Source: Candidatus Zixiibacteriota bacterium (GTDB taxonomy: Bacteria; Zixibacteria; MSB-5A5; GN15; PGXB01). From it: a stretch of 64,000 nt of DNA. The stretch is taken from the NCBI GenBank assembly GCA_900498245.1, contig LS998015.1, positions 1,040,642 through 1,104,641 on the forward strand. Reading direction: 5' to 3'. The notes under the pieces were generated by a model. It saw nothing but the letters and a program-made list of their open reading frames with translations, did not search any database and was not told where the DNA came from. Made by a program: the position numbers and the translations under genes. This document shows positions 1-64,000 of the stretch, in pieces (position 1 is the first letter of the stretch; the number at the start of each line of letters is the position of its first letter).

Positions 1-1
1 A

Positions 2-79
2 AAATCCGAACGGGAGGTCGGCTCCGGCCTTGGCTTCGAGTATTGGGCCGGCAACCGGCAAACGGCCCTAATTCCTTGA
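2..79 (+). CDS. 3' end of an unidentified gene (partial)
   Basis: An open frame runs from the window edge to a TGA at 77-79 and would encode about 25 residues ending in A-L-I-P. It overlaps the end of the convergent methyltransferase gene by about 12 bases. The residues read as reasonable protein (several Gly, a Tyr-Trp pair), but they are too few to assign to a family. It may be the tail of a plus-strand gene or chance. Confidence 0.25.
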   Translation, partial: KSEREVGSGLGFEYWAGNRQTALIP

Positions 80-889
80 TTCTTTTGAAAATACCATGAT
101 TAAAGCGGTTCCTTTAGGGTCATAGCTCTCATGGCCGTAACCCCCGAATAGTTCCCCGGTCGCGAACCCGCTCCGTTCGGCCATAGTCGTCATTTCCTCC
201 GGTCCGTATTCCTTTTCGGATATGCCAAACCAGCGAAAATCTCGTGTCACGGAGTTGATGGCGAAATCACGGACAGTTTTCACCCGTTCTTCGGCGAAGT
301 AATATTGCTCGCGATGAACCAGCGACTCCTGTTCGAAATAGAGGGGGCTTTTTTCCCTGTACCACATGGTTCGGTTGTGACGGTCTCCGTCTTCAAGCCG
401 CGACAGATGTATGATAAAAATGCCGTTTTCTTTCAGGGCCCGAAAAGCCAAGGTGAAAATTCTTTGATTGTCGGCAGGGGAGAAATGCCCCATCTGGCCG
501 CAAATCAAATACGCCAGATCGAATTCGTTTTGGAATGCAGTATTGAGGATGTTCTCACAATGTAAGTTGATCTGCAGATTTTTTGCACGGGCCCTTTCCC
601 CGGCGAGATCAATCGGATACGGACCGATATCTACCGCCGCTACTTCGTGACCCCTCTCTGCCAGGGCCAGGGCGTGGCGTCCGCCCCCGCAGGCCATATC
701 AAAAATTCTGGCGCCCGGTTTATTAATATATTGCTCCAGGAAAGAGATTTCAGTTTCAGTGGGAATGCCCCAGTCGTGCACCAGTTCATACAGCCGGCGG
801 GAAAAGGAATAATCATCATAGGGAAGAGTCCATTCAAAAGGAAATGGCCTTCCCAGTTGTACGTTTGGATCATGGTTCCGTGGTGTCAT
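68..889 (-). CDS. Class I SAM-dependent methyltransferase
   Basis: This 273-residue protein has a Rossmann-type SAM-binding core. Motif I is seen as F-D-M-A-C-G-G-G-R-H near residues 63-72, followed by an acidic strand end (A-A-V-D-I-G) that would bind the SAM ribose. The C-terminal half (H-R-E-Q-Y-Y-F and later the G-Y-G-H-E-S-Y-D segment) is typical of small-molecule methyltransferases whose substrate cannot be told from sequence. An AGGGG Shine-Dalgarno lies a few bases before the ATG. It is the last gene of a minus-strand series and is 126 bases downstream of the flavodoxin-like gene, so it may be co-transcribed. Substrate unknown. Confidence 0.85.
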   Translation of the reverse strand: MTPRNHDPNVQLGRPFPFEWTLPYDDYSFSRRLYELVHDWGIPTETEISFLEQYINKPGARIFDMACGGGRHALALAERGHEVAAVDIGPYPIDLAGERARAKNLQINLHCENILNTAFQNEFDLAYLICGQMGHFSPADNQRIFTLAFRALKENGIFIIHLSRLEDGDRHNRTMWYREKSPLYFEQESLVHREQYYFAEERVKTVRDFAINSVTRDFRWFGISEKEYGPEEMTTMAERSGFATGELFGGYGHESYDPKGTALIMVFSKESRN

Positions 890-1015
890 TATCCCCTTCG
901 TTTCCTTACCCTTCTGATTCGGAACACTTTTTCCGGCGTAAAGGAAAGGGGCACTGTAAATTGTTACGGTAAAAATAATTGTCAGGAATTTGACCGAATT
1001 ATGGGGAGATTCCCA

Positions 1016-1630
1016 TCAAATTTGTTCGGGCGAACCGGCTTTTGCGGCCAGTATTTTTCCCAGTTTGTATGCTTCATCCAATTTGGGGCGGTCACCTGCG
1101 ACCGGACCGATTTTGGTCCATTCGGACCCGGCATAAAATATCGCGCCGGAATTTATAATTTCCACCCATTTGAAAAAGCCGGCCACCACCTTCCGGGCGC
1201 ATTCAAATTCCCCCCGCTCGCCGCCGACCAGGACCATGGCGCCATATCTTTGGCGCGTGATTATCCTTTTGAAATGATGTCCCGATTTCCCTTCAAAATC
1301 GGGCGGGCGAAGGCAGTTGCAGCGATCGATAAACATTTTGGCCTGTGCCGACACCGAGTCGAAATAAACCGGCGAACCGAACAGTATGATGTCATATTTT
1401 ATCAGGCGCTCATAGACCGCATCGAGATCATCATGATAGAAACAGTATTCCGGCTCGGGACTTCTCCCGCAGGCCTGGCAGGGAATATAGCGGAGATCAT
1501 TCAATCGCGTCAATTCGGCGCGGCATTCCTGCCCCGCATTTTCCCGAACCCCCCGGACAATTTCCTCCAGGAGAATTTCGGTCGAACTTCCCTTAATCGG
1601 GCTGGCTGTCAGACTCAGTATATTCAGCAT
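1016..1630 (-). CDS. Flavodoxin-fold NAD(P)H-dependent FMN reductase
   Basis: The 204-residue protein begins with a beta strand followed by S-P-I-K-G-S-S-T-E, the phosphate-binding loop of the NADPH-dependent FMN reductase/iron-sulfur flavoprotein family. It continues with G-S-P-V-Y-F-D-S-V-S-A-Q-A-K-M-F-I-D-R, the second FMN-contacting segment. An internal C-Q-A-C pair near residues 52-55 and a further Cys are typical of the subgroup that carries extra cysteines. The likely role is a cytoplasmic FMN-dependent oxidoreductase of unknown electron acceptor. The gene start overlaps the end of the ABC-F gene by 38 bases, which argues for co-translation. Confidence 0.85.
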   Translation of the reverse strand: MLNILSLTASPIKGSSTEILLEEIVRGVRENAGQECRAELTRLNDLRYIPCQACGRSPEPEYCFYHDDLDAVYERLIKYDIILFGSPVYFDSVSAQAKMFIDRCNCLRPPDFEGKSGHHFKRIITRQRYGAMVLVGGERGEFECARKVVAGFFKWVEIINSGAIFYAGSEWTKIGPVAGDRPKLDEAYKLGKILAAKAGSPEQI

Positions 1631-3509
1631 CTAACTGCTTCAACTCCTCGAGGTGGTCGTATAATTTCAGCAGGATTTCTTCAATCCGTTCTTTTTCTTT
1701 ATGGGCCTCGGTCAATTTTTCCCAATCCGTTTTCGGAATATTATAGGTTATATCGTTTTCAAGGCGGTGCAATATCGTCTCGTGATCTTTTATCTTGGAG
1801 TCGGTGGAGCGAAGTTCCTTTTTAATTCTTCCCTTGGTCTGGGATAATTTCTTGAAATCGGCATACTGCCGGATTTTGTCCGGACTGGTCGGTTTTTTTT
1901 CCGGCCGAACCGTTTCCGCATCTTTCTTTTCCCTAAAATATGAATAATTCCCTTCATAGAGCCGCATGGCTCCGCCCTCTATCGACAGGATTCTCTGTGC
2001 CACCTTGTCAAGGAAATATCTGTCGTGACTGACCACCAGATAGGTCCCGCCGTAATTCAACAGCGCTTCTTCCAGCGCCTGGCGCGACTCGATATCCAGG
2101 TGATTCGTCGGTTCGTCGAAAATCAGAAAATTGGCCGGAAGGAACAGCAGTTTGGCCAGCGCCAGCTTGGTCTTTTCACCCCCGGACAAAACCACTACTT
2201 TCTTCAGTACATCTTCTCCCCGAAAGCCGAAGCGCGCCAGAAAGGTCCTTAATCGTCCCGCTTCCGTCATCGGATCAACCTGCCACAGTTCGTCTATGAC
2301 CGTGTTGTCATCATTGAGGTCAGAAAGTTCCTGGTCGAAATAGGCGATTTCGACTTTCTGACCCAGACTGACCGAACCTTCCAGTAAATCCAGTTCTCCC
2401 AGAATCGACCTGATGATGGTGGTCTTGCCGGACCCGTTGGCCCCGATCATTCCCGCTCGGTCGCCGCGGTACAGATTGAAGGAGACATCTCTGATCACGG
2501 CCCGATGTCCATACCCGAAATCGGCTTTCTCCGCCGCCAGGACCAGATTGAATGATCGCTCTCCGGAATCGACCCGGAACGAGACCTCCCGCCGCTCCTC
2601 AACCGGCAATTCGATTCTTTTAATGCGCGACAGATACTTCATTTTCGATTGGGCCTGCTTGGTCTTCTGACCCGCCATGTTGCGGCGGATAAAGTCTTCG
2701 ATCCGCTTTATCTCTTCCTGCTGGTGCTTGTACCAATGTTCGATCTGGGAATAACGATCTTTTCTTTCCGTCAGATATTTCTCAAAACCGTTGAAGTATT
2801 GCTCGATTTTTCGCCCGGTCAGTTCCCATACCTTATTTACGGTATTGTTCAGGAAAGTCCGATCGTGAGATACGATAATATATGCTTTATTGAGTCCTGA
2901 CAGATATTGCTCCAGCCAGATCGTGGAATCGATATCAAGATGATTGGTCGGTTCGTCCAGCAGCAGAAGCGTCCCCCGTCCGGCCAGTATCCGCGCCAGT
3001 GACGCCCGGTTCCTTTCGCCTCCGGAGAAACTGTCCATCCGGCTCCGAAAACGGAACTCCGCAAACCCCAGACCCATCAGAATGGCCTTTATTTCGGCTT
3101 CATATTCATAGCCGCCGGAAGTCTCGAAATGATGCTGGAGATCTCCCAGTTTTTCGAGAAGGGGTTTCGAATCGGGATTTTCCTCCAGGTCCTTTTCCAC
3201 CTGCCGGATTTCCGAGCGCATCGTGAGCAGGTCGCCGCGCGCCGCCGAGACGTAATCGAACAATGTACTCTCTTCGGATCCGGCAAATTCCTGCTCCAGA
3301 TAGGAAAGGGTGCAGTTTTTGGCTTTTGTGATTGCCCCCGAATCAGGCGTCAGGTGTCCCGCCATCAATTCAAACAGGGTCGTCTTGCCGATACCGTTGG
3401 GTCCGACCAGTCCGATTCTATCCGTATCGATTATGGAAAAAGAGAGGTCCCTGAAAATTTCCCGTCCGTCGAATTCTTTGCAGATATTTTCACCGGCCAG
3501 AAGGGTCAT
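1593..3509 (-). CDS. ABC-F family ATPase (Uup/YdiF type)
   Basis: The protein of 638 residues has two ABC ATPase domains and no membrane segments, as in ABC-F proteins that act on ribosomes. Walker A of domain 1 is G-P-N-G-I-G-K-T at residues 36-43, with signature S-G-G-E-R-N-R and Walker B L-L-L-L-D-E-P-T-N-H-L-D. Between the domains is the long charged linker typical of ABC-F. Domain 2 has G-A-N-G-S-G-K-T, L-S-G-G-E-K-T-K and F-D-E-P-T-N-H-L-D, followed by a C-terminal lysine-rich coiled coil. An open frame continues upstream of this start, but it lies inside the VWA gene in another frame. The ATG at 3507-3509 overlaps the VWA stop (ATGA), so it is preferred. Which member of the family (translation factor or antibiotic protection) cannot be told. 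Confidence 0.93.
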   Translation of the reverse strand: MTLLAGENICKEFDGREIFRDLSFSIIDTDRIGLVGPNGIGKTTLFELMAGHLTPDSGAITKAKNCTLSYLEQEFAGSEESTLFDYVSAARGDLLTMRSEIRQVEKDLEENPDSKPLLEKLGDLQHHFETSGGYEYEAEIKAILMGLGFAEFRFRSRMDSFSGGERNRASLARILAGRGTLLLLDEPTNHLDIDSTIWLEQYLSGLNKAYIIVSHDRTFLNNTVNKVWELTGRKIEQYFNGFEKYLTERKDRYSQIEHWYKHQQEEIKRIEDFIRRNMAGQKTKQAQSKMKYLSRIKRIELPVEERREVSFRVDSGERSFNLVLAAEKADFGYGHRAVIRDVSFNLYRGDRAGMIGANGSGKTTIIRSILGELDLLEGSVSLGQKVEIAYFDQELSDLNDDNTVIDELWQVDPMTEAGRLRTFLARFGFRGEDVLKKVVVLSGGEKTKLALAKLLFLPANFLIFDEPTNHLDIESRQALEEALLNYGGTYLVVSHDRYFLDKVAQRILSIEGGAMRLYEGNYSYFREKKDAETVRPEKKPTSPDKIRQYADFKKLSQTKGRIKKELRSTDSKIKDHETILHRLENDITYNIPKTDWEKLTEAHKEKERIEEILLKLYDHLEELKQLDAEYTESDSQPD

Positions 3510-5587
3510 GATTCGCCGCTCTCTGTTTCCTTTTCTCGCGCCAGAATCATTTCCACGGCCAGGAGAACCACCGCCGCCCAAAGAAATATTTTCCAGAGTT
3601 CGCGTCCGTATCGGGCCTGGGTAATAACAGTATCGGATGATTGACTGAACGGCAGAACCGTGTATTTCTTGAGGCCGAGGGCCTTTCCGATCTGCTCCGG
3701 CTCCGCCGCGGCCAGATCGCTTTCCGACATGACGACATTGGCGGGGAATATATCTATCGTCCGCCCCTGCGACTGCAGCTGATAGATGCCGGGAATCTGA
3801 ATCGGCTGGCAATCGTACGAGATTTCGTCTCCTGTTTCTTTCCCTGTTATCGTACTGATGTTCTTATCGGGCGCTGTCATTTCCACCGTTTCGGAGTGCA
3901 CCAGTTTTGCTGGTACGGTCCGGGTGATTTTGCCGCCGACGTAATTCTTCAGCTCGTAGGATGATTCCGCCCCGGCCAGATACTCCATGGTTCTGATGAT
4001 GAGAGGAACAAAAAAGGAATGGGCGGCCAGGTCGGTATATTCCGGGCGGAGCGGCGCGGTCATGACAATCATTTTGCCGGCGCCAAAAGCCCCCTCGGCA
4101 AGCGCCGCCGAACCGTTCGAGAAATAGGCCAATATCCGGCAATCGGGGCTTTCCTGCAGCGTCGGCAGGGCATAGAACTTTATGCTCGGCATATCCTCTT
4201 TCTGAAACTGGGCGAAAGCCCGGAAGATCGGGTGCGCGTAATCGAGCCGCTCCAGAGAATAATATCCGGCTCCGCTGAAGGATGTTGGCACCGGCTTGAC
4301 AATCCGGAGACCGATTTTGGCGGAAAAATTCCTGTCGAAATATTCGGTCTTAATATTCGCGCTCATGACGAAAAACACGCCGCCGCCGTCATCCATGAAT
4401 CTTTGAAGTTGCAGCGTTTCCACCGCCCCCAATTCGGGAACCCCCGCCAGCACCACGGCATCGTAGTCATTCAGATTGACCGCGGCCAGTTCATCGGCGG
4501 CGACCGTCTTAACCGACCAGTAACGCCCCAGGTCCTCCGACGGGACCAATGCCAGGCGCACCAGATTACCGCTCCCGTCACCATTGACAATCAGAATATT
4601 GAACTGCTCCGGAATCTTGAAAGTAAAATAGTACCTGTTATCGGGAGAATAGCCATCATCGCCGATTTCCACCCAGCCGGAATGAAAACCGGCCGACGGG
4701 ACGGTATGCTTGAATTGTACACTTTGCTTGCCCAGGGCGTCGATCCGGAACTCGCTCTGCATCACCCGGTTCCCGTCCACAAAAAGCGACGCCAACTGCT
4801 CGTTTTTGGGGCGGTTGTCGAAATTGCGTATCTCCGCTTCCACCGTGAATTCGTTGCCAACTTCGATTAGTTGCCCGCCCAGATTAACCCCGGTCACACC
4901 GCAGTTGCCGTCGGTCTCGACCGGCAGGTCTGCCAGATAGACGGAAAAATCGCTCCCCAGACTCTCCGGCGCGGAGGGCAAAGAATTGGCCTGGAAATCA
5001 CTGATAAGATAGCATTCCTTGTTCAGGTTCTTCGCCCGGACCAGCAGTTCCGCTCCTTTGCGAAAAGCTTCCCCGAAATTGCCGCTGTCATACCCGACTG
5101 TTTGGGCCTTCAATATATTTTCCGCCACCTCCCGGCTGAAGAATTGTTCCCCGGCGGGGAAATAGGCTTCGCGATCGAAAGGTATGAGCAGTAGTTCGTC
5201 ACCCTGACCGAAATTTTTCAAAATCTCTTCGGCTTTCTTCTTGGCCAGATCAAACAGGACGCCGTCTTTGACCTGCCGTTGCATCGACGCCGATTTGTCC
5301 AGCAGGACCACCGCCGAAACCCCGGCGTGCGAGCCGATATATCCGCCGCGCGTCGCGGGGCGGGCGAAGGCGAGCACCGCCGCCAGAATGATAAGCATCC
5401 GCAACAGGAGAAGAAGCAACTGACGGATTTTGATGCGCCGGACCTGCCGTTTCTGCATCTCCTTGAGATGCTTGAGCGACGAAAAAGGGACTATTTTCAC
5501 CCGGCGCCGCGAGAATAAATGAATCAGAAGCGGTATCAGGGCGGCCGCCGCCGCTATCAATACAGCCGAATTGAGAAAATTGAACAT
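3506..5587 (-). CDS. BatA-like VWA-domain membrane protein with GATase-like domain
   Basis: This 693-residue protein starts with the BatA/aerotolerance-regulator N-terminus: a membrane helix at about 7-25, a basic S-R-R-R-V-K loop, and a second helix at about 56-75. A von Willebrand A domain follows, with the metal-site motif D-x-S-x-S at residues 97-101. A middle segment (about 330-560) looks like the glutamine-amidotransferase-like region common in these proteins, and a last helix lies near 666-685. It is predicted to sit in the inner membrane. Function of the family is poorly known; links to MoxR/Bat stress systems are family knowledge, but no MoxR gene is nearby. The gene lies 15 bases after the TPR protein and overlaps the ABC-F gene by 4. 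It shares its domain layout with the protein at 57839-60007. Confidence 0.88.
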   Translation of the reverse strand: MFNFLNSAVLIAAAAALIPLLIHLFSRRRVKIVPFSSLKHLKEMQKRQVRRIKIRQLLLLLLRMLIILAAVLAFARPATRGGYIGSHAGVSAVVLLDKSASMQRQVKDGVLFDLAKKKAEEILKNFGQGDELLLIPFDREAYFPAGEQFFSREVAENILKAQTVGYDSGNFGEAFRKGAELLVRAKNLNKECYLISDFQANSLPSAPESLGSDFSVYLADLPVETDGNCGVTGVNLGGQLIEVGNEFTVEAEIRNFDNRPKNEQLASLFVDGNRVMQSEFRIDALGKQSVQFKHTVPSAGFHSGWVEIGDDGYSPDNRYYFTFKIPEQFNILIVNGDGSGNLVRLALVPSEDLGRYWSVKTVAADELAAVNLNDYDAVVLAGVPELGAVETLQLQRFMDDGGGVFFVMSANIKTEYFDRNFSAKIGLRIVKPVPTSFSGAGYYSLERLDYAHPIFRAFAQFQKEDMPSIKFYALPTLQESPDCRILAYFSNGSAALAEGAFGAGKMIVMTAPLRPEYTDLAAHSFFVPLIIRTMEYLAGAESSYELKNYVGGKITRTVPAKLVHSETVEMTAPDKNISTITGKETGDEISYDCQPIQIPGIYQLQSQGRTIDIFPANVVMSESDLAAAEPEQIGKALGLKKYTVLPFSQSSDTVITQARYGRELWKIFLWAAVVLLAVEMILAREKETESGES

Positions 5588-5602
5588 CGGACTCTGATCG
5601 AA

Positions 5603-7519
5603 CTAAAGGTGATATGCTTTATCGATGTACTTCGTACAGAGATCCCGCTGATACACCGCCAGCGGCAATCGCAGACCCTGCTGATAGTACTCTGTCGCCG
5701 CCTTACGCTTCCCTTGAAGGTCCTCAAGGTTTCCCAGGGCCAAAAGAACTTCTCCCAAATAGTAACTTCTCTGCTCGGTAAAATAGGCGACATCGAGATA
5801 TTGCCCGGCTTTGTCATATTCATGCAGACCGAGGCTGGCCAGCCCGGCCCGAATCTTATAGGTCGGGTCATCGGGAATTTGGGCCATCATCTGAAGAGTC
5901 ATCCCCAGGGCCTCGGAGAAATGATTTTCGGCTTTGGCGGTATCCCGCCAGACACCCGGACTCCCTTCCATTTTTCCCATAAACAGCAGAAACTCGATCT
6001 TCCCCGGAACGGACTTTTCTATATCATACACTTTTTCCGCGATGCGAATGGCTCCGGCGGTATCGCCCCGTATCGCCGTTATTTTGGCCTGCAGGAGGCG
6101 GGCCGTGGCATAGGTGGAGTCTTTCAAGAGAACGGTATCAAGGGCGCTCCACGCCTGGTCGTACTGTCCGTCTATAAGATAAAGATTCCCCAATATTTGA
6201 TAATAGATGGAACGCGCCGAGTCCAGTTTGACCAGCAGCCTATACCCGTCGAGCGCGTCGTAATAACGCCCGAACTGATAGCAGACCGCCGCCAGTTTTT
6301 TCCAGGTATCGATGGAGTCGGCCCGGTTCGAATCATATTTGGTCATTTCCCGGTAATATTCGATCTGCTGGTCAATACGGAATGTCGCCCCGGCCCGCGC
6401 CGCATAGAAATCGAATTGGCGGCGGTTCAGTTCCAGGGTATCGACATAATGCGTCCATTCGGCCTGAAGGGAATCGAGGGATATCTGGCATATTTTTTGA
6501 AGATTATTCGCCAGCGTCAGATCATCGGATTCCTTATATATCCGGCGAACTGCATTCATACCGTATTTGTCGGCGATAAATTTCATGAACGATCCGGCCG
6601 TAATTTCCGCCGTGACCGGGTCTATTGCGTAGTATCCTTCGGTTGTCAGGATATTTTTTATTTCCGGTATTTTGCCTTCGCGGGCGATCTTTTTCATCTC
6701 ATAGGGCCAGAATTCAAAGTACCCGGCCAGCCCCTCCACTACGAACGGAGGAGCGTAACCCCAGATACGAAGCAATTTCAGCATATTGGGAAGCATGGCG
6801 TCGGTGGAAATATATCCGTGATTATAAATCGTATAGATAGACCCGCGACCGGGATCTAACATGTATCCGAACCGCTTATCCCAGTTGACCGAACTCGAAG
6901 GGCAGGGGAGAAGAAAGAGATTCATCTGTCCCGGGGAATTGAAGTCGAAGGCGCTTCGAAAACGGGTGTATTCCGTTTCGAGGTAATTCTTGATGTTGTT
7001 CCAGCGATAGTCGGCCAGGGAATTGGGAACACAGTAAATTTGAAAGTTGGCCGACGGTTCGGTCGTGAACTGGTCCGTAAGATCCGGGTCATATTCGCAG
7101 GGGGGGGCGGAAATATCGACCAGGCCCCGCGGGGAGATCAAAAGCTGGTATATCGAACCGTTTTTGCCGGGAATGTTTTCGATCCGGGCCGAAAGATTGT
7201 ACTCTACCCGGTACTGCTTGGCGTAATTAAAGGGGGTAACACCGACCGTCACCAGATCGGCCGTGAACAGCGCCGATTGCGAGTCGGCCTGCGGCACGTC
7301 CAGGTCCAGCCGGAAATTGACCATGAAAGTATGCAGTTTCTTGCCCGTTATTACCTGAACCGTATCGCGGGCCACCTCGAAATATTTATCGATTTCGGCC
7401 GGCTTCTGGCGAACTATCAATTCGAATTCAACACCCCTGGGAGTTTTGGCATATAGCGGTATCGCCAGGAAAATGGTGATTGTCAGGCAGGCCCAACTGA
7501 GCGGCTTGATTATTTTCAT
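5603..7519 (-). CDS. Secreted TPR protein with peptidase-MA-like domain
   Basis: The 638-residue protein begins with a signal peptide (M-K-I-I-K-P-L then a hydrophobic stretch to about residue 24). The first 350 residues resemble the gluzincin/peptidase MA-like fold, including the helix V-E-G-L-A-G-Y-F-E-F and the later A-G-S-F-M-K-F-I-A-D-K-Y-G segment. The HExxH zinc motif expected of an active enzyme is not visible, so this domain is probably non-catalytic. The second half carries several tetratricopeptide-like helical pairs (for example Y-Q-I-L-G-N-L-Y-L-I-D-G-Q-Y-D-Q-A). It is probably periplasmic and may scaffold protein contacts. It lies 39 bases downstream of the ComB-like gene and 15 bases before the VWA gene. 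Confidence 0.75.
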   Translation of the reverse strand: MKIIKPLSWACLTITIFLAIPLYAKTPRGVEFELIVRQKPAEIDKYFEVARDTVQVITGKKLHTFMVNFRLDLDVPQADSQSALFTADLVTVGVTPFNYAKQYRVEYNLSARIENIPGKNGSIYQLLISPRGLVDISAPPCEYDPDLTDQFTTEPSANFQIYCVPNSLADYRWNNIKNYLETEYTRFRSAFDFNSPGQMNLFLLPCPSSSVNWDKRFGYMLDPGRGSIYTIYNHGYISTDAMLPNMLKLLRIWGYAPPFVVEGLAGYFEFWPYEMKKIAREGKIPEIKNILTTEGYYAIDPVTAEITAGSFMKFIADKYGMNAVRRIYKESDDLTLANNLQKICQISLDSLQAEWTHYVDTLELNRRQFDFYAARAGATFRIDQQIEYYREMTKYDSNRADSIDTWKKLAAVCYQFGRYYDALDGYRLLVKLDSARSIYYQILGNLYLIDGQYDQAWSALDTVLLKDSTYATARLLQAKITAIRGDTAGAIRIAEKVYDIEKSVPGKIEFLLFMGKMEGSPGVWRDTAKAENHFSEALGMTLQMMAQIPDDPTYKIRAGLASLGLHEYDKAGQYLDVAYFTEQRSYYLGEVLLALGNLEDLQGKRKAATEYYQQGLRLPLAVYQRDLCTKYIDKAYHL

Positions 7520-7558
7520 ATCGAATATTCTACCCGGAAAGGGCTCGAAGGAACCCGA

Positions 7559-8287
7559 TTATTCCTGTTCGAGGACAATTCGGCTGTCTTTCAATATCGG
7601 CAGGACCGGAATAGCGTCGATATCTGCCGCCAGTTCCACATCTTTTTCGAATCCGATTTTCTTCAGGAATCGTCCGTGTTCCCCGCGCGCAATGGTCTGT
7701 TTGAGTGAGCGCATATTGCTTCTATACAGGAGAAGGGCCAGCGAGGCGGCGTCATTCAGTTCCAGTTCGATTTTATTTTCGCTCTGCAATTTGTGCAGCA
7801 TCATTCCCCCGCAGAGCGTATCCTCGATGGAAAAATCGCCGTCCTGACCGGCGCATAAAATAACCAGATCGTGCCCGGCGCCGGCGGCCCTCTGAGCCAC
7901 CTGCGAGATATTTACTAGCGCGCCCGTGATAATCAGTTTCGAACCGGCCGCGCGGGAATAACCGCGTGTGCCGTTGGACGTCGAAAGAATGACCGTTTTC
8001 CCCTTGACCTTGTCCGTCGTATATTCCAGCGGTGAATTGCCCAGATCAAAATTATCGATCTTGACGCCATTGCGTTCCCCGCCAAGGACTCCGGTTTCGA
8101 TTCCGATTTTAGCCCGCATCTCCGCCGCCTCTCCCGGCTCCATTACCGGTATGACCGCCCGCGCCTCCGATTTCAGGGCCTGGCAGATGGTGGTCGAGGC
8201 CCGAAGAACATCAATCAGAACCAGCGTCTTACCGGCCAACCTCTGTTCCATTATCGGGCTGGGAACAAGAAACAGTTCGGCCCGCAT
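7559..8287 (-). CDS. ComB-like 2-phosphosulfolactate phosphatase
   Basis: This 242-residue protein matches the ComB family in length and in conserved segments: L-I-D-V-L-R-A-S-T-T near the start, G-G-E-R-N-G in the middle, S-T-S-N-G-T-R near residue 105, and C-A-G-Q-D-G-D-F-S-I-E-D-T-L-C-G-G later. Family members hydrolyse (2R)-phospho-3-sulfolactate to sulfolactate with Mg2+; in methanogens this serves coenzyme M synthesis. Many bacteria carry homologs with no coenzyme M pathway, so the true substrate here is uncertain. Its start codon overlaps the GcvT stop codon (TAATG), so the two are translationally linked. Confidence 0.88.
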   Translation of the reverse strand: MRAELFLVPSPIMEQRLAGKTLVLIDVLRASTTICQALKSEARAVIPVMEPGEAAEMRAKIGIETGVLGGERNGVKIDNFDLGNSPLEYTTDKVKGKTVILSTSNGTRGYSRAAGSKLIITGALVNISQVAQRAAGAGHDLVILCAGQDGDFSIEDTLCGGMMLHKLQSENKIELELNDAASLALLLYRSNMRSLKQTIARGEHGRFLKKIGFEKDVELAADIDAIPVLPILKDSRIVLEQE

Positions 8288-9402
8288 TAACGATGCGTTC
8301 CTTCTTTGTAGAACGGCGGCTTTACTACTACCGCCGGGAAAAGACGATCCCGTATCTTGACATCAACCTTGTTACCGAGGGCCGTCATATCCAGGGGAAG
8401 GTACCCCATGGCCACCGGCTTGTTGAGAGACGGTGAATATGTTCCCGAAGTTACCTGTCCCACCACTTCACCGTGGGCCAGAAGATCGTACCCGTGACGC
8501 GGGAAGGCCTTGCCTTCCAGTTCCATGCAGATGAGACGGCGTTTCGGTTTCTCTTCCTTTTGCTTTAAAAGAACATGCCGGCCCATGAAATCCCCTTTGT
8601 CAAAACTGACCACCCAGGCCAGTCCCGCTTCGATCGGTGTCGTACTCTTATCGATATCGTTGCCGTAAAGGGCCATTTTCATCTCCAGGCGCAGGGAATC
8701 GCGCGCCCCGAGGCCGATTAATTTCATATCAAATTTTCTGCCCGCTTCGATACTGGCCTTCCAGAGATCGTCGCACATTTCGTGCGTCAGATACATTTCG
8801 AAACCGTCTTCGCCCGTATATCCGGTACGGGAAACGAGAAAAGTGTGCTTGCCTGCGGTTATCACCGCACAATGGTAATAGGGAATCGAATCGAGATCGA
8901 AATCCGTGATCTGCGCGACCACTTTCTGGGCGTGCGGTCCCTGAATCGCCAGAAGACCGATCTCATCGGAACGGTTCACCAGTTTTGCCCCGTCGATCAG
9001 ATGAGATTTCAGCCACTCGAAGTCCTTGTCAATATTCGAGGCATTTACCACCAGCATGTATCGGTCGGTCAGGCGATAAATGAGAAGGTCGTCGACAATG
9101 CCCCCGTCGGGGTAACATAGAATCGAATACTGGATCTGGCCGACCGTCAATTTTGAGGCGTCATTAGTGGTCATCCGCTGGATAAATTCCAGCGCTTTCG
9201 GCCCCGATAATTCAAACTCCCCCATGTGAGACAAATCGAACATCCCGACATTTTTGCGGACCGCCAGATGTTCCTCGGTTATTCCAGTGTACTGAATCGG
9301 CATCAAGTAACCGGCGAATGGGACCATCTTGGCCCCGGCCGCAACATGATATCTATAAAAGGGTGTCTCTTTGGCATTGCCGGATAGCGAATGCTCATCC
9401 AT
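8287..9402 (-). CDS. gcvT: Glycine cleavage system T protein (aminomethyltransferase)
   Basis: The 371-residue protein is full length for GcvT. It shows the N-terminal T-P-F-Y-R-Y-H segment, L-S-H-M-G-E-F near residue 58, and M-T-T-N-D-A-S-K-L with the folate-site Asp region. It also has Y-T-G-E-D-G-F-E-M-Y in the middle and G-L-G-A-R-D-S-L-R-L-E near 230, then the C-terminal barrel (G-x-V-T-S-G-T-Y-S-P-S-L). GcvT moves the aminomethyl carbon from the lipoyl H protein to tetrahydrofolate and releases ammonia. The P and H proteins are not in the window. A GGGAGG Shine-Dalgarno lies within the end of the aconitase gene, 1 base upstream of which the coding regions meet. Confidence 0.95.
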   Translation of the reverse strand: MDEHSLSGNAKETPFYRYHVAAGAKMVPFAGYLMPIQYTGITEEHLAVRKNVGMFDLSHMGEFELSGPKALEFIQRMTTNDASKLTVGQIQYSILCYPDGGIVDDLLIYRLTDRYMLVVNASNIDKDFEWLKSHLIDGAKLVNRSDEIGLLAIQGPHAQKVVAQITDFDLDSIPYYHCAVITAGKHTFLVSRTGYTGEDGFEMYLTHEMCDDLWKASIEAGRKFDMKLIGLGARDSLRLEMKMALYGNDIDKSTTPIEAGLAWVVSFDKGDFMGRHVLLKQKEEKPKRRLICMELEGKAFPRHGYDLLAHGEVVGQVTSGTYSPSLNKPVAMGYLPLDMTALGNKVDVKIRDRLFPAVVVKPPFYKEGTHR

Positions 9403-9403
9403 C

Positions 9404-11332
9404 TTACTTGCCTCCCGCGCGCGTATAATTAAGCAATCCGCCGGCGAAAATTATCTCCCGCTGGCGGGGTGTAAGGTTGACTCTCAAAAGATATTTATGA
9501 CCATTGGTTTTGTTCTCGGCTTCAATCGTGTCCCCGGCTTTAATCTGCTCTTTCACCCGCAATATCTCCAGTTGGTTACCCTGCTTGATGTCATCATAAT
9601 CGGCGGCATTGATGAAAGTGGCCGGAAGGATCCCGAAATTGATCAGATTGGCCAGGTGAATCCGGGCGAATGATTTGGTGATGACCAGTTTCACTCCCAA
9701 AAACATCGGCGCCAGAGCGGCATGCTCCCGCGATGAGCCCTGACCATAATTGTCCCCGCCGACAATGAATCCGCCGCTTCTCTCTTTGGCCCGTTTGGCG
9801 AATTCGGGATCGACCTGATAGTACACGAATTCCGCAATGCGGGGAACATTGGAACGAAGCGGCAGGACCTTGGCGCCCGCCGGCATGATATGATCGGTGG
9901 TGATGTTATCGCCCACTTTCAGGAGGATTTCCCCAATGAGCATTTCACCCATCGGGTTATTGATCGGGAGCGGCGCGATATTGGGACCGCGGACGACTTC
10001 GACTTTGTCCGGATTTCTCGACGGCGGGATTATGCCGGAGTCGTCGATATCGATTTTCTTCGGCAGAACAATGCGCGGCTCCTTGCCCAATTTGCGTGGA
10101 TCGGTGATATATCCGGTCAGGGCGGCCGCTACACAGGTCTCCGGCGAAGCAAGGTAGACATTGGCGTCCTTTGTCCCGGAACGGCCGGGAAAATTGCGGT
10201 TGAAGGAACGGATCGAAACCGAACCGGAAGCCGGGGCCTGACCCATGCCGATACACGGACCGCAGGCCGATTCTATAATCCGGGCGCCCGAAGCAATAAT
10301 ATCCGCCAGGGCTCCACTCTGCGCGATCGCCTCAAAAACCTGCTTGCTTCCCGGCGTGACCGTCATCGAAACATCGGAATGAATCTGCTTTCCTTTGAGC
10401 ATCTTTGCCGTCACCGTCAGATCATAGAGCGAAGAATTGGTGCAACTGCCGACACAGACTTGCTGGACCTTGGTCCCTTTGAGTTGCTTGACCGGGACGA
10501 CTTTGTCCGGCGAATGCGGCTGGGCAATCATCGGTTCCAGTTTGTTTAAGTCGATTTCCATGACATCGGCATACTTGGCATCCTTATCGGCCTGCAACTT
10601 CACGAAATCTTTCAGCCGTTTCTGCATTCTCAGGTATTCTTTGGTTCTTTCATCACTGGGAAAGATTGATGTCGTCGCACCCAGCTCCGCTCCCATATTG
10701 GTGATCGTTGCCCGCTCCGGAACCGTCAGCTCTGTCACCCCTGAACCACCGTATTCAATAATTTTGCCGACCCCGCCTTTGACGCTCAGGCGGCGGAGGA
10801 TTTCCAGAATTATATCTTTGGCCGTCACATACGATTTAAGTTTTCCTTTAAGGCGAATATTGACAATCTCCGGCATTTTCAGGTAGAACGGGCCGCCCCC
10901 CATCGCCACCGCCACGTCAAGACCGCCCGCTCCGATCGCCAGCATCCCCAAACCGCCATTGGTGGGAGTATGAGAGTCGGAACCAAGGAGAGTCTTGCCG
11001 GGGGCGCCGAAACGCTCCAGATGGACTTGGTGGCAAATACCGTTTCCGGGACGGGAGAAATAAACGCCGAACTTGGAAGCAATAGTTTGCAGGAAAGCAT
11101 GGTCATCGGCGTTTTCAAATGATGCCTGAAGCATATTATGGTCGACATAAGAGACCGATAGCTCGGTTTTAACCTTTTTCAGACCGAGGGCCTCGAACTG
11201 AAGATAGGCCATAGTGCCGGTCGCATCCTGCGTCAGGGTCTGATCGATTTTTATGGCTATGTCCTCGCCGGACTTAAGGTTACCGGTTACAAGATGAGCC
11301 TTGATAATTTTTTCGGCTAAATTCATCCCCAT
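9404..11332 (-). CDS. Aconitate hydratase (compact Aquifex-type)
   Basis: The protein of 642 residues has the compact aconitase layout rather than the roughly 900-residue AcnA form. The three 4Fe-4S cysteines are seen at residues 297 (G-S-C-T-N-S-S), 357 and 360 (A-C-G-P-C-I-G-M-G). Further aconitase segments are D-S-H-T-P-T-N-G-G and, in the swivel domain, G-G-D-N-Y-G-Q-G-S-S-R-E-H-A-A. It converts citrate to isocitrate in the TCA cycle. The open frame extends 20 codons upstream, but AAGGAG sits 7 bases before the ATG at 11330-11332, so that start is chosen. It is the first gene of the minus-strand cluster and ends one base before gcvT. Confidence 0.95.
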   Translation of the reverse strand: MGMNLAEKIIKAHLVTGNLKSGEDIAIKIDQTLTQDATGTMAYLQFEALGLKKVKTELSVSYVDHNMLQASFENADDHAFLQTIASKFGVYFSRPGNGICHQVHLERFGAPGKTLLGSDSHTPTNGGLGMLAIGAGGLDVAVAMGGGPFYLKMPEIVNIRLKGKLKSYVTAKDIILEILRRLSVKGGVGKIIEYGGSGVTELTVPERATITNMGAELGATTSIFPSDERTKEYLRMQKRLKDFVKLQADKDAKYADVMEIDLNKLEPMIAQPHSPDKVVPVKQLKGTKVQQVCVGSCTNSSLYDLTVTAKMLKGKQIHSDVSMTVTPGSKQVFEAIAQSGALADIIASGARIIESACGPCIGMGQAPASGSVSIRSFNRNFPGRSGTKDANVYLASPETCVAAALTGYITDPRKLGKEPRIVLPKKIDIDDSGIIPPSRNPDKVEVVRGPNIAPLPINNPMGEMLIGEILLKVGDNITTDHIMPAGAKVLPLRSNVPRIAEFVYYQVDPEFAKRAKERSGGFIVGGDNYGQGSSREHAALAPMFLGVKLVITKSFARIHLANLINFGILPATFINAADYDDIKQGNQLEILRVKEQIKAGDTIEAENKTNGHKYLLRVNLTPRQREIIFAGGLLNYTRAGGK

Positions 11333-11431
11333 ATAAAACTCCTTGATTCCTCGATTTTTCCAAAGATACGAAAGAAAACCAATCCCCCGCAAAAGTCAAC
11401 TGATAATTTATAGAGAATTTACTCTATGAAT

Positions 11432-11499
11432 GCTGTCGGCTCCCTCAAATCCTGAGGAATTGGCTTTGCCAAAATCCTCCAATGGCCGATTCCGACAGC
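11432..11499. repeat. 68-base nested inverted repeat between divergent genes
   Basis: Outer arms GCTGTCGG (11432-11439) and CCGACAGC (11492-11499) are exact complements. They enclose a second hairpin with arms GAGGA and TCCTC (11454-11458, 11475-11479) and TTGGC-TTT-GCCAA (11460-11472). The element lies between the divergent aconitase cluster and the glycosyltransferase gene. It could be a structured leader or a REP-like intergenic repeat. No other copy was found by eye in the window. Confidence 0.7.
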
Positions 11500-11614
11500 T
11501 CCTTAAAGCCGACTATTGTGCCCGCCCCAAAATTTTAGTCAATCCACTGACAGCCCTTGTCATCACCTGAAGTCATTATACGGCAGGTGAAAGAAATCTT
11601 GAAAGCGAGGCACT

Positions 11615-13327
11615 ATGATGAGGCTTAAAAAACTCCGCTCCCATGGGAAGGCCCTTTTGGCCCAATTGGACTCCGATCTGCACCGGCCGGCGAGCCCGAC
11701 TCCAGTTGCGTCAACCGGACTTCTATCTTCTGCAAAAATCCGTCTTGATATTCTCCTGCTGATTTTATTGACCGCGGGTATCTATCTCTTTTTTTGGAGT
11801 ATATCCGACACCAGCGGCAATGATACCGTAACCCGGTCGCTGATGGCCTGGCGGTGGCTAAAAAAACCCTTTCTCATCTGGGCCTGCAATGACATTACCT
11901 GGGTTTTTGGCCCGTTCCACTGCTACCTCAATGTCATCGCTATCCTCCTGACCGGCAATCCCCTCTGGGGACCTCGCCTGGCCTCGGGGCTTTTCGGCGC
12001 CATGACCGCCATCCCGCTTTATTTGATAGTCAGTCATTATTTTGGCCGGAGGGCCGCCTTTTACAGCGGGCTGGCTTTTCCTTTTTTCACTTTTTTTATT
12101 GGTCTGTCAGTTTCAGGCAACAGCGAACCGATATCATCATTTTTCATATTGTGGGCGATCTATTTCGCAATTCGTTTCCGGGAAAATGAATTCCTGTCCC
12201 ATATCATTGCTTCAGGATTATTGTTCAGTCTGGCCGCGGCTACCCGCTATGATGTCTGGATTTTCGGCCCTGTTTTATTTATATATTTACTCTGGATTTA
12301 TTACAGGAATCGTTCCAGGGTTGTCCTGAAGGGATTAATCTTTTTTGCCTTGATCGCCGCGAGTTTCCCGGTCGCCTGGATAATCGGGAATTACCATTTG
12401 GTTGGGGACCCCCTTATCTTCTTGAAGCAGGCCTATGACCCTCTGCCATTTTCGGGTCATTTCGATATTCGCCTCGCAAAGCATATTTTATATGATTTTG
12501 CCCTGTTCCCTTCGGCCCTGATGTTTGGTCTTACCCCGGCCGTCTTTCTCATTGCCATATTTGGATTTTATCGCACCCTGAAAGAAAAGCGCCGGCCGGA
12601 TCGTTTTCCCGCCATAATTTTGCTGGTCCTGATATTTTGGTACATGTCCTTTTTCGTGATCGGGCAAAAGATGATTGCCGTCTCTCGAATGATGGTCAAT
12701 CATGGCCTGTTCCTGCTGATCTTCTTCGGTCCCGGCATGACGGCACTGCTATCCATCCTGAAGCCGGCTCGACAAAAAATTCTGCTGGTTTCGACATTCC
12801 TAATGGCCGTATTGTTTGCGATTCTGCCTCCGTTTTCCGTTTTGCGGCCGGCGGCCTTGAATTCCCGGTTGATCCCTCTGTCCCAATATGTCCCTGCACC
12901 GCCTGAAATAAAATCGACCGGAAACCTTTTGCACCGTCAACTGGAAAGCGGAAAGAAAATTATGCTGGATTGCAAAGATATGGCGCAGAGGTCGATCATG
13001 CTTCGCTTATTCGAACATGAAAACGGAATAATCCAATTTTATGGAACCCCTTCCGAATTTATTCCCGACATAAAAATCGAAAAGCCCGATATTATCGTGC
13101 TCTCGCGCTCGAACAGACATCTTAATGAAATCCAGGCGAGCTGGATTACTACCTCGGAATTGCAATTTGCCGATATAAATTACGTTCTGGACCGGACCAT
13201 CGGTAATTTCCTTATTTTTTCCCGAAAAGCAAGTGATGGGCGGGGATCTGTTTTTCCGATAACTAACTGGCGGTCATCTCAATACGGAAAGTTCCGCGCT
13301 CTGAGCGCAACGAAATTTGAATTATAA
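11615..13327 (+). CDS. GT-C fold membrane glycosyltransferase (PMT/ArnT-like)
   Basis: The 570-residue protein has a basic N-terminus, then a first helix near residues 45-65, a luminal-type loop containing D-T-S-G-N-D-T-V-T-R-S, and about ten further membrane helices. It ends in a soluble domain of about 130 residues. This is the layout of GT-C transferases that use polyprenyl-phosphate sugars outside the inner membrane. The acidic first loop would hold the catalytic Asp. Two adjacent in-frame ATGs (11615 and 11618) cannot be separated. No acceptor or sugar can be inferred. The neighbours do not form a clear polysaccharide operon. Confidence 0.75.
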   Translation: MMRLKKLRSHGKALLAQLDSDLHRPASPTPVASTGLLSSAKIRLDILLLILLTAGIYLFFWSISDTSGNDTVTRSLMAWRWLKKPFLIWACNDITWVFGPFHCYLNVIAILLTGNPLWGPRLASGLFGAMTAIPLYLIVSHYFGRRAAFYSGLAFPFFTFFIGLSVSGNSEPISSFFILWAIYFAIRFRENEFLSHIIASGLLFSLAAATRYDVWIFGPVLFIYLLWIYYRNRSRVVLKGLIFFALIAASFPVAWIIGNYHLVGDPLIFLKQAYDPLPFSGHFDIRLAKHILYDFALFPSALMFGLTPAVFLIAIFGFYRTLKEKRRPDRFPAIILLVLIFWYMSFFVIGQKMIAVSRMMVNHGLFLLIFFGPGMTALLSILKPARQKILLVSTFLMAVLFAILPPFSVLRPAALNSRLIPLSQYVPAPPEIKSTGNLLHRQLESGKKIMLDCKDMAQRSIMLRLFEHENGIIQFYGTPSEFIPDIKIEKPDIIVLSRSNRHLNEIQASWITTSELQFADINYVLDRTIGNFLIFSRKASDGRGSVFPITNWRSSQYGKFRALSATKFEL

Positions 13328-13509
13328 CTTATCCTTGTCTGTCTGCGGATAATTCCGCCGAATTGTCTATATGCCGGGGTGAAATTCTGCGCCTGTTGTG
13401 CCCGCCGGTAGCCATCCGATAGGCGTCTTCATAAAAGGGAGAGTGTCTTTGTCGCCATAGCAGCTAAATTGTGATTTTCGCTTCGAGTATCTTTCGTCGT
13501 AAATAGTTC

Positions 13510-14529
13510 ATGAAATTCAAATTCCCGTTATGTATTATTTGTGGATTATTTACCATACTATTTGTCAGTCTCGGGCCTTCCTTGGTTACGGCTCGGGATT
13601 TGGGAGTGCCCATAAGTCTGCAATTCAGGATTTCCCTTCCCGGTGTCGAGGGACGGATCGATCATATGGCGATCGATAGCAGACATAGGCGCCTCTTTGT
13701 CGCCGCCCTCGGCAATAATTCCGTAGAAATTATTGATCTGGAAACCAAAAGTGATATCAAATCCTTAAAGGGTTTCAGGGAGCCTCAGGGCGTTTTGTAC
13801 ATAAATGAATTGGATAAATTGTTCGTGACCGAGGGGGGAAGCGGCCTGATACGGATTTTCCAGGGCGACCCTCTCACCATGGTTGATAGCATTTCTCTCG
13901 GAAGCGATGCCGATAATATTCGCTATGATTCCGCGGCCCGCAAGGTCTATGTCGGTTATGGCTCCGGCGGACTGGCCGTAATTGACCCGGTCACGGATCG
14001 CCTTCTATATAAAATATCTTTAAAGGGTCATCCCGAATCCTTTCAAATTGACCCCGCGGCGAACCTGGCCTATGTCAACATTCCCGATGCTTATGAAATT
14101 GCCGTCGTGAATCTAAATGACGGATCAATATTGAAACAATTGCGCAACCTGGCGGCCGATGGAAATTACCCTATGGCCCTTGACCCGGAGAATCATCAAC
14201 TCCTGGTAGGTTTTCGCGACCCGCCGACTTTCGCGATCCTTGATTCTCAAAACGGCACCGCCATAGTCTCGATACCGATTGATCGTGATCCCGATGATAT
14301 CTTTCTCGACTCGGAGAGTCATTTAGTATTTATTTCTTCAGGCGCCGGCGTGCTTCAAATCATGGATCAAATGACCGTGGCTGACGATTCTGCGCTGGTC
14401 AAGATTGCTACTGCGGCGGGAGCCAGAACTTGTTTCCTTGATCAATCGGGGGCCAGACTATTTATCGCCGTCCCGCACCGGGGACGACAATTGGCCGAAA
14501 TCTGGGTCTATAAATTGACACGACCCTGA
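13510..14529 (+). CDS. Secreted YncE-like beta-propeller protein
   Basis: This 339-residue protein begins with a signal peptide of about 29 residues ending near V-T-A-R. Repeating units follow of the type R-R-L-F-V-A-A-L-G-N-N-S-V-E-I-I-D-L, K-V-Y-V-G-Y-G-S-G-G-L-A-V-I-D-P and H-L-V-F-I-S-S-G-A. These are the blades of YVTN/YncE-type seven-bladed propellers. The family is exported and usually binds proteins or ligands; no enzyme motif is visible. A gap of 182 bases before it shows no recognisable element. A strong inverted repeat just after the stop separates it from the convergent lipoprotein gene. Confidence 0.8.
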   Translation: MKFKFPLCIICGLFTILFVSLGPSLVTARDLGVPISLQFRISLPGVEGRIDHMAIDSRHRRLFVAALGNNSVEIIDLETKSDIKSLKGFREPQGVLYINELDKLFVTEGGSGLIRIFQGDPLTMVDSISLGSDADNIRYDSAARKVYVGYGSGGLAVIDPVTDRLLYKISLKGHPESFQIDPAANLAYVNIPDAYEIAVVNLNDGSILKQLRNLAADGNYPMALDPENHQLLVGFRDPPTFAILDSQNGTAIVSIPIDRDPDDIFLDSESHLVFISSGAGVLQIMDQMTVADDSALVKIATAAGARTCFLDQSGARLFIAVPHRGRQLAEIWVYKLTRP

Positions 14530-14535
14530 CGGGGC

Positions 14536-14558
14536 ATCGGGCCCAGCGCGGGCCCGAT
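14536..14558. terminator. Hairpin between convergent genes
   Basis: ATCGGGCCC (14536-14544) and GGGCCCGAT (14550-14558) form a perfect 9-bp stem with a 5-base loop, directly after the propeller gene and before the end of the convergent lipoprotein gene. There is only a weak T-rich run, so it is either a bidirectional terminator or a transcript-stabilising hairpin. Confidence 0.6.
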
Positions 14559-14595
14559 TCCTCCAACCCAGAGAGAATTGTCGTCGCGATTAAAA

Positions 14596-15468
14596 TTATT
14601 TCCCGTGCCCCTTTCTCTGGCCGTTATTCCGATGTGCCTCTTTTGCTTGCCCGCGATTCTGGTCGGCGTTAATTCGCTGCGCCATCGGCCTTAGTTCCTG
14701 GCGCCGAATAACTTGCTGCTCTATGAAGTTGCGGTTCCGGTCGACCCGCTGGTTTATTTCCGGCGGAAGAATCATTCTGCGGAACTGGCCGGGTGCCTTA
14801 TGCTTCTTCTCCATATTTATTCTTATCCGCGGTACCGGCTGGTCGATTCGGCGCTCAATGACTCTCACATCCGGGGCGCGTCGGGCAAAGGTCGGCCGTG
14901 ATGTATTATTATGCTCGATTCGAGTTATGCGATAATTATAGACATTCTCGCGGGTGAAATTATCGTTTTTGACTATAACCCAATGATGCTCGGAATCACG
15001 GTCCCAGGGATTGCCCCAGCTTACCCGCGGCGGTGGCAACGGCGCCCAGCAGGTATAATCGCCATATGTTGTCCACTGTACTCGCGCCGGCGACCAGACA
15101 TCTCCCGGTATCCAGTACCAGCCGCCGTCGGCATCATAATCCCAGTTGCCGTAGTGATAAACGATCCAACCGAACGGCTCATACGATACCCAGGTCCAGC
15201 CCGACGATGTCCATTCCCAGTTGCCATATTCGAACGGCTGCCAGTCCGGCGCCACCCAGGGCCGCCAGATTTGCCCGAATGGCGGATAATCTTCCCACTG
15301 GCCATATTGAGCCACAATACCGTAATCACCGGAATTATAGTCGACCTCCGCCCCGGCACTGCCGCCGGAACTATATACGGCACATCCCCCGATCAAAAAC
15401 GCCCCTATTAAAACCGCCGACAACACGGCGGGAATTCCCTTCCATGAATGAAAAAAGAGTCGCTTCAT
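14596..15468 (-). CDS. Tryptophan-rich DUF6600-like lipoprotein
   Basis: The 290-residue protein has a lipoprotein signal ending in L-I-G-G-C, so the mature form starts at that Cys and is probably attached to a membrane. The next 130 residues are strikingly rich in Trp, Tyr and Gly, with repeats such as Q-P-F-E-Y-G-N-W-E-W, G-W-I-V-Y-H-Y-G-N-W and G-G-W-Y-W-I-P-G, matching the DUF6600 pattern. The C-terminal third is basic and low in complexity (Arg, Gln, Asn). The start at 15466-15468 is chosen because AAGGAGG lies 8 bases before it; an upstream in-frame ATG at 15486 has no such site. Function unknown. Confidence 0.8.
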   Translation of the reverse strand: MKRLFFHSWKGIPAVLSAVLIGAFLIGGCAVYSSGGSAGAEVDYNSGDYGIVAQYGQWEDYPPFGQIWRPWVAPDWQPFEYGNWEWTSSGWTWVSYEPFGWIVYHYGNWDYDADGGWYWIPGDVWSPARVQWTTYGDYTCWAPLPPPRVSWGNPWDRDSEHHWVIVKNDNFTRENVYNYRITRIEHNNTSRPTFARRAPDVRVIERRIDQPVPRIRINMEKKHKAPGQFRRMILPPEINQRVDRNRNFIEQQVIRRQELRPMAQRINADQNRGQAKEAHRNNGQRKGHGK

Positions 15469-15575
15469 ATCAAGCCTCCTTGTCAATCATATATATAGAA
15501 CAATTTTGGCCGCCATTTGATTCATGCGGGCGGAATTAATGATAGGCGTATGGACGGGGCGCGGTTTTAAAACCG

Positions 15576-15596
15576 AAGCCGATTCATATTCGGCTT
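15576..15596 (-). terminator. Putative terminator of the CreD-like gene
   Basis: AAGCCGA (15576-15582) pairs with TCGGCTT (15590-15596). Read on the minus strand it is followed by CGG and then four T, about 80 bases after the CreD-like stop. A second inverted repeat, AAGTGTCCC/GGGACACTT (15619-15627, 15642-15650), lies between this hairpin and the gene. Confidence 0.5.
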
Positions 15597-15672
15597 TTGA
15601 AGGATCGGAAAGTCCGGGAAGTGTCCCCAGTGCCGTCGATCGGGACACTTTCTTTCCGCCATCTTTGAACTT

Positions 15673-16971
15673 TCATTTTTTGACGGATGAATCGCTCTTA
15701 AACACCTCGTACCAATTCAATTTTCTGGTGAGATACATTATAATCGCTAGAACTAGGAACAATGCCACATTCCCCAGTAACAAGGCATAATCCTGCAATT
15801 GCAGAATAACATACATGAAACCGTAAAATACCGCCAGTATTCCGCCAATCAGGGCGCCCCATCGGGCATTGGAATAGACACTTTTAATATATAGACTGTC
15901 GAGAGCAATAATCATCAAGGAAGCGATAAGATAGGAATATTGAAATAACAGGTATTCCGATATCGACAATAGCAGGGCGTAGAAAATGACCAGAGATAAT
16001 CCCACCAGCAGGTACTGGATCGGATGAATCGATTTCTTGCCGAATATTTCAATCATGAAGAAACTGACAAACGTCAGCAGGATAATCATCATGCCGTATT
16101 TGGATGTCCGCATCGTTTTCTGGTATTCATCGACCGGCATCAGCAATCTCACTCCGAAGGCGCTGCTCGATACATCATACCCTTGATTCCATACCTGGGG
16201 ATAATCCCGGTTGAAGTGATTGACCTTCCATTCGGCGGTGAAACCGTCGCCGCTGATACTCCGGGAGGCGGGCAGAAAGGCCCCGAAGAAGCCGGGATTG
16301 TTCCAGCCTGATTTGGTGATGACATCGGTTTTGCGCCCCAGCGGCACGAACTCGATCGATTCGCTTCCCTTAAGCAAAAAATCGGCGCTGAATTCATACC
16401 TATCCTTGTTGACCGTCAACTTGACAGGGGCGTAAAAGCCGCTTTTGAAAATATTGTAGTATCGTGTCCCGGGACTGACATCGCACGGTGTTCCGTTCCA
16501 GAGCAAAGCGACATCGCTGCTGATTCCCCTGAGGTCGCTTATATTGTATGACAGATAGAAGTCTTTGGTATCACCCGGTTTGCTTTGGGCATCTAAAAAG
16601 TCGGCACTTATAAAACTCCCTTTCATTTGGATTTTGGCATTATACAGGACAACTTCATAAATGCCGCGATGCCGTATTTCCGGCACCAGTTCGCATGAGA
16701 TAATAAGACTATCCGGGAGATAATGCCGGTAGCCCAAATTTTCTATCAAGTTACCGTCCTTGTCACGAAAACCGGTTCGGCTTTCCTTTGTCAAAATGGG
16801 CCCGGCCACCATCTGGTAACTCGCCCAGCTTTTGTAAACTTCGTCACAGGCAGTCGCCCGGTAATTCTGCCTTTCTTTTATCAGAGATTGAATCATCAGC
16901 AAAGGTATCAGCAAAACGATTATTACGACAATAATTAAAAAGATTCTTAATATTAGCGATTCTCTCAGCAT
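15673..16971 (-). CDS. CreD-like inner-membrane protein
   Basis: This 432-residue protein matches the CreD family in length and layout. There is one N-terminal helix (about residues 8-28), a large periplasmic beta-rich domain to about residue 285, then five or six closely spaced helices. The segment K-S-I-H-P-I-Q-Y-L-L-V-G-L-S-L-V-I-F-Y is the hallmark of the family's membrane half. CreD (inner-membrane protein of the CreBC regulon in enterobacteria) affects envelope integrity and colicin tolerance; no creBC pair is present here. A GGGAG site lies before the start. It is flanked by gaps on both sides and is probably transcribed alone. Confidence 0.88.
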   Translation of the reverse strand: MLRESLILRIFLIIVVIIVLLIPLLMIQSLIKERQNYRATACDEVYKSWASYQMVAGPILTKESRTGFRDKDGNLIENLGYRHYLPDSLIISCELVPEIRHRGIYEVVLYNAKIQMKGSFISADFLDAQSKPGDTKDFYLSYNISDLRGISSDVALLWNGTPCDVSPGTRYYNIFKSGFYAPVKLTVNKDRYEFSADFLLKGSESIEFVPLGRKTDVITKSGWNNPGFFGAFLPASRSISGDGFTAEWKVNHFNRDYPQVWNQGYDVSSSAFGVRLLMPVDEYQKTMRTSKYGMMIILLTFVSFFMIEIFGKKSIHPIQYLLVGLSLVIFYALLLSISEYLLFQYSYLIASLMIIALDSLYIKSVYSNARWGALIGGILAVFYGFMYVILQLQDYALLLGNVALFLVLAIIMYLTRKLNWYEVFKSDSSVKK

Positions 16972-17335
16972 TTGACACTCCCGCCTTTGAAATTATGCGA
17001 CCGCCGGCATATAATACCGTTATGCGGCATCGACTAAGCATTATTATCTATGTCGGCCCTGCTATTGCTTTTTTGAGTAATCCACTTGGTCTTGTCAATA
17101 AATTTACCGAACCCAACTTTTCATACACCTGTCAAAGATATGAAGTTCAATTTGAAATGCGTAAAAATCAATGTATTAAAATAAAAAGACAGTGGATGGT
17201 GAAACCTCCTCCATTCGGAGAGTAGATTGAGTAGTTGCCCCCGGCCCTCTCCTTGGTGCTTTCCTCGAATTTCCATGAATTTGTTGCTTCATCTTAAAAT
17301 TCCGCGACCCTGAAGAGATTTGGTCGATCCCATGT
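16972..17335. other. Intergenic gap with no gene recognised
   Basis: About 360 bases lie between the divergent CreD-like and glycosyltransferase genes. Short open frames here (for example 16995-17225) show no protein-like composition or ribosome site. The only recognised element is the promoter candidate at the right end. Confidence 0.5.
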
Positions 17336-17363
17336 TGCAAAGGCTCTACATCTTAATTATAAT
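17336..17363 (+). promoter_or_regulatory. Sigma-70-type promoter, probably leaderless
   Basis: TTGCAA (17336-17341), 16 bases, then a perfect TATAAT (17358-17363). Transcription would be expected to start about 7 bases after the -10 box, which is the A of the ATG at 17370. No Shine-Dalgarno is present, consistent with a leaderless message. Confidence 0.6.
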
Positions 17364-17369
17364 TAATAA

Positions 17370-19184
17370 ATGAAGGGAAAATCGAACATTCAATTTATCT
17401 TTCTCATATTAATAGTCGCTCTCTACCTGTTCCACGCTCTCAATCTTTCTTTCACTCAGGATGATTCCTATATCTCGTACCGTTATGTGCAAAACTTCCT
17501 CGACGGCAAAGGGCTGGTCTTCAATCCGGGGGAATATGTCGAAGGTTACACCAACTTTCTATTGATAATCATTCTGATTTTTTTCGGCAAACTGGGAATC
17601 AACTATATAATCGCCTCCAAAGCGATTGGACTAGTCTCGGGGACCGGGATATTGATTCTATCTTTCCTCTGGGGCAAAAAATATTCGCGGGGCGGAATCT
17701 CCGAAATCATTCCTTCGGCCGTACCCCTGCTTCTGGCCTCAAACGCCGCCTTCGCCTATTGGTCGATGTCGGGAATGGAAACCACTCTTTTTGCTTTGTT
17801 AATTTTTCTCGGACTGTACCTGGCTTCGGAAAATAGTCTCCTTTATGTCCCGGTTCTCGCCCTGGGTGCTTTGACCCGCCCCGATGGTGCTGTTGTTTTC
17901 GGATCCATAATCTTGTATAAAATTATCTCTCGAAATTCTTCACTTCGTGCGGCAAGTCGCGACATAGCGCTCTTTGTCCTTCTGCTATTGCCCCAATTTA
18001 TTTTCCGCATCTTCTATTATCATGATCTTCTGCCGAATACCTTTTATGCCAAAACCGGCTGGTCGCTGGCTTATATCGGGAGGGGACTGGAATATATCTG
18101 GCTCTCCTTAAGGCACTACGGCCTCTTCGGTCTGCTTTTTATCGTTCCGATTCTGGCCTGGAGAATTATGGATAGAAAACTGCGGCTGGTCTTTTTTGTA
18201 TCGCTCCTGTTTGCCCTGTATATAATCTGGGTGGGAGGCGATGTCTTTCACGAGCACCGCTTCTTTGTCAGTATGATCCCGGCCTATTATCTTGTTTTTG
18301 TAATAGGGACATCATTGCTGTCCGGGAAGCTCTTTCAGTCAAACAGGACGTGGCGGATTGCTATGGTATCCTTATTCCTGACAGTTTTTCTGATTTTGAC
18401 AGTCATCTTACCATTCGATGAAATGCGCAGCAGCCGCGAAGCAATGAAAAGTCTGGTCGGCAAGATGGGGAACTGGGCGACCGTTCTTAACCATTCTCTG
18501 CCGGGGCATTATACCATCGCCTGCGCCACCATAGGCGCACTCGGATATTATGGCCACGGCGACCTTATTGATATGGTCGGGCTGACCGACCGGACCATCG
18601 CCAAAGAACCCCAGCCGCCTGTTCCCGGTATCGCCTCCGACTGGCGCGAAAAAAACTACAATATTCCTTACCTGATGCGTCGCAAACCGGATTTTATACT
18701 CTTCTCCACCGGCATCAAGCCGACCGCCCCGGCCGAAAAGGCCCTCTTTCTGTCGTCCGTTTTTCGCCGCGACTATTACCCGGTCTTTTATGAAGGGCAA
18801 AAATCGATGGCGATCTATAAGCGTCTTTCCGACAGCACCGGCGCCGACCGATATTTCGCCGACCCGCACTTTGTGGATTTATTTATCGATGCCCTCAATG
18901 CCTTTGGGACTCATAATTACGATGCCGCCTATGAACTGGCCGGCCGGTCGGTTCAGTCGGGTCCCGAAGATTTCTATCTGCCGGTGGTGCTGATGGGTGA
19001 GGTGCGGATGGCTCAGGGGAGATTCGACGAGGGCGTCCCTCTTCTGCAGCGAGCCGATTCCATCGCCGGGGGCCGGGCCATTATCGCCGACGCCGTTCTG
19101 GAAAAATATTTCGCCGATAAAGGAAATAGATCTGCCGCCAGTGCATATCGTAAAAATATTGAGTCATACAACCATCTTGATTGA
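17370..19184 (+). CDS. GT-C glycosyltransferase, AftB-like, with TPR-like tail
   Basis: The 604-residue protein has a first membrane helix (about 8-28), then a loop with T-Q-D-D-S-Y-I-S-Y-R-Y (Asp31-Asp32) and V-E-G-Y-T-N-F-L. Those segments are typical of transferases related to mycobacterial AftB that use a polyprenyl-phosphate donor. Nine or more helices follow, up to about residue 350. The C-terminal soluble part includes a helical segment (about 505-600) resembling tetratricopeptide pairs. It probably works on the outer face of the inner membrane to add a sugar to an envelope glycan or protein. It is followed 42 bases later by a methyltransferase gene. Confidence 0.75.
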   Translation: MKGKSNIQFIFLILIVALYLFHALNLSFTQDDSYISYRYVQNFLDGKGLVFNPGEYVEGYTNFLLIIILIFFGKLGINYIIASKAIGLVSGTGILILSFLWGKKYSRGGISEIIPSAVPLLLASNAAFAYWSMSGMETTLFALLIFLGLYLASENSLLYVPVLALGALTRPDGAVVFGSIILYKIISRNSSLRAASRDIALFVLLLLPQFIFRIFYYHDLLPNTFYAKTGWSLAYIGRGLEYIWLSLRHYGLFGLLFIVPILAWRIMDRKLRLVFFVSLLFALYIIWVGGDVFHEHRFFVSMIPAYYLVFVIGTSLLSGKLFQSNRTWRIAMVSLFLTVFLILTVILPFDEMRSSREAMKSLVGKMGNWATVLNHSLPGHYTIACATIGALGYYGHGDLIDMVGLTDRTIAKEPQPPVPGIASDWREKNYNIPYLMRRKPDFILFSTGIKPTAPAEKALFLSSVFRRDYYPVFYEGQKSMAIYKRLSDSTGADRYFADPHFVDLFIDALNAFGTHNYDAAYELAGRSVQSGPEDFYLPVVLMGEVRMAQGRFDEGVPLLQRADSIAGGRAIIADAVLEKYFADKGNRSAASAYRKNIESYNHLD

Positions 19185-19226
19185 ATCCTGTAATCTGATA
19201 AAGAAAAATTTCGGTGAAAATTAATT

Positions 19227-19952
19227 ATGGATAATTTCAACTGTTACGACGATTCCCAGCGGGCCGAAGCCTATGCCCGCTTGGAATTTCCCGGCACATA
19301 TTATCTGGCCTACCGCGATATCCCCGAAATCATTAATAAGTATGTCCAAGGCAAGATGGCGATCGATTTCGGGTGCGGGACCGGCCGCTCCACCCGTTTC
19401 CTGCAGAAACTCGGGTTTCAGGCCGTCGGCGTTGATATTGCCGAGGAAATGATCAAGAAAGCGCACGCCGTTGATCCGGACGGGGAGTACCGTCTGATAA
19501 ACGACGGCGATTTCAGCCGGTTTTCCGCGGGGATATTTGATCTCATTTTATCGATGTTCACCTTTGACAATATCCCCGCCGGTGAGGCCAAGATCCGCCT
19601 TTTCCGCGGGCTGGGGGATCTTTTGGGACCCGATGGGGTAATTATCAGCGTGGTTTCATCGCCCCAGATATATCTGCATGAGTGGGCCTCATTTTCCACC
19701 AGAGATTACCCGGAGAACCGGTTCGCGAAAAGCGGCGATATCGTAAAAATCATTATCACCGGCATCGGGGACAATCGCCCGGTCGAAGATATTGTCTGGA
19801 CCGACGAGTCGTACCAGGATGTCTACCGCAAGTCCAATCTAGAAATGGTAGGTTCATACAAACCGCTGGCCGACGGCACTGAACCGTACCAATGGATAAA
19901 TGAAACTAAAATCAATCCCTGGGTAATTTATGTTCTGAAAAAGCGGGGATAA
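19227..19952 (+). CDS. Class I SAM-dependent methyltransferase
   Basis: This 241-residue protein carries motif I as A-I-D-F-G-C-G-T-G-R-S near residues 47-57 and the acidic residue of motif II in V-G-V-D-I-A-E-E-M. It then shows L-I-L-S-M-F-T-F-D-N as the motif IV-like strand. It is of the UbiE/Methyltransf_11 type. Being 42 bases after the GT-C gene, it may be co-transcribed and could modify a sugar or lipid carrier, but this is only inferred from position. A short hairpin GCGGGG/CCCCGC (19943-19948, 19954-19959) covers the stop codon. Confidence 0.82.
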   Translation: MDNFNCYDDSQRAEAYARLEFPGTYYLAYRDIPEIINKYVQGKMAIDFGCGTGRSTRFLQKLGFQAVGVDIAEEMIKKAHAVDPDGEYRLINDGDFSRFSAGIFDLILSMFTFDNIPAGEAKIRLFRGLGDLLGPDGVIISVVSSPQIYLHEWASFSTRDYPENRFAKSGDIVKIIITGIGDNRPVEDIVWTDESYQDVYRKSNLEMVGSYKPLADGTEPYQWINETKINPWVIYVLKKRG

Positions 19953-20059
19953 GCCCCGCCGCCCCGTTCTCGGCATAAATTTAAATTCAATTTCTGTATT
20001 TTTCACTGACATCTCTTGTCATAGCCCCACCCGTTATTTCCGGTAAAGACAAATTCGCC

Positions 20060-20761
20060 ATGGGTGGGGTCATGATAAGCGATTTCTTAAAACGAGCCGC
20101 GGCCTGCTTGCCGCCTTTGATTCAGCACGAATTGAAATGTTGGCGCTATCGCCGCCAGATTTTGTGCCGCTGCTTCAAAAGCGAGGAGCCGGAATATAAT
20201 CTTCTGGATTCTTTGATGGCGCGGGGCGACTGGGCCTTGGACATCGGAGCCAATGTCGGCCACTATACTCGCCGCCTGTCCGATCTGGTTGGCCCGGAAG
20301 GACATGTCATCGCCATTGAACCGGTGGCGGAAACCTTTTCTCTGCTGGCCGCCAATACCCGTTATTTCAAGTATGACAATGTGACACTCATGAATTTCGC
20401 GGCGTCCGACAGGTTCGGTTCTGTCGCGATGGCTGTTCCGCATTACCGCAACGGGCTCAAGAACTATTATGAAGCGCGAATTACTCGGAATGACGAAAAC
20501 GGTGCGGTATTAGCAGTCCCTGTCGATTTTCTGCAAATCCCTTTTCCAATTCGACTGGTGAAAATTGATGTCGAGGGACACGAATTACCGGTTTTAATCG
20601 GAATGCAGACGACCATACGGAAACATCATCCGCTCATTATTATGGAGAAAGGTTCCGTTGAGGCCGTCCGCTATTTGGAGCGCTTGGATTATCATTGCCA
20701 CGATTTGCCTAACTCCCCTAACCACTTACTTATAGCCGACAAGAACTGCCTTCGTCAATAG
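20060..20761 (+). CDS. FkbM-family methyltransferase
   Basis: The 233-residue protein has the FkbM signature: A-L-D-I-G-A-N-V-G-H-Y-T near residues 55-66, A-I-E-P-V-A-E-T-F as motif II, and the late K-I-D-V-E-G-H-E-L segment near 165. Family members O-methylate sugars, peptides or other small molecules and are common in glycan clusters. A second in-frame ATG at 20072 is preceded by a G-rich stretch and could be the true start. It follows the other methyltransferase after 107 bases. Substrate unknown. Confidence 0.85.
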   Translation: MGGVMISDFLKRAAACLPPLIQHELKCWRYRRQILCRCFKSEEPEYNLLDSLMARGDWALDIGANVGHYTRRLSDLVGPEGHVIAIEPVAETFSLLAANTRYFKYDNVTLMNFAASDRFGSVAMAVPHYRNGLKNYYEARITRNDENGAVLAVPVDFLQIPFPIRLVKIDVEGHELPVLIGMQTTIRKHHPLIIMEKGSVEAVRYLERLDYHCHDLPNSPNHLLIADKNCLRQ

Positions 20762-20845
20762 GCCGCCGGACAATTGTAAAATGTGATAAACTCTCCCCGG
20801 CAAATTCCGTATATTCCGTTAGACGGATAATGGAAGGAGGGGAAT

Positions 20846-21859
20846 ATGACCTTATCGGATCTGGAGCATTTTAGAAATCTCCTGCTGGAGAGACAGGATA
20901 ATATCCAGCAGTGGATCGAAGCCGGCGCCGGAGGTACGACCGAATCTAAAGAAAAGGCCCAGGCGTTACTGGTCGAAATCAAAACCGCTCTGGGGCGGGT
21001 GGAACATCAGACGTATGGTGAATGCAAGGTTTGCCACGGCGAAGTGGAACGGCACCGCCTTGAGGTCCAGCCGACATCACAGGTATGTCTGGAGTGTATC
21101 AGCAAAGAGGAAAAGGCGCAACTGGAGGAAGAACTTTTCCTGGCCAGCAAGATTCATCGCGCCCTCCTGCCGCATGATATCGCCCGGATCGACGGTTTTG
21201 AGGTTGCCGTGAAGTCGCTGGCGGCGAGGACGGTCGGCGGCGACTATTTCGACTTTTTCCCTTCCGAAACCGATGGGCCGACCCGTGTTGTTATCGCCGA
21301 TGCCATGGGCAAAGGGCTTCCGGCCGGGCTTTTGATGTCCAACATTCAGGGAGCCCTCAAAATATTATCCGAGGAAATCGAATCGCCGAGTCAACTTATT
21401 ACCCGGCTGAATCGCTGGCTCTGCCATAATGTCCCCGTGACCAAATTCGTTTCGCTGGCCTGTGTGGCGATCGAATCCGAGGCTGATGATAGGAGCCGTA
21501 TCATTCAGGCCAACGCTGGTCATTGCCCGCCGGTTCTGGTCCGTCATAGCGGCGCAATCGAAAGACTTAATCCGACCGGCGGTGTTCTTGGGGTCCATGA
21601 CGCCTTCGACTATTGTGAAGAAACTCTCTATCTTGACCGTGGGGACCTCCTTCTGCTTTACACCGACGGTGTCACCGAGACCGAAAATGAATCCGGGGAG
21701 ATGTTCGATGAATCGCGGATGATTGAGTTTCTGAAGGCCAATCATTCCATGCTATCGCTGGAAGCACTCCTGGCCGGTCTGTACGATGAAGTTATGAAAT
21801 TCTCCGGCCATAAGGACTTGCAGGACGATTTCACGATAATCGCAGTCAGGAAGCAGTAA
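20846..21859 (+). CDS. DksA/TraR-type zinc finger fused to SpoIIE/RsbU phosphatase
   Basis: The 337-residue protein has two parts. Residues 1-90 form a helical segment and a four-cysteine finger, Cys60-x2-Cys63-x17-Cys81-x2-Cys84, the same spacing as in DksA. Residues 95-337 are a PP2C-type SpoIIE/RsbU phosphatase: G-G-D-Y-F-D-F-F, A-D-A-M-G-K-G-L-P-A, A-N-A-G-H-C-P-P, L-L-Y-T-D-G-V-T-E and L-Q-D-D-F-T supply the metal-binding acids. Phosphatases of this class usually dephosphorylate anti-sigma-antagonist proteins in partner-switching pathways. No antisigma or STAS gene is near. GGAGGGG lies just before the start. The fusion is unusual (see findings). Confidence 0.88.
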   Translation: MTLSDLEHFRNLLLERQDNIQQWIEAGAGGTTESKEKAQALLVEIKTALGRVEHQTYGECKVCHGEVERHRLEVQPTSQVCLECISKEEKAQLEEELFLASKIHRALLPHDIARIDGFEVAVKSLAARTVGGDYFDFFPSETDGPTRVVIADAMGKGLPAGLLMSNIQGALKILSEEIESPSQLITRLNRWLCHNVPVTKFVSLACVAIESEADDRSRIIQANAGHCPPVLVRHSGAIERLNPTGGVLGVHDAFDYCEETLYLDRGDLLLLYTDGVTETENESGEMFDESRMIEFLKANHSMLSLEALLAGLYDEVMKFSGHKDLQDDFTIIAVRKQ

Positions 21860-21941
21860 TTAGCCCTAAATCGGTCAATTTCGGTTCGATATTCAATTGG
21901 CATTTTTCTTCTATCGCCATACTCTTCGGACATGATATAAA

Positions 21942-21970
21942 TTGACAAATCCGCAATTTGGAGCGATATT
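21942..21970 (+). promoter_or_regulatory. Promoter candidate for the metallopeptidase gene
   Basis: A perfect TTGACA (21942-21947), 17 bases, then GATATT (21965-21970). It would give a leader of about 100 bases before the ATG at 22075, which has a strong GGAGGACCA ribosome site. Confidence 0.5.
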
Positions 21971-22074
21971 AAAGCATATTTTAATACCGCCGATTTCCTC
22001 ACTGAACGGCAAAAATTTATAGTTCTAATATTCTAGAAAAGGTTTGCCTGAGGTTCGCAAACTGCGGAGGACCA

Positions 22075-25000
22075 ATGCAATCATCGCTAATGGCGCGTGC
22101 AGGAATATTACTCGTCTGCGCCTTAATAATTATCCCGATAATGCCTAGTTCGGCCGGTGCCCAAACGCCACCGACCACGGGCTCTCTATCTATCGTCGGC
22201 CGGACAATCGGCCCCTTCGCCGTGAAAAGCATCGACAATAAACAGAATGTCCTTTCCGTCGAACTGACCCGGGATAAAATCAATGATCTCATGACCGGCC
22301 CGGCTGAAAGAGATATGGAACTCCCGCTTAATACCGGCCGGACGGTGGTTCTGAATCTGAAGCGATTCGATATCATCACCCCCGAAACCAAATTCTATCT
22401 GGGACGGGTTGGGGGCGACATTGAAACCGCTCCACCGCAATTCACCGCTTTTCGCGGTACTATCGACGGGCAACCCAATTCCCACGCCTTTCTCGCAATT
22501 GGCGGGGACGGCTCGGCCAATGGCCGTTTTACTCTGGCCGACGGCGAGACATATTACGTTTCCACCGTCAATGCGAAAGTAAACGGCGGGCAGATTTTAA
22601 TTCACAATAAGGCCCCCGAGATCGAACTCCCCGACGGCGTTGAGTTCTGCAAATATGAGCCGTATCCCGATACCAATCAAATCAAAACCAAGGGAATGGC
22701 GGCAAAATTGAGCCAGGGGTATCGGCTCGCCGCCATGGCCATCGACGGCGACAAAGCCTATTACGATATCTTCGGGAATATCGGCGCGGCCCAGACCTAC
22801 GCCCTGGCGGTGCTGGCCGAGGTCAGCGATATCTATATGCGGGACGTCAACACCAAAATCATTGTCCGCTATATGCGGGTCTGGGATCAGGGCGGCGAGC
22901 CGTTCAGCGCTTCGAGTCTGAATGGTTTTCGCAGTTACTGGATATATAGTCAAGATCCTACACCGTACAACTATATCTATATGTTCAGCGCCAAGCGCGA
23001 TCTATCTTATGGCGGAGTTTCATATGTCGGCGGCACCTGCAGCGGCGAGGGAACCTATGGCATAATTGGCTTCATGAATGGCAATTTCCCCAATCCGTTC
23101 GGTGCCCCCGATCTCAGCAACTGGGATGTGGAATGCACCGCCCATGAAATGGGTCATGCCAGCGGAAGTTATCATACCTGGGACTATGTTCCCCCCATAG
23201 ATCAATGCTACAGCGGCGTGCCGATGCGGGGCACCATCATGAGTTATTGCCACGTTCATGCCGGATATATGACCAATATCGATTTAATCCTGCATCGGCG
23301 GGTCGAAGAAGTTATCAATTGGAATTTCGACGCCGGCGGCTGTTTCCCTTTTGACTGCAACGGCAACGATATTTCCGACGCCGTTGATATCGCCACCGGC
23401 TTCAGCGCCGATGTCAATCATGACGGCATCCCCGATGAATGTCAGGACTGCAATCATAATGGGATTCTGGACCCGGTCGATATCGCGCAGGGTGCTCCCG
23501 ATATAAACGGCAATGGCATTCCCGATGGCTGTGAACCTGATTGCAACGGTAACGGCCTGCCGGATGACTATGATATCAGTTACGGCATTAGCAGTGACGA
23601 TAACGGCAACGATGTTCCTGATGAATGTGACCCTGACTGCAATGGCAATGGGATCGCCGATTTCGCCGATGTGGCCGCGGGAACGGTCGAGGATTTCGAT
23701 CGCAACAATATCCCCGACGAGTGCCAGGATTGTGACGCCAATGGTGTCAGTGATTGGCGCGATCTCGGGCGTCAGTACAATCTCTTTACCGCGGACCTCG
23801 ACGGCTTTGTGCATGAATTTCATCAGGCTAGCGGTTACCCTATTGCTCTGCACCCCTTCCTGCCGATTTCGGCCCCGTATGATATCACGGTCGGGAGCGA
23901 CCGGATGCTTTATGTAGCCGACGGGTCCGCCAATGCCATCCGCAAAGTAGATCCCTCTACCGACCAGTCTTCCTATTTCGTCACTGCCGGAAGCGGTGGC
24001 CTGAACAATCCGACCGCCCTTGTTTTCGGTCCCAACGGCAATCTCTTTGTCGCCAGCGCCGGCAATAGCAGTGTTATTGAGTATGACGGCGCCACCGGGG
24101 CTGTCATCGGGACATTTGTCCCCTCTGGTGCGGGGGGACTTACCGCACCGTTCGGTTTGACTTTTGGTCCCAACGGCAATCTGTTTATCACCAGCAGCGA
24201 CAACCGGGTCTATCAGTTTGATGGAACCAGCATAGGAGTCTTCGTCTCAGCCGGGAGCGGCGGACTGTCATCCCCCCGCGGGCTCGCTTTCAATACCGAC
24301 GGTAATCTTCTGGTCAGCAGTTACGGCAACAGTCAGATCATGATGTACTCCGGCGCGACCGGGGCTTTCATTAGAGTCTTTAATGATGTTTCCAATCCCT
24401 CCTTTCCGTGGGGAATCAAAATCGGGCCGAACGGCGATGTTTTTGTCACCGAAAACAGCAACACGTCGATGCGCGCCAGGGTTTTGGAATATTTCCCCGA
24501 CGGTCGTTTTCGCCGCCGCTATGTTCGCGGCGAAAACAGCGGCTTGAGCAGTCCCACCGGGCTGACCTTTATGCCGGCATCGCCTCTCGATCTCAACCGC
24601 AACGGTATTCTCGATGCCTGTGATATCTCCTCCGGATACTCGCAGGATATTAATACCAATGGTATTCCCGATGAATGCGAGGGTCCCGACGCCGACAGCG
24701 ACGGCATCGCCGATGGCATCGACAATTGCCCCACGGCGCCCAATCCGGAGCAGTTTGATATGGATTTCGATCATATTGGCGACGCCTGCGATAATTGCGT
24801 TTTCGTGGTCAATCCCGGTCAGGCCGATAGTGATGGCGATGGTTATGGTGACGCCTGCGATAACTGCCCTTCGGTGGCCAATCCCCTCCAAACCGACACC
24901 GATGCCGATTTAATCGGCGACGCCTGCGACAATTGCCCTTCCGTTTATAATCCCGATCAGAAAGACACTGACGCTGACGGAATCGGCGATCTCTGCGACA

Positions 25001-25278
25001 ATTGTCCCAACATCTATAATCCAACGCAACTGGATACTAACCATAACGGTATCGGGGATGCCTGTGAATACATCTGCGGCGACGCCAACGGCAATGGCGG
25101 TGTCAATATCCTCGACGTGTCATTCATTATCAATTACCTTTATAAGAGCGGTCCGGCGCCCGATCCGCTTCGGATTGCCGATGTCAATAATTCGGGAACG
25201 GTCAATATTCTGGATGTCTCTTATTTGATCAATAATATTTATAAGGGAGGTCCCGGACTAAACTGTCCCATCGAGTAA
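22075..25278 (+). CDS. Large secreted metallopeptidase with NHL, TSP3 and dockerin regions
   Basis: The 1067-residue protein has a signal peptide of about 25 residues. A reprolysin-like M12 zinc peptidase domain runs to about 420, with zinc motif H-E-M-G-H-x2-G-x2-H at His357, His361 and His367 and a later S-Y-C methionine-turn-like region. Next come five or six calcium-loop repeats of the D-x-N-x-N-G-I-P-D-E-C type (about 425-570) and an NHL-like propeller (about 575-840) with F-G-P-N-G-N-L-F-V repeats. Further D-x-D-x-D-G thrombospondin-3 units lie at about 870-990. A tandem dockerin closes the protein ([11 protein letters not shown] and [10 protein letters not shown]). It is probably an exported, calcium-dependent surface protease. 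A terminator-like hairpin follows the stop. Confidence 0.88.
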
Positions 25279-25303
25279 GAATTGATTATTCCATAGTTCC
25301 CAC

Positions 25304-25351
25304 GGGCCCTGAGCATCGTCCTGTCAATTGGCGCTCAGGGCCCCTGCTTTT
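25304..25351 (+). terminator. Rho-independent terminator
   Basis: GGGCCCTGAGC (25304-25314) and GCTCAGGGCCC (25333-25343) form a perfect 11-bp stem with an 18-base loop, followed by CTGCTTTT. It sits 25 bases after the metallopeptidase stop. Confidence 0.7.
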
Positions 25352-25401
25352 AATTGCCAAAAAGTTATTGCCTCCGTCTCTAAACAATCTTTTATTGCGA
25401 T

Positions 25402-27339
25402 ATGAAATTTTCTCTCGCACTGGCGCTTCTTTTGGTTCTGGCCCCCGGACTTCCCGCTCAGGATATCCCTGATTCCGTATTTGAACGGGTCGGGATGGAA
25501 AAATTGATGGGGTTGATGAATCTCAATCTCGCGGATCTCACTTTCCGCGACGACTATACCGCCGTGGATAGTTTCCGCCTGGCGCGTGTCGCTGAATTGA
25601 TGCGGCATCCCTACGGGATGATCGAATTCGCTTCCGAATTTAAGGATAACTGCTCGGAACCGAAACCGGAACCGATCCTCTCTTTCGCCTTTGAAAATCT
25701 TCGCCTCGAAGGCACCCCGCCGCGGGAATTGAGGCTCCAAAATATCTCGGAGATTCCGCAAGAGGCCGGATTGAATCTGTTCTATCGTTCCCTGGAATTG
25801 AACCGTCTGCTTCGAAAGGCCCGGAAGTATATTTATACCGCCATCCCGGCGGCGGCCGATTCCACTTTCGGACGTCTTTCCGAGGCCGAGAAAGAATTTC
25901 TCCTGAATGAATTTAAACAAAATCTGGTCGAAGATACCGCCGATGAACGTCGCCCGGTAGCCGAAAGTGATTCCATCCAGAAAAAAGAAGAGAACGATAT
26001 CAGGAGATTCGTAAAATTCGGCCGCAAAATACGGATGGAATTTCTGCTCTCGGCGGCTTCGGAAGCGGCCATTGATCTCTTCCGTGAAATAAACCTCCTT
26101 GAGAACGAAATATCTTCGGGTGCTATAAATCCGGCCGCTATTTTGTCCGATACGGTGGACTTGCCGGGCAAATATAAAATCCCATTGCTCGGTAAAGATT
26201 CAGGGTGGGCCATCGGTGGCACCGGCGATGACACTTACAGAGGCGATTATTATTTTATCCTCGACTTCGGTGGCAACGATTATTATGACTTGACCTATAA
26301 TCCCGAAAATCCCCACCCGATAATTATCATCGACCTGAGCGGAAATGATATCTACGCCGGGCGGACCGATTTTACGGTCGGCTCTGGATGTATGTCGGCC
26401 GGCTTTATTTTCGATATGGCCGGTGACGACACTTATTCTGGCACCAGTTTCTCAGTCGGTTCCGGCTTCTTCGGGCTCGGCATGATTTACGATCAGGCCG
26501 GGAGTGACCGCTATTATGGGGACACTCATGTCGAAGGGGCCGGGACTTTCGGCTTGGGTTTAATTCTCGATGGTTCCGGAGCCGATGTCTATTCCGGCGC
26601 CCTTTATTCGCAGGGTTTTGCCTCGGTTGAAGGTACCGGCATCATTGCCGACTACGCCGGCAATGATACCTACACCGCCGGAAACAAATACAAAGATATT
26701 ATTCGCTACGACGATCACTTCCTGTCGCTCTCGCAAGGGTTCGCCTACGGATTTCGGCCGTATATGTCGGGCGGCATCGGGGCCATTATCGATTTCAGGG
26801 GAAACGATACCTATATCTCCGATATCTTCGGTCAGGGTGCCAGTTACTGGTGGTCGCTTGGACTGCTGTACGATTCCTCGGGCAACGATCACTACTCATC
26901 TTTTCAATATGCGCAAGGTACCGGGACCCACATGACGCTGGGAATCCTTCTCGATGAACAGGGCAATGACAGTTATTTCGGGAAAGGGCTGATGCAGGGT
27001 GTCGGCCATGATTACTCCTGCGGTATTATGCTGGATCGGCATGGCAACGATGTCTATCACGCTTATGATCTCTCGCAGGGGGCCGGATCCGCCAACGGGT
27101 TTGGAATTCAAATCGACGATAGGGGCGATGATGCGTATTATGTTATGAGAAAGAATAATACTCAGGGTTTCGGAGATCCGCGGCGCGATTTCGGTTCTAT
27201 TGGCCTGATGCTCGACCTGAGCGGGAACGATCGCTATGACGGTAACGGCAAAGAAGAGAGCATCTGGCAGACCCCGTCCAAATGGGGCGGAGGGATGAAC
27301 TGGAATTTCATAACCCCGGATTCGACCGGAGGACAATAG
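25402..27339 (+). CDS. Secreted protein with twelve G-N-D-x-Y repeats (predicted solenoid)
   Basis: The 645-residue protein has a signal peptide (residues 1-19, cleaved near L-P-A-Q). Residues 20-265 are mostly helical and charged with no family recognised. From about 275 to the end run twelve units of about 26 residues or slightly more, each opening with G-(N/D/S/A)-D-x-Y. Examples are G-N-D-I-Y-A-G, G-D-D-T-Y-S-G, G-S-D-R-Y-Y-G, G-A-D-V-Y-S-G and G-N-D-S-Y-F-G. Between them are G-x-G and hydrophobic I-x-x-D strands. This suggests a beta-solenoid, possibly calcium-binding like RTX repeats but with a different consensus. It is the first gene of a run with the HEAT and nuclease genes. No enzyme motif is visible. 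Confidence 0.75.
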   Translation: MKFSLALALLLVLAPGLPAQDIPDSVFERVGMEKLMGLMNLNLADLTFRDDYTAVDSFRLARVAELMRHPYGMIEFASEFKDNCSEPKPEPILSFAFENLRLEGTPPRELRLQNISEIPQEAGLNLFYRSLELNRLLRKARKYIYTAIPAAADSTFGRLSEAEKEFLLNEFKQNLVEDTADERRPVAESDSIQKKEENDIRRFVKFGRKIRMEFLLSAASEAAIDLFREINLLENEISSGAINPAAILSDTVDLPGKYKIPLLGKDSGWAIGGTGDDTYRGDYYFILDFGGNDYYDLTYNPENPHPIIIIDLSGNDIYAGRTDFTVGSGCMSAGFIFDMAGDDTYSGTSFSVGSGFFGLGMIYDQAGSDRYYGDTHVEGAGTFGLGLILDGSGADVYSGALYSQGFASVEGTGIIADYAGNDTYTAGNKYKDIIRYDDHFLSLSQGFAYGFRPYMSGGIGAIIDFRGNDTYISDIFGQGASYWWSLGLLYDSSGNDHYSSFQYAQGTGTHMTLGILLDEQGNDSYFGKGLMQGVGHDYSCGIMLDRHGNDVYHAYDLSQGAGSANGFGIQIDDRGDDAYYVMRKNNTQGFGDPRRDFGSIGLMLDLSGNDRYDGNGKEESIWQTPSKWGGGMNWNFITPDSTGGQ

Positions 27340-27340
27340 C

Positions 27341-28297
27341 ATGAAACAGCCGTCAGGACAGTTCATATTTAAAATTTTATTGATTGCATTCCTGGTGGTA
27401 ACGGGGAGTATTTCGGGTCGGGCCGCCGATGATGCCTCGTCTCTCGAAAATGCGAAAAAAGTGGATTCTCTCTTCATTATTGCCTCGTCTGCAGAAATTA
27501 CCTTCAAGGACCAGGTTCAGCCTGCGATCGATTCCATTGCGGCCATGGGGGAAAAAGCAGTTCCCCGGCTAGTTGAAAAATATGATACCCAGGATGCCCG
27601 GGAACGTCTGACCATACATAACATCCTGGTCAAAATCGGCCGACCGGCAGTGCCATACTTGATCAAGTCCCTGTCTCTTGAAAACCCCGAGCAGGTGAGT
27701 CGTATCTGCTATACTCTCGGAGACATCAAAGACAGCGCCGCCGTGCCGGGTCTTATGAAGGTGTATAAACACAAAGACTGGCGGATCCGTTCAGAAACAG
27801 CCGGGGCATTGGGACGAATTGATGACCAACGGGGCGATAAGGCCGTTCTCCTTTTACTTCAGGATTCCGTGGAAATCGTGAGGAAATCGTCAGCCGTGGC
27901 GGCCGGGCAGATGCTGATCCAAAAGTCACTGCCGCTCCTGGTCCATATGCTGGGAGACAGTTTCTATGGCGCCCGGATGTGCGCTTCGGAGGCGCTGGTG
28001 AAATTCGGTCCCGAAGCCATACCCGAAATCGCCGATTCGCTCGCTTCGGCTAACGAATTGGTCGGTAATCTTGGATGCACCACCCTGGGACAAATCGGCG
28101 GTGACAGCGCCGCCTCCGTTTTGGCCCTGCAGTTGAAATCACCATCGGCGCTGCGGCGAGCCCTGGCGGTCGAAGCCATTGCCGCCTGCAACGACCCCGC
28201 CGCTTGCGCCTACGTAGAACACTTGAAACCGTCGGAAACCGATTCCACCGTTTTGTACTTCATTAATAAGACCCTCGAAAAGTATGCTCCGCGATAA
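27341..28297 (+). CDS. Secreted HEAT-repeat protein
   Basis: The 318-residue protein starts one base after the previous stop, and its GGAGGACA ribosome site lies in the end of that gene. A signal peptide of about 28 residues is followed by six or so helical HEAT/PBS-lyase-like repeats. Units include A-V-P-R-L-V-E-K-Y, A-V-P-Y-L-I-K-S-L, A-V-P-G-L-M-K-V-Y and W-R-I-R-S-E-T-A-G-A-L-G-R-I. The fold makes a protein-binding superhelix. The tight spacing with the G-N-D-x-Y repeat gene suggests they act together, perhaps in the periplasm or at the surface. No catalytic residues are apparent. Confidence 0.82.
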   Translation: MKQPSGQFIFKILLIAFLVVTGSISGRAADDASSLENAKKVDSLFIIASSAEITFKDQVQPAIDSIAAMGEKAVPRLVEKYDTQDARERLTIHNILVKIGRPAVPYLIKSLSLENPEQVSRICYTLGDIKDSAAVPGLMKVYKHKDWRIRSETAGALGRIDDQRGDKAVLLLLQDSVEIVRKSSAVAAGQMLIQKSLPLLVHMLGDSFYGARMCASEALVKFGPEAIPEIADSLASANELVGNLGCTTLGQIGGDSAASVLALQLKSPSALRRALAVEAIAACNDPAACAYVEHLKPSETDSTVLYFINKTLEKYAPR

Positions 28298-29489
28298 ATT
28301 GAGCCGGTTCTCCGGCCAGATTTCCCGCGCCGGGGCCGCCCAAATCTCTACTTCGAACCAGCATCGGCTGGCGCCGCTCGAAAATATTCCGGGTGCCGGA
28401 ATCTACTCCGGTTCCTCCGGAGATTATCTAAGAGTTGACAGCGATTTTGATGAATCATATATGCACGGTCGAGCTACTATTAGGAGTTATTTTGATATCC
28501 GGGCATTGCCGGCATATGAATTTATCGGCGGCGATCTACCCGAATTGAAACTCGATAAGTTTGTCTTTATAGACACTGAAACCACCGGGCTGGGCGGCTC
28601 GGGGACCGTCCCTTTTCTCATCGGCTTGGGTTCGGTGACCGCCTCCGGCTTTCAGGTCCGTCAATATTTTCTGCCTGACTATGCCGATGAAGCCGCCATG
28701 CTGGAAGCGGTTCGAGCGGAAATAAAAAATGATTCCGTCATCGTCAGTTATAACGGCAGGGCCTTCGATTTGCCGATAGTCCTGGATCGTCTTATCCTGC
28801 ATCGAATCGAGCGCCATCTGAATTTTGCGGAGCATATCGACCTGCTTGTTCACGCCCGGCGCCTATTTCGCCGGCGGCTCCAGGATTGCACCCTCGCCAA
28901 TGTCGAGAGGGAAGTCTTGGGGTATTATCGATATGATGATATTCCCGGCTATCTGGTCCCGTCGATATATTTCGACTGGTTGGCCACCGGTCAGACGTCG
29001 GATTTGCGCCGTGTCCTGAAGCATAATCTGGACGATATAGTGTCGCTCTATTTCCTTCTGCATCATATCAACGACATTTATCAACACCCGGAGGAATTTC
29101 TTACCGAACCTGATGATATCTATTCTCTGGCCAGAATCTATGCGGCGCGGCGCGACCATGGTGCCGTTTTCCGCTTTTTAGAGGAATTCGAGCCTTCTTT
29201 GTATGATCAGCACCGTCACGATATCCTCTTTCTCGAGGCCCTCTCGTGCAAGCGCGGCGACAACCTGAGCAAAGCCGTGGAAATCTGGGAAAATATCGCC
29301 TCCGGCGGGACATCCCTTTCCTTCTTTGCCCGGATTGAACTGGCCAAGTATTATGAGCATCGCGTCCGGGATCTGACCGCCGCCAGGGAACAGGCGGAAC
29401 TGGCCCGGGAGATTTGTCCCGCGACCGATTTCCATCGTGAGGCCCTGAAAAGGCGTACCGAACGGCTCGCCCGGAAACTGCCTTCATAG
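28284..29489 (+). CDS. YprB-like RNase H-fold exonuclease with helical tail
   Basis: The 401-residue protein overlaps the HEAT gene by 14 bases. Residues about 95-260 carry a DEDD-type exonuclease core: F-I-D-T-E-T-T-G (DxE motif), V-S-Y-N-G-R-A-F-D (the ND motif) and H-N-L-D-D-I-V-S-L (last catalytic Asp). This pattern matches the YprB RNase H-like family. Family members are found singly or beside helicases; function is poorly known. The C-terminal 130 residues look like tetratricopeptide repeats (A-R-I-Y-A-A-R-R-D-H-G-A-V-F). No signal peptide is seen, so it is cytoplasmic, unlike its operon neighbours. Confidence 0.85.
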   Translation: MLRDKLSRFSGQISRAGAAQISTSNQHRLAPLENIPGAGIYSGSSGDYLRVDSDFDESYMHGRATIRSYFDIRALPAYEFIGGDLPELKLDKFVFIDTETTGLGGSGTVPFLIGLGSVTASGFQVRQYFLPDYADEAAMLEAVRAEIKNDSVIVSYNGRAFDLPIVLDRLILHRIERHLNFAEHIDLLVHARRLFRRRLQDCTLANVEREVLGYYRYDDIPGYLVPSIYFDWLATGQTSDLRRVLKHNLDDIVSLYFLLHHINDIYQHPEEFLTEPDDIYSLARIYAARRDHGAVFRFLEEFEPSLYDQHRHDILFLEALSCKRGDNLSKAVEIWENIASGGTSLSFFARIELAKYYEHRVRDLTAAREQAELAREICPATDFHREALKRRTERLARKLPS

Positions 29490-29548
29490 CCCGCTCTAAA
29501 ATTTAATCCAAAACCGTCGATAATTAGGGGGTAATATGGAAGCGGGCC

Positions 29549-30859
29549 ATGGAACAAGATATATTCTATAAAATATTGAACGACCACAAGGAATTGTCCT
29601 CACTTCCGCAGATCATGGCGGAAGTTTTAAAAATTTCTTCCAATCCCGATTCTTCCGCATCGGATCTGGCCGCGGTCATCATGAAAGATCCCACCCTGAC
29701 CGCCAAAATGCTGCGCGTCGTCAATTCCCCGTACTACGGACGCATCCAGAAAGTGACCACCGTCAATCAAGCCGTGGTTACCCTGGGACAGCGCACCGTG
29801 GCCGCCATTGCCCTTTCAACCTCCGTTTATAATGCCGTCAATAAAGTTGACTCCTCAATCGATCGCCGACGCTTCTGGCGGCATTCGCTGGAAGTCGCCA
29901 TCGCCGCCCGCTTGATCGCCGAGACAATTGAACATGCCCAGGCCGAAGAGGCCTTCGTGGCCGGATTGCTCCATGAAATCGGGACTCTCGTAATGGAAGC
30001 ATCTTTCCCGGCCGATTTCAAACGGGTCTGGAAATTGATAGAAGCCGGGGAAAGTCAGGCCGCCCTTGAAGAACGGACCTGGGGGACCAATCATGCCCGG
30101 GTAGGACAGTTTCTTCTGGAACAGTGGGGCGTCCCCAAAATTCTCGGCGATGCCGTGGGGAACCATCATCAGATTTATAATCAGGGAGAAAGGGCCCCCG
30201 AAAATATATTAGCCCAAATCGTCAATCTGGCCAACCAGATCTCCAAGTTTCGGGTCTATAATATGCCCCCTCCGGAATCGAAACAGCTCGAAAACAAGGA
30301 TATCATTGCCTCCAATCTGGGCCTGACCAACGCGGCCCTGGCCAAAATCGAAGAGAATCTGATTGGCGAAGTGATAAAAGAATCCGGTTATCTGGAGATG
30401 GAAATCGGCAGTTTGGATGAAATCCTCTCCGAAGCCAACCATCTTCTCTACAAGCAGTATCTGATGGTGGAAAATCTTCTCCGCGAGAATCGGATCATGC
30501 AGCAACAGATCGCCCGCGACCAGATGAAGAAGGCCGCCCTTGAATCCCTCAAGGCTATCGCCGCCACTTTCAGCCATTATATCAATAACGCCACCGCCGC
30601 CATTCTGGGCCGGGCCCAGCTCCTGGAACTGGCCATCACCCGGGGCGAAATCACCGATCCTAAAGGGATCGCCGCCCTCTCTTCACGCACCATTGTTGAG
30701 GGCGTCGAGACCATCTCGACCATCCTCGAAGAGTTGAAAAAAATGACCACTTTCGAGACCACCCTTTATCATGATGATACTTACATCATCGACGTAGAAA
30801 CGAAAATCCGCAAGCAGCTCAACGATCTTGCCAATGTGAAAATTTCCGTCGGCTCCTGA
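29549..30859 (+). CDS. HDOD signalling protein with HisKA-like tail
   Basis: The 436-residue protein has an HDOD domain at about 15-215 (L-P-Q-I-M-A-E-V-L, M-L-R-V-V-N-S-P-Y-Y, A-G-L-L-H-E-I-G and V-G-N-H-H). A linker and a coiled coil follow to about 325. The rest resembles a histidine-kinase dimerisation helix pair: F-S-H-Y-I-N-N-A-T-A-A-I-L-G-R-A-Q-L-L with His343 at the phosphorylation position. No ATP-binding HATPase domain follows; the protein ends about 60 residues later. HDOD proteins act in signalling networks that often involve cyclic-di-GMP. It follows the nuclease gene by 59 bases. Confidence 0.85.
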   Translation: MEQDIFYKILNDHKELSSLPQIMAEVLKISSNPDSSASDLAAVIMKDPTLTAKMLRVVNSPYYGRIQKVTTVNQAVVTLGQRTVAAIALSTSVYNAVNKVDSSIDRRRFWRHSLEVAIAARLIAETIEHAQAEEAFVAGLLHEIGTLVMEASFPADFKRVWKLIEAGESQAALEERTWGTNHARVGQFLLEQWGVPKILGDAVGNHHQIYNQGERAPENILAQIVNLANQISKFRVYNMPPPESKQLENKDIIASNLGLTNAALAKIEENLIGEVIKESGYLEMEIGSLDEILSEANHLLYKQYLMVENLLRENRIMQQQIARDQMKKAALESLKAIAATFSHYINNATAAILGRAQLLELAITRGEITDPKGIAALSSRTIVEGVETISTILEELKKMTTFETTLYHDDTYIIDVETKIRKQLNDLANVKISVGS

Positions 30860-31226
30860 CTGAATCGCCGTACATCTCACTCGCATTCCTCCATCTTTCA
30901 CTTCAGAAAATTCCCTATCGGGCGACCAACCCTCGCCATAATCTGTTGACATTATACCCTTGCCCGGTATATTAGTATTGTTATCTGGACGGGGACCGCC
31001 ATATACCTCACCGTTACTGCAAATGGCTGTCATTTTCAATTATTATGAAATGACTTGCCTTAATTAAGCGTCCTGATTCGAAGCCGCCGGAGTGATCGAT
31101 CTGAAATGATTTTTGCAATTCCGACTGCGCGGGATAAGGACAAGTTATTTAAGTGCTTATGACATTTTCTCTGGTGGTCGTGGAAATTAACGAAGGACTC
31201 GATTCGCCCCGGAAACGGCACACTGT
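30860..31226 (+). other. Intergenic leader region
   Basis: A gap of 367 bases without a gene. It holds the promoter candidate at 30946-30973 and a long possible 5' leader of the next gene. No open frame of protein-like composition is seen. Confidence 0.5.
30946..30973 (+). promoter_or_regulatory. Promoter candidate (TTGACA, TATATT)
   Basis: TTGACA (30946-30951), a 16-base spacer ending in CCCGG, then TATATT (30968-30973). The motif CCCGGTATATT is repeated exactly in the promoter at 60040-60068, also before a surface-protein gene. The leader to the next start would be about 260 bases. Confidence 0.55.
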
Positions 31227-31238
31227 TTGCGTGGACTG

Positions 31239-34007
31239 ATGACGGATATGCGGACTATATCTAAAATATCATTTTTTCTGGCAATTTCTGCTCTTGTCTT
31301 ATCGTTTCCCCTGTCGGGGGCTCAGGCCTCCAATCTGAAAAATCTCACCCGGGCGGAAAGACATCAACTGCAGATTATTCCCCCTATGTCTCCGTCAGAT
31401 CCCATTTTTGAGGTCGATGGAAATCTATTTAAGGCCGCCCTTGCCGGAGATCTTAAAATCTCAGAGACAGTGAGTCCGGCGCGATTCAATCAGTATAGTT
31501 CGTCGTCGGTTCGTTTAAGCGGCGGGCAGTTCATATTGTTCTGGCAGGATGACCGGCTGGGAAGTTTAAAAATATTCGCGCAATTATTCGATTCGACCGG
31601 GAGCGCCCTGTCAGGCAACCGCATGATGATCGGCCGCTCCGACGGATATGATGTCATCGAACCGAAAGCGGCCTCCGACGGTTCCGGCGGTTTCTTCCTG
31701 GCGTGGCGCGATATTGCTACCGGGCGCATCTATGCCGCCCGCTTCAGTTCCAATCTGACCCAGACCGTCACCACCTTCGCCGTGAACGACACAATCTCAG
31801 CCAATTTCGCCGGGCCGTTCGATCTCGATTCGTACTCCGATGGCCGACTGGTAGTCGCTTGGGAGGAATACGCCGGGGCCAATAATATTGCTCTCAGAAT
31901 TTTCAGCCCCGCCGGCGCCGCTCTTACCTCTACCCTGAGAGTCAATTCCGATAGTACAATTTGCAGCCGCTGGGTTCCGTCCCTGGCCGTCAACAAAGGC
32001 GGCGGCATGGCGGTTGTCTGGGAGGATTATCGGAACGGCAATGCCGACATTTTCATGCGCGTCCTTAATCAGGACGGGTCCCCGGTCGGAAACGATTTCG
32101 GCGTGGTGCAGGCGGCGTTCGATGATTCCGCTCAGTATTTGCCTCAGATTGCCTATTCGGCCCTCGACGGCTTCGCGGTCACCTGGCTCGATCGGCGAAG
32201 CGGCACGCAAAAGGTCTATTTACAGAGATACACGACCGCGGGCGGTCTGGTCGGAAGTAACATCAATATTTCGGGGACCGATAGTGCGGTCGAGGATTGG
32301 GATATTTCAACGGCCGTCAACTCTGCCAATAATCTCGTTGCCTCCTGGGCCGAAATCGGAGAGAGTGATAGAATAATTATTCAAAGATTCGGGCCGTCAT
32401 TCGCCCTGAATGGCGCACCCATTACGGTGAACCAGCCGTCTGCGGGTGGCCGCTGGGAAACCTCCATCGCCATCGGTATATCTGATAATATTATTTCCGG
32501 ATGGACCGATTATCGCGCCGGGAATCCCGATATATATCTGCAAATGCTGACCTCCTCCGGCAATTTGATTTTTACGAATGATAAGATTGTGAATGATGAT
32601 ACTCAAGGGGCTCCTTCGACCAATCCTGATATCGCCTATCTGGATGATAACCGAAGCGCCGTAGTCTTCTCCAGCCGGCGCTCTGACGACGGCGATATCT
32701 ATCTCCAAATGCAGAATTCCGCCGGGAGTCCGATCGGAAATAATTTCAAGATTAACACCGATACCCTTTCGGCTCTGCAGGATGAACCGTCCCTGGCGGT
32801 TTCCGGTCAGAAAATACTGACTGTATGGAATGATGCCCGCGCCGTTGCCGGTGTTACCGGCCAGAGAATATTTGCCCGGTTCGGTACCACAACCGGCACT
32901 TTTCCCAATTCCGATTTCGCGGTTTCCGACCCCGGAATTATATCATCCAAAAATATTCCCCGGGCGGCCATGGCGCGAAACCAGAGTGCCCTTGTGGCCT
33001 GGATTGATTTTCGAAACGGAACAGGACAGATCTGGGGCCGGATGATATCCGACCCCGGCAATTTAATCGGTACGGAATTTAAGATTTCGGGTTCCTCCGA
33101 TCTTGACAATGATGATCTATGTATCGGACGGGACAGTAGCGATGTCTTCAGTATCGTCTGGTTGTCACGGGGTTTCGCCGGCGGGCCGGCCGCAATCGTC
33201 AGCCGTTATAGTGCCGCCGGTGCTTTTCTGACAAGATTTACCTACAATGGCAACATGCCCGGTACAGTCATGACCGCACTATCGACGGCTGTGAATGACT
33301 CCGGCGATGTTTATCTTCTCTGGGCCGGCGTGAGCAGTAGCACCCATCTCTATTTGACCGTCCTGTCGAAGAGCGGGGCTGTCAGGCTGGCGGCGACAGA
33401 GGTCCCCGGCGTTCAAAACGTCAACCCTCAGCAACCCGATATTGCGGTCGATAATAATCGCAAAATTATGGCTTCCTGGATCGATTCCCGCTCGGGAAAA
33501 AGAATCGCCTACTATCAAATTTATAATTCCAATTTCATTCCGGCCGGAGCCAATATTCCTGTATCAGCGACAGCGGTTGAATTTATGCAAACACCGACGG
33601 TGTCGTCTTACCGGGATCGCGGCTGGGTGGCCTGGGTCGACCCCCGTCAATATGGATTGAATGTCTATTCCAACTCGATATTGTATGCCGCGACCGAGGC
33701 CGATGACAATAAATCGACAGAACTGCCGTCACAGTTTGCCCTGGATCAGAATTATCCGAATCCCTTTAATCCGGCAACGACCATCGAATTCTCGGTGCCG
33801 TCAAAATCGCTGGTTAAAATTGAAATTATTGACATTCTCGGCCGCACGACCGCCGTGGTAGCCGATGCGGAGTTCCCTTCAGGCAAGTATCGCGTCGTCT
33901 GGAACGGCCGCGATTCCGCTGGCCATATGGCCGCCAGCGGCATATATTTCTATAGATTAAGTTCGGGAGGATTCTCGGCGACGAGAAAAATGATTTTGCT
34001 GAAGTAA
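31239..34007 (+). CDS. Secreted repeat protein with T9SS-type sorting domain
   Basis: The protein of about 922 residues starts at an ATG after an upstream TTG extension; another ATG three codons on is possible. A signal peptide (to A-Q-A) is followed by many repeats of about 45-55 residues centred on W-x-D-x-R-x-G and I-Y-x-Q, as in W-R-D-I-A-T-G-R-I-Y and W-T-D-Y-R-A-G-N-P-D-I-Y-L-Q. These suggest a beta-propeller. The last 85 residues, from Q-N-Y-P-N-P-F-N-P to the final K-M-I-L-L-K, are the conserved Bacteroidetes/FCB C-terminal sorting domain. Family knowledge says such domains route proteins through type IX secretion. It ends 25 bases before the next surface-protein gene. No enzyme motif is seen. 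Confidence 0.82.
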   Translation: MTDMRTISKISFFLAISALVLSFPLSGAQASNLKNLTRAERHQLQIIPPMSPSDPIFEVDGNLFKAALAGDLKISETVSPARFNQYSSSSVRLSGGQFILFWQDDRLGSLKIFAQLFDSTGSALSGNRMMIGRSDGYDVIEPKAASDGSGGFFLAWRDIATGRIYAARFSSNLTQTVTTFAVNDTISANFAGPFDLDSYSDGRLVVAWEEYAGANNIALRIFSPAGAALTSTLRVNSDSTICSRWVPSLAVNKGGGMAVVWEDYRNGNADIFMRVLNQDGSPVGNDFGVVQAAFDDSAQYLPQIAYSALDGFAVTWLDRRSGTQKVYLQRYTTAGGLVGSNINISGTDSAVEDWDISTAVNSANNLVASWAEIGESDRIIIQRFGPSFALNGAPITVNQPSAGGRWETSIAIGISDNIISGWTDYRAGNPDIYLQMLTSSGNLIFTNDKIVNDDTQGAPSTNPDIAYLDDNRSAVVFSSRRSDDGDIYLQMQNSAGSPIGNNFKINTDTLSALQDEPSLAVSGQKILTVWNDARAVAGVTGQRIFARFGTTTGTFPNSDFAVSDPGIISSKNIPRAAMARNQSALVAWIDFRNGTGQIWGRMISDPGNLIGTEFKISGSSDLDNDDLCIGRDSSDVFSIVWLSRGFAGGPAAIVSRYSAAGAFLTRFTYNGNMPGTVMTALSTAVNDSGDVYLLWAGVSSSTHLYLTVLSKSGAVRLAATEVPGVQNVNPQQPDIAVDNNRKIMASWIDSRSGKRIAYYQIYNSNFIPAGANIPVSATAVEFMQTPTVSSYRDRGWVAWVDPRQYGLNVYSNSILYAATEADDNKSTELPSQFALDQNYPNPFNPATTIEFSVPSKSLVKIEIIDILGRTTAVVADAEFPSGKYRVVWNGRDSAGHMAASGIYFYRLSSGGFSATRKMILLK

Positions 34008-34032
34008 AATGCGACGAGGAGGGAGGCCGGAG

Positions 34033-36282
34033 ATGAGACGCTATTTTCTATGCGGGGCTATTTTATCGGCATTTATGACAGGCAATTTTTCCCTGGGGCA
34101 GGTGCCTCTCGGGACCTTACCGTTTTGGCAGACCAGTGAAAAAAATCTCTATTCCACCGGGATGATCTGGCGCGATGCCAACAACGACGGCTATATCGAT
34201 GTCTTCTATTCCAACGGTAACGATATGGCTCTGGCTCGGAACATGATCTATCTTTCCCATTACGGAACCATGCCAATAGCGGCCACATGGTTTTCATCCG
34301 ATGCCAGTTATTCCGGGCACTGTGCCGTCAGCGATATCGATGACAACGCCTTTCCCGATTTCGCCGTTTCCAATTATATCGGCCCCGGAGGATTTTCCAC
34401 CCAGACCAGATCGAATGCTTATTTGAATATGAACGGACTGCCCCACGCCTCACCCGATTGGTATACCGCCGACAGTCTCTATACGTTTTCTAATGCTTTC
34501 GGCGATGCCGATGGCGATGGCCGTCTCGATCTGGCCCTGGCCACCGGCGAAGGGTATAATGCTGTCAAGCAGAGGGACCGGATTTATCTCAATGTCGGCG
34601 GGGCCCTGCAGACCGTTCCCGGATGGCAATCGACCGCGGCCACCGAGGCGATGGATGTCACCTGGGGCGATGTCGATAACGACGGCGACCTGGATCTGGC
34701 ATTTTGTTATAATGACCGCCCTCCACAATTGTACTATAACGATGTCGGGATTATTCTAAGCACCCCTTCTTGGGAAGCCGCTGACAGCGAGCCGGCCAAC
34801 ACCCTGATTCTTGGCGATGTCTCGGGCGACGGCTGGCTGGACCTGATTGTTGCCTTCAATAATCAACTTGGCGGGACCGGCAAATATCGGGTCTATTTCA
34901 ATGATGGGTCAGGGCATCTTGGCTATACCGCCGGCTGGGAATCGGCCGACGGCGGCTATGGTTCGGCGATTTCTCTTTATGATTATGATAATGACGGTGA
35001 CGATGATCTGGCGGCGGGAAGATGGTGGGACGCCCCCCGGATTTACGAAAACACCGGCGGGACCTTCACCACCAGCCCCGTCTGGCGGGCCGACAATTCT
35101 ACCGTGGTCGAAGAAATGGCCTGGGTCGATATCGACGGCGACGGTGTCGAAATGTGTACCGATACCTTAAATAGCGTAAGCGGTAAAAAAGTCTTCTATA
35201 CCAGACATCACCCGCTGTTTTCGATAGATTCGGTCGTGGTGGACGGGAGCACTCTCCCTGCCAATGAGTATTGCTTTGATCTTATTTCCGGGTGGGTGTC
35301 TCTGGCGCAAATCCCGCTTGATCAGGTTGTCATATTCTATCAATATTCTTTCAAGAACGATCTGACCACATCCAACTGGGATACCTATAACATGGCCTAT
35401 GGGAATACTAATCGCCCCCTGGTCGATTTCTATGCCGATGTTACGCTCGGCCGCGTTCCCTTCATGGTCAATTTCAGCGACAGTTCTCTCGGGGTAATAA
35501 ATCGGCTCTGGCATTTTGGCGATGGCGGGACGGCATCGCTTCCCCATCCCTCGCATATTTATAATACCGGAGGCGCGTTCGATGTCACTCTAAACAATAC
35601 GCTGGCGGACGGACCCCATAATCGAACCCGCAAAAAGATGATTATTGCTCTGGCCGACACTGTTATTTTCCCTGATAAAGCCTTCACTTACACGGAAACG
35701 ATAAAGATTCCGATTTATCTCAGAAACAGCCAACCCCTGCACAGTTTTATACTGCCGATAAAATTCAGCGGCTCGCTCAATCTTGAATATGCCAGCCATG
35801 ACACCGATTCTTGTCGCACCAGTTATTTCGATCAGGTCGATCTGATAAATTACAGCCCCGATGAGCAGGCCTATGTCTTTGTCTTCACGCCGAAAGTCAC
35901 CGGCAATAATCCCGATCTGCCGCCGGGATACGGGCGGATTTTGAATCTCTACCTGACGCGAATCGCGGGAAGCGGAACCAATACTATCGACACGACCACT
36001 TTTTCAGGCAAAGCCCTGAGTTACAATGCCGATTATGTCACTTTTCAACCGGCTGTGAAACAGGGGCAAATTACGATTGGTGATTTCATGCGCGGTGACG
36101 CCAACGGCGATGGATTTATAAACATACTCGATGTATCTTTCATCATCAATTATCTCTACAAGGGCGGACCGGCCCCGCTTCTGATTCAGGGTGACGCCAA
36201 CAGCAATGGGTCCATCAATATTCTCGATGTCTCATACTTGATAAACTATCTCTACAAGGGGGGCCCACCGCCGGGACCATGA
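34033..36282 (+). CDS. Secreted FG-GAP/PKD protein with cohesin-like domain and tandem dockerin
   Basis: The start at 34033 follows a strong AGGAGGGAGG site; an earlier in-frame ATG at 34009 sits directly after the preceding gene. The 749-residue protein has a signal peptide, then FG-GAP/VCBS-type repeats with calcium loops (D-A-N-N-D-G-Y-I-D, D-A-D-G-D-G-R-L-D, D-V-D-N-D-G-D-L-D). A PKD-like domain (F-G-D-G-G-T-A-S) follows. Next is a segment of about 130 residues with I-P-I-Y-L-R-N-S-Q-P-L-H-S-F that looks cohesin-like, and finally a tandem dockerin ([11 protein letters not shown], then [11 protein letters not shown]). It is exported. It ends one base before the convergent CPBP gene. Confidence 0.82.
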   Translation: MRRYFLCGAILSAFMTGNFSLGQVPLGTLPFWQTSEKNLYSTGMIWRDANNDGYIDVFYSNGNDMALARNMIYLSHYGTMPIAATWFSSDASYSGHCAVSDIDDNAFPDFAVSNYIGPGGFSTQTRSNAYLNMNGLPHASPDWYTADSLYTFSNAFGDADGDGRLDLALATGEGYNAVKQRDRIYLNVGGALQTVPGWQSTAATEAMDVTWGDVDNDGDLDLAFCYNDRPPQLYYNDVGIILSTPSWEAADSEPANTLILGDVSGDGWLDLIVAFNNQLGGTGKYRVYFNDGSGHLGYTAGWESADGGYGSAISLYDYDNDGDDDLAAGRWWDAPRIYENTGGTFTTSPVWRADNSTVVEEMAWVDIDGDGVEMCTDTLNSVSGKKVFYTRHHPLFSIDSVVVDGSTLPANEYCFDLISGWVSLAQIPLDQVVIFYQYSFKNDLTTSNWDTYNMAYGNTNRPLVDFYADVTLGRVPFMVNFSDSSLGVINRLWHFGDGGTASLPHPSHIYNTGGAFDVTLNNTLADGPHNRTRKKMIIALADTVIFPDKAFTYTETIKIPIYLRNSQPLHSFILPIKFSGSLNLEYASHDTDSCRTSYFDQVDLINYSPDEQAYVFVFTPKVTGNNPDLPPGYGRILNLYLTRIAGSGTNTIDTTTFSGKALSYNADYVTFQPAVKQGQITIGDFMRGDANGDGFINILDVSFIINYLYKGGPAPLLIQGDANSNGSINILDVSYLINYLYKGGPPPGP

Positions 36283-36283
36283 T

Positions 36284-37060
36284 TTATTTCTGAAACGGGA
36301 AGAAGAGAGCCGAAAAGTCCTGAAAGAAATGGGCGATGACCACCGGCCAGAGGCTTTTGGTCTTCAGAAAGAGTAGAGCGAACATAGAACCATAAATGGA
36401 AATCAGGATAAAGCCGCCCACCCCTTGATAGGCGTGCCCGGAGCCGAATGCCAGTGACGAAAGAATAATCGGAATAACCCAGCTCTTGAGCCCCGATAAT
36501 ATTTTTATCCGTGTAATCAGATAGCCGCGAAAAGCCGATTCCTCGCATATCGCGGCGGTGGCCGCCAGAAAGGCCCAGATGATCCGCTCGGCGCCGGTCT
36601 TGGGCAAAATCAATTCCAATTCCCCCGGGATGGTCAGGCCCAGAGCGGTCAATAATAAAGAAATCAGCGACAATAAAAGATTGGAAACAAGCAGGAAAGC
36701 AATTCCCCAAAATAAATAAAGGAGGCGGAACCTGCCGAAACCGATTCCGGCCAAGCCGGTGCCCTCCCGGTATGTTGTCAAAAACACCAGCAGGAACACC
36801 ATCCATTGAATTACCATTGTCGGCAGATAAATGAAAAAAATCGGCGAAGCCGAGAGAATTTTGAGGGCCTCGGCCGGATCGCCCGTTGTCAGAAGCGAAA
36901 CTGCCGGCCAGAGAAGCAAAAGAAAGAAAAGCGTCAAATAAGATAGGCGGCTGCGGCGAAAGACCGGCGAAGCCGGAATCTCTTCCGCCGGCGGAAGCAC
37001 CGTACCTTCGTCCGCCGGGAAACGCTCCTCGTTGTCATCGGGAAACTGAATTTCGGTCAA
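36284..37060 (-). CDS. CPBP-family intramembrane metalloprotease
   Basis: The 258-residue protein has an acidic proline-rich N-terminus, then six or more membrane helices. The CPBP/Abi signature is seen as I-C-E-E-S-A-F-R-G-Y-L near residue 166, with two following conserved regions containing the expected small and His residues. These are membrane-embedded metal-dependent proteases related to type II CAAX prenyl endopeptidases, with varied roles. The start codon overlaps the small upstream gene by 4 bases, which indicates coupled translation. Confidence 0.87.
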   Translation of the reverse strand: MTEIQFPDDNEERFPADEGTVLPPAEEIPASPVFRRSRLSYLTLFFLLLLWPAVSLLTTGDPAEALKILSASPIFFIYLPTMVIQWMVFLLVFLTTYREGTGLAGIGFGRFRLLYLFWGIAFLLVSNLLLSLISLLLTALGLTIPGELELILPKTGAERIIWAFLAATAAICEESAFRGYLITRIKILSGLKSWVIPIILSSLAFGSGHAYQGVGGFILISIYGSMFALLFLKTKSLWPVVIAHFFQDFSALFFPFQK

Positions 37061-37266
37061 AATATCTTAACCTTATTTTTCCTTCGGAATGAGGCAATAA
37101 TCAGGGCCGCTCCGACAATAATAAGGATTATCGGCCAGGCTACCCGCCAGCCGGGAATTATGTCCAGATTGATAAGAAGAAAAAGAACTCCCACTCCGAA
37201 AACTATCAGGCCGCCAATAAGGGGACCCCGATCGCGATGCTTGAATTCATCATGTTCCATTTCCAT
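37057..37266 (-). CDS. Small two-helix membrane protein (LiaI/DUF5668-like)
   Basis: A protein of 69 residues (71 if the first ATG at 37272 is used). A GGAG site sits 6 bases before the second ATG, which favours the shorter form. After an acidic, His-containing head come two closely spaced membrane helices: G-P-L-I-G-G-L-I-V-F-G-V-G-V-L-F-L-L-I-N and W-P-I-I-L-I-I-V-G-A-A. A short basic tail ends it. This is the pattern of LiaI/LiaF-type envelope-stress proteins. It forms a two-gene unit with the CPBP protease. Confidence 0.8.
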   Translation of the reverse strand: MEMEHDEFKHRDRGPLIGGLIVFGVGVLFLLINLDIIPGWRVAWPIILIIVGAALIIASFRRKNKVKIF

Positions 37267-37310
37267 ATACATCTCCGTTCTTCAATAATTCGGCAAATTT
37301 TCGTTCAAAA

Positions 37311-37338
37311 TTGACTTTACAGGTATTTATGTTAAATT
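37311..37338 (+). promoter_or_regulatory. Promoter candidate for the radical SAM gene
   Basis: TTGACT (37311-37316), 16 bases, then TAAATT (37333-37338). It supports translation starting at the ATG at 37383 rather than at the upstream in-frame TTG, which is itself the -35 box. Confidence 0.45.
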
Positions 37339-37382
37339 TAGCGAAAAGTTTTCCCGTCGAAACAAAAAAATGGACTGACAAT

Positions 37383-38153
37383 ATGACTTCCGAACCGTTG
37401 AAATTGAAACAGCACATTATATACGGCCCGGTTAATTCGCGCCGCCTCGGCTCATCTCTGGGAGTGAATATCCTGCCGATCCGATACAAGGCCTGCCCCT
37501 TCAATTGCCGATACTGCCAGTACGGATTCACTGGGGCAAAAGGGCACGTCGTCGATATCGACCGAAACGAGTTCCCGTCGCCACCTGAAATTCTTCTGGC
37601 CCTGGATAAGGCGTATGAAGATTACCCCTCGGTGGCGTATATTACTTTTTCCGGGAACGGCGAGCCGACCCTTCATCCCGAATTCCCTCATATCGTGGAA
37701 AAAGTCAAAGAGTGGAAAAATAGTCACAATCCTGAAATAAAACTGGCGATTCTCTCCAATTCGGCTCTGGTGTACAAAGAAGGGGTCCGGCGGGGACTGA
37801 CTCTACTTGACGAGCGGTTCATGAAACTCGATGCCGGCGATGAATCAACTTTTCTTAGATTCAACCGTCCCCATTCCGATATTAAATTCGACATGATCAT
37901 CGAGGGGCTGAAAGGCCTCGATGATATCGTCATACAGGCCCTTTTCGCGGGGGGTGACGATGGCAACAGCGGTGATTATGCCGTCGACCGCTGGATCGAT
38001 ATGATAGGGGAGATTCGGCCGAAAGAGTGCCACATTTACTCCCTGGATAGACCCTCGGCGGATAGAACTCTCGCCAAAGTCGATATCGAAGGACTGACCA
38101 AAATAAAGCAGAAGACCGAACGCCGTGCCGAAGTGCGGGTAAGAGTCTTTTAA
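37383..38153 (+). CDS. Radical SAM protein
   Basis: The 256-residue protein carries a C-P-F-N-C-R-Y-C cluster (Cys-x3-Cys-x2-Cys), the 4Fe-4S site of radical SAM enzymes, near residue 39. The glycine-rich segment F-S-G-N-G-E-P-T-L binds SAM. The opening I-Y-G-P-V-N-S-R-R-L-G-S-S-L-G is characteristic of a subgroup of uncharacterised small radical SAM proteins related to wyosine/PflA-like enzymes. A TTG-initiated frame exists upstream but overlaps promoter sequence. The substrate is unknown. An inverted repeat starts at the stop codon. Confidence 0.85.
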   Translation: MTSEPLKLKQHIIYGPVNSRRLGSSLGVNILPIRYKACPFNCRYCQYGFTGAKGHVVDIDRNEFPSPPEILLALDKAYEDYPSVAYITFSGNGEPTLHPEFPHIVEKVKEWKNSHNPEIKLAILSNSALVYKEGVRRGLTLLDERFMKLDAGDESTFLRFNRPHSDIKFDMIIEGLKGLDDIVIQALFAGGDDGNSGDYAVDRWIDMIGEIRPKECHIYSLDRPSADRTLAKVDIEGLTKIKQKTERRAEVRVRVF

Positions 38154-38176
38154 TATCACATGATTTATGTGATATT
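38152..38176. repeat. Perfect 10-bp inverted repeat, operator candidate
   Basis: AATATCACAT (38152-38161) and ATGTGATATT (38167-38176) are exact complements with a 5-base spacer. No T-run follows, so it is less likely a terminator. It lies 90 bases upstream of two DNA-binding protein genes and could be an operator they bind. Confidence 0.6.
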
Positions 38177-38219
38177 CAATTCATAACCAATTCCAAAATC
38201 ACGTGACCGCGATGTGGTA

Positions 38220-38238
38220 GCGCCGGGGCGCCTTTTTC
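38220..38238 (+). terminator. Weak hairpin with T-run
   Basis: GCGC-CGGG-GCGC (38220-38231) followed by CC and five T. The short stem makes this a weak terminator candidate for the radical SAM gene. Confidence 0.4.
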
Positions 38239-38265
38239 CTTTCCCTTTACTCAAAAAGGAGAAAG

Positions 38266-38775
38266 ATGCCGTCGCGAATTTCCTATCAAAGTTGGGTCGA
38301 TGACCCCGATCCCAAGAGCGATTTTCCCCTTAAGACCGATGAAACCGAAAATATCGAGTCACCGCGAACCAGGCGAGTAAAAAAATGGGTCAACAGGGCC
38401 CTGGATAAATTGACACCGCTCGAACGGGAAGTCGTGGTCCAGCATTATTTGAATGGCCGGTCGCTTTATGATATCTCCCTTGACCTGGAACGAGAACCGT
38501 TACAGATTGTCAATGTTCGGCGCCGGGCGGTCCTTAAACTCAAGAAAAATCTGGCCATTTTCGTGCGGCGGGAATTTGTCCTGAAAGAGATGATTATACC
38601 GAAATGTATTCTCTGCAATTCGCCCCGCCGCGCCGAAATCGATACTCTTATCCGGGCCAAGCGCAAAGAAGAAACCTGGCGTCGGATAATCGGGAAACTT
38701 AAATCGGAGTACGGCATCAAAATCACAACCCCCCAGGTTTTAATCGGGCACCAAAAATATCATATGGAGGATTAA
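38266..38775 (+). CDS. Sigma-70 region-4-like protein with CxxC/HxxxH tail
   Basis: The 169-residue protein has a helix-turn-helix like sigma-70 region 4 at about residues 45-95 (K-L-T-P-L-E-R-E-V-V-V-Q-H-Y, then S-L-Y-D-I-S-L-D-L). The C-terminal part has Cys114-x2-Cys117 (C-I-L-C), a helical segment with R-A-E-I-D-T-L-I, and His162-x3-His166 at the end (G-H-Q-K-Y-H). That resembles a small zinc-binding HTH domain. Sigma regions 2 and 3 are absent, so it is not a full sigma factor. AAGGAG precedes the start. It is followed 4 bases later by a ribbon-helix-helix gene and then lpxC. Confidence 0.75.
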   Translation: MPSRISYQSWVDDPDPKSDFPLKTDETENIESPRTRRVKKWVNRALDKLTPLEREVVVQHYLNGRSLYDISLDLEREPLQIVNVRRRAVLKLKKNLAIFVRREFVLKEMIIPKCILCNSPRRAEIDTLIRAKRKEETWRRIIGKLKSEYGIKITTPQVLIGHQKYHMED

Positions 38776-38779
38776 ACTA

Positions 38780-39031
38780 ATGGACCAGGAACCGGCACGC
38801 AAAATACGCGGCGAACATGTCATAAACCTTCGCCTTTCGTACGAATTCAAAGAACGGATCCGGCGGCTGGCGGATAGATATGACCGCACCACATCCGACA
38901 TGATGCGGACCCTCCTGAAAATCGGTATCCCGGTGATGGAGGGGATTTCCGAAGCCGAGGAAGAGATGGTCAAAGAATATGTGGCTCTCATTCGTAGGTT
39001 CAGAAAGATGAAAAATATTAAGGAACTATAA
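38780..39031 (+). CDS. Ribbon-helix-helix DNA-binding protein
   Basis: The 83-residue protein has the RHH pattern: a beta strand V-I-N-L-R-L-S, a helix E-F-K-E-R-I-R-R-L-A-D-R-Y, then R-T-T-S-D-M-M-R-T-L-L-K-I-G. It is of the CopG/Arc type and probably binds DNA as a dimer. GGAGG lies within the end of the upstream gene. It looks like an antitoxin, but no toxin gene adjoins it, so it may be a plain regulator. Possible targets are the inverted repeat at 38152 or the lpxC promoter just downstream. Confidence 0.8.
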   Translation: MDQEPARKIRGEHVINLRLSYEFKERIRRLADRYDRTTSDMMRTLLKIGIPVMEGISEAEEEMVKEYVALIRRFRKMKNIKEL

Positions 39032-39058
39032 GAGAATTAATACGTTACGATTTTGTTC

Positions 39059-39087
39059 TTGAAAACATAGTTAACAATTTGTATAAT
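39059..39087 (+). promoter_or_regulatory. lpxC operon promoter
   Basis: TTGAAA (39059-39064), 17 bases, then a perfect TATAAT (39082-39087). The transcript would begin about 39094, only about 12 bases before the ATG at 39106. Confidence 0.7.
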
Positions 39088-39105
39088 CCCGTCCTAACGG
39101 AACAT

Positions 39106-40497
39106 ATGTATACGAAACAGAGAACGATTAAGCGCCCGATCTCCATCGAGGGTATCGGGCTCCATACCGGCAACGGTAGTATTCTCACTTTCCGGCCGGC
39201 GCCGCCTGACAGCGGCGTGAAATTTATTCGGACCGACCTTCCGGGAAAGCCGTCTGTCATGGCCGATATCGATCATGTTATCGATATCTCGCGCGGGACC
39301 ACCCTCGGAAACGGCGAGGCCAAAGTATATACGGTCGAGCACGTGCTGGCGGCCATCGCCGGACTTCAAATCGACAATCTCGATATCGAAGTCAATGCCA
39401 ATGAACCGCCGGTTGTCGATGGTTCCTCGCGGCCGTTTGCCGACAAACTGCTCGAAGCCGAAATCGAAACTCAGGATGCCGATCGCTATTATCTGGAAAT
39501 CGATACCACCCTCTCTTATTCCGAGCCGGATCGGCATGTTGATATCGTCGTGACCCCATCCGATCGCTTCCGCATCACTTTCATGATTGATTACCGCAAC
39601 CCGGCGCTGGGCACCCAGTACACCACCCTGATTGACCTGGAATCGGAATTTGTCGAGGAATTCGCCCCGGCAAGGACCTTTTGTTTCCTTTCGGAAGTTG
39701 AAATGCTCAAAAATCAGGGATTGATTAAAGGCGGCGGTCTCAATAACGCCGTCGTCATTTACGATTCCGATCTGGGGCAGGTGGAGGTTGACCGGATCCG
39801 CAACGCCTTGAATCTCAAAGACGAGGCCTTTGTCGGCAAGACGGGGATCATCAATGATATTCCTCTCCGTTTTTACAATGAGCCGGTGCGCCACAAAGCG
39901 CTGGACCTCATCGGCGACCTCTTTTTAATCGGGGTTCCGATAAAGGGGCATATCCTCGCGGCCCGTTCCGGACATAAAGCCAATGTGGAACTGGTTAAAA
40001 AAATTCGCGCCCTCTACGAGAAGAAGAAATTATTGAGCAAATATCAAAAGTCTAATCAGGAACCGTTCCTCGATATCGACGGCATCATGAAGATAATGCC
40101 GCATCGCTATCCGTTTCTCCTGATTGACAAAGTTATCGAACTCGAACCGGAAAAGCGGGTGGTTGCGATTAAAAATGTGACCATCAACGAGCCGTTTTTC
40201 CAGGGGCATTTTCCGGGCCGTCCGATTATGCCGGGAGTGCTGATAATCGAAGCCATGGCGCAGGCCGGCGGGATTCTACTATTGAAAGCCGTGCCCGAGC
40301 CGGAAAAAAAATTGGTTTATTTTCTTTCGATTGACGGTGTCAAATTCCGCCGGCCCGTCAAGCCGGGAGATACGATACGATTTGAACTCGATATGAAAGC
40401 TTTCCGCCGCAATACATGTAAAATGACCGGAAAAGGATTCGTGGATGATACCCTGGTGGTGGAGGCCGAACTTATGGCCATGGTGATGGACCGATGA
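39106..40497 (+). CDS. lpxC-fabZ: Bifunctional UDP-3-O-acyl-GlcNAc deacetylase / 3-hydroxyacyl-ACP dehydratase
   Basis: The 463-residue protein fuses two enzymes. LpxC (about 1-310) removes the acetyl group in the committed step of lipid A synthesis. Its zinc ligands are His79, His263 and Asp267 (E-H-V-L-A-A and R-H-K-A-L-D). FabZ (about 325-463) dehydrates 3-hydroxyacyl-ACP. Its catalytic pair is His368 in G-H-F-P-G and Glu382 in L-I-I-E-A-M-A-Q. The fusion is known from Bacteroidetes, Chlorobi and relatives, so it supports an FCB origin. An open frame begins at an upstream TTG, but that overlaps the -10 box, so the ATG at 39106 is used. lpxA follows with a 4-base overlap. Confidence 0.97.
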
Positions 40498-41267
40498 CAG
40501 ATATTCACCCGACCGCGATTATTGATTCCTCGGCAAAGATCGGCCAAAATGTGAATATCGGGCCGTTCAGCATAGTCGAATCGGATACTGTTATCGGCGA
40601 CAATGTGACTATCGGGAGCCATTGCCTGTTGGCGCGATTTGCCGAATTGCGCGAAAATGTTGTCCTTCATCAGGGCGTGGTCGTCGGCACTGTTCCGCAG
40701 GATCTGAAATTTAAAGGGGAAAGGACTCGCATCGTAATCGGCAAAGGGACCGTTATCCGGGAGTACGCCATGCTCAATCGGGGAACCTCGGCCCACGGCG
40801 AGACAACCATAGGCGAAAATTGCTTCCTGATGGCTTATTCCCACGTGGCGCACGATTGTATCATCGGCGACAATACCATTCTGGCCAACTCCGTCAACCT
40901 GGCCGGGCATATCGAAATCGGCGATTGGGTCACGATCGGCGGCGTGGTTCCGGTGCATCAATTCGTGAAAATCGGCTCCCACTGTATGATCGGTGGCGGT
41001 TTTCGGGTGCAACAGGATGTCTGTCCCTACTCGCTGGTGGCGGGATACCCGTTAAAAGTGGTGGGACTGAATGCCATCGGGCTCAAACGGCGGGGATTTA
41101 AAACCGAGACAATTCATCTTTTGGAAAAGACATTTAAAATTCTGTTTTTCTCCGGATTTAATACCTCGCAGGCGGTGACCCGCATTAAAGACGACGTGGA
41201 AATGGTTCCCGAAGTGCAACGGATTCTCGACTTTATCGAAAAATCGGATCGGGGAATCATCAAGTAA
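40494..41267 (+). CDS. lpxA: UDP-GlcNAc acyltransferase LpxA
   Basis: The 257-residue protein has the left-handed beta-helix of hexapeptide repeats (I-G-x-N-V-x-I-G type, for example I-G-D-N-V-T-I-G-S-H) from residue 1 to about 190, and a helical C-terminus. The catalytic His is in the Y-S-H-V-A-H-D-C segment near residue 120. LpxA adds a 3-hydroxyacyl chain to the 3-OH of UDP-GlcNAc, using acyl-ACP, as the first step of lipid A synthesis. Its start overlaps the lpxC-fabZ stop (ATGA). The oxidoreductase gene follows after 58 bases. Confidence 0.95.
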   Translation: MTDIHPTAIIDSSAKIGQNVNIGPFSIVESDTVIGDNVTIGSHCLLARFAELRENVVLHQGVVVGTVPQDLKFKGERTRIVIGKGTVIREYAMLNRGTSAHGETTIGENCFLMAYSHVAHDCIIGDNTILANSVNLAGHIEIGDWVTIGGVVPVHQFVKIGSHCMIGGGFRVQQDVCPYSLVAGYPLKVVGLNAIGLKRRGFKTETIHLLEKTFKILFFSGFNTSQAVTRIKDDVEMVPEVQRILDFIEKSDRGIIK

Positions 41268-41325
41268 AATGGCCGCCCCGGAATGAGGAACTGTCGAGCC
41301 CATCCGGGACTATATCAATAACGCC

Positions 41326-42300
41326 ATGAATAAATTGAGAACAGCGGTAATCGGAGTGGGGCACCTCGGACGGCATCATGCCCGCTGGTATCATAATATC
41401 AAAGAGGCCGAATTGGTCGGCGTATTTGATACCGAATCTTCCAAATGCCGTCAGGTGGCCGACGAATTCGGCGTGACTGCCTTTAATTCCATTGATGATA
41501 TAATTGGTGCGGCCGAAGCGGTCTCCATCGCGACTCCGAGCAGTAATCATTGCGAGATCGCGGAAAAATTTATTTCAGCCGGCATTCATTGCCTGATAGA
41601 AAAACCGATTGCGGTAAATATCGACGAGGCCGACAAAATTGTGGGTCTGGCCCAAAAGTCTGGAGTCATTGTCGGCGTTGGTCAGATTGAACGGTTCAAC
41701 CCGGCCGTTCAGGCCCTCCGAAAATTTGACATTCATCCCCGTTTCATCGAGGCCCACCGCCTGGCGGCATTTGACCCGAGGGGGACCGATGTGGCCGTAA
41801 TTCTCGACTTGATGATTCATGACATTGATTTAACTCTGCATCTGGTCAAATCCAAACCGGTCCATATCGAGGCCTCGGCGGTGGCCGTCATTTCCGATAC
41901 GGCCGATATCGCCAACGCCCGTCTGACCTTCGAGAACGGGGCCGTAGCCAACTTGACAGCCAGCCGGATTTCGCTTCACCAGATGCGCAAATTGCGGATT
42001 TTTCAAAAATCCGGTTATTATTCCCTCGATCTGGCCGTGAAGCAGGCCGATATCTATCGCCTTTCCGACGAAAGCAATAAGAATGAAACCGGCATGAGAG
42101 TTCCCCTGGGAAAATCAGGGCACGAGATTCTATACAGCAAGGCCGGAGCGAAAGATGAAGACATGCTCTGCAATGAATTGACCGATTTTGTCCTGGCCGT
42201 GCAAAACAGGACTCGCCCGCAAGTGACAGCCAAAGAGGGACGGGACGCCCTGAAGGTGGCTCTGGAAATCGAACGAATAGGTCTTAATGGCGTCCGCTAA
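41326..42300 (+). CDS. Gfo/Idh/MocA-family oxidoreductase (GnnA-like position)
   Basis: The 324-residue protein has an N-terminal NAD(P) Rossmann fold (V-I-G-V-G-H-L-G-R-H-H-A), the E-K-P-I-A-V catalytic-region motif near residue 92, and a C-terminal alpha/beta domain with an H-D-I-D-L-T-L-H segment. The family oxidises or reduces sugars. Being between lpxA and lpxB, it could act on UDP-GlcNAc, like GnnA of Acidithiobacillus, which helps make 3-amino sugars for lipid A. The partner aminotransferase GnnB is not seen here, so this remains inference. Overlaps lpxB by 14 bases. Confidence 0.85.
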   Translation: MNKLRTAVIGVGHLGRHHARWYHNIKEAELVGVFDTESSKCRQVADEFGVTAFNSIDDIIGAAEAVSIATPSSNHCEIAEKFISAGIHCLIEKPIAVNIDEADKIVGLAQKSGVIVGVGQIERFNPAVQALRKFDIHPRFIEAHRLAAFDPRGTDVAVILDLMIHDIDLTLHLVKSKPVHIEASAVAVISDTADIANARLTFENGAVANLTASRISLHQMRKLRIFQKSGYYSLDLAVKQADIYRLSDESNKNETGMRVPLGKSGHEILYSKAGAKDEDMLCNELTDFVLAVQNRTRPQVTAKEGRDALKVALEIERIGLNGVR

Positions 42301-43438
42301 TAACAATAGCGAAAACCGTTCTGCCGTCGGGGATAAAAAAATCCCCGTTTTCATTTCCGCCGGCGACCCCTCCGGCGATATCGCCGGCTCGCTCCTCCTC
42401 AAAAAATTAAAAGAGCGGTATCCTGAATTGAAGAGTTTCGGACTGGGCGGGAAAAGAATGGCCGCCGAAGGTCAAATTCAAATCGTCCCCGGCTCCGAAC
42501 TGGCGGTCCTCGGTTTCTGGGAAGTCGCCGCCAAGTTCCGCTTTTTCCGCCGCCTGATGCATGATACGATAAAAGAAATAGAGGCCGGGCAACCGAAAGT
42601 CGCGATTTTGATCGATTACCCCGGTTTTAATCTTCGGCTGGCCGCGGCCGTCCGCAAGATCGGTATCCCGGTCATATATTATGTCTCGCCGCAAATCTGG
42701 GCCTGGGGCGGCCGGAGAATCGGAGCCATCAAAGAACGTGTCGATTTGATGCTCCTCATTTTGCCGTTTGAAAAAGATATCTATGATCGGGCCGGTGTGA
42801 AAAATATATTCGTGGGACATTATTTGCTGGATGATATGGAACCAGGATTCGTAAAGGCGCCCTACAATCCGAAATCGGACCTTATTGCCCTGTTGCCCGG
42901 TTCCCGTCCCCAGGAAATCGAAAGAATGCTCCCCGCCATGATAAAAAGTGCGGAAATCATCTCACGTAAAGGATCCTGGCGGTTCGCCGTAGGCGGCATT
43001 GCCGGAACGGTCAATTATGATACTTTCCTCAGGAATTCACCACTCCCCATAGAAATTCGTTTGGGGCAGACGCGCCCGTTGATTGCTGATAGCAGCCTTA
43101 TCATAACGTCATCGGGGACCGCCACTCTGGAGACCGGAATTATCGGTCGCCCGATGGTGGTCATCTATAAAACCGGGTGGATATCATATCGGATTGCACG
43201 ATCTTTGGTAACCGTTGATAAAATTGCCCTGATCAATATTTGTGCCGGAAAAAAAATCGTGCCGGAACTGATTCAGAACATGGCCACACCCGATAAAATC
43301 GCCTCCGAGGCCCTGAAACTTATTGACGATAATCAACAGAGTCTGAATATTGTCTCGGCGTTGAACGATGTCACCGATCGGTTAGGCGGAGCCGGCGCGG
43401 CGGAACGGGCGGTGGCGGCCATCGGAGAATACCTGTAA
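42287..43438 (+). CDS. lpxB: Lipid-A-disaccharide synthase
   Basis: The 383-residue protein is full length for LpxB. It opens with S-A-G-D-P-S-G-D-I-A-G-S-L-L, the donor-binding segment. Later segments include Y-V-S-P-Q-I-W-A-W near residue 120, L-P-G-S-R-P-Q-E-I near 200, and S-S-G-T-A-T-L-E near 275. It joins UDP-2,3-diacylglucosamine and lipid X into the disaccharide of lipid A, on the inner face of the inner membrane. It overlaps the oxidoreductase gene by 14 bases and waaA by one base (TAATG). Confidence 0.95.
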   Translation: MASANNNSENRSAVGDKKIPVFISAGDPSGDIAGSLLLKKLKERYPELKSFGLGGKRMAAEGQIQIVPGSELAVLGFWEVAAKFRFFRRLMHDTIKEIEAGQPKVAILIDYPGFNLRLAAAVRKIGIPVIYYVSPQIWAWGGRRIGAIKERVDLMLLILPFEKDIYDRAGVKNIFVGHYLLDDMEPGFVKAPYNPKSDLIALLPGSRPQEIERMLPAMIKSAEIISRKGSWRFAVGGIAGTVNYDTFLRNSPLPIEIRLGQTRPLIADSSLIITSSGTATLETGIIGRPMVVIYKTGWISYRIARSLVTVDKIALINICAGKKIVPELIQNMATPDKIASEALKLIDDNQQSLNIVSALNDVTDRLGGAGAAERAVAAIGEYL

Positions 43439-44715
43439 TGCTGACCCTGTATCGCATAATCACTTTCCTGATCTTCTTCATCTTGTTTCCGTACACTTAT
43501 ATTGCATATTTGCTCGGCTCCAAAAAGTGGGGAAATCGTCTCGGGTATCATGAAAAATCGAACGGCAATCGTTCCCGTGGCGAGGTGGTCTGGCTGCATG
43601 CCTCCTCGATGGGCGAGGTCAAGGTGGTGTCGATTCTTGTGAACCAGTTGGCGGCGCTCGACAGGAATCTGAAATTTTATATTACGGTCATGACTGAAAC
43701 CGGATTTAAAAGCGCTCAGGGGATGGCGGGATCTAAAACAACCGTCGGATTTATGCCGCTGGATTATCGCCTGGCGATCCGACGATTTATCAGGCGGGTC
43801 AAACCGTCGGCGGCCATATTCATCGAGACCGAAATCTGGCCCAATACCATTATAAATCTCGGAAAAGCCGCCGTGCCGGTCTTTCTGGCCAACGGGAGGC
43901 TGTCGGATAAAGCCGCTTCGCGTTACCGGCTGGTGAAATCGGGAATGGCGGGAATCTTATCCCAATATGCAAGACTGATAGTACAGAGCGAAGCCGACAA
44001 GGAGCGGTACATCTCCATCGGTGCCGAGCCCGGTAAGATCGACGTCATTGGCAGTCTTAAATTCGATGCTCCTATCGCCGATATCTCGCCGGCAAAGCAG
44101 AAGGAATTGCGCGCCAAATTCCCCTTCCCTCCGGGAGCCCGGCTGTTCACGGCCGGTTCCACCCGTGAAGGTGAGAATCAGATAATTCTCAAAGCATACC
44201 GGGATCTTATGACCGATTTTTCCGAAATCCGGCTGATTCTGGTGCCGCGCCACTTAGATAATCTCGACGATATCTGCCGTATGGCTGCCGACCTGAATCT
44301 GAGTTGCGCCCGCTTCTCCGGCATCGGACAGCAATCGGGCGACCCAAGCGCAATTGTCGTCGACCAGATGGGGATATTGAATGACATCTACTCTATATCT
44401 GATATCGCCTTTGTCGGCGGAACTCTCGTCGATATCGGGGGACATAACATTCTGGAACCGGTCTGGGCCGGCATCCCGGTTTTGTACGGCCCATCCATTT
44501 TTAATGTCAAAGACAGTTCGGAATATGTCCTCGAGCATAACTTCGGAGCGATGGTTGCCGATGAAGAAGCCCTTCTCGAAAATCTTCGCCTTTTCTTCCG
44601 GGGCGAAAAGAAGTATATTAAAAAGAGCACGGCATCAGGGGAAAATTCACGGTCTTACAAGACAGCCCGCATCATCTTAAACCATTTGTCTGAAAAATGG
44701 AAAAAATCTGGCTGA
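43438..44715 (+). CDS. waaA: 3-deoxy-D-manno-octulosonic acid (Kdo) transferase
   Basis: The 425-residue protein has an N-terminal membrane helix, then W-L-H-A-S-S-M-G-E-V near residue 57. E-T-E-I-W-P-N near 129 and the C-terminal G-G-H-N-I-L-E-P segment follow, all conserved in WaaA/KdtA. It transfers Kdo from CMP-Kdo to lipid A precursor at the cytoplasmic face of the inner membrane. It is the link between the lipid A and core sugar pathways. Genes for Kdo synthesis are not in the window. Overlaps lpxK by 19 bases. Confidence 0.95.
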   Translation: MLTLYRIITFLIFFILFPYTYIAYLLGSKKWGNRLGYHEKSNGNRSRGEVVWLHASSMGEVKVVSILVNQLAALDRNLKFYITVMTETGFKSAQGMAGSKTTVGFMPLDYRLAIRRFIRRVKPSAAIFIETEIWPNTIINLGKAAVPVFLANGRLSDKAASRYRLVKSGMAGILSQYARLIVQSEADKERYISIGAEPGKIDVIGSLKFDAPIADISPAKQKELRAKFPFPPGARLFTAGSTREGENQIILKAYRDLMTDFSEIRLILVPRHLDNLDDICRMAADLNLSCARFSGIGQQSGDPSAIVVDQMGILNDIYSISDIAFVGGTLVDIGGHNILEPVWAGIPVLYGPSIFNVKDSSEYVLEHNFGAMVADEEALLENLRLFFRGEKKYIKKSTASGENSRSYKTARIILNHLSEKWKKSG

Positions 44716-45761
44716 ACATAATCGGTCGCAAGAGCAATCCTCTGGTCTGGCCGGCATTATGCCTTCTCTGGGTTGTCTCTCTCGGCTATGGACTCGGTGT
44801 CCGCCTCCACAAAAGTGTCTCCCGTGAAAAAATCCGGACCCGTGCCCCCGTTATCTCTATCGGCAATCTCACCGTCGGCGGGACCGGCAAAACGCCGATC
44901 GTAATCGAAGTGGCCCGGCATTTCCTCTTTAAGGGCAAAAAAGTCGGCATTGTCTCATCGGGGTACGGCCGAAAATCAAAGGCAGCCGTAGCCGGGATGG
45001 GTAAAGAACTGCTCCGCCTGACCGCCGAAGAAATCGGCGATGAAATGCTTATGGCGGCCGAAATCCTCCCCTCGGCATATATCTCGGTCGCTCCGCGCAA
45101 AAGCGAAGCCGCCGCCGTTCTCGATACCAAGTACTCCCCGGACATCATCCTTGTCGATGACGGCTTTCAGCATCATCGCCTGCACCGCGACCTGAATATT
45201 CTGGTCATCGACGCCCGCTCCGATCCGCGCCGGGAGGCCCTTTTTCCCCTGGGACGGCGCCGGGAGCCGCTTGCGGCCATTAAACGGGCCGACCTTTTCA
45301 TACTCTCCCGACCCGATTTGAACGAAAACCGCCTATCGCTCCCAAATTGGCTCAAGCGGAACTTCCCCGGAAAGTTGATTGTGCCGATAGAATTCATCAA
45401 TTGCGAAATAAACTCCCCCAGCGAGAGAATCCCTTTCCGGAATATCGCGGAAAAACGGATTTATTTCTTCGCCGGTATCGGGAGTTTCGAGGCCGTGCTG
45501 GAAAGTCTGAGAAAGTGCGGGGCGCGACTGGCCGGCTCCCGCCGCTTCCCCGACCATTGCCGTTACGCGAAAAATGAACTGGATCTTTTAAAACGCGATA
45601 TCGAAAATTACCGGCCCGATTTTCTGGTTACGACATACAAAGATTATGTCAAACTCAAACATATGGATTTCGGCGGGCCGCTGTATTATCTTGGCCTGAA
45701 ACTTCAATTCGATACCGAGGGCGAAAAATTTTTCCGTGAAATTGAAAGGTTTGTTATATAA
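44697..45761 (+). CDS. lpxK: Tetraacyldisaccharide 4'-kinase
   Basis: The 354-residue protein has a short N-terminal hydrophobic segment (about 17-33) and a P-loop G-G-T-G-K-T at residues 61-66 within I-S-I-G-N-L-T-V. Family segments V-S-S-G-Y-G-R and L-V-D-D-G-F-Q-H-H-R-L follow. LpxK phosphorylates the 4' position of the disaccharide using ATP. It overlaps waaA by 19 bases and is the last lipid A gene of this operon; nadB starts 5 bases after the stop, so the two may be co-transcribed. No LpxD, LpxH or late acyltransferase genes are seen here. Confidence 0.94.
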   Translation: MEKIWLNIIGRKSNPLVWPALCLLWVVSLGYGLGVRLHKSVSREKIRTRAPVISIGNLTVGGTGKTPIVIEVARHFLFKGKKVGIVSSGYGRKSKAAVAGMGKELLRLTAEEIGDEMLMAAEILPSAYISVAPRKSEAAAVLDTKYSPDIILVDDGFQHHRLHRDLNILVIDARSDPRREALFPLGRRREPLAAIKRADLFILSRPDLNENRLSLPNWLKRNFPGKLIVPIEFINCEINSPSERIPFRNIAEKRIYFFAGIGSFEAVLESLRKCGARLAGSRRFPDHCRYAKNELDLLKRDIENYRPDFLVTTYKDYVKLKHMDFGGPLYYLGLKLQFDTEGEKFFREIERFVI

Positions 45762-45766
45762 AAGAT

Positions 45767-47395
45767 ATGGAACGAAGATATGATTTCGTGGTGATCGGTT
45801 CGGGAATCGCGGGCCTCTTTTTCGCCCAGAAGGTGGCCGGCCTGATGCCGAAAGGACGGGTCGCGGTCATCACGAAAAAAAGCGAGACGGAATCAAACAC
45901 CAACTACGCCCAGGGCGGCATCGCCTCGGTGATTGCGCCGACCGACAGTTTCCAATCTCATATGGCCGATACCTTGACCGCCGGGGCCGGGCTCTGCGAT
46001 CCCCGGGTAGTGGAAACTATCGTGCGGCGGGGTCCCGATGAGATAAAACGTTTGATGGAAATCGGCGTCAAATTTACAATGGAGCACGGCCATCTGGATC
46101 TGGGACGCGAGGGTGGCCATTCGGCCAATCGGGTGGTCCATGCCGCCGACCTGACCGGCCGCGAAATCGAACGCGCCCTTCTCCACGCCTGCCATATAAG
46201 AAAGAATGTCGATATTTATCGCGACTCCATCGCCCTCGATTTGATAACTTATATGCACGATGGCCATCGCCGCTGTGGCGGCGTCTATTCTTTCTCCGAA
46301 TCGGAGCGGGAGTTCAGCAGTTTCTATTCACCGGTCACGATGCTGGCGACCGGAGGCATTGGCCAGGTCTATTATTACACCGCCAATCCCGAGATTGCCA
46401 CCGGTGACGGTATCGCTATGGCCTACCGGGCCGGAGCCAGAATCGCCAATATGGAATTCATCCAGTTTCATCCCACCGTGCTGTATGATCCCGGAAAGAA
46501 GCCGTTCCTGATTTCCGAAGCGGTGCGCGGGGAGGGCGCCATTCTGGTGAATGCCTCCGGCGAGAAGTTCATGGAAAAATACCATACCCTTAAAGAACTG
46601 GCGCCGCGAGATATCGTGGCCCGCGCCATTGATAGCGAAATTAAAAAGCATGGCGACGAGTGCGTCTTTCTCGATATCAGCCATAAACCATCGGCCTTTA
46701 TCAAGAAGCGTTTCCCCAATATCTACCGGGAATGCCTCAAACGGGGCATTGATATCACCAAAGAACCGATTCCGGTCGTCCCCTCCGCCCATTACTGTTG
46801 CGGGGGAGTGGTGGCCTGCCTCGACGGCTCCACCGATATTGAAGGACTCTATGTTTGCGGGGAGTCGGCCTTCACCGGAATGCACGGCGCCAACCGGCTG
46901 GCATCGAATTCTCTTCTCGAGGCGGTCGTTATGTCCGATTTCGCCGCCGATGAAGCCGCCAAATTCCGGAAAGAACATACTTTTCCCGAGGAACCGCCCG
47001 CCGAAGAATGGCTCCATTCCTCCATTTCGCATATCAACGAGCGGATTGTCATTTCTCACGATCGGATGATGCTTCGCAAAATGATGTCCGATTTCCTCGG
47101 CATCGTCCGTTCCCGGGATCGCCTCTGGATGGCCCGCAACCGGATAAAATTCATTCTCGGGATGATTGATTCCTATTATTTAAGTCAGCCGGCGTCATAC
47201 GCCATCGTGGAACTGCGCAATATGGCTCAGGTGGCCGATCTCATCGTCCGGTGCGCCTCGCGCCGGAAAGAATCGCGGGGCCTGCATTATATAATTGACT
47301 ATCCGGAACGCGACGATCTCCACTGGAAACGGAACACCATCATTACGCCCCAGGGATTCAAAAAATATATTATCCCGAAAAAAAGAAGGAAATGA
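45767..47395 (+). CDS. nadB: L-aspartate oxidase
   Basis: The 542-residue protein has the FAD-binding start [10 protein letters not shown], the active-site segment [11 protein letters not shown] and [11 protein letters not shown]. Toward the C-terminus the shared [14 protein letters not shown] of the NadB/succinate-dehydrogenase family is seen near residue 375, then a helical C-terminal domain. It oxidises L-aspartate to iminoaspartate for NAD synthesis. It differs from succinate dehydrogenase in lacking the segments for a quinone partner and in having no SdhB neighbour. NadA and NadC are not in the window. Confidence 0.94.
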
Positions 47396-47399
47396 AGCG

Positions 47400-48941
47400 A
47401 TGACAGCACAGAGTGAGATGATCCTGATCCTTGATTTCGGTTCGCAATATACTCAGTTAATCGCCCGGCGGGTGCGGGAAGAGAATATCTATTGCGAGAT
47501 TGTGCCGTGCAACGCCGACCTCGCGTCGTATCGAGAAAGGAACGTGCAAGGATTTATACTTTCCGGCGGACCGGCCTCGGTCAAGGAACCCGGCTCGCCC
47601 CGCCTGGATAAATCATTTTTCGATACCGATAAACCGATCCTCGGCATCTGCTACGGTCTTCAACTTATCGCCGATATTTTTGGGGGCGATCTGGTCCGTT
47701 CCGAAAGCCGGGAGTACGGCCCGGCCAGAATCAGTGTCACGGCCGAAAATCCCCTTCTCAAGAATATTCCCAGAGAAAGCCGGGTCTGGATGAGCCACGG
47801 CGATTCGATAAGAAAACTCCCCGACGGCTTTAAAAGCATCGCTTCGACCACAACCCTCCCGGTCGCCGCGGCGGTATCCGAGAAAAATAAAATTTATGGT
47901 GTCCAGTTTCACCCCGAAGTGATGCACACCGAGTACGGCAAACAGATCCTTCATAATTTCCTGTTCGACATCTGCAACTGCAAGGGCGACTGGACGACGG
48001 CATCGTTTATCGAAAGCACGGTGCGGGAACTGCGTGAAAAACTGGGGGAGAAGAAGGTCGTCCTGGCCCTCTCCGGCGGGGTCGATAGTACTGTCTGCTC
48101 GCTTCTATTAAAAAAGGCGATCGGGAATAATCTGCACGCCATCTTTGTCGATAACGGCGTCCTGCGCAAAAACGAATTTGTCGATGTCACGAAAATGCTC
48201 TCTTCGTTGGGTCTGAACCTGCACCCGGTCGATGCCTCGGAACTGTTTCTGGAACGGCTCAAAGGGGTGGAGGACCCCGAAAGGAAGCGCAAAATTATCG
48301 GGAACACCTTTATCGATGTTTTTGAGACCGAGGCGAAAAAACTGGGCGATATCGAATATTTGGCACAGGGGACACTCTATCCCGATGTCATCGAATCGGT
48401 GTCGTTCAAAGGGCCGTCGGCAACCATCAAATCGCACCATAATGTCGGCGGACTCAAAGATCGGATGCATCTCAAATTGATCGAACCGTTGAGGGAGTTG
48501 TTCAAAGACGAGGTGCGCCGTCTGGGACGGCAGTTGGGGCTCGACGAGCAATTTGTCGGGCGCCACCCGTTCCCCGGCCCCGGTCTGGCGGTGCGGATTA
48601 TAGGCGAAATCACTCCCGAGCGACTGGCGGTGCTTCGCGAGGCCGATGCCATCTATATCGAGGAACTCCACAAGCATGACCAGTACAACAAAATCTGGCA
48701 GGCCTTCGCGGTCCTTCTGCCGGTGAAATCGGTCGGCGTGATGGGCGATGAGCGAACCTATGAAAATGTTATCGCGCTCCGGGCGGTGACCTCCACCGAC
48801 GGCATGACCGCCGACTGGGCCAAAATTCCGCACGAGATACTGGGGCTGATATCGAATCGCATTATCAACGAAGTCAAAGGCGTCAACCGCGTGACGTACG
48901 ACATCTCCTCCAAACCCCCGGCGACAATCGAGTGGGAGTGA
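47400..48941 (+). CDS. guaA: GMP synthase (glutamine-hydrolysing)
   Basis: The 513-residue protein has a glutamine amidotransferase class I domain ([10 protein letters not shown], the nucleophile region G-I-C-Y-G-L-Q, and the H-P-E catalytic residues). An ATP pyrophosphatase domain follows with P-loop L-S-G-G-V-D-S-T-V and the C-terminal dimerisation domain ending in P-P-A-T-I-E-W-E. It makes GMP from XMP, glutamine and ATP. An open frame extends 35 codons into nadB; the ATG at 47400 is preferred because it follows a GAAGGA site and matches family length. Confidence 0.97.
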
Positions 48942-49067
48942 AGGCAGTTCGCCCAATGCTCGATCAAATCTTCTCATGGCGCTTTCCGACAACGGCTGAT
49001 TGGGTGTTAGTCCGGACATTTTAAAGTCCAATTCCTCATAATCCGAAATATCGCCATTGCCGTGCGC

Positions 49068-49087
49068 GGCAGATGTCCACATCTGCC
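49068..49087. repeat. REP-like palindrome GGCAGATGT..ACATCTGCC
   Basis: GGCAGATGT (49068-49076) and ACATCTGCC (49079-49087) are exact complements with a two-base centre. The same palindrome, in reverse orientation relative to the flanking GCGCAC, recurs at 53301-53320 and, with small changes, at 53536-53555. Confidence 0.75.
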
Positions 49088-49126
49088 CGTCTTTCCGTGC
49101 GATATCCGCCTGTTACCCGTTTGTCC

Positions 49127-49145
49127 GGGCGTATGCAATACGCCC
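49127..49145. repeat. REP-like palindrome GGGCGTAT..ATACGCCC
   Basis: GGGCGTAT (49127-49134) and ATACGCCC (49138-49145) pair exactly with a three-base loop and are followed by CTACG. I recall similar GTAGGGGCGTAT elements from other environmental genomes; this was not checked here. Confidence 0.65.
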
Positions 49146-49170
49146 CTACGATATTCCATCTCATGCATTG

Positions 49171-49794
49171 TCATTCCGGGCTCGACCCGGAATCCACGTG
49201 GAGGGGTGAAGGGCTTTGGTTATCATGTTGATCGGCAGGGAGTTGTGATTCGTGGCTTTGGGTTCGCTTTTCTGATACAAAAGGGGGCCCCATTTTTTGA
49301 TACTTTTTCCGCATCTTTGTGGCCGGCCTTGACTTACGGGAATATTTGGCGTGCATTTGCTGAGATTTCCGAAGGAGGTTAATGGTCCGGGCCAATTGGC
49401 GGTCGAGCCGCATTTCATCGCGGAGGATTTGGGCGGAATCGGAGGATTTAGGGATGGAGAAGAGGCCGATATTGGCATCGGCGACCTGGCACAACCGGGC
49501 GAATATGGGATACTCGAGTTTGGCCTGATAAGAATCAAGGCGGTCACGGATAGTGCAGGTTTCGGCGTGATAGAGCCGGAGGGAGCGCCAGATATTGTTG
49601 GCGATTTTGCGGACAAGGTAATGCTGGAAGGAGGTTTGGGGGAGGAATTCCTCTTCAAGGGAGGCCAGGAGGGAATTGTATTCGGCTTGATCTTCGGTAA
49701 TTATCGGAGAATCAATGACGATGGACCGGCCGGATAATGATGCCGGGGTTTTTGGTTCCTCTGCCGGGGAGGATAGATTTTCGTTATTGAACAT
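49171..49794 (-). CDS. Protein of unknown function on the edge of the insert
   Basis: The 207-residue protein is highly charged and helical. The central part (Y-N-S-L-L-A-S-L-E-E-E-F-L-P, L-V-R-K-I-A-N-N-I-W-R-S-L-R-L, and D-R-Q-L-A-R-T-I-N-L-L-R) resembles a family of uncharacterised, often multi-copy proteins seen in environmental bacteria; I recognise the pattern but no function. Translation upstream begins with a GTG, but AAAGGTGG 5 bases before the ATG at 49794 favours that start. The last 15 or so residues and the stop are encoded by a REP-like palindrome (49173-49193). A 14-bp palindrome lies just upstream. Confidence 0.6.
   Translation of the reverse strand: MFNNENLSSPAEEPKTPASLSGRSIVIDSPIITEDQAEYNSLLASLEEEFLPQTSFQHYLVRKIANNIWRSLRLYHAETCTIRDRLDSYQAKLEYPIFARLCQVADANIGLFSIPKSSDSAQILRDEMRLDRQLARTINLLRKSQQMHAKYSRKSRPATKMRKKYQKMGPPFVSEKRTQSHESQLPADQHDNQSPSPLHVDSGSSPE
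49173..49193. repeat. REP-like palindrome within a gene's 3' end
   Basis: ATTCCGGG (49173-49180) and CCCGGAAT (49186-49193) pair exactly around a five-base loop. A copy with the same arms is at 53639-53659. The element encodes the last residues and the stop of the minus-strand protein. Confidence 0.7.
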
Positions 49795-49807
49795 AGATAC
49801 CACCTTT

Positions 49808-49821
49808 CTCTATATATAGAG
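49808..49821. promoter_or_regulatory. 14-bp perfect palindrome upstream of the minus-strand gene
   Basis: CTCTATATATAGAG lies about 14 bases before the start of the gene at 49794 and just beyond its ribosome site. It could be an operator or cover the -10 region. Confidence 0.45.
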
Positions 49822-49878
49822 GGGTGGGGAGATAACATCAAAATGGTATCGAAAGTGCAAGTGGGGGGTATCTGAAAA

Positions 49879-49907
49879 GCCCCGTCAGGAAGGGTTCCTG
49901 ACGGGGC
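49879..49907 (-). terminator. 13-bp hairpin with T-run on the minus strand
   Basis: GCCCCGTCAGGAA (49879-49891) and TTCCTGACGGGGC (49895-49907) form a perfect 13-bp stem with a GGG loop. On the minus strand four T follow (49878-49875), as in a terminator. It lies upstream of the minus-strand gene and upstream of the restriction gene, so it would insulate the two. It may also be a mobile REP-type repeat. Confidence 0.65.
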
Positions 49908-49959
49908 AGGAATATTCATGGAAATTTCCCACCCGTTGGGCAGGTTACCGGGTTCAATA

Positions 49960-49988
49960 TTGACAAAAGAAGAAATTTCTCTTAATTA
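49960..49988 (+). promoter_or_regulatory. Promoter candidate for the restriction-modification gene
   Basis: TTGACA (49960-49965), 17 bases, then TAATTA (49983-49988). A separate TATAAT occurs at 50006-50011 without a clear -35. The gene starts at 50036. Confidence 0.5.
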
Positions 49989-50035
49989 CGAATTTTAGGT
50001 TTACCTATAATGTCAATTACGACAGGGCAGTTAAA

Positions 50036-53000
50036 ATGATAAGATCTGAGATATCAGTGGTCCCATACGGCAAGGACTTCCCAACTCTTCTTAATACCTA
50101 TCTCTCTCAAATTAGAGAAGCAATAAGCCTAAAAAAGCACCACGATCAAAGAAGAAGCCTGTTTATCGATTTTATAAGAAAAGCTTATTCTGTTGATCCG
50201 ACTGAAATTCAGCTCGAGGACAAGGTAAAAGTAGCTGAAGTTAGGGGTTATATCGACGCCCTTTATAAATATGTTATTTTCGAGTTTAAAACCGATATGG
50301 AGGCTGAAAGGCCTGCCGCATTGCATGAGCTACGCATTTATTTCGAAGCCCAGAAGAAGGCCGATGAATATTTGGCTGTAGTTACAGATGGCTTGATATT
50401 TGAATTGTATCAATATGAGAAAAAAAAGATTTCTTTTATTTCCAAATTTGCTTTGTCTGAAAATGATTTGATTGCTTCATATAGGGCGCTTGATGATATT
50501 ATTTTTGTTCTGAAAAAGACTACCCCCCGAGCAATGGATATCACTACACGATTTGGACCTGGAAGCGCCGTTTTCAGCAAATCGAGAGTTGCGCTGGAAG
50601 GTATATTGGAGAAGGTGGCTGCACATCCTGCTGTCAAAATTAAATTCAGTGAGTGGAACAATTTACTTGCAAAGGTATATGGTGAACCCATCGGGGACAA
50701 TCAGCTATTTATAAAGCATACTTATTTAACGATGTTCACCAGACTTTTAGTTCTGAATGCAATTTTCCCCAAGGTTACTAAATCAGCCACCATATTTAGG
50801 GGACTATTAACGGGCGATTTCTTTTCCAAGCACAACCTGCAAAATTTGGTAGAGCCGGATTTCTTCAGTTGGGCAATGGATACAGAAATTGAAGAGGATT
50901 TTGTAAATTTTCTTTCCAGCCTTGATCAATATTTGAAACCCTTTAAGCTGGATGAGATAGACGAAGATATTTTGAAGGAAATATACCAAGATTTGGTTGA
51001 CCCAACCAGTAGGCATTCCCTGGGTGAATATTATACCCCTGATTGGATTGCCGACATTGCTTTAACAACACTTAATTATCGAAGTGGCACCGTGTTAGAC
51101 CCCGCGTGTGGCTCAGGTACATTCCTTCTTGCGGTCATAAGAAAATATCGGAAAATGGGATTGAGCGGCAAAAAATTGGCTATCAAAGCCTTGAACTCAA
51201 TTATGGGTATTGATGTACACCCGGTTGCAGTAATGATGTCTAAGGCCAATATTCTGCTTGGCTTAGCTAAAGAAATAAGGTCGACCAAAACAGATATATA
51301 TCTGCCGGTTTATATGTCGGACACCCTTATGACGGCGGAAGACAGAAAAGCAAAGGCAATAGCAATTGATGTATTCGATAATTATAAATTCCTTATTCCT
51401 TTTTCTGTGCTCGATGGAAAAGCGCATCTCAGTGAGATTATTGACGATCTCGCCGCCGCAAGCCGCAGGGCTGCTGCAGATGAAAAGAGCTTGAAAGGCG
51501 CTCTAAAGGGATTCTGGGCAAAACATCGCAATCAATTGCATGAAGAGGAAGAGTGGCGGTGGAGGAACAATTTTAATTTGATGGTGCAACTCATAAGGGA
51601 AAACCGCGATACTATTTGGTCATTTATATTAAAGAATGCTTACCGCCCGGCGTTTATAAGATTAAGCAAAGTTGATTATGTGGTGGGTAACCCGCCGTGG
51701 CTGGCTTACAGGTATATTAAGGATAAAACATATAAAAAGAGGGTCAAAGACCTGAGCTTGGATCACAATTTACTGGGAAAAGAGGATGTCAAGCTATTTA
51801 CGCAGATGGATACAAGTACTCTTTTCTTTGTTCATTGTGAAAAAGAGTTTTTGAAACCCAGGGGCAGGATAGCTTTTGTGCTGCCCAAAACGACCATTTT
51901 ACCCGCAAAACAGCATTTGAAATTTCAGAAGAGGGGCTTAACGGAAATACACGATTTTTCACGTGTCGCGCCTCTTTTCAATGTTCGTTCAATTTTGGCA
52001 ATTCGCGATTCTCATTCAAAATCTACTAAAGCGGTGAAGACATACTTATATGAGGGCACATTGCCTTCGAAGAATCTTCGTTGGACCGATGCCAGTAAAA
52101 TATTGGCACGCAAGAAGACAACTCAAAAATTTCTATTCAATGAAAATCATGCTTCGTACTATTATCCATTATTTCAGCAGGGAGCGACAATAGTGCCTCG
52201 GTGCTTTTGGTTTATCCAAAAAGACGAAAATGCTGCGCTCCATAAAGATTATGTTAATATTGAATCAAGTGACGAAGCATTAGTCGAGGCAAAAGAACCG
52301 TGGCGACAGCGATTGGAAGGCCGTGTAGAAAAGCGTTTTATTTTTGAAACTGTTTTGGCGAAAGGTATTTTACCCTTTGCTATATATCGAGTTGAACCAT
52401 TATTTCTGCCCCTTATTAAACAAAGGACATCTTTTCATGTTGCGGATTCTAATGTTTTAATGGAAAATGGCTATCAATATGCATGTCTTTATATGGATAA
52501 AAGCGAGAAATTTTGGATAAAACATCGCAAATCCGACGATAGATCCTTGTTACAACGTCTAAATTATAACCAGACTCTTTCAAAGCAAGATATTGATGCT
52601 CCCTATGCTGTCTTATATAACACTTCTGGAACCAATGTGGCGGCGGCTCTATATGCAAAGGAAGATCATCCATACGCCGGTTTGAGGGCACAAGGATTTA
52701 TTGCTGATGCCAAGACTTATTATTATTATCCTAAAACAATAGATGAAGGTCTGTACCTTGTTGCAATACTAAACTCGGATATTATTAATCTTGCCATTAA
52801 GGACTATCAACCGCAAGGTTTATATGGAGAACGCGATATTCATCGCAGGCCCTTTGAAATATGCACTATTCCACGATTTAACGCCAAGAACAAAATTCAT
52901 GCGAACTTAGCTAGTATTGCAGAGCGATGTCAGATAGATATTAAATCTTATTTGCCTCATCTTAATGGCCGGCTTGGTCAGATTCGTCTGGACGTCAGAA

Positions 53001-53140
53001 AAATACTTGTAGACCATATTAGCAATATAAACAAGTTGGTTGAAAAGCTCCTTACTGAATCCGGTCAAAATTCTGAAAAGCTTATAAGCTCTAGTCGTTA
53101 CGGCAAGAACGGCGACCTATTTAACAAAGACGACGACTAA
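50036..53140 (+). CDS. Type IIG-like restriction-modification enzyme (nuclease plus N6-adenine methyltransferase)
   Basis: The 1034-residue protein has an N-terminal PD-(D/E)xK-like nuclease segment (Asp74, Glu83 and Lys85 in Y-I-D-A-L-Y and I-F-E-F-K). A methyltransferase core follows with motif I D-P-A-C-G-S-G-T-F-L near residue 355 and the adenine-binding N-P-P-W near residue 552. The C-terminal 350 residues would hold target recognition and are unlike known families by eye. Single-chain enzymes of this type both methylate and cut DNA. Codons and base composition are clearly more AT-rich than the neighbours, so it was probably acquired recently. It is flanked by palindromic repeats and has no separate specificity or helper gene. 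PglX-like BREX methylases are an alternative, but no BREX genes adjoin it. Confidence 0.82.
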   Translation: MIRSEISVVPYGKDFPTLLNTYLSQIREAISLKKHHDQRRSLFIDFIRKAYSVDPTEIQLEDKVKVAEVRGYIDALYKYVIFEFKTDMEAERPAALHELRIYFEAQKKADEYLAVVTDGLIFELYQYEKKKISFISKFALSENDLIASYRALDDIIFVLKKTTPRAMDITTRFGPGSAVFSKSRVALEGILEKVAAHPAVKIKFSEWNNLLAKVYGEPIGDNQLFIKHTYLTMFTRLLVLNAIFPKVTKSATIFRGLLTGDFFSKHNLQNLVEPDFFSWAMDTEIEEDFVNFLSSLDQYLKPFKLDEIDEDILKEIYQDLVDPTSRHSLGEYYTPDWIADIALTTLNYRSGTVLDPACGSGTFLLAVIRKYRKMGLSGKKLAIKALNSIMGIDVHPVAVMMSKANILLGLAKEIRSTKTDIYLPVYMSDTLMTAEDRKAKAIAIDVFDNYKFLIPFSVLDGKAHLSEIIDDLAAASRRAAADEKSLKGALKGFWAKHRNQLHEEEEWRWRNNFNLMVQLIRENRDTIWSFILKNAYRPAFIRLSKVDYVVGNPPWLAYRYIKDKTYKKRVKDLSLDHNLLGKEDVKLFTQMDTSTLFFVHCEKEFLKPRGRIAFVLPKTTILPAKQHLKFQKRGLTEIHDFSRVAPLFNVRSILAIRDSHSKSTKAVKTYLYEGTLPSKNLRWTDASKILARKKTTQKFLFNENHASYYYPLFQQGATIVPRCFWFIQKDENAALHKDYVNIESSDEALVEAKEPWRQRLEGRVEKRFIFETVLAKGILPFAIYRVEPLFLPLIKQRTSFHVADSNVLMENGYQYACLYMDKSEKFWIKHRKSDDRSLLQRLNYNQTLSKQDIDAPYAVLYNTSGTNVAAALYAKEDHPYAGLRAQGFIADAKTYYYYPKTIDEGLYLVAILNSDIINLAIKDYQPQGLYGERDIHRRPFEICTIPRFNAKNKIHANLASIAERCQIDIKSYLPHLNGRLGQIRLDVRKILVDHISNINKLVEKLLTESGQNSEKLISSSRYGKNGDLFNKDDD

Positions 53141-53154
53141 TTTCCCAGGCAGAT

Positions 53155-53193
53155 GTCGGGTTTCTCGCCCCCTTCGGGGCTTCGAGATCCGAC
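53155..53193. repeat. Imperfect 39-base hairpin
   Basis: GTCGG pairs with CCGAC, TCTCG with CGAGA, and GCCCC with GGGGC around a CTTC loop, with one mismatched step. It lies 14 bases after the restriction gene. It lacks a T-run, so REP-type repeat is more likely than terminator. Confidence 0.65.
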
Positions 53194-53253
53194 CTACTAT
53201 GCGCTGCCGCGCACAAAATAGACCGCGCATAGAAATGAGTCGTGCGGGAAGAG

Positions 53254-53271
53254 GGCACGGCACGCCGTGCC
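53254..53271. repeat. Palindrome GGCACGGC..GCCGTGCC
   Basis: Eight-base arms (53254-53261 and 53264-53271) with a two-base centre, followed by ACTACG. Confidence 0.65.
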
Positions 53272-53275
53272 ACTA

Positions 53276-53325
53276 CGGCAAAGATATGAGAGGGCGGACG
53301 GGCAGATGTGGACATCTGCCGCGCA
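53276..53325 (+). repeat. 50-base direct repeat, copy 1
   Basis: Starts CGGCAAAGATATGAG and contains GGCAGATGTGGACATCTGCC. It matches copy 2 (53511-53560) at all but two positions over 50 bases. The palindrome inside is inverted relative to the copy at 49068-49087. Confidence 0.75.
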
Positions 53326-53510
53326 CAGAATTTACAGGGATTTGCGGATGAAAAGAGGGCGGACACGCAGGCCCACTCGTGCAAGTCGGAATGTCGAAAC
53401 CCCGTCGTCCGGCTGCCGCCGTACTTGGGGAATTTCGACCTACAAGACTGCCGCGCATTCCGGCACAGAGAAATGTCAGGCCCCGAGTAGGCCTGACCTA
53501 CGAGGATCTA

Positions 53511-53560
53511 CGGCAAAGATATGAGTGGGCGGACGGGCAGATGCGGACATCTGCCGCGCA
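53511..53560 (+). repeat. 50-base direct repeat, copy 2
   Basis: Second copy of the CGGCAAAGATATGAG element, with T for A and C for T relative to copy 1 (palindrome at 53536-53555). The two copies are 185 bases apart between other palindromes. Confidence 0.75.
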
Positions 53561-53581
53561 CGAAAGACTCGCAAGACTGGA

Positions 53582-53599
53582 TTCCCGCCTGCGCGGGAA
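53582..53599. repeat. REP-like palindrome TTCCCGC..GCGGGAA
   Basis: Seven-base arms (53582-53588 and 53593-53599) with a CTGC centre. It is followed by CGACA. Confidence 0.65.
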
Positions 53600-53638
53600 C
53601 GACAATGTAGGAGAAGACCGGGCCGCGCACCAAAATGG

Positions 53639-53659
53639 ATTCCGGGTCACGCCCGGAAT
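53639..53659. repeat. REP-like palindrome ATTCCGGG..CCCGGAAT
   Basis: Eight-base arms (53639-53646, 53652-53659). The same arms occur at 49173-49193 across the restriction gene. Confidence 0.7.
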
Positions 53660-53692
53660 GACATCAAGGGCGAGGTCTTGACATTTGGGATT

Positions 53693-54367
53693 CTAAAAGG
53701 TGACTACGGTATGCTCGTGCATGCTCACAAGGGCAATCACGCCGGTGAAAACTGTCGCGACCATCCCCGCCAGAGCCGAATAGGAGCCGAGCGTGAAACC
53801 GGAATAGATGACCGTCTCCGATTTGGGAGAATCAATCTTGCCGAAATTGTTGCGCAGGGCATACCGCTCCAGGGTCAGATTGAAAGCGATCAAATCCTTG
53901 TATCCGAGAGCGGCCGAAATAATCAGCCCCGGATATTTGGTGTTGGGAGGATTGGCGCTTTCGTCATTGCCCGCGAAAATAATCCCAGGCGAAATATCGA
54001 AACTGGTTTCGCGGTTGAGCCAGTAACGATAGCGGAGCCGAAGACCTTCAACCGTGCGGTTGCTATTGGCGGCAAAATAGACCGATCCGCCGACCGCATA
54101 ACGGCGTGTAATATTGAACATATGCCCCAGATCGATGCCCAGATTGACCGAGGCCGGATTGTAGAGGGAATTGACATCATTGGCGCGGAATTCGAGCCGC
54201 TCTTCGACCAGCCAGAATTCCTTGCACTCGGGCAAGGGCCTTCCGCGGAAACAGGCCCTGTTGGTTTCCGGGCAGGGCGACAATGTGAAAAAATCATCGG
54301 CTTCAATTTGAGCTCTCGCAGAAACGGCCGAAATGATGAACGCCAGCAAAAGAAGTAAATTTCTCAT
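53693..54367 (-). CDS. Exported protein, probably outer-membrane beta-barrel
   Basis: The 224-residue protein has a signal peptide (M-R-N-L-L-L-L-L-A-F to about A-R-A-Q) and then alternating polar and aromatic residues typical of beta-barrel strands (for example Y-A-V-G-G-S-V-Y-F-A-A-N-S-N and L-R-L-R-Y-R-Y-W-L). Paired Cys residues occur near 32-48. No family was recognised by eye. A GGGAG site lies 7 bases before the start. The stop lies close to the repeat region. Function unknown. Confidence 0.6.
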   Translation of the reverse strand: MRNLLLLLAFIISAVSARAQIEADDFFTLSPCPETNRACFRGRPLPECKEFWLVEERLEFRANDVNSLYNPASVNLGIDLGHMFNITRRYAVGGSVYFAANSNRTVEGLRLRYRYWLNRETSFDISPGIIFAGNDESANPPNTKYPGLIISAALGYKDLIAFNLTLERYALRNNFGKIDSPKSETVIYSGFTLGSYSALAGMVATVFTGVIALVSMHEHTVVTF

Positions 54368-54652
54368 GACTATCTCCCAGTTTTTCGGATTGCTTCTTAT
54401 TATATGGACGATTTGCCGAACGGTCTGTCAAAAATTTCGTGCTCTAAATTCACGGGCCGGGAGAGCCCTCGTTGGGAAGGGTGCCGGGCCGAAAAAAATA
54501 CAGAATGCCGAAGAAAAAGTCTTGTTTAGGATTCAAATATTATTATTATATTTTCATGGGACACGATCAAGGCTACCGGATGATTTCGGAGGCCCCTTCG
54601 AAACTCATCTTAAATATCTCCACTAACCCCCTTAGCAGATGAGGTGTAAGAC

Positions 54653-55537
54653 ATGAGAACCCTTCTCCTGTTTGCCGCCGCCTTGCTGACCTTGCTTATG
54701 GTGTTTGGATGCAGCGAGACGCCGCAAATCACCAATTCCAGCGATTCGAGCAATCTGGGACCGCTGGTCCAGCGCCCGGAATTTATCGATCTCCGGCCGC
54801 AGAGCACGATCGCTAATTTCACTATGAAGCCGACGGCCCCGATTTCGGCCGCCGACAAGAAACCGTCACCGCCCCCCGATACCGGCGGCGCCGACCCGAA
54901 CCCCAATCCGGCCCACAAGTATGTTTATATCGTGGGTATTTCGGATTATGAAGGGACGGCCAATGATCTGAATTATTGCGATGATGACGCGCAGGATATG
55001 AAGGCCTATTATCAGTCGCAGGGCTTCACGATCCGTATGGATGTCGATCGCAACGCCACCGCCGATGCGGTTCAGGCCGGTTTGGAATGGCTGGTTGCAT
55101 CGGCCGTTCCCGGCGATGAAATCGCCTTCGCCTATTCCGGTCACGGCGCCAAGGCCCCGACCTACGGGTCCAGTTTAATCTCAACCGATTTGTACTATCT
55201 CACCCACGGCTGGGTGATGCAGTTCATCAACGCCGCCAATTGCACCAAGAAAAATGTCACTTTCGATGCCTGCGAAGCGGGCGATTTTCTTGCCGATTGC
55301 CAGACCGGCATGGTTCTGGCGACGGCCTCTACGAGCGGTTATTCCTATGATGCCCCCGACCTCCAAAACGGCGCCTGGACTTATTATTGGATTTATGGTG
55401 TTACAAGTGCCGGTAAGATTTATGCCGAAGATGCCGCCACTTATGCTGAGACCGGAATGAAAGCGTGGGCCAAGGTCAATCACCTTCGTGTTTCCCCCTC
55501 GCATACGGATATGTATACCGGCTCTCTCGATATGTAA
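54653..55537 (+). CDS. Caspase-like (peptidase C14) lipoprotein
   Basis: The 294-residue protein has a lipoprotein signal ending L-M-V-F-G-C at Cys20. A proline-rich linker runs to about residue 88, then a caspase-fold domain starts at Y-V-Y-I-V-G-I-S-D-Y. The catalytic pair is seen as His164 in Y-S-G-H-G-A and Cys207 in F-D-A-C-E-A-G-D. Metacaspases and prokaryotic C14 peptidases share this H-G and D-x-C arrangement. A membrane-anchored caspase facing the periplasm is less usual than cytoplasmic ones. GAGGTG precedes the start and a strong terminator follows. No partner gene is adjacent. Confidence 0.85.
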   Translation: MRTLLLFAAALLTLLMVFGCSETPQITNSSDSSNLGPLVQRPEFIDLRPQSTIANFTMKPTAPISAADKKPSPPPDTGGADPNPNPAHKYVYIVGISDYEGTANDLNYCDDDAQDMKAYYQSQGFTIRMDVDRNATADAVQAGLEWLVASAVPGDEIAFAYSGHGAKAPTYGSSLISTDLYYLTHGWVMQFINAANCTKKNVTFDACEAGDFLADCQTGMVLATASTSGYSYDAPDLQNGAWTYYWIYGVTSAGKIYAEDAATYAETGMKAWAKVNHLRVSPSHTDMYTGSLDM

Positions 55538-55560
55538 TTTTGAGAATGAAAAAGAAAAAA

Positions 55561-55585
55561 GCCCGCCCCTATGGCGGGCTTTTTT
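55561..55585 (+). terminator. Rho-independent terminator
   Basis: GCCCGCC (55561-55567) and GGCGGGC (55573-55579) form a perfect stem with a 5-base loop, preceded by six A and followed by six T (55580-55585). It can act in both directions. Confidence 0.85.
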
Positions 55586-55709
55586 AATTATTGAAACAGG
55601 AATCCCGCCCGGAAGGTCAACGGCTTTTGCGCCTGAATCCGGCGAATGGTGTCAAAATATATATTGACAAATATTGGAACTGTTCGTCCTTTTAATAAGA
55701 GGAGGAATT

Positions 55710-56555
55710 ATGAAACGTCCGATTTTTGATCTAGTAATTCTCGCTTTGGTAGTGTCAGTCTTTTTGGGGTGTGGGGATAGTGCGACAAATCATCAAATCT
55801 CCGAGGCCACTGTGGACTTATCGCTGGGGCAGACGGTTGATTTGGGATTCGACAATCTGGAACTCGGCTTCTATCGCATTTTGGATGACTCACGTTGTCC
55901 CATGAACGCCTATTGCTTGTGGCCGGGAATGGGGGAAATCACGGTTTATTTATTGAAGCGCCCGATGCATGATCCGGCATATGTTCGCGTGGCCATTGTG
56001 GGCACAGCCGTGGCGCTGGGCGAGAAAGACGATGTGCCCGCGTACGTTGACCAGTACCGGATCCGACTCATAGGATTGGCGCCATATCCGACCGGTTTCG
56101 ATCCGATCGATAGTTCGGAATATGTGGCGCGGATAAAAGTAACGAAGATTGACGGATCGATTCCTCCTCCCAAAATCCAAACCACTTTTATGGAACCGAC
56201 CGAAATAATGCTGGATCCCATAGATATTGATTCCGTGTCTCTTTCCGGGAGTGATCTCCTGCTGAAACTTTCGCATGGGGGATGCTGCAAAAAACATTAT
56301 TACTGGCTCTATATGAGTCCGCCGGGATTCACCAAATCGAATCCGCCCCAAGCCGATATCTATCTGCGGCATTTCGCGAATAATGACAGCTGTGAGTGCC
56401 TGACCTCCATATATCAGTCGTTCGATTTGAAGCCGATAATTGATCTTTATGATTCCACTATCGGCGATATGGATAGCGTTCGCCTTAATCTTTATGACTA
56501 TTACGAAGATAGTCCCCTTGTTCCGCCGCATGCCATAATCCTTCATAAAGATTGA
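55710..56555 (+). CDS. Lipoprotein of unknown function
   Basis: The 281-residue protein has a lipoprotein signal ending S-V-F-L-G-C. The start is chosen because AGAGGAGGAAT sits directly before this ATG, while the longer frame begins at a TTG 36 bases upstream. The mature part is beta-rich with paired cysteines (for example G-C-C-K-K-H near residue 200). No family or catalytic residue was recognised. A TTGACA at 55664-55669 could be its -35 box, but no -10 box is clear. Confidence 0.65.
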   Translation: MKRPIFDLVILALVVSVFLGCGDSATNHQISEATVDLSLGQTVDLGFDNLELGFYRILDDSRCPMNAYCLWPGMGEITVYLLKRPMHDPAYVRVAIVGTAVALGEKDDVPAYVDQYRIRLIGLAPYPTGFDPIDSSEYVARIKVTKIDGSIPPPKIQTTFMEPTEIMLDPIDIDSVSLSGSDLLLKLSHGGCCKKHYYWLYMSPPGFTKSNPPQADIYLRHFANNDSCECLTSIYQSFDLKPIIDLYDSTIGDMDSVRLNLYDYYEDSPLVPPHAIILHKD

Positions 56556-56724
56556 TTAGGCGGCGGTTCCCGGCCCCAATTATTCATCTTCTACCGGATT
56601 GAATCTATACTCTCAATTCCGCCCGATCCTCCTCATTTCTAATGGACAGAAGAGACGTTGGCAGACGCTCCCTAATGCTGCAACTCAAAAGCACGACGGA
56701 ACTTGGGCTGAGGCCTATTATTAA

Positions 56725-56753
56725 TTGACATCATCGGCTAAAACGGGTATAAT
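56725..56753 (+). promoter_or_regulatory. Perfect sigma-70 promoter before the prenyl synthase gene
   Basis: TTGACA (56725-56730), exactly 17 bases, then TATAAT (56748-56753). Both boxes match the consensus at all six positions. The leader to the ATG at 56816 is about 55 bases, and there is no strong Shine-Dalgarno. Confidence 0.8.
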
Positions 56754-56815
56754 GGGGCAAAATTTTTATGTAGTCGGGCACATTTTAGAGCCGGGAGCTG
56801 TTTTTCGGGCTTGGT

Positions 56816-57796
56816 ATGGATGGAGAGAGATATAAAAATATAGTAAAACCGATCGAATCGGATCTTTCCCTTTTCGACAACCGGCTGGCCTCCTATTTGG
56901 CCGGAGATTCCCCATTGATTACCTCGATCGCCCAGCATCTCATGAGAAGCCGGGGTAAACGTATCCGCCCGGCGATCCTTTTCCTGTCTTCACGAGCCGG
57001 GGAATTTTTCACCGAACATACTATCGACGGCTCGCTGGCCATTGAATTGATTCATACCGCCACCCTTCTCCACGACGATGTCGTTGACAACGCCGATATG
57101 CGGCGGGGTCTGGAAACGGTGAACAACAAGTGGACCAACCTTATTTCGGTCCTCATGGGGGATTATCTTTTCGCCAAGGCGTTCCGGCTGATGGTCAAAA
57201 CGGAATCGATGGAATTGATCGAGGCTATTTCGACCGCCACGGAGCGGGTTTCGGTCGGAGAACTCCGGCAACTGGAAGAAACCTCGAATTACGACCTGTC
57301 GGAGGAGGAATATTTGAAAATAATCGCCGACAAGACCGCCTCGCTCTTTGCCGTTTCGTGTTCAGCGGGACCGATTCTGGCCCGTAAGGACGGTAAGATC
57401 AAGAATGACTTTAATCTCTTCGGAGAGAAAATCGGAACCGCCTTCCAGATCGCCGATGACCTGCTCGACTATGTCGGCGACAAGAGAATCACGGGCAAGG
57501 AGCCGGGCAACGATGTCGTTACGGGCAAAGTGACATTGCCGCTGATTTATTCGCTTCGCCACGGAGAAAAATCCAAGAGCCGCGAAATATTGAGATTGTT
57601 GGGCAACGGTATCAGCAAAGGCGGGTTTCAGACGGTTCTGAATTATGTTATTGAGTCCGGCGGCATTGAGTATGCCTCGCGCCGGGCCGCCCAGATTGCT
57701 CAGGAAGGGCTGACCATGGTCAGCGGCCTGACCAACTCGGTTTATTATAATGCCCTGCTGGGTATGGTTGACTATTCCACGTCGCGATCTGTTTGA
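56816..57796 (+). CDS. Polyprenyl diphosphate synthase (IspB-type)
   Basis: The 326-residue protein carries the two Asp-rich motifs of the trans-prenyl synthases: L-H-D-D-V-V-D-N-A-D (Asp87, Asp88, Asp91) and, in the C-terminal half, A-F-Q-I-A-D-D-L-L-D-Y. It also has G-K-R-I-R-P near residue 50, which binds the allylic substrate. The enzyme extends farnesyl or geranylgeranyl diphosphate with IPP, making the side chain for quinones. The chain length cannot be told from this. It is next to, but 42 bases upstream of, a VWA membrane protein gene. Confidence 0.93.
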   Translation: MDGERYKNIVKPIESDLSLFDNRLASYLAGDSPLITSIAQHLMRSRGKRIRPAILFLSSRAGEFFTEHTIDGSLAIELIHTATLLHDDVVDNADMRRGLETVNNKWTNLISVLMGDYLFAKAFRLMVKTESMELIEAISTATERVSVGELRQLEETSNYDLSEEEYLKIIADKTASLFAVSCSAGPILARKDGKIKNDFNLFGEKIGTAFQIADDLLDYVGDKRITGKEPGNDVVTGKVTLPLIYSLRHGEKSKSREILRLLGNGISKGGFQTVLNYVIESGGIEYASRRAAQIAQEGLTMVSGLTNSVYYNALLGMVDYSTSRSV

Positions 57797-57838
57797 GGGA
57801 TCTCGGGCGAATAGCGCCTTTTTTCCGTATAAGAATAT

Positions 57839-60007
57839 ATGTTTGGTTTGAAGGAGTTGTCATTTAATTTTCTCACCGGCCATCCGCTTCTGACGGGCTT
57901 GTTTCTCCTTTTGATGATTCTGATGTCGGTTTATCTGTATCGGCGCACCAATCCGCCTTTGCCCCGGGCCATTAGAATATTATTGGCGGCTTTGAGAATT
58001 GTCGCGGTGCTGGCCCTGTTTCTGGCCCTCTTCGAACCGGTGGCGGCTTTCAGGCGCGATTATGAAAGTAAACCCCGCCTGACGATTCTCATCGATGAGT
58101 CCCGGAGCATGAATATCGTGGAAAAAGGCAAAAGCCGGGAAGAGCGTATAGATTCTCTTCTATCTTCGCCGGCCTTTATCCAATTTGCCGATCAATTCGA
58201 GATTGTGAAAAAACCTTTCGCCGGCGGCTTGATCGAAAAAAGCGCGAGTGCAAGTCTTGACGAGACCGCTATCGGCGATGCCATGAAAGAGCTTTCCGAA
58301 GAAGAACTGGCAACTAAATCAGAATACTGGCTGATGCTTTCGGACGGCATATCAAACCGCGGCATTTCGCCGATCGATGAAGCCGTGCGGGTCAAAACTC
58401 CCGTTTTTACCGTCGGTATGGGGGATTTGGTGAGCGGCAAGGATGTGACCATATCCGGATTTGACTACAACCATCTCGTTTTCGCCGGGAAACCGACAGA
58501 AGTTAAGGTGAAATTGAGTTGGAGCGGAATGAATAACGATAACGGCCGGATTGAAATTAAAAGCGGTTCCAAAGTTCTCCAATCCAAAGAGATTAAACTG
58601 GCCCCGGGTGACTTGCAGGAAGATGTCCCGCTTTCATTCACCCCGGAGCGCCCCGGTCAACAGACCTTTCAGGTTATAATCAGTCCTCTGGAAGGTGAAT
58701 TATCGACCGATAATAATATGCGATCCTTTTCGATGACCGTCCTTAAAAGCAAATTGAAAGTTCTCCTGGCCGCCGACCATATCGATTGGGAATACGCCTT
58801 TCTGAATCGCTTTCTTTTAAATGCCGAAAATGTCGATCTAAATTCCTCGGTGACTGGAAAGGGCGGGGGGGCTCTTGGGGTGCCGTTTCCCTCCAGACAG
58901 GAAGAACTGAATCAGTATGACTTCATAATCCTGTATGATATCAATATTGACCAGTTCGCGTCCCGGGCGCCGCTCATTAAATCATTCCTGGCCGACAAGG
59001 GCGGCGGCCTCCTGGCCATTCTGGGGGAAAATTATCTTAAGGCCCGATTCCCCCGGTGGATCGATGAATATCTGCCCTTTGCGTCCAAACAAAAGGGTAA
59101 TATTCTTTACGTAAAATTCAATGGTAAGCCCTCTGAAAACTACCTCTTTCATCCGGCCGTCCGCCTGTCAGACAGCCGTCAGGCGATCCGCGATAGCTGG
59201 GGCAATCTCCCCCCTTTCGAAACGCTGGTTCCGATTGATACCGTAATGCCGGGAGGCGAGGTTTTGGTGTCATCGGGATTCTCGTCGGGTCGGGGTACAA
59301 TTCCTGTTGCCGGCTATCGCAATATCGGCGGCGGAAAAGTTCTTGCCCTGGATGCGGCGCCATTTTGGCACTGGGCCTTTTATGGCTATGGATTCGGCCG
59401 TGAAGCGGCCGAATATAATACATTGTTCGGGGGCATCGTAAACTGGCTGGGAATGAAAGAGGACTCCGATCCGATTCAGATCGGCCCCGATAAGCCGGTC
59501 TATACGCGCGGGGAAAAAGTCGGTTTCCGCGCCACTGTCTATGATCTCGGCTATCGTCCCATTACCGGCGTTTCGGGCAACATCACTTTGATGAACGAAG
59601 ACGGCAAAGATTCGACAATTGCTTCTTTGGTTGAGCAGGGCGACGGAAAATATCGCGCCGATTTCGATATGGTGCCGCCGGGGCGGTTTAAATATGTTGC
59701 GGTTTTGGAGAAGGATGAAAAGAAGTTGCGGGAGACCGACGGGGAAATAGCGGTGGAATCGTATCAAATTGAGGATTATCAGAGCCGTCCCGATTTTGGC
59801 GCCCTGACCCGCATTTCACAGATGACCGGGGGGGCATTCTATCCTCTGGATAAAGTCGATTCTCTTTATTCCCGATTGGATCATCGCCCCATTCAAAACT
59901 CGGTCCAAAGCGAACTGGTAATTTGGAATAAATTCTGGCTTTTGGCGATTTTTGTCCTGGCCCTGGGGGCGGAATGGCTCCTGCGTAAGCGTTTCGAGCT
60001 TCTTTAA
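57839..60007 (+). CDS. VWA-domain membrane protein with GATase-like region
   Basis: The 722-residue protein has membrane helices near 15-35 and 46-66. A von Willebrand A domain follows, with metal site D-E-S-R-S at residues 86-90, and an internal region (about 310-520) like the glutamine-amidotransferase fold (F-I-I-L-Y-D-I, G-G-G-L-L-A-I-L-G-E). A final helix lies near 697-713. This is the same layout as the protein at 3506-5587, but pairwise identity looks low. No substrate or partner is known; members are thought to act in stress or envelope protein complexes. Confidence 0.82.
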   Translation: MFGLKELSFNFLTGHPLLTGLFLLLMILMSVYLYRRTNPPLPRAIRILLAALRIVAVLALFLALFEPVAAFRRDYESKPRLTILIDESRSMNIVEKGKSREERIDSLLSSPAFIQFADQFEIVKKPFAGGLIEKSASASLDETAIGDAMKELSEEELATKSEYWLMLSDGISNRGISPIDEAVRVKTPVFTVGMGDLVSGKDVTISGFDYNHLVFAGKPTEVKVKLSWSGMNNDNGRIEIKSGSKVLQSKEIKLAPGDLQEDVPLSFTPERPGQQTFQVIISPLEGELSTDNNMRSFSMTVLKSKLKVLLAADHIDWEYAFLNRFLLNAENVDLNSSVTGKGGGALGVPFPSRQEELNQYDFIILYDINIDQFASRAPLIKSFLADKGGGLLAILGENYLKARFPRWIDEYLPFASKQKGNILYVKFNGKPSENYLFHPAVRLSDSRQAIRDSWGNLPPFETLVPIDTVMPGGEVLVSSGFSSGRGTIPVAGYRNIGGGKVLALDAAPFWHWAFYGYGFGREAAEYNTLFGGIVNWLGMKEDSDPIQIGPDKPVYTRGEKVGFRATVYDLGYRPITGVSGNITLMNEDGKDSTIASLVEQGDGKYRADFDMVPPGRFKYVAVLEKDEKKLRETDGEIAVESYQIEDYQSRPDFGALTRISQMTGGAFYPLDKVDSLYSRLDHRPIQNSVQSELVIWNKFWLLAIFVLALGAEWLLRKRFELL

Positions 60008-60396
60008 CTCAAACTAATCGACAACCGCAATTATTGCGCTTGACACAATTTGTACTCCCCGGTATATTTTAATTGAACGTTGAAAGGATTTAGAACCTGG
60101 AATTTTGATAATTGCCCGAAATATTCCCCACCTTACGGGCATATCTTCTTGTTTGCTGCTAAGCGCCTCTACTACAATGTCTTCCGGTATTATTTGGTCC
60201 GCCAAAAATGCGCTAAAAATGCTTTTCAGGGAAGGAATTTGAGCCGGGCGGCGCAACTTATTTTGAAAGAGTTCGATAATAATTAATGATAGGGTCAATC
60301 GGCCCCGGAGATTGATTTTAACGGACGATGGCCCGATTGCATGAAGGAAAAATAAACGCTTTAACTATTGCTGACCAGCAGCAGAAAGGAATCAAC
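60008..60396 (+). other. Intergenic leader region
   Basis: A gap of 389 bases. It holds the promoter at 60040-60068 and a leader of about 320 bases to the next start. A small TTG-started frame (60080-60286) has no ribosome site and is not supported as a gene. Confidence 0.5.
60040..60068 (+). promoter_or_regulatory. Promoter candidate sharing CCCGGTATATT with 30946
   Basis: TTGACA (60040-60045), 17 bases ending in CCCCGG, then TATATT (60063-60068). The CCCGGTATATT stretch equals that at 30963-30973. The leader to the next start at 60397 would be about 320 bases. Confidence 0.6.
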
Positions 60397-62517
60397 ATGA
60401 ATCGGAGAAGTGCTATCGTTGTGCTTTCTCTCACCCTTTTGCTGATTTTCTCGGGACTGGCCGAAGCCGCAAAGATGAATGCCGGTCCGGCATCAGTTCA
60501 AAAAATCAGCGAAAAGGCACAGGCCGTGTCTGTGAATGCGGAGTCTTTATCCCAGGCCATGCCTAAAGCTCAAAAAGCCCCCATGCAAGGGATGCAGGGC
60601 GGAGATAATATTGCGTCCGCCACCGTTATCCCTTCCCTTCCTTATTCCGCCACCGGTACTACTGTTGGGTACACTGACAATTATGACGTCCGATGCAACA
60701 CGACTTCTACGTCGCCGGATGTCGTCTATTCCTACACCCCGACCGAAAATCAGCGAATCAATATTGTTACTTGCGCTTCGATATATATGACCAAGATCTG
60801 GGTCTATGTTAATGATTCGCTGACCGTTCTGACAAACAGCTGCAACCAGTATTCCGACAGCTGCAGCCCCGACATCCGGGGCGCCGTCTACGATCTCCCG
60901 TTCAGCACCGGCAACACTTACTATATTGTCGTTGATGGCTATGGCGGGGCATCGGGCGATTATACTCTTGATGTCGCGGCCCGTCCCCCGGTCGATACCA
61001 CCACTCTGCACCCGGCCCTCGGGGATAACCATAAGGGACTGCTTCCTCTGGCTTACGATTATAATGAATACGATTCTTCCGTTTTCTGGGCCAGTTCGAT
61101 AGATAACGGTATGTCCTGGTCGAGTTCGGTTTCATGGGATTTTGGAACCGGCGCCGCCAAATATCCGTCGCTCGCCTATTTCGACAAAGATACCACCTTC
61201 TATGGGACCCTGGTTCCCCCCCACAGCTACAATAGCGGGGCGCCCAATTTCCTGGTTACCATGCTCAATGCCGGCGACCCGACCGGATACACCGGAAGTT
61301 ACTGGAATTGGAGCAGTTACGGCTGGCACGATATGAAAATGGTCGATATCGCCTGCGACAAACTGCCCGGTAACGACTGGCAATGGGGTATTCAGTCGAT
61401 GATTCACAGTACCACCTATACCACCCCCGCGATCGTCGATGGACCGCACATCTTTTATCCGACCAGTTCTGCGGGACAGGCATCTATCAGTTGGTATAAT
61501 GAACTTGATGGCTGTGCCACGACGCAGTGCTTTATCGATCATGCCACGCACAAGGCCTATGCCATCTATGACCACTTCAATAGCACCGACAATCTCTGGG
61601 AATTGTTTGCTCGTCAGGATAACTTCGCCGACATGGCCAATGATACCATATTCCCTGCCGGTTATACTTTCCAGACGAATGATTCCACGGATATGAAGTA
61701 TCCCGATGTTTCCGCCAATAACGGCCAGGTCGTTATCGTGACCGAAAACTGGAGCAAAACCGATTCTCTCGACCGGGATATTATTTGCTGGCAGACATCC
61801 GACGGCGATCTGATTAATCTGGCGGCTTCCGTGGTGGTCGGCAGTACCGATGATGAGAGATTTCCGCAGGTCCGGCATATTAAGGATCAATCTTTCCTTT
61901 GCGGTTTTATTAAAAATGGGGGCCTGTATGCTACGCTTTCCGAGGATGGCGGTTTGACCTGGGGCTCCCCGGTTTTGATTAGCGATATTCAGGACACGGT
62001 GGTGAGCGAATATCGTTCATTCAGTTTCGCCGAATCGGACGGTAATGTCATTCGCCTGATTTACGAATATTATGTCCCCAACGGGAATCAGAAAGGGATC
62101 CGCCTACGCTGGACCACCTATACGGTCTATGCCCTTCCTGACGCCGACGGCGACGGAGTTCCCGATGTCGCGGATAACTGCCCGTCAGTGTCAAATCCGT
62201 TACAGGAAGATACCGACGGCGACGGGGTCGGTGATGCCTGCGACAACTGTCCGACCATCGCCAATCCCTTGCAGGAGGACACGGATCTCGACGGCATCGG
62301 CGATGTCTGCGACTATATTTGCGGTGATGCCAACGATAACGGCGCCATTAATATCCTCGACGTATCGTTTATCATCAATTACGTTTACAAACAAGGCGCC
62401 GCACCCGCTCATCTCAATGCTTGTGATGTCAACAGCTCCGGAACGATAAATATTCTCGATGTCTCGGGGTTGATTAATTACCTGTACAAGCACGGACCGG
62501 ACCTGACCTGCCCGTAA
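60397..62517 (+). CDS. Secreted PPC/BNR-type protein with TSP3 and dockerin repeats
   Basis: The start at 60397 follows AGAAAGGAATCAAC; an upstream in-frame ATG (60328) lacks such a site. The 706-residue protein has a signal peptide ending near A-E-A. A PPC-like domain (about 60-200, with [10 protein letters not shown] and Y-T-L-D-V) comes next. A long region with sialidase-like [11 protein letters not shown] motifs follows. Two TSP3-type calcium loops (D-A-D-G-D-G-V-P-D and relatives) and a tandem dockerin with two N-I-L-D-V-S loops end it. Exported, probably calcium-binding. A strong terminator follows. Confidence 0.82.
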
Positions 62518-62541
62518 ATCAATTGAAGAAATAATCGACTA

Positions 62542-62571
62542 TCGGCCGGCACCTTGCCGGCCGATTTTTTT
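62542..62571 (+). terminator. Rho-independent terminator
   Basis: TCGGCCGGC (62542-62550) and GCCGGCCGA (62556-62564) form a perfect 9-bp stem followed by seven T (62565-62571). Confidence 0.85.
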
Positions 62572-62662
62572 GTTTCGAAAATGGTATGGACAATCGGTTC
62601 TAAACGATTTAAATTGACCGCCGAGAGAAGAGGAAAAGCAGCGAATACCGGAGAATAATAAA

Positions 62663-63805
62663 ATGAGGATAGCCGTAATTGGTTCCGGGCTCATGGGCCG
62701 GGCCGTGGTTTATGATCTCAGCCGTGCCGAGGGCGTGGAAAAGGTCGGCCTTTTTGACTTCGATTCCGATCTGGCCGGGGAGACCGCCCGCAAGTTTGGG
62801 AACGAAAAAACCCTGGCCGATAAGGTCGATGCCCGCGACGAAGACATGGTCGCAGGAATCCTGAAAGATTATGATGTTTGCATCTCAGCAGTGACATATC
62901 GATATAATGAAATTTTGACCCGGGCGGCGATTAGGACCAAAACGCACTTTTTCGATCTCGGCGGCAACAATGATATGGTCCGGGCCCAGTTTGAGATGGA
63001 CGGGGCGGCCCGGCAGGCCGATATTACCGTCATCCCCGATTGCGGTCTGGCGCCCGGCATGGTTTCGGTGCTGGTAGCCGGCGGAATTGCCGAATTCGAC
63101 AAAGTCTCCGCTGTGAAAATCCGCGTCGGTGGTCTTCCTCAAGTGCCCCGACCGCCTCTTAATTATCAAATGGTATTTTCGTCCGAAGGGCTGATTAACG
63201 AGTATTGGGAGCCGGCTATAATTCTCGAAAACGGCCAGCCGCGCTCGGTCAATCCGATGAGCGGTCTCGAGAAATTGGAGTTCGACGGAATCGGCGAACT
63301 GGAAGCGTTTTATACTTCCGGCGGGACCTCGACCCTGCCGCAGACTTACCAGGGACAGATTGATTTTCTCGATTATAAAACCATTCGGTATCCGGGTCAT
63401 TGCCAGATTTTCAGGCCCATGCTCGAAATCGGTCTGGGGTCGCGATCGCCGGTTAAGGTTGGCGACATGAATGTCGAACCTCGCGAGGTCTTTAAAAGAA
63501 TTCTGGAAAAAAACCTGACCTATAACGAGCCGGATATGGTGCTGGTCAGAATCACTTTTGCGGGAACCAAGGGGGGAAAAACGAAGAATCTGACTTATGA
63601 AATTGTGGATCGTCAGGATGCCCGGACCGGCCTGACCTCGATGATGCGTACGACGGCTTTTCCGGTGGCGATTATCGCCTGGATGGTAGGTTCGAAGAAG
63701 ATCACAAGACGGGGAGTAGTGACTCAGGAAGAGGCGGTCGAACCCGGTTTCTTTATTCAGCAGCTGCGGAAGCGGAATATCAATTTGATCGTAAAAGAGG
63801 GTTAA
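62663..63805 (+). CDS. Saccharopine dehydrogenase-family oxidoreductase
   Basis: The 380-residue protein has an N-terminal Rossmann fold (V-I-G-S-G-L-M-G-R-A, then F-D-F-D near residue 33) and the family's F-F-D-L-G-G-N-N and D-C-G-L-A-P-G-M segments. Family members act on saccharopine, carboxynorspermidine or related amino acids; the exact substrate here is unclear. The start has GGAGAATAATAAA in front. No lysine or spermidine genes adjoin it. Confidence 0.85.
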   Translation: MRIAVIGSGLMGRAVVYDLSRAEGVEKVGLFDFDSDLAGETARKFGNEKTLADKVDARDEDMVAGILKDYDVCISAVTYRYNEILTRAAIRTKTHFFDLGGNNDMVRAQFEMDGAARQADITVIPDCGLAPGMVSVLVAGGIAEFDKVSAVKIRVGGLPQVPRPPLNYQMVFSSEGLINEYWEPAIILENGQPRSVNPMSGLEKLEFDGIGELEAFYTSGGTSTLPQTYQGQIDFLDYKTIRYPGHCQIFRPMLEIGLGSRSPVKVGDMNVEPREVFKRILEKNLTYNEPDMVLVRITFAGTKGGKTKNLTYEIVDRQDARTGLTSMMRTTAFPVAIIAWMVGSKKITRRGVVTQEEAVEPGFFIQQLRKRNINLIVKEG

Positions 63806-63900
63806 ATAGTCCTTATTGCCTCACAATAGTGCCATTATCCCGGCGGTTCGACAATTACAGCCGACTGATGCCGGTTCGCGGTAAAAATCCCAAAAAAATA

Positions 63901-63929
63901 TTGATAAAATTGTAAGATTTGTCCATATT
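63901..63929 (+). promoter_or_regulatory. Promoter candidate for the gene at the window edge
   Basis: TTGATA (63901-63906), 17 bases, then CATATT (63924-63929), about 67 bases before the next ATG. A weaker candidate lies further on (TAAAAT, 63955-63960). Confidence 0.4.
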
Positions 63930-63995
63930 AGGTGACTTTGTATCGTATATGGAATAAAATATAGGTATTAGAGAAAATATAGTAAGGAGTCAATA

Positions 63996-64000
63996 ATGCA
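63996..64000 (+). CDS. Start of a gene cut by the window edge
   Basis: An ATG at 63996-63998 is preceded by AAGGAG (63984-63989) at a good distance. Only the first codon and part of the second are in the window, so nothing can be said of the product. Confidence 0.45.

Follow-up and report, generated by a model that had tools for sequence, protein, structure and literature searches.

A DksA-like head joined to a SpoIIE-type phosphatase in a gene family found in several bacterial phyla

The fusion gene and the genes around it

The window, a 64,000 bp stretch of a Candidatus Zixiibacteriota genome, carries on its plus strand a gene for a protein of 337 aa with an ATG start (20846..21859, +). A Shine-Dalgarno sequence, AAGGAGG, was read from the sequence 5 nt before the ATG (20834..20840, +) and was graded strong. 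Promoter and terminator scans gave only chance-level matches. The gene encodes a DksA-like head followed by a PP2C/SpoIIE phosphatase. The head opens with a helical hairpin in the AlphaFold2 model, made of helix 1 (residues 3-25; 20852..20920, +), a tip (residues 26-31; 20921..20938, +) and helix 2 (residues 32-53; 20939..21004, +). The DksA-type zinc finger follows at residues 56-86 (21011..21103, +), with Cys60, Cys63, Cys81 and Cys84 as ligands. The next feature in the model is a linker helix at residues 87-107 (21104..21166, +), which starts out as the DksA C-terminal helix and goes on as the helical linker in front of the PP2C domain. The PP2C/SpoIIE phosphatase domain occupies residues 110-337 (21173..21856, +), on the evidence of Pfam, alignment and fold matches.

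The finger has the spacing Cys60-x2-Cys63-x17-Cys81-x2-Cys84 (residues 60-84). Pfam placed zf-dskA_traR at residues 56-89, where it scored 27.9 bits (gathering score 24.9), and SpoIIE at residues 143-335, where it scored 154.7 bits (cut-off 25). The NCBIfam DksA models reached residues 34-91, taking in the second hairpin helix, with scores far under their equivalog cut-offs in every case; the DksA_like match (residues 36-91, 5.5e-12) scored 46 bits against a cut-off of 105. A DksA-type CxxC-x17-CxxC finger directly before a complete PP2C-type domain had been proposed in the first-pass annotation, and both halves of that description hold, the spacing being exact, both Pfam scores being over threshold and the phosphatase motifs being intact. 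The joining of the two domains is confirmed as a real architecture and not chance, because 46 distinct homologues share it together with three invariant cysteines and an N-terminal fold closest to DksA.

Several other genes of the window were noted. Three large, secreted-looking proteins (22075-25278, 34009-36282 and 60328-62517) end in dockerin-like repeats (GDANxNGxxNILDVSxxINYxYK), and the first also contains a reprolysin-like protease and thrombospondin type 3 repeats. An HDOD protein is encoded at 29549-30859; its C-terminal stretch SHYINNATAAILGRAQLLE resembles a histidine-kinase dimerisation helix and has no ATPase match. The ORF at 38266-38775 encodes 169 aa with a sub-threshold helix-turn-helix like sigma-70 region 4 (residues 41-75) and a C-terminal part containing CxxC. 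The domain search of this protein showed nothing beyond that helix-turn-helix. LpxC and a FabA/FabZ-like dehydratase domain are fused in one ORF at 39079-40497. An Eco57I-like N6 DNA methylase of 1034 aa (50036-53140) is possibly a single-gene restriction-modification protein. A caspase-like (Peptidase_C14) protein of 294 aa encoded at 54653-55537 is secreted-looking.

Predicted structure of the head, the linker and the phosphatase

The head was modelled with AlphaFold2 (residues 1-111, 29 homologues, mean pLDDT 88.5). The prediction shows the helical hairpin and the finger, then a short helix that precedes the linker helix; overall it has the globular fold of DksA, including the hairpin and the C-terminal helix. 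DksA-family chains made up the best eight Foldseek matches, and E was < 0.001 for the top six. A second structural comparison against the PDB gave Z 11.7-9.4 for DksA chains and 7.2 for the next unrelated chain, values to be read with the caution that structural matches between helical pieces this small may be unspecific. The fold was taken as that of DksA despite the small size, since the DksA rows separate clearly and the sequence profile agrees. Residues 1-98 of the model superpose on residues 32-151 of E. coli DksA. The DksA likeness of the model thus spans all of residues 1-98 and is not confined to the finger, which answers the concern that the finger might be unrelated to DksA. When 249 genomes were searched with a profile of the head, the next best matches after the fusions were stand-alone DksA-like frames (E 5.5e-11 and weaker).

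Three of the finger cysteines are invariant in all 46 members. The fourth zinc ligand is His (CxxC-x17-CxxH) in 26/46 and Cys in 20/46, the window protein included. Pfam detected zf-dskA_traR in just three of 29 fusion loci, so that a count by Pfam finger matches misses most of the family. Over the 46 members the hairpin tip had a mean column entropy of 2.94 bits and the hairpin helices had 2.1-2.2; the finger had 1.53 and the linker 1.32. The linker is therefore the most conserved part of the N-terminal half, conservation peaks over finger and linker, and the tip is the least conserved region. No column of the tip was conserved at 80% among the 46 members, and no acidic motif of the DxxDxA type was found there. 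The hairpin is not full-length. The distance from the initial Met to the first Cys is 58-68 residues in the fusions compared with 75-90 in seven stand-alone DksA-like proteins, and the hairpin is short by roughly 10-30 residues.

A full-length model of the fusion protein had a mean pLDDT of 89.2. Its best matches, at Z 28.9-22, were SiaA (Z 28.9), the RsbU domain of Rv1364c, RssB and SpoIIE. The SiaA and RssB alignments begin at model residue 85-88 and take in the linker. Residues 87-107 form a single continuous helix in this model, which runs from the finger towards the PP2C domain; the opening turns match the DksA C-terminal helix, and the remainder a linker that is also aligned in RssB. The GGDYFDFF motif holds D133 and D136, and D152, D274 and D327/D328 are candidate metal-site aspartates. 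D133, D136, D152, D274 and G275 are present in 46/46 members, and D327/D328 in all 44 members that cover the region. Assignment of the second domain to the RsbU/SpoIIE type, as first annotated, is upheld by the SpoIIE score, these residues and the fold.

Family spread, descent and gene neighbourhoods

The architecture search that the first-pass annotation had proposed showed that the fusion of DksA head and SpoIIE domain recurs in several bacterial phyla, with 46 distinct members found. A single scan of genome contigs returned 29 loci of this architecture. The fusion-bearing records are labelled Zixibacteria, FCB group, KSB1, Calditrichaceae/Calditrichota, Chlorobi/Ignavibacteriae (Ignavibacteria), Bacteroidetes, Aminicenantes and Anaerolineae/Chloroflexi. 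Of the 132 genomes of the window's phylum, 25 had a full-length match above 340 bits, so about 20% carry the fusion; in one further genome the match was interrupted by a run of N. The score gap in this phylum was clear, with fusions above 340 bits and other PP2C proteins below 280 bits. In the class of L011 the fusion was found in three or four of 249 sampled genomes. Among the matches listed for 249 genomes, a search for other output domains behind the head returned only the fusions of about 350 aa and short stand-alone DksA-like frames. The architecture had not been known as common at first pass, a view that needs qualifying in light of its presence in about a fifth of the genomes of its own phylum and in several other phyla. 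No description of the combination was found in the open-access literature, and one may exist elsewhere. As far as could be found, this is a widespread and undescribed family.

A tree computed from 105 phosphatase domains placed all 46 fusions on one side of one branch (100/96), showing common descent of their phosphatase domains. The clade consists of two groups, one of C4 proteins around the window protein and another in which the fourth ligand is His except in L006. With no root inferred for the tree, the pattern is what a single fusion that later spread would give. A second, divergent set of DksA-head PP2C proteins (L127-L130, from G099, G106, G101 and G182) has the motif GPVSGDYCD and a still shorter hairpin, and in L130 an Asp (CLGD) replaces the fourth zinc ligand. 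This set may be sister to the fusion family (62/75).

The survey for STAS and anti-sigma genes elsewhere in the window's genome, also proposed at first pass, found both kinds. There are six STAS matches and at least four good RsbW-like matches, most of them next to other PP2C genes, and eight PP2C genes besides the fusion. An RsbW-like kinase is encoded at 2376187-2376561. STAS proteins were present in 17/17 fusion-bearing genomes tested. Two of these genomes have just one STAS protein, and both encode several PP2C genes.

The fusion gene is solitary in the window, as it is in most relatives. Neighbour clustering at 29 fusion loci returned only lineage-specific neighbours. A first phmmer scan gave no STAS or RsbW neighbours of the fusion; an HMM scan with a positive control found STAS near it in two of about 50 loci (G003 and L007) and RsbW only in G003. 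In G003 the fusion gene (693-1703, minus strand) is divergent from a STAS-RsbW-PP2C operon 219 bp away, comprising STAS (1923-2261), RsbW (2285-2710) and then a 740-aa PP2C protein. This operon is most similar to 2375743-2378828 in the window's genome (59%, 56% and 38-42% identity). In L007, a Calditrichaceae relative, one gene separates the fusion from an upstream STAS gene (2791-3132). The same pair of STAS proteins in the window's genome gives the best matches for both the G003 and the L007 STAS protein. The G003 adjacency is a lead and weak evidence, which could be chance, because it is a single adjacent operon among about 50 neighbourhoods.

Proposed mechanism and relation to known systems

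In RsbU, a flexible linker becomes ordered as a coiled coil when the partner binds, and the coiled coil dimerises and activates the phosphatase (PMC12143880). The same linker activation has been proposed for PPM phosphatases that carry a variety of sensor domains (PMC12143880), and the anatomy described here fits that scheme, by analogy, the sensor domain being a DksA core. The fusion protein is probably a soluble RsbU-type PPM phosphatase in which the DksA-derived head signals through the linker and controls dephosphorylation of a STAS protein. The head, a truncated DksA core of short helical hairpin and zinc finger, would serve as a sensor or partner-binding module. The DksA C-terminal helix would now form the opening turns of the linker leading into the phosphatase switch. 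A change at the head, either a bound partner protein or the zinc or redox state of the finger, would order or disorder the linker, and the PP2C domains would then dimerise as in RsbU. Dephosphorylation of a phospho-Ser STAS anti-sigma antagonist would in this way be turned on or off. We infer both the nature of the signal and the STAS substrate. The likeliest type of substrate would be the STAS protein of 111-112 aa encoded at 2375743-2376051 and 3051017-3051328 in the same genome, and other substrates are possible.

A variant of the linker model names the signal. Oxidation of the finger would release zinc and so switch the phosphatase. Three cysteines are invariant in 46/46, and the cysteines of DksA itself are reported to act as its sensor of oxidants (PMC4815678). 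Invariant cysteines are just as much to be expected in a finger with a purely structural role, however, and the His ligand of 26/46 members is that of an ordinary structural zinc site, so a zinc or thiol redox sensor is put forward only tentatively. Alternatively, the head could just dimerise as a passive scaffold, leaving the phosphatase constitutive and controlled by expression or substrate. A small single-gene system with no conserved partner genes nearby would suit such a role, but it appears unlikely, since finger and linker are strongly conserved compared with the remainder of the head and the linker-type PPM phosphatases studied to date are regulated (PMC12143880).

A further suggestion was that the protein may sense or bind RNA polymerase. 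The head would then dock at the rim of the secondary channel and either bring the phosphatase to the polymerase or sense it. The DksA homology and fold are genuine, and Arg stands at the DksA R125 position in the window protein and in 25/46 members; in TraR, arginines of the globular domain contact the rim helices (PMC9239242). Against this, the TraR tip bears a functional acidic motif, DxxDxA (PMC9239242), and the E. coli DksA tip a functional acidic residue, D74 (PMC7461557), whereas the fusion hairpin is short, its tip is unconserved and the motif is missing. The ppGpp-binding residues of DksA are R91, K98, R129 and K139 (PMC7676912). With positions assigned through an ungapped alignment to 1tjl, the ppGpp site 2 residues R91, R129 and K139 occur in 0/46 fusions and K98 in 4/46, being missing from the other 42. 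This comparison is weak alone, as K98 and R129 are poor test positions in this phylum; the stand-alone DksA-like protein L095 also has no equivalents of E. coli K98 and R129. That protein is the only stand-alone DksA-like protein of the window's genome (G000:C1 234283-234387; L095 1246-1626) and has a full-length hairpin. In addition, the DksA C-terminal helix is incorporated into the phosphatase linker, and proteins with a C4 finger do not all function like DksA (PMC9239242). Taken together, the conservation and length of the head and the ppGpp-site residues suggest that the polymerase-facing parts of DksA are lost or drifting and the coupling parts kept. Nothing found makes the fusion a DksA acting on polymerase, the earlier suggestion is unsupported, and a tether to the enzyme is very unlikely. 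That the head docks on the rim through its globular part and reports polymerase occupancy or the stringent state to a sigma-factor partner switch is highly improbable.

To our knowledge, the inputs described to date for partner-switching PPM phosphatases are PAS, GAF, receiver, HAMP or RsbU domains. Set end-to-end with the linker helix, a DksA core would give these phosphatases a new sensor module, and an RNA-polymerase factor would have been recruited into phospho-signalling. The His fourth ligand of most members hides the finger from Pfam, and a Pfam-based annotation would list them as plain SpoIIE phosphatases. The family permits a direct test of whether a fold like that of DksA can sense without polymerase.

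The preferred reading, control through the linker, can be set beside two known groups. With DksA/TraR proteins (PF01258) the fusion shares the predicted fold of hairpin, zinc finger and C-terminal helix and, in most members from the window's phylum, the CxxC-x17-CxxC finger. It differs from them in its truncated hairpin, in the absence of the tip motif and ppGpp-site residues, in a C-terminal helix that extends into the phosphatase linker and in the His fourth ligand of 26/46 members. With PPM phosphatases of the RsbU, RsbP, SiaA and RssB type (SpoIIE, PF07228) it shares intact PP2C motifs, a helical linker and an N-terminal regulatory domain, and the window's genome has STAS and RsbW genes as in those systems. 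Unlike in those systems, the regulatory domain is derived from DksA and is not a PAS, GAF, receiver, HAMP or RsbU four-helix domain.
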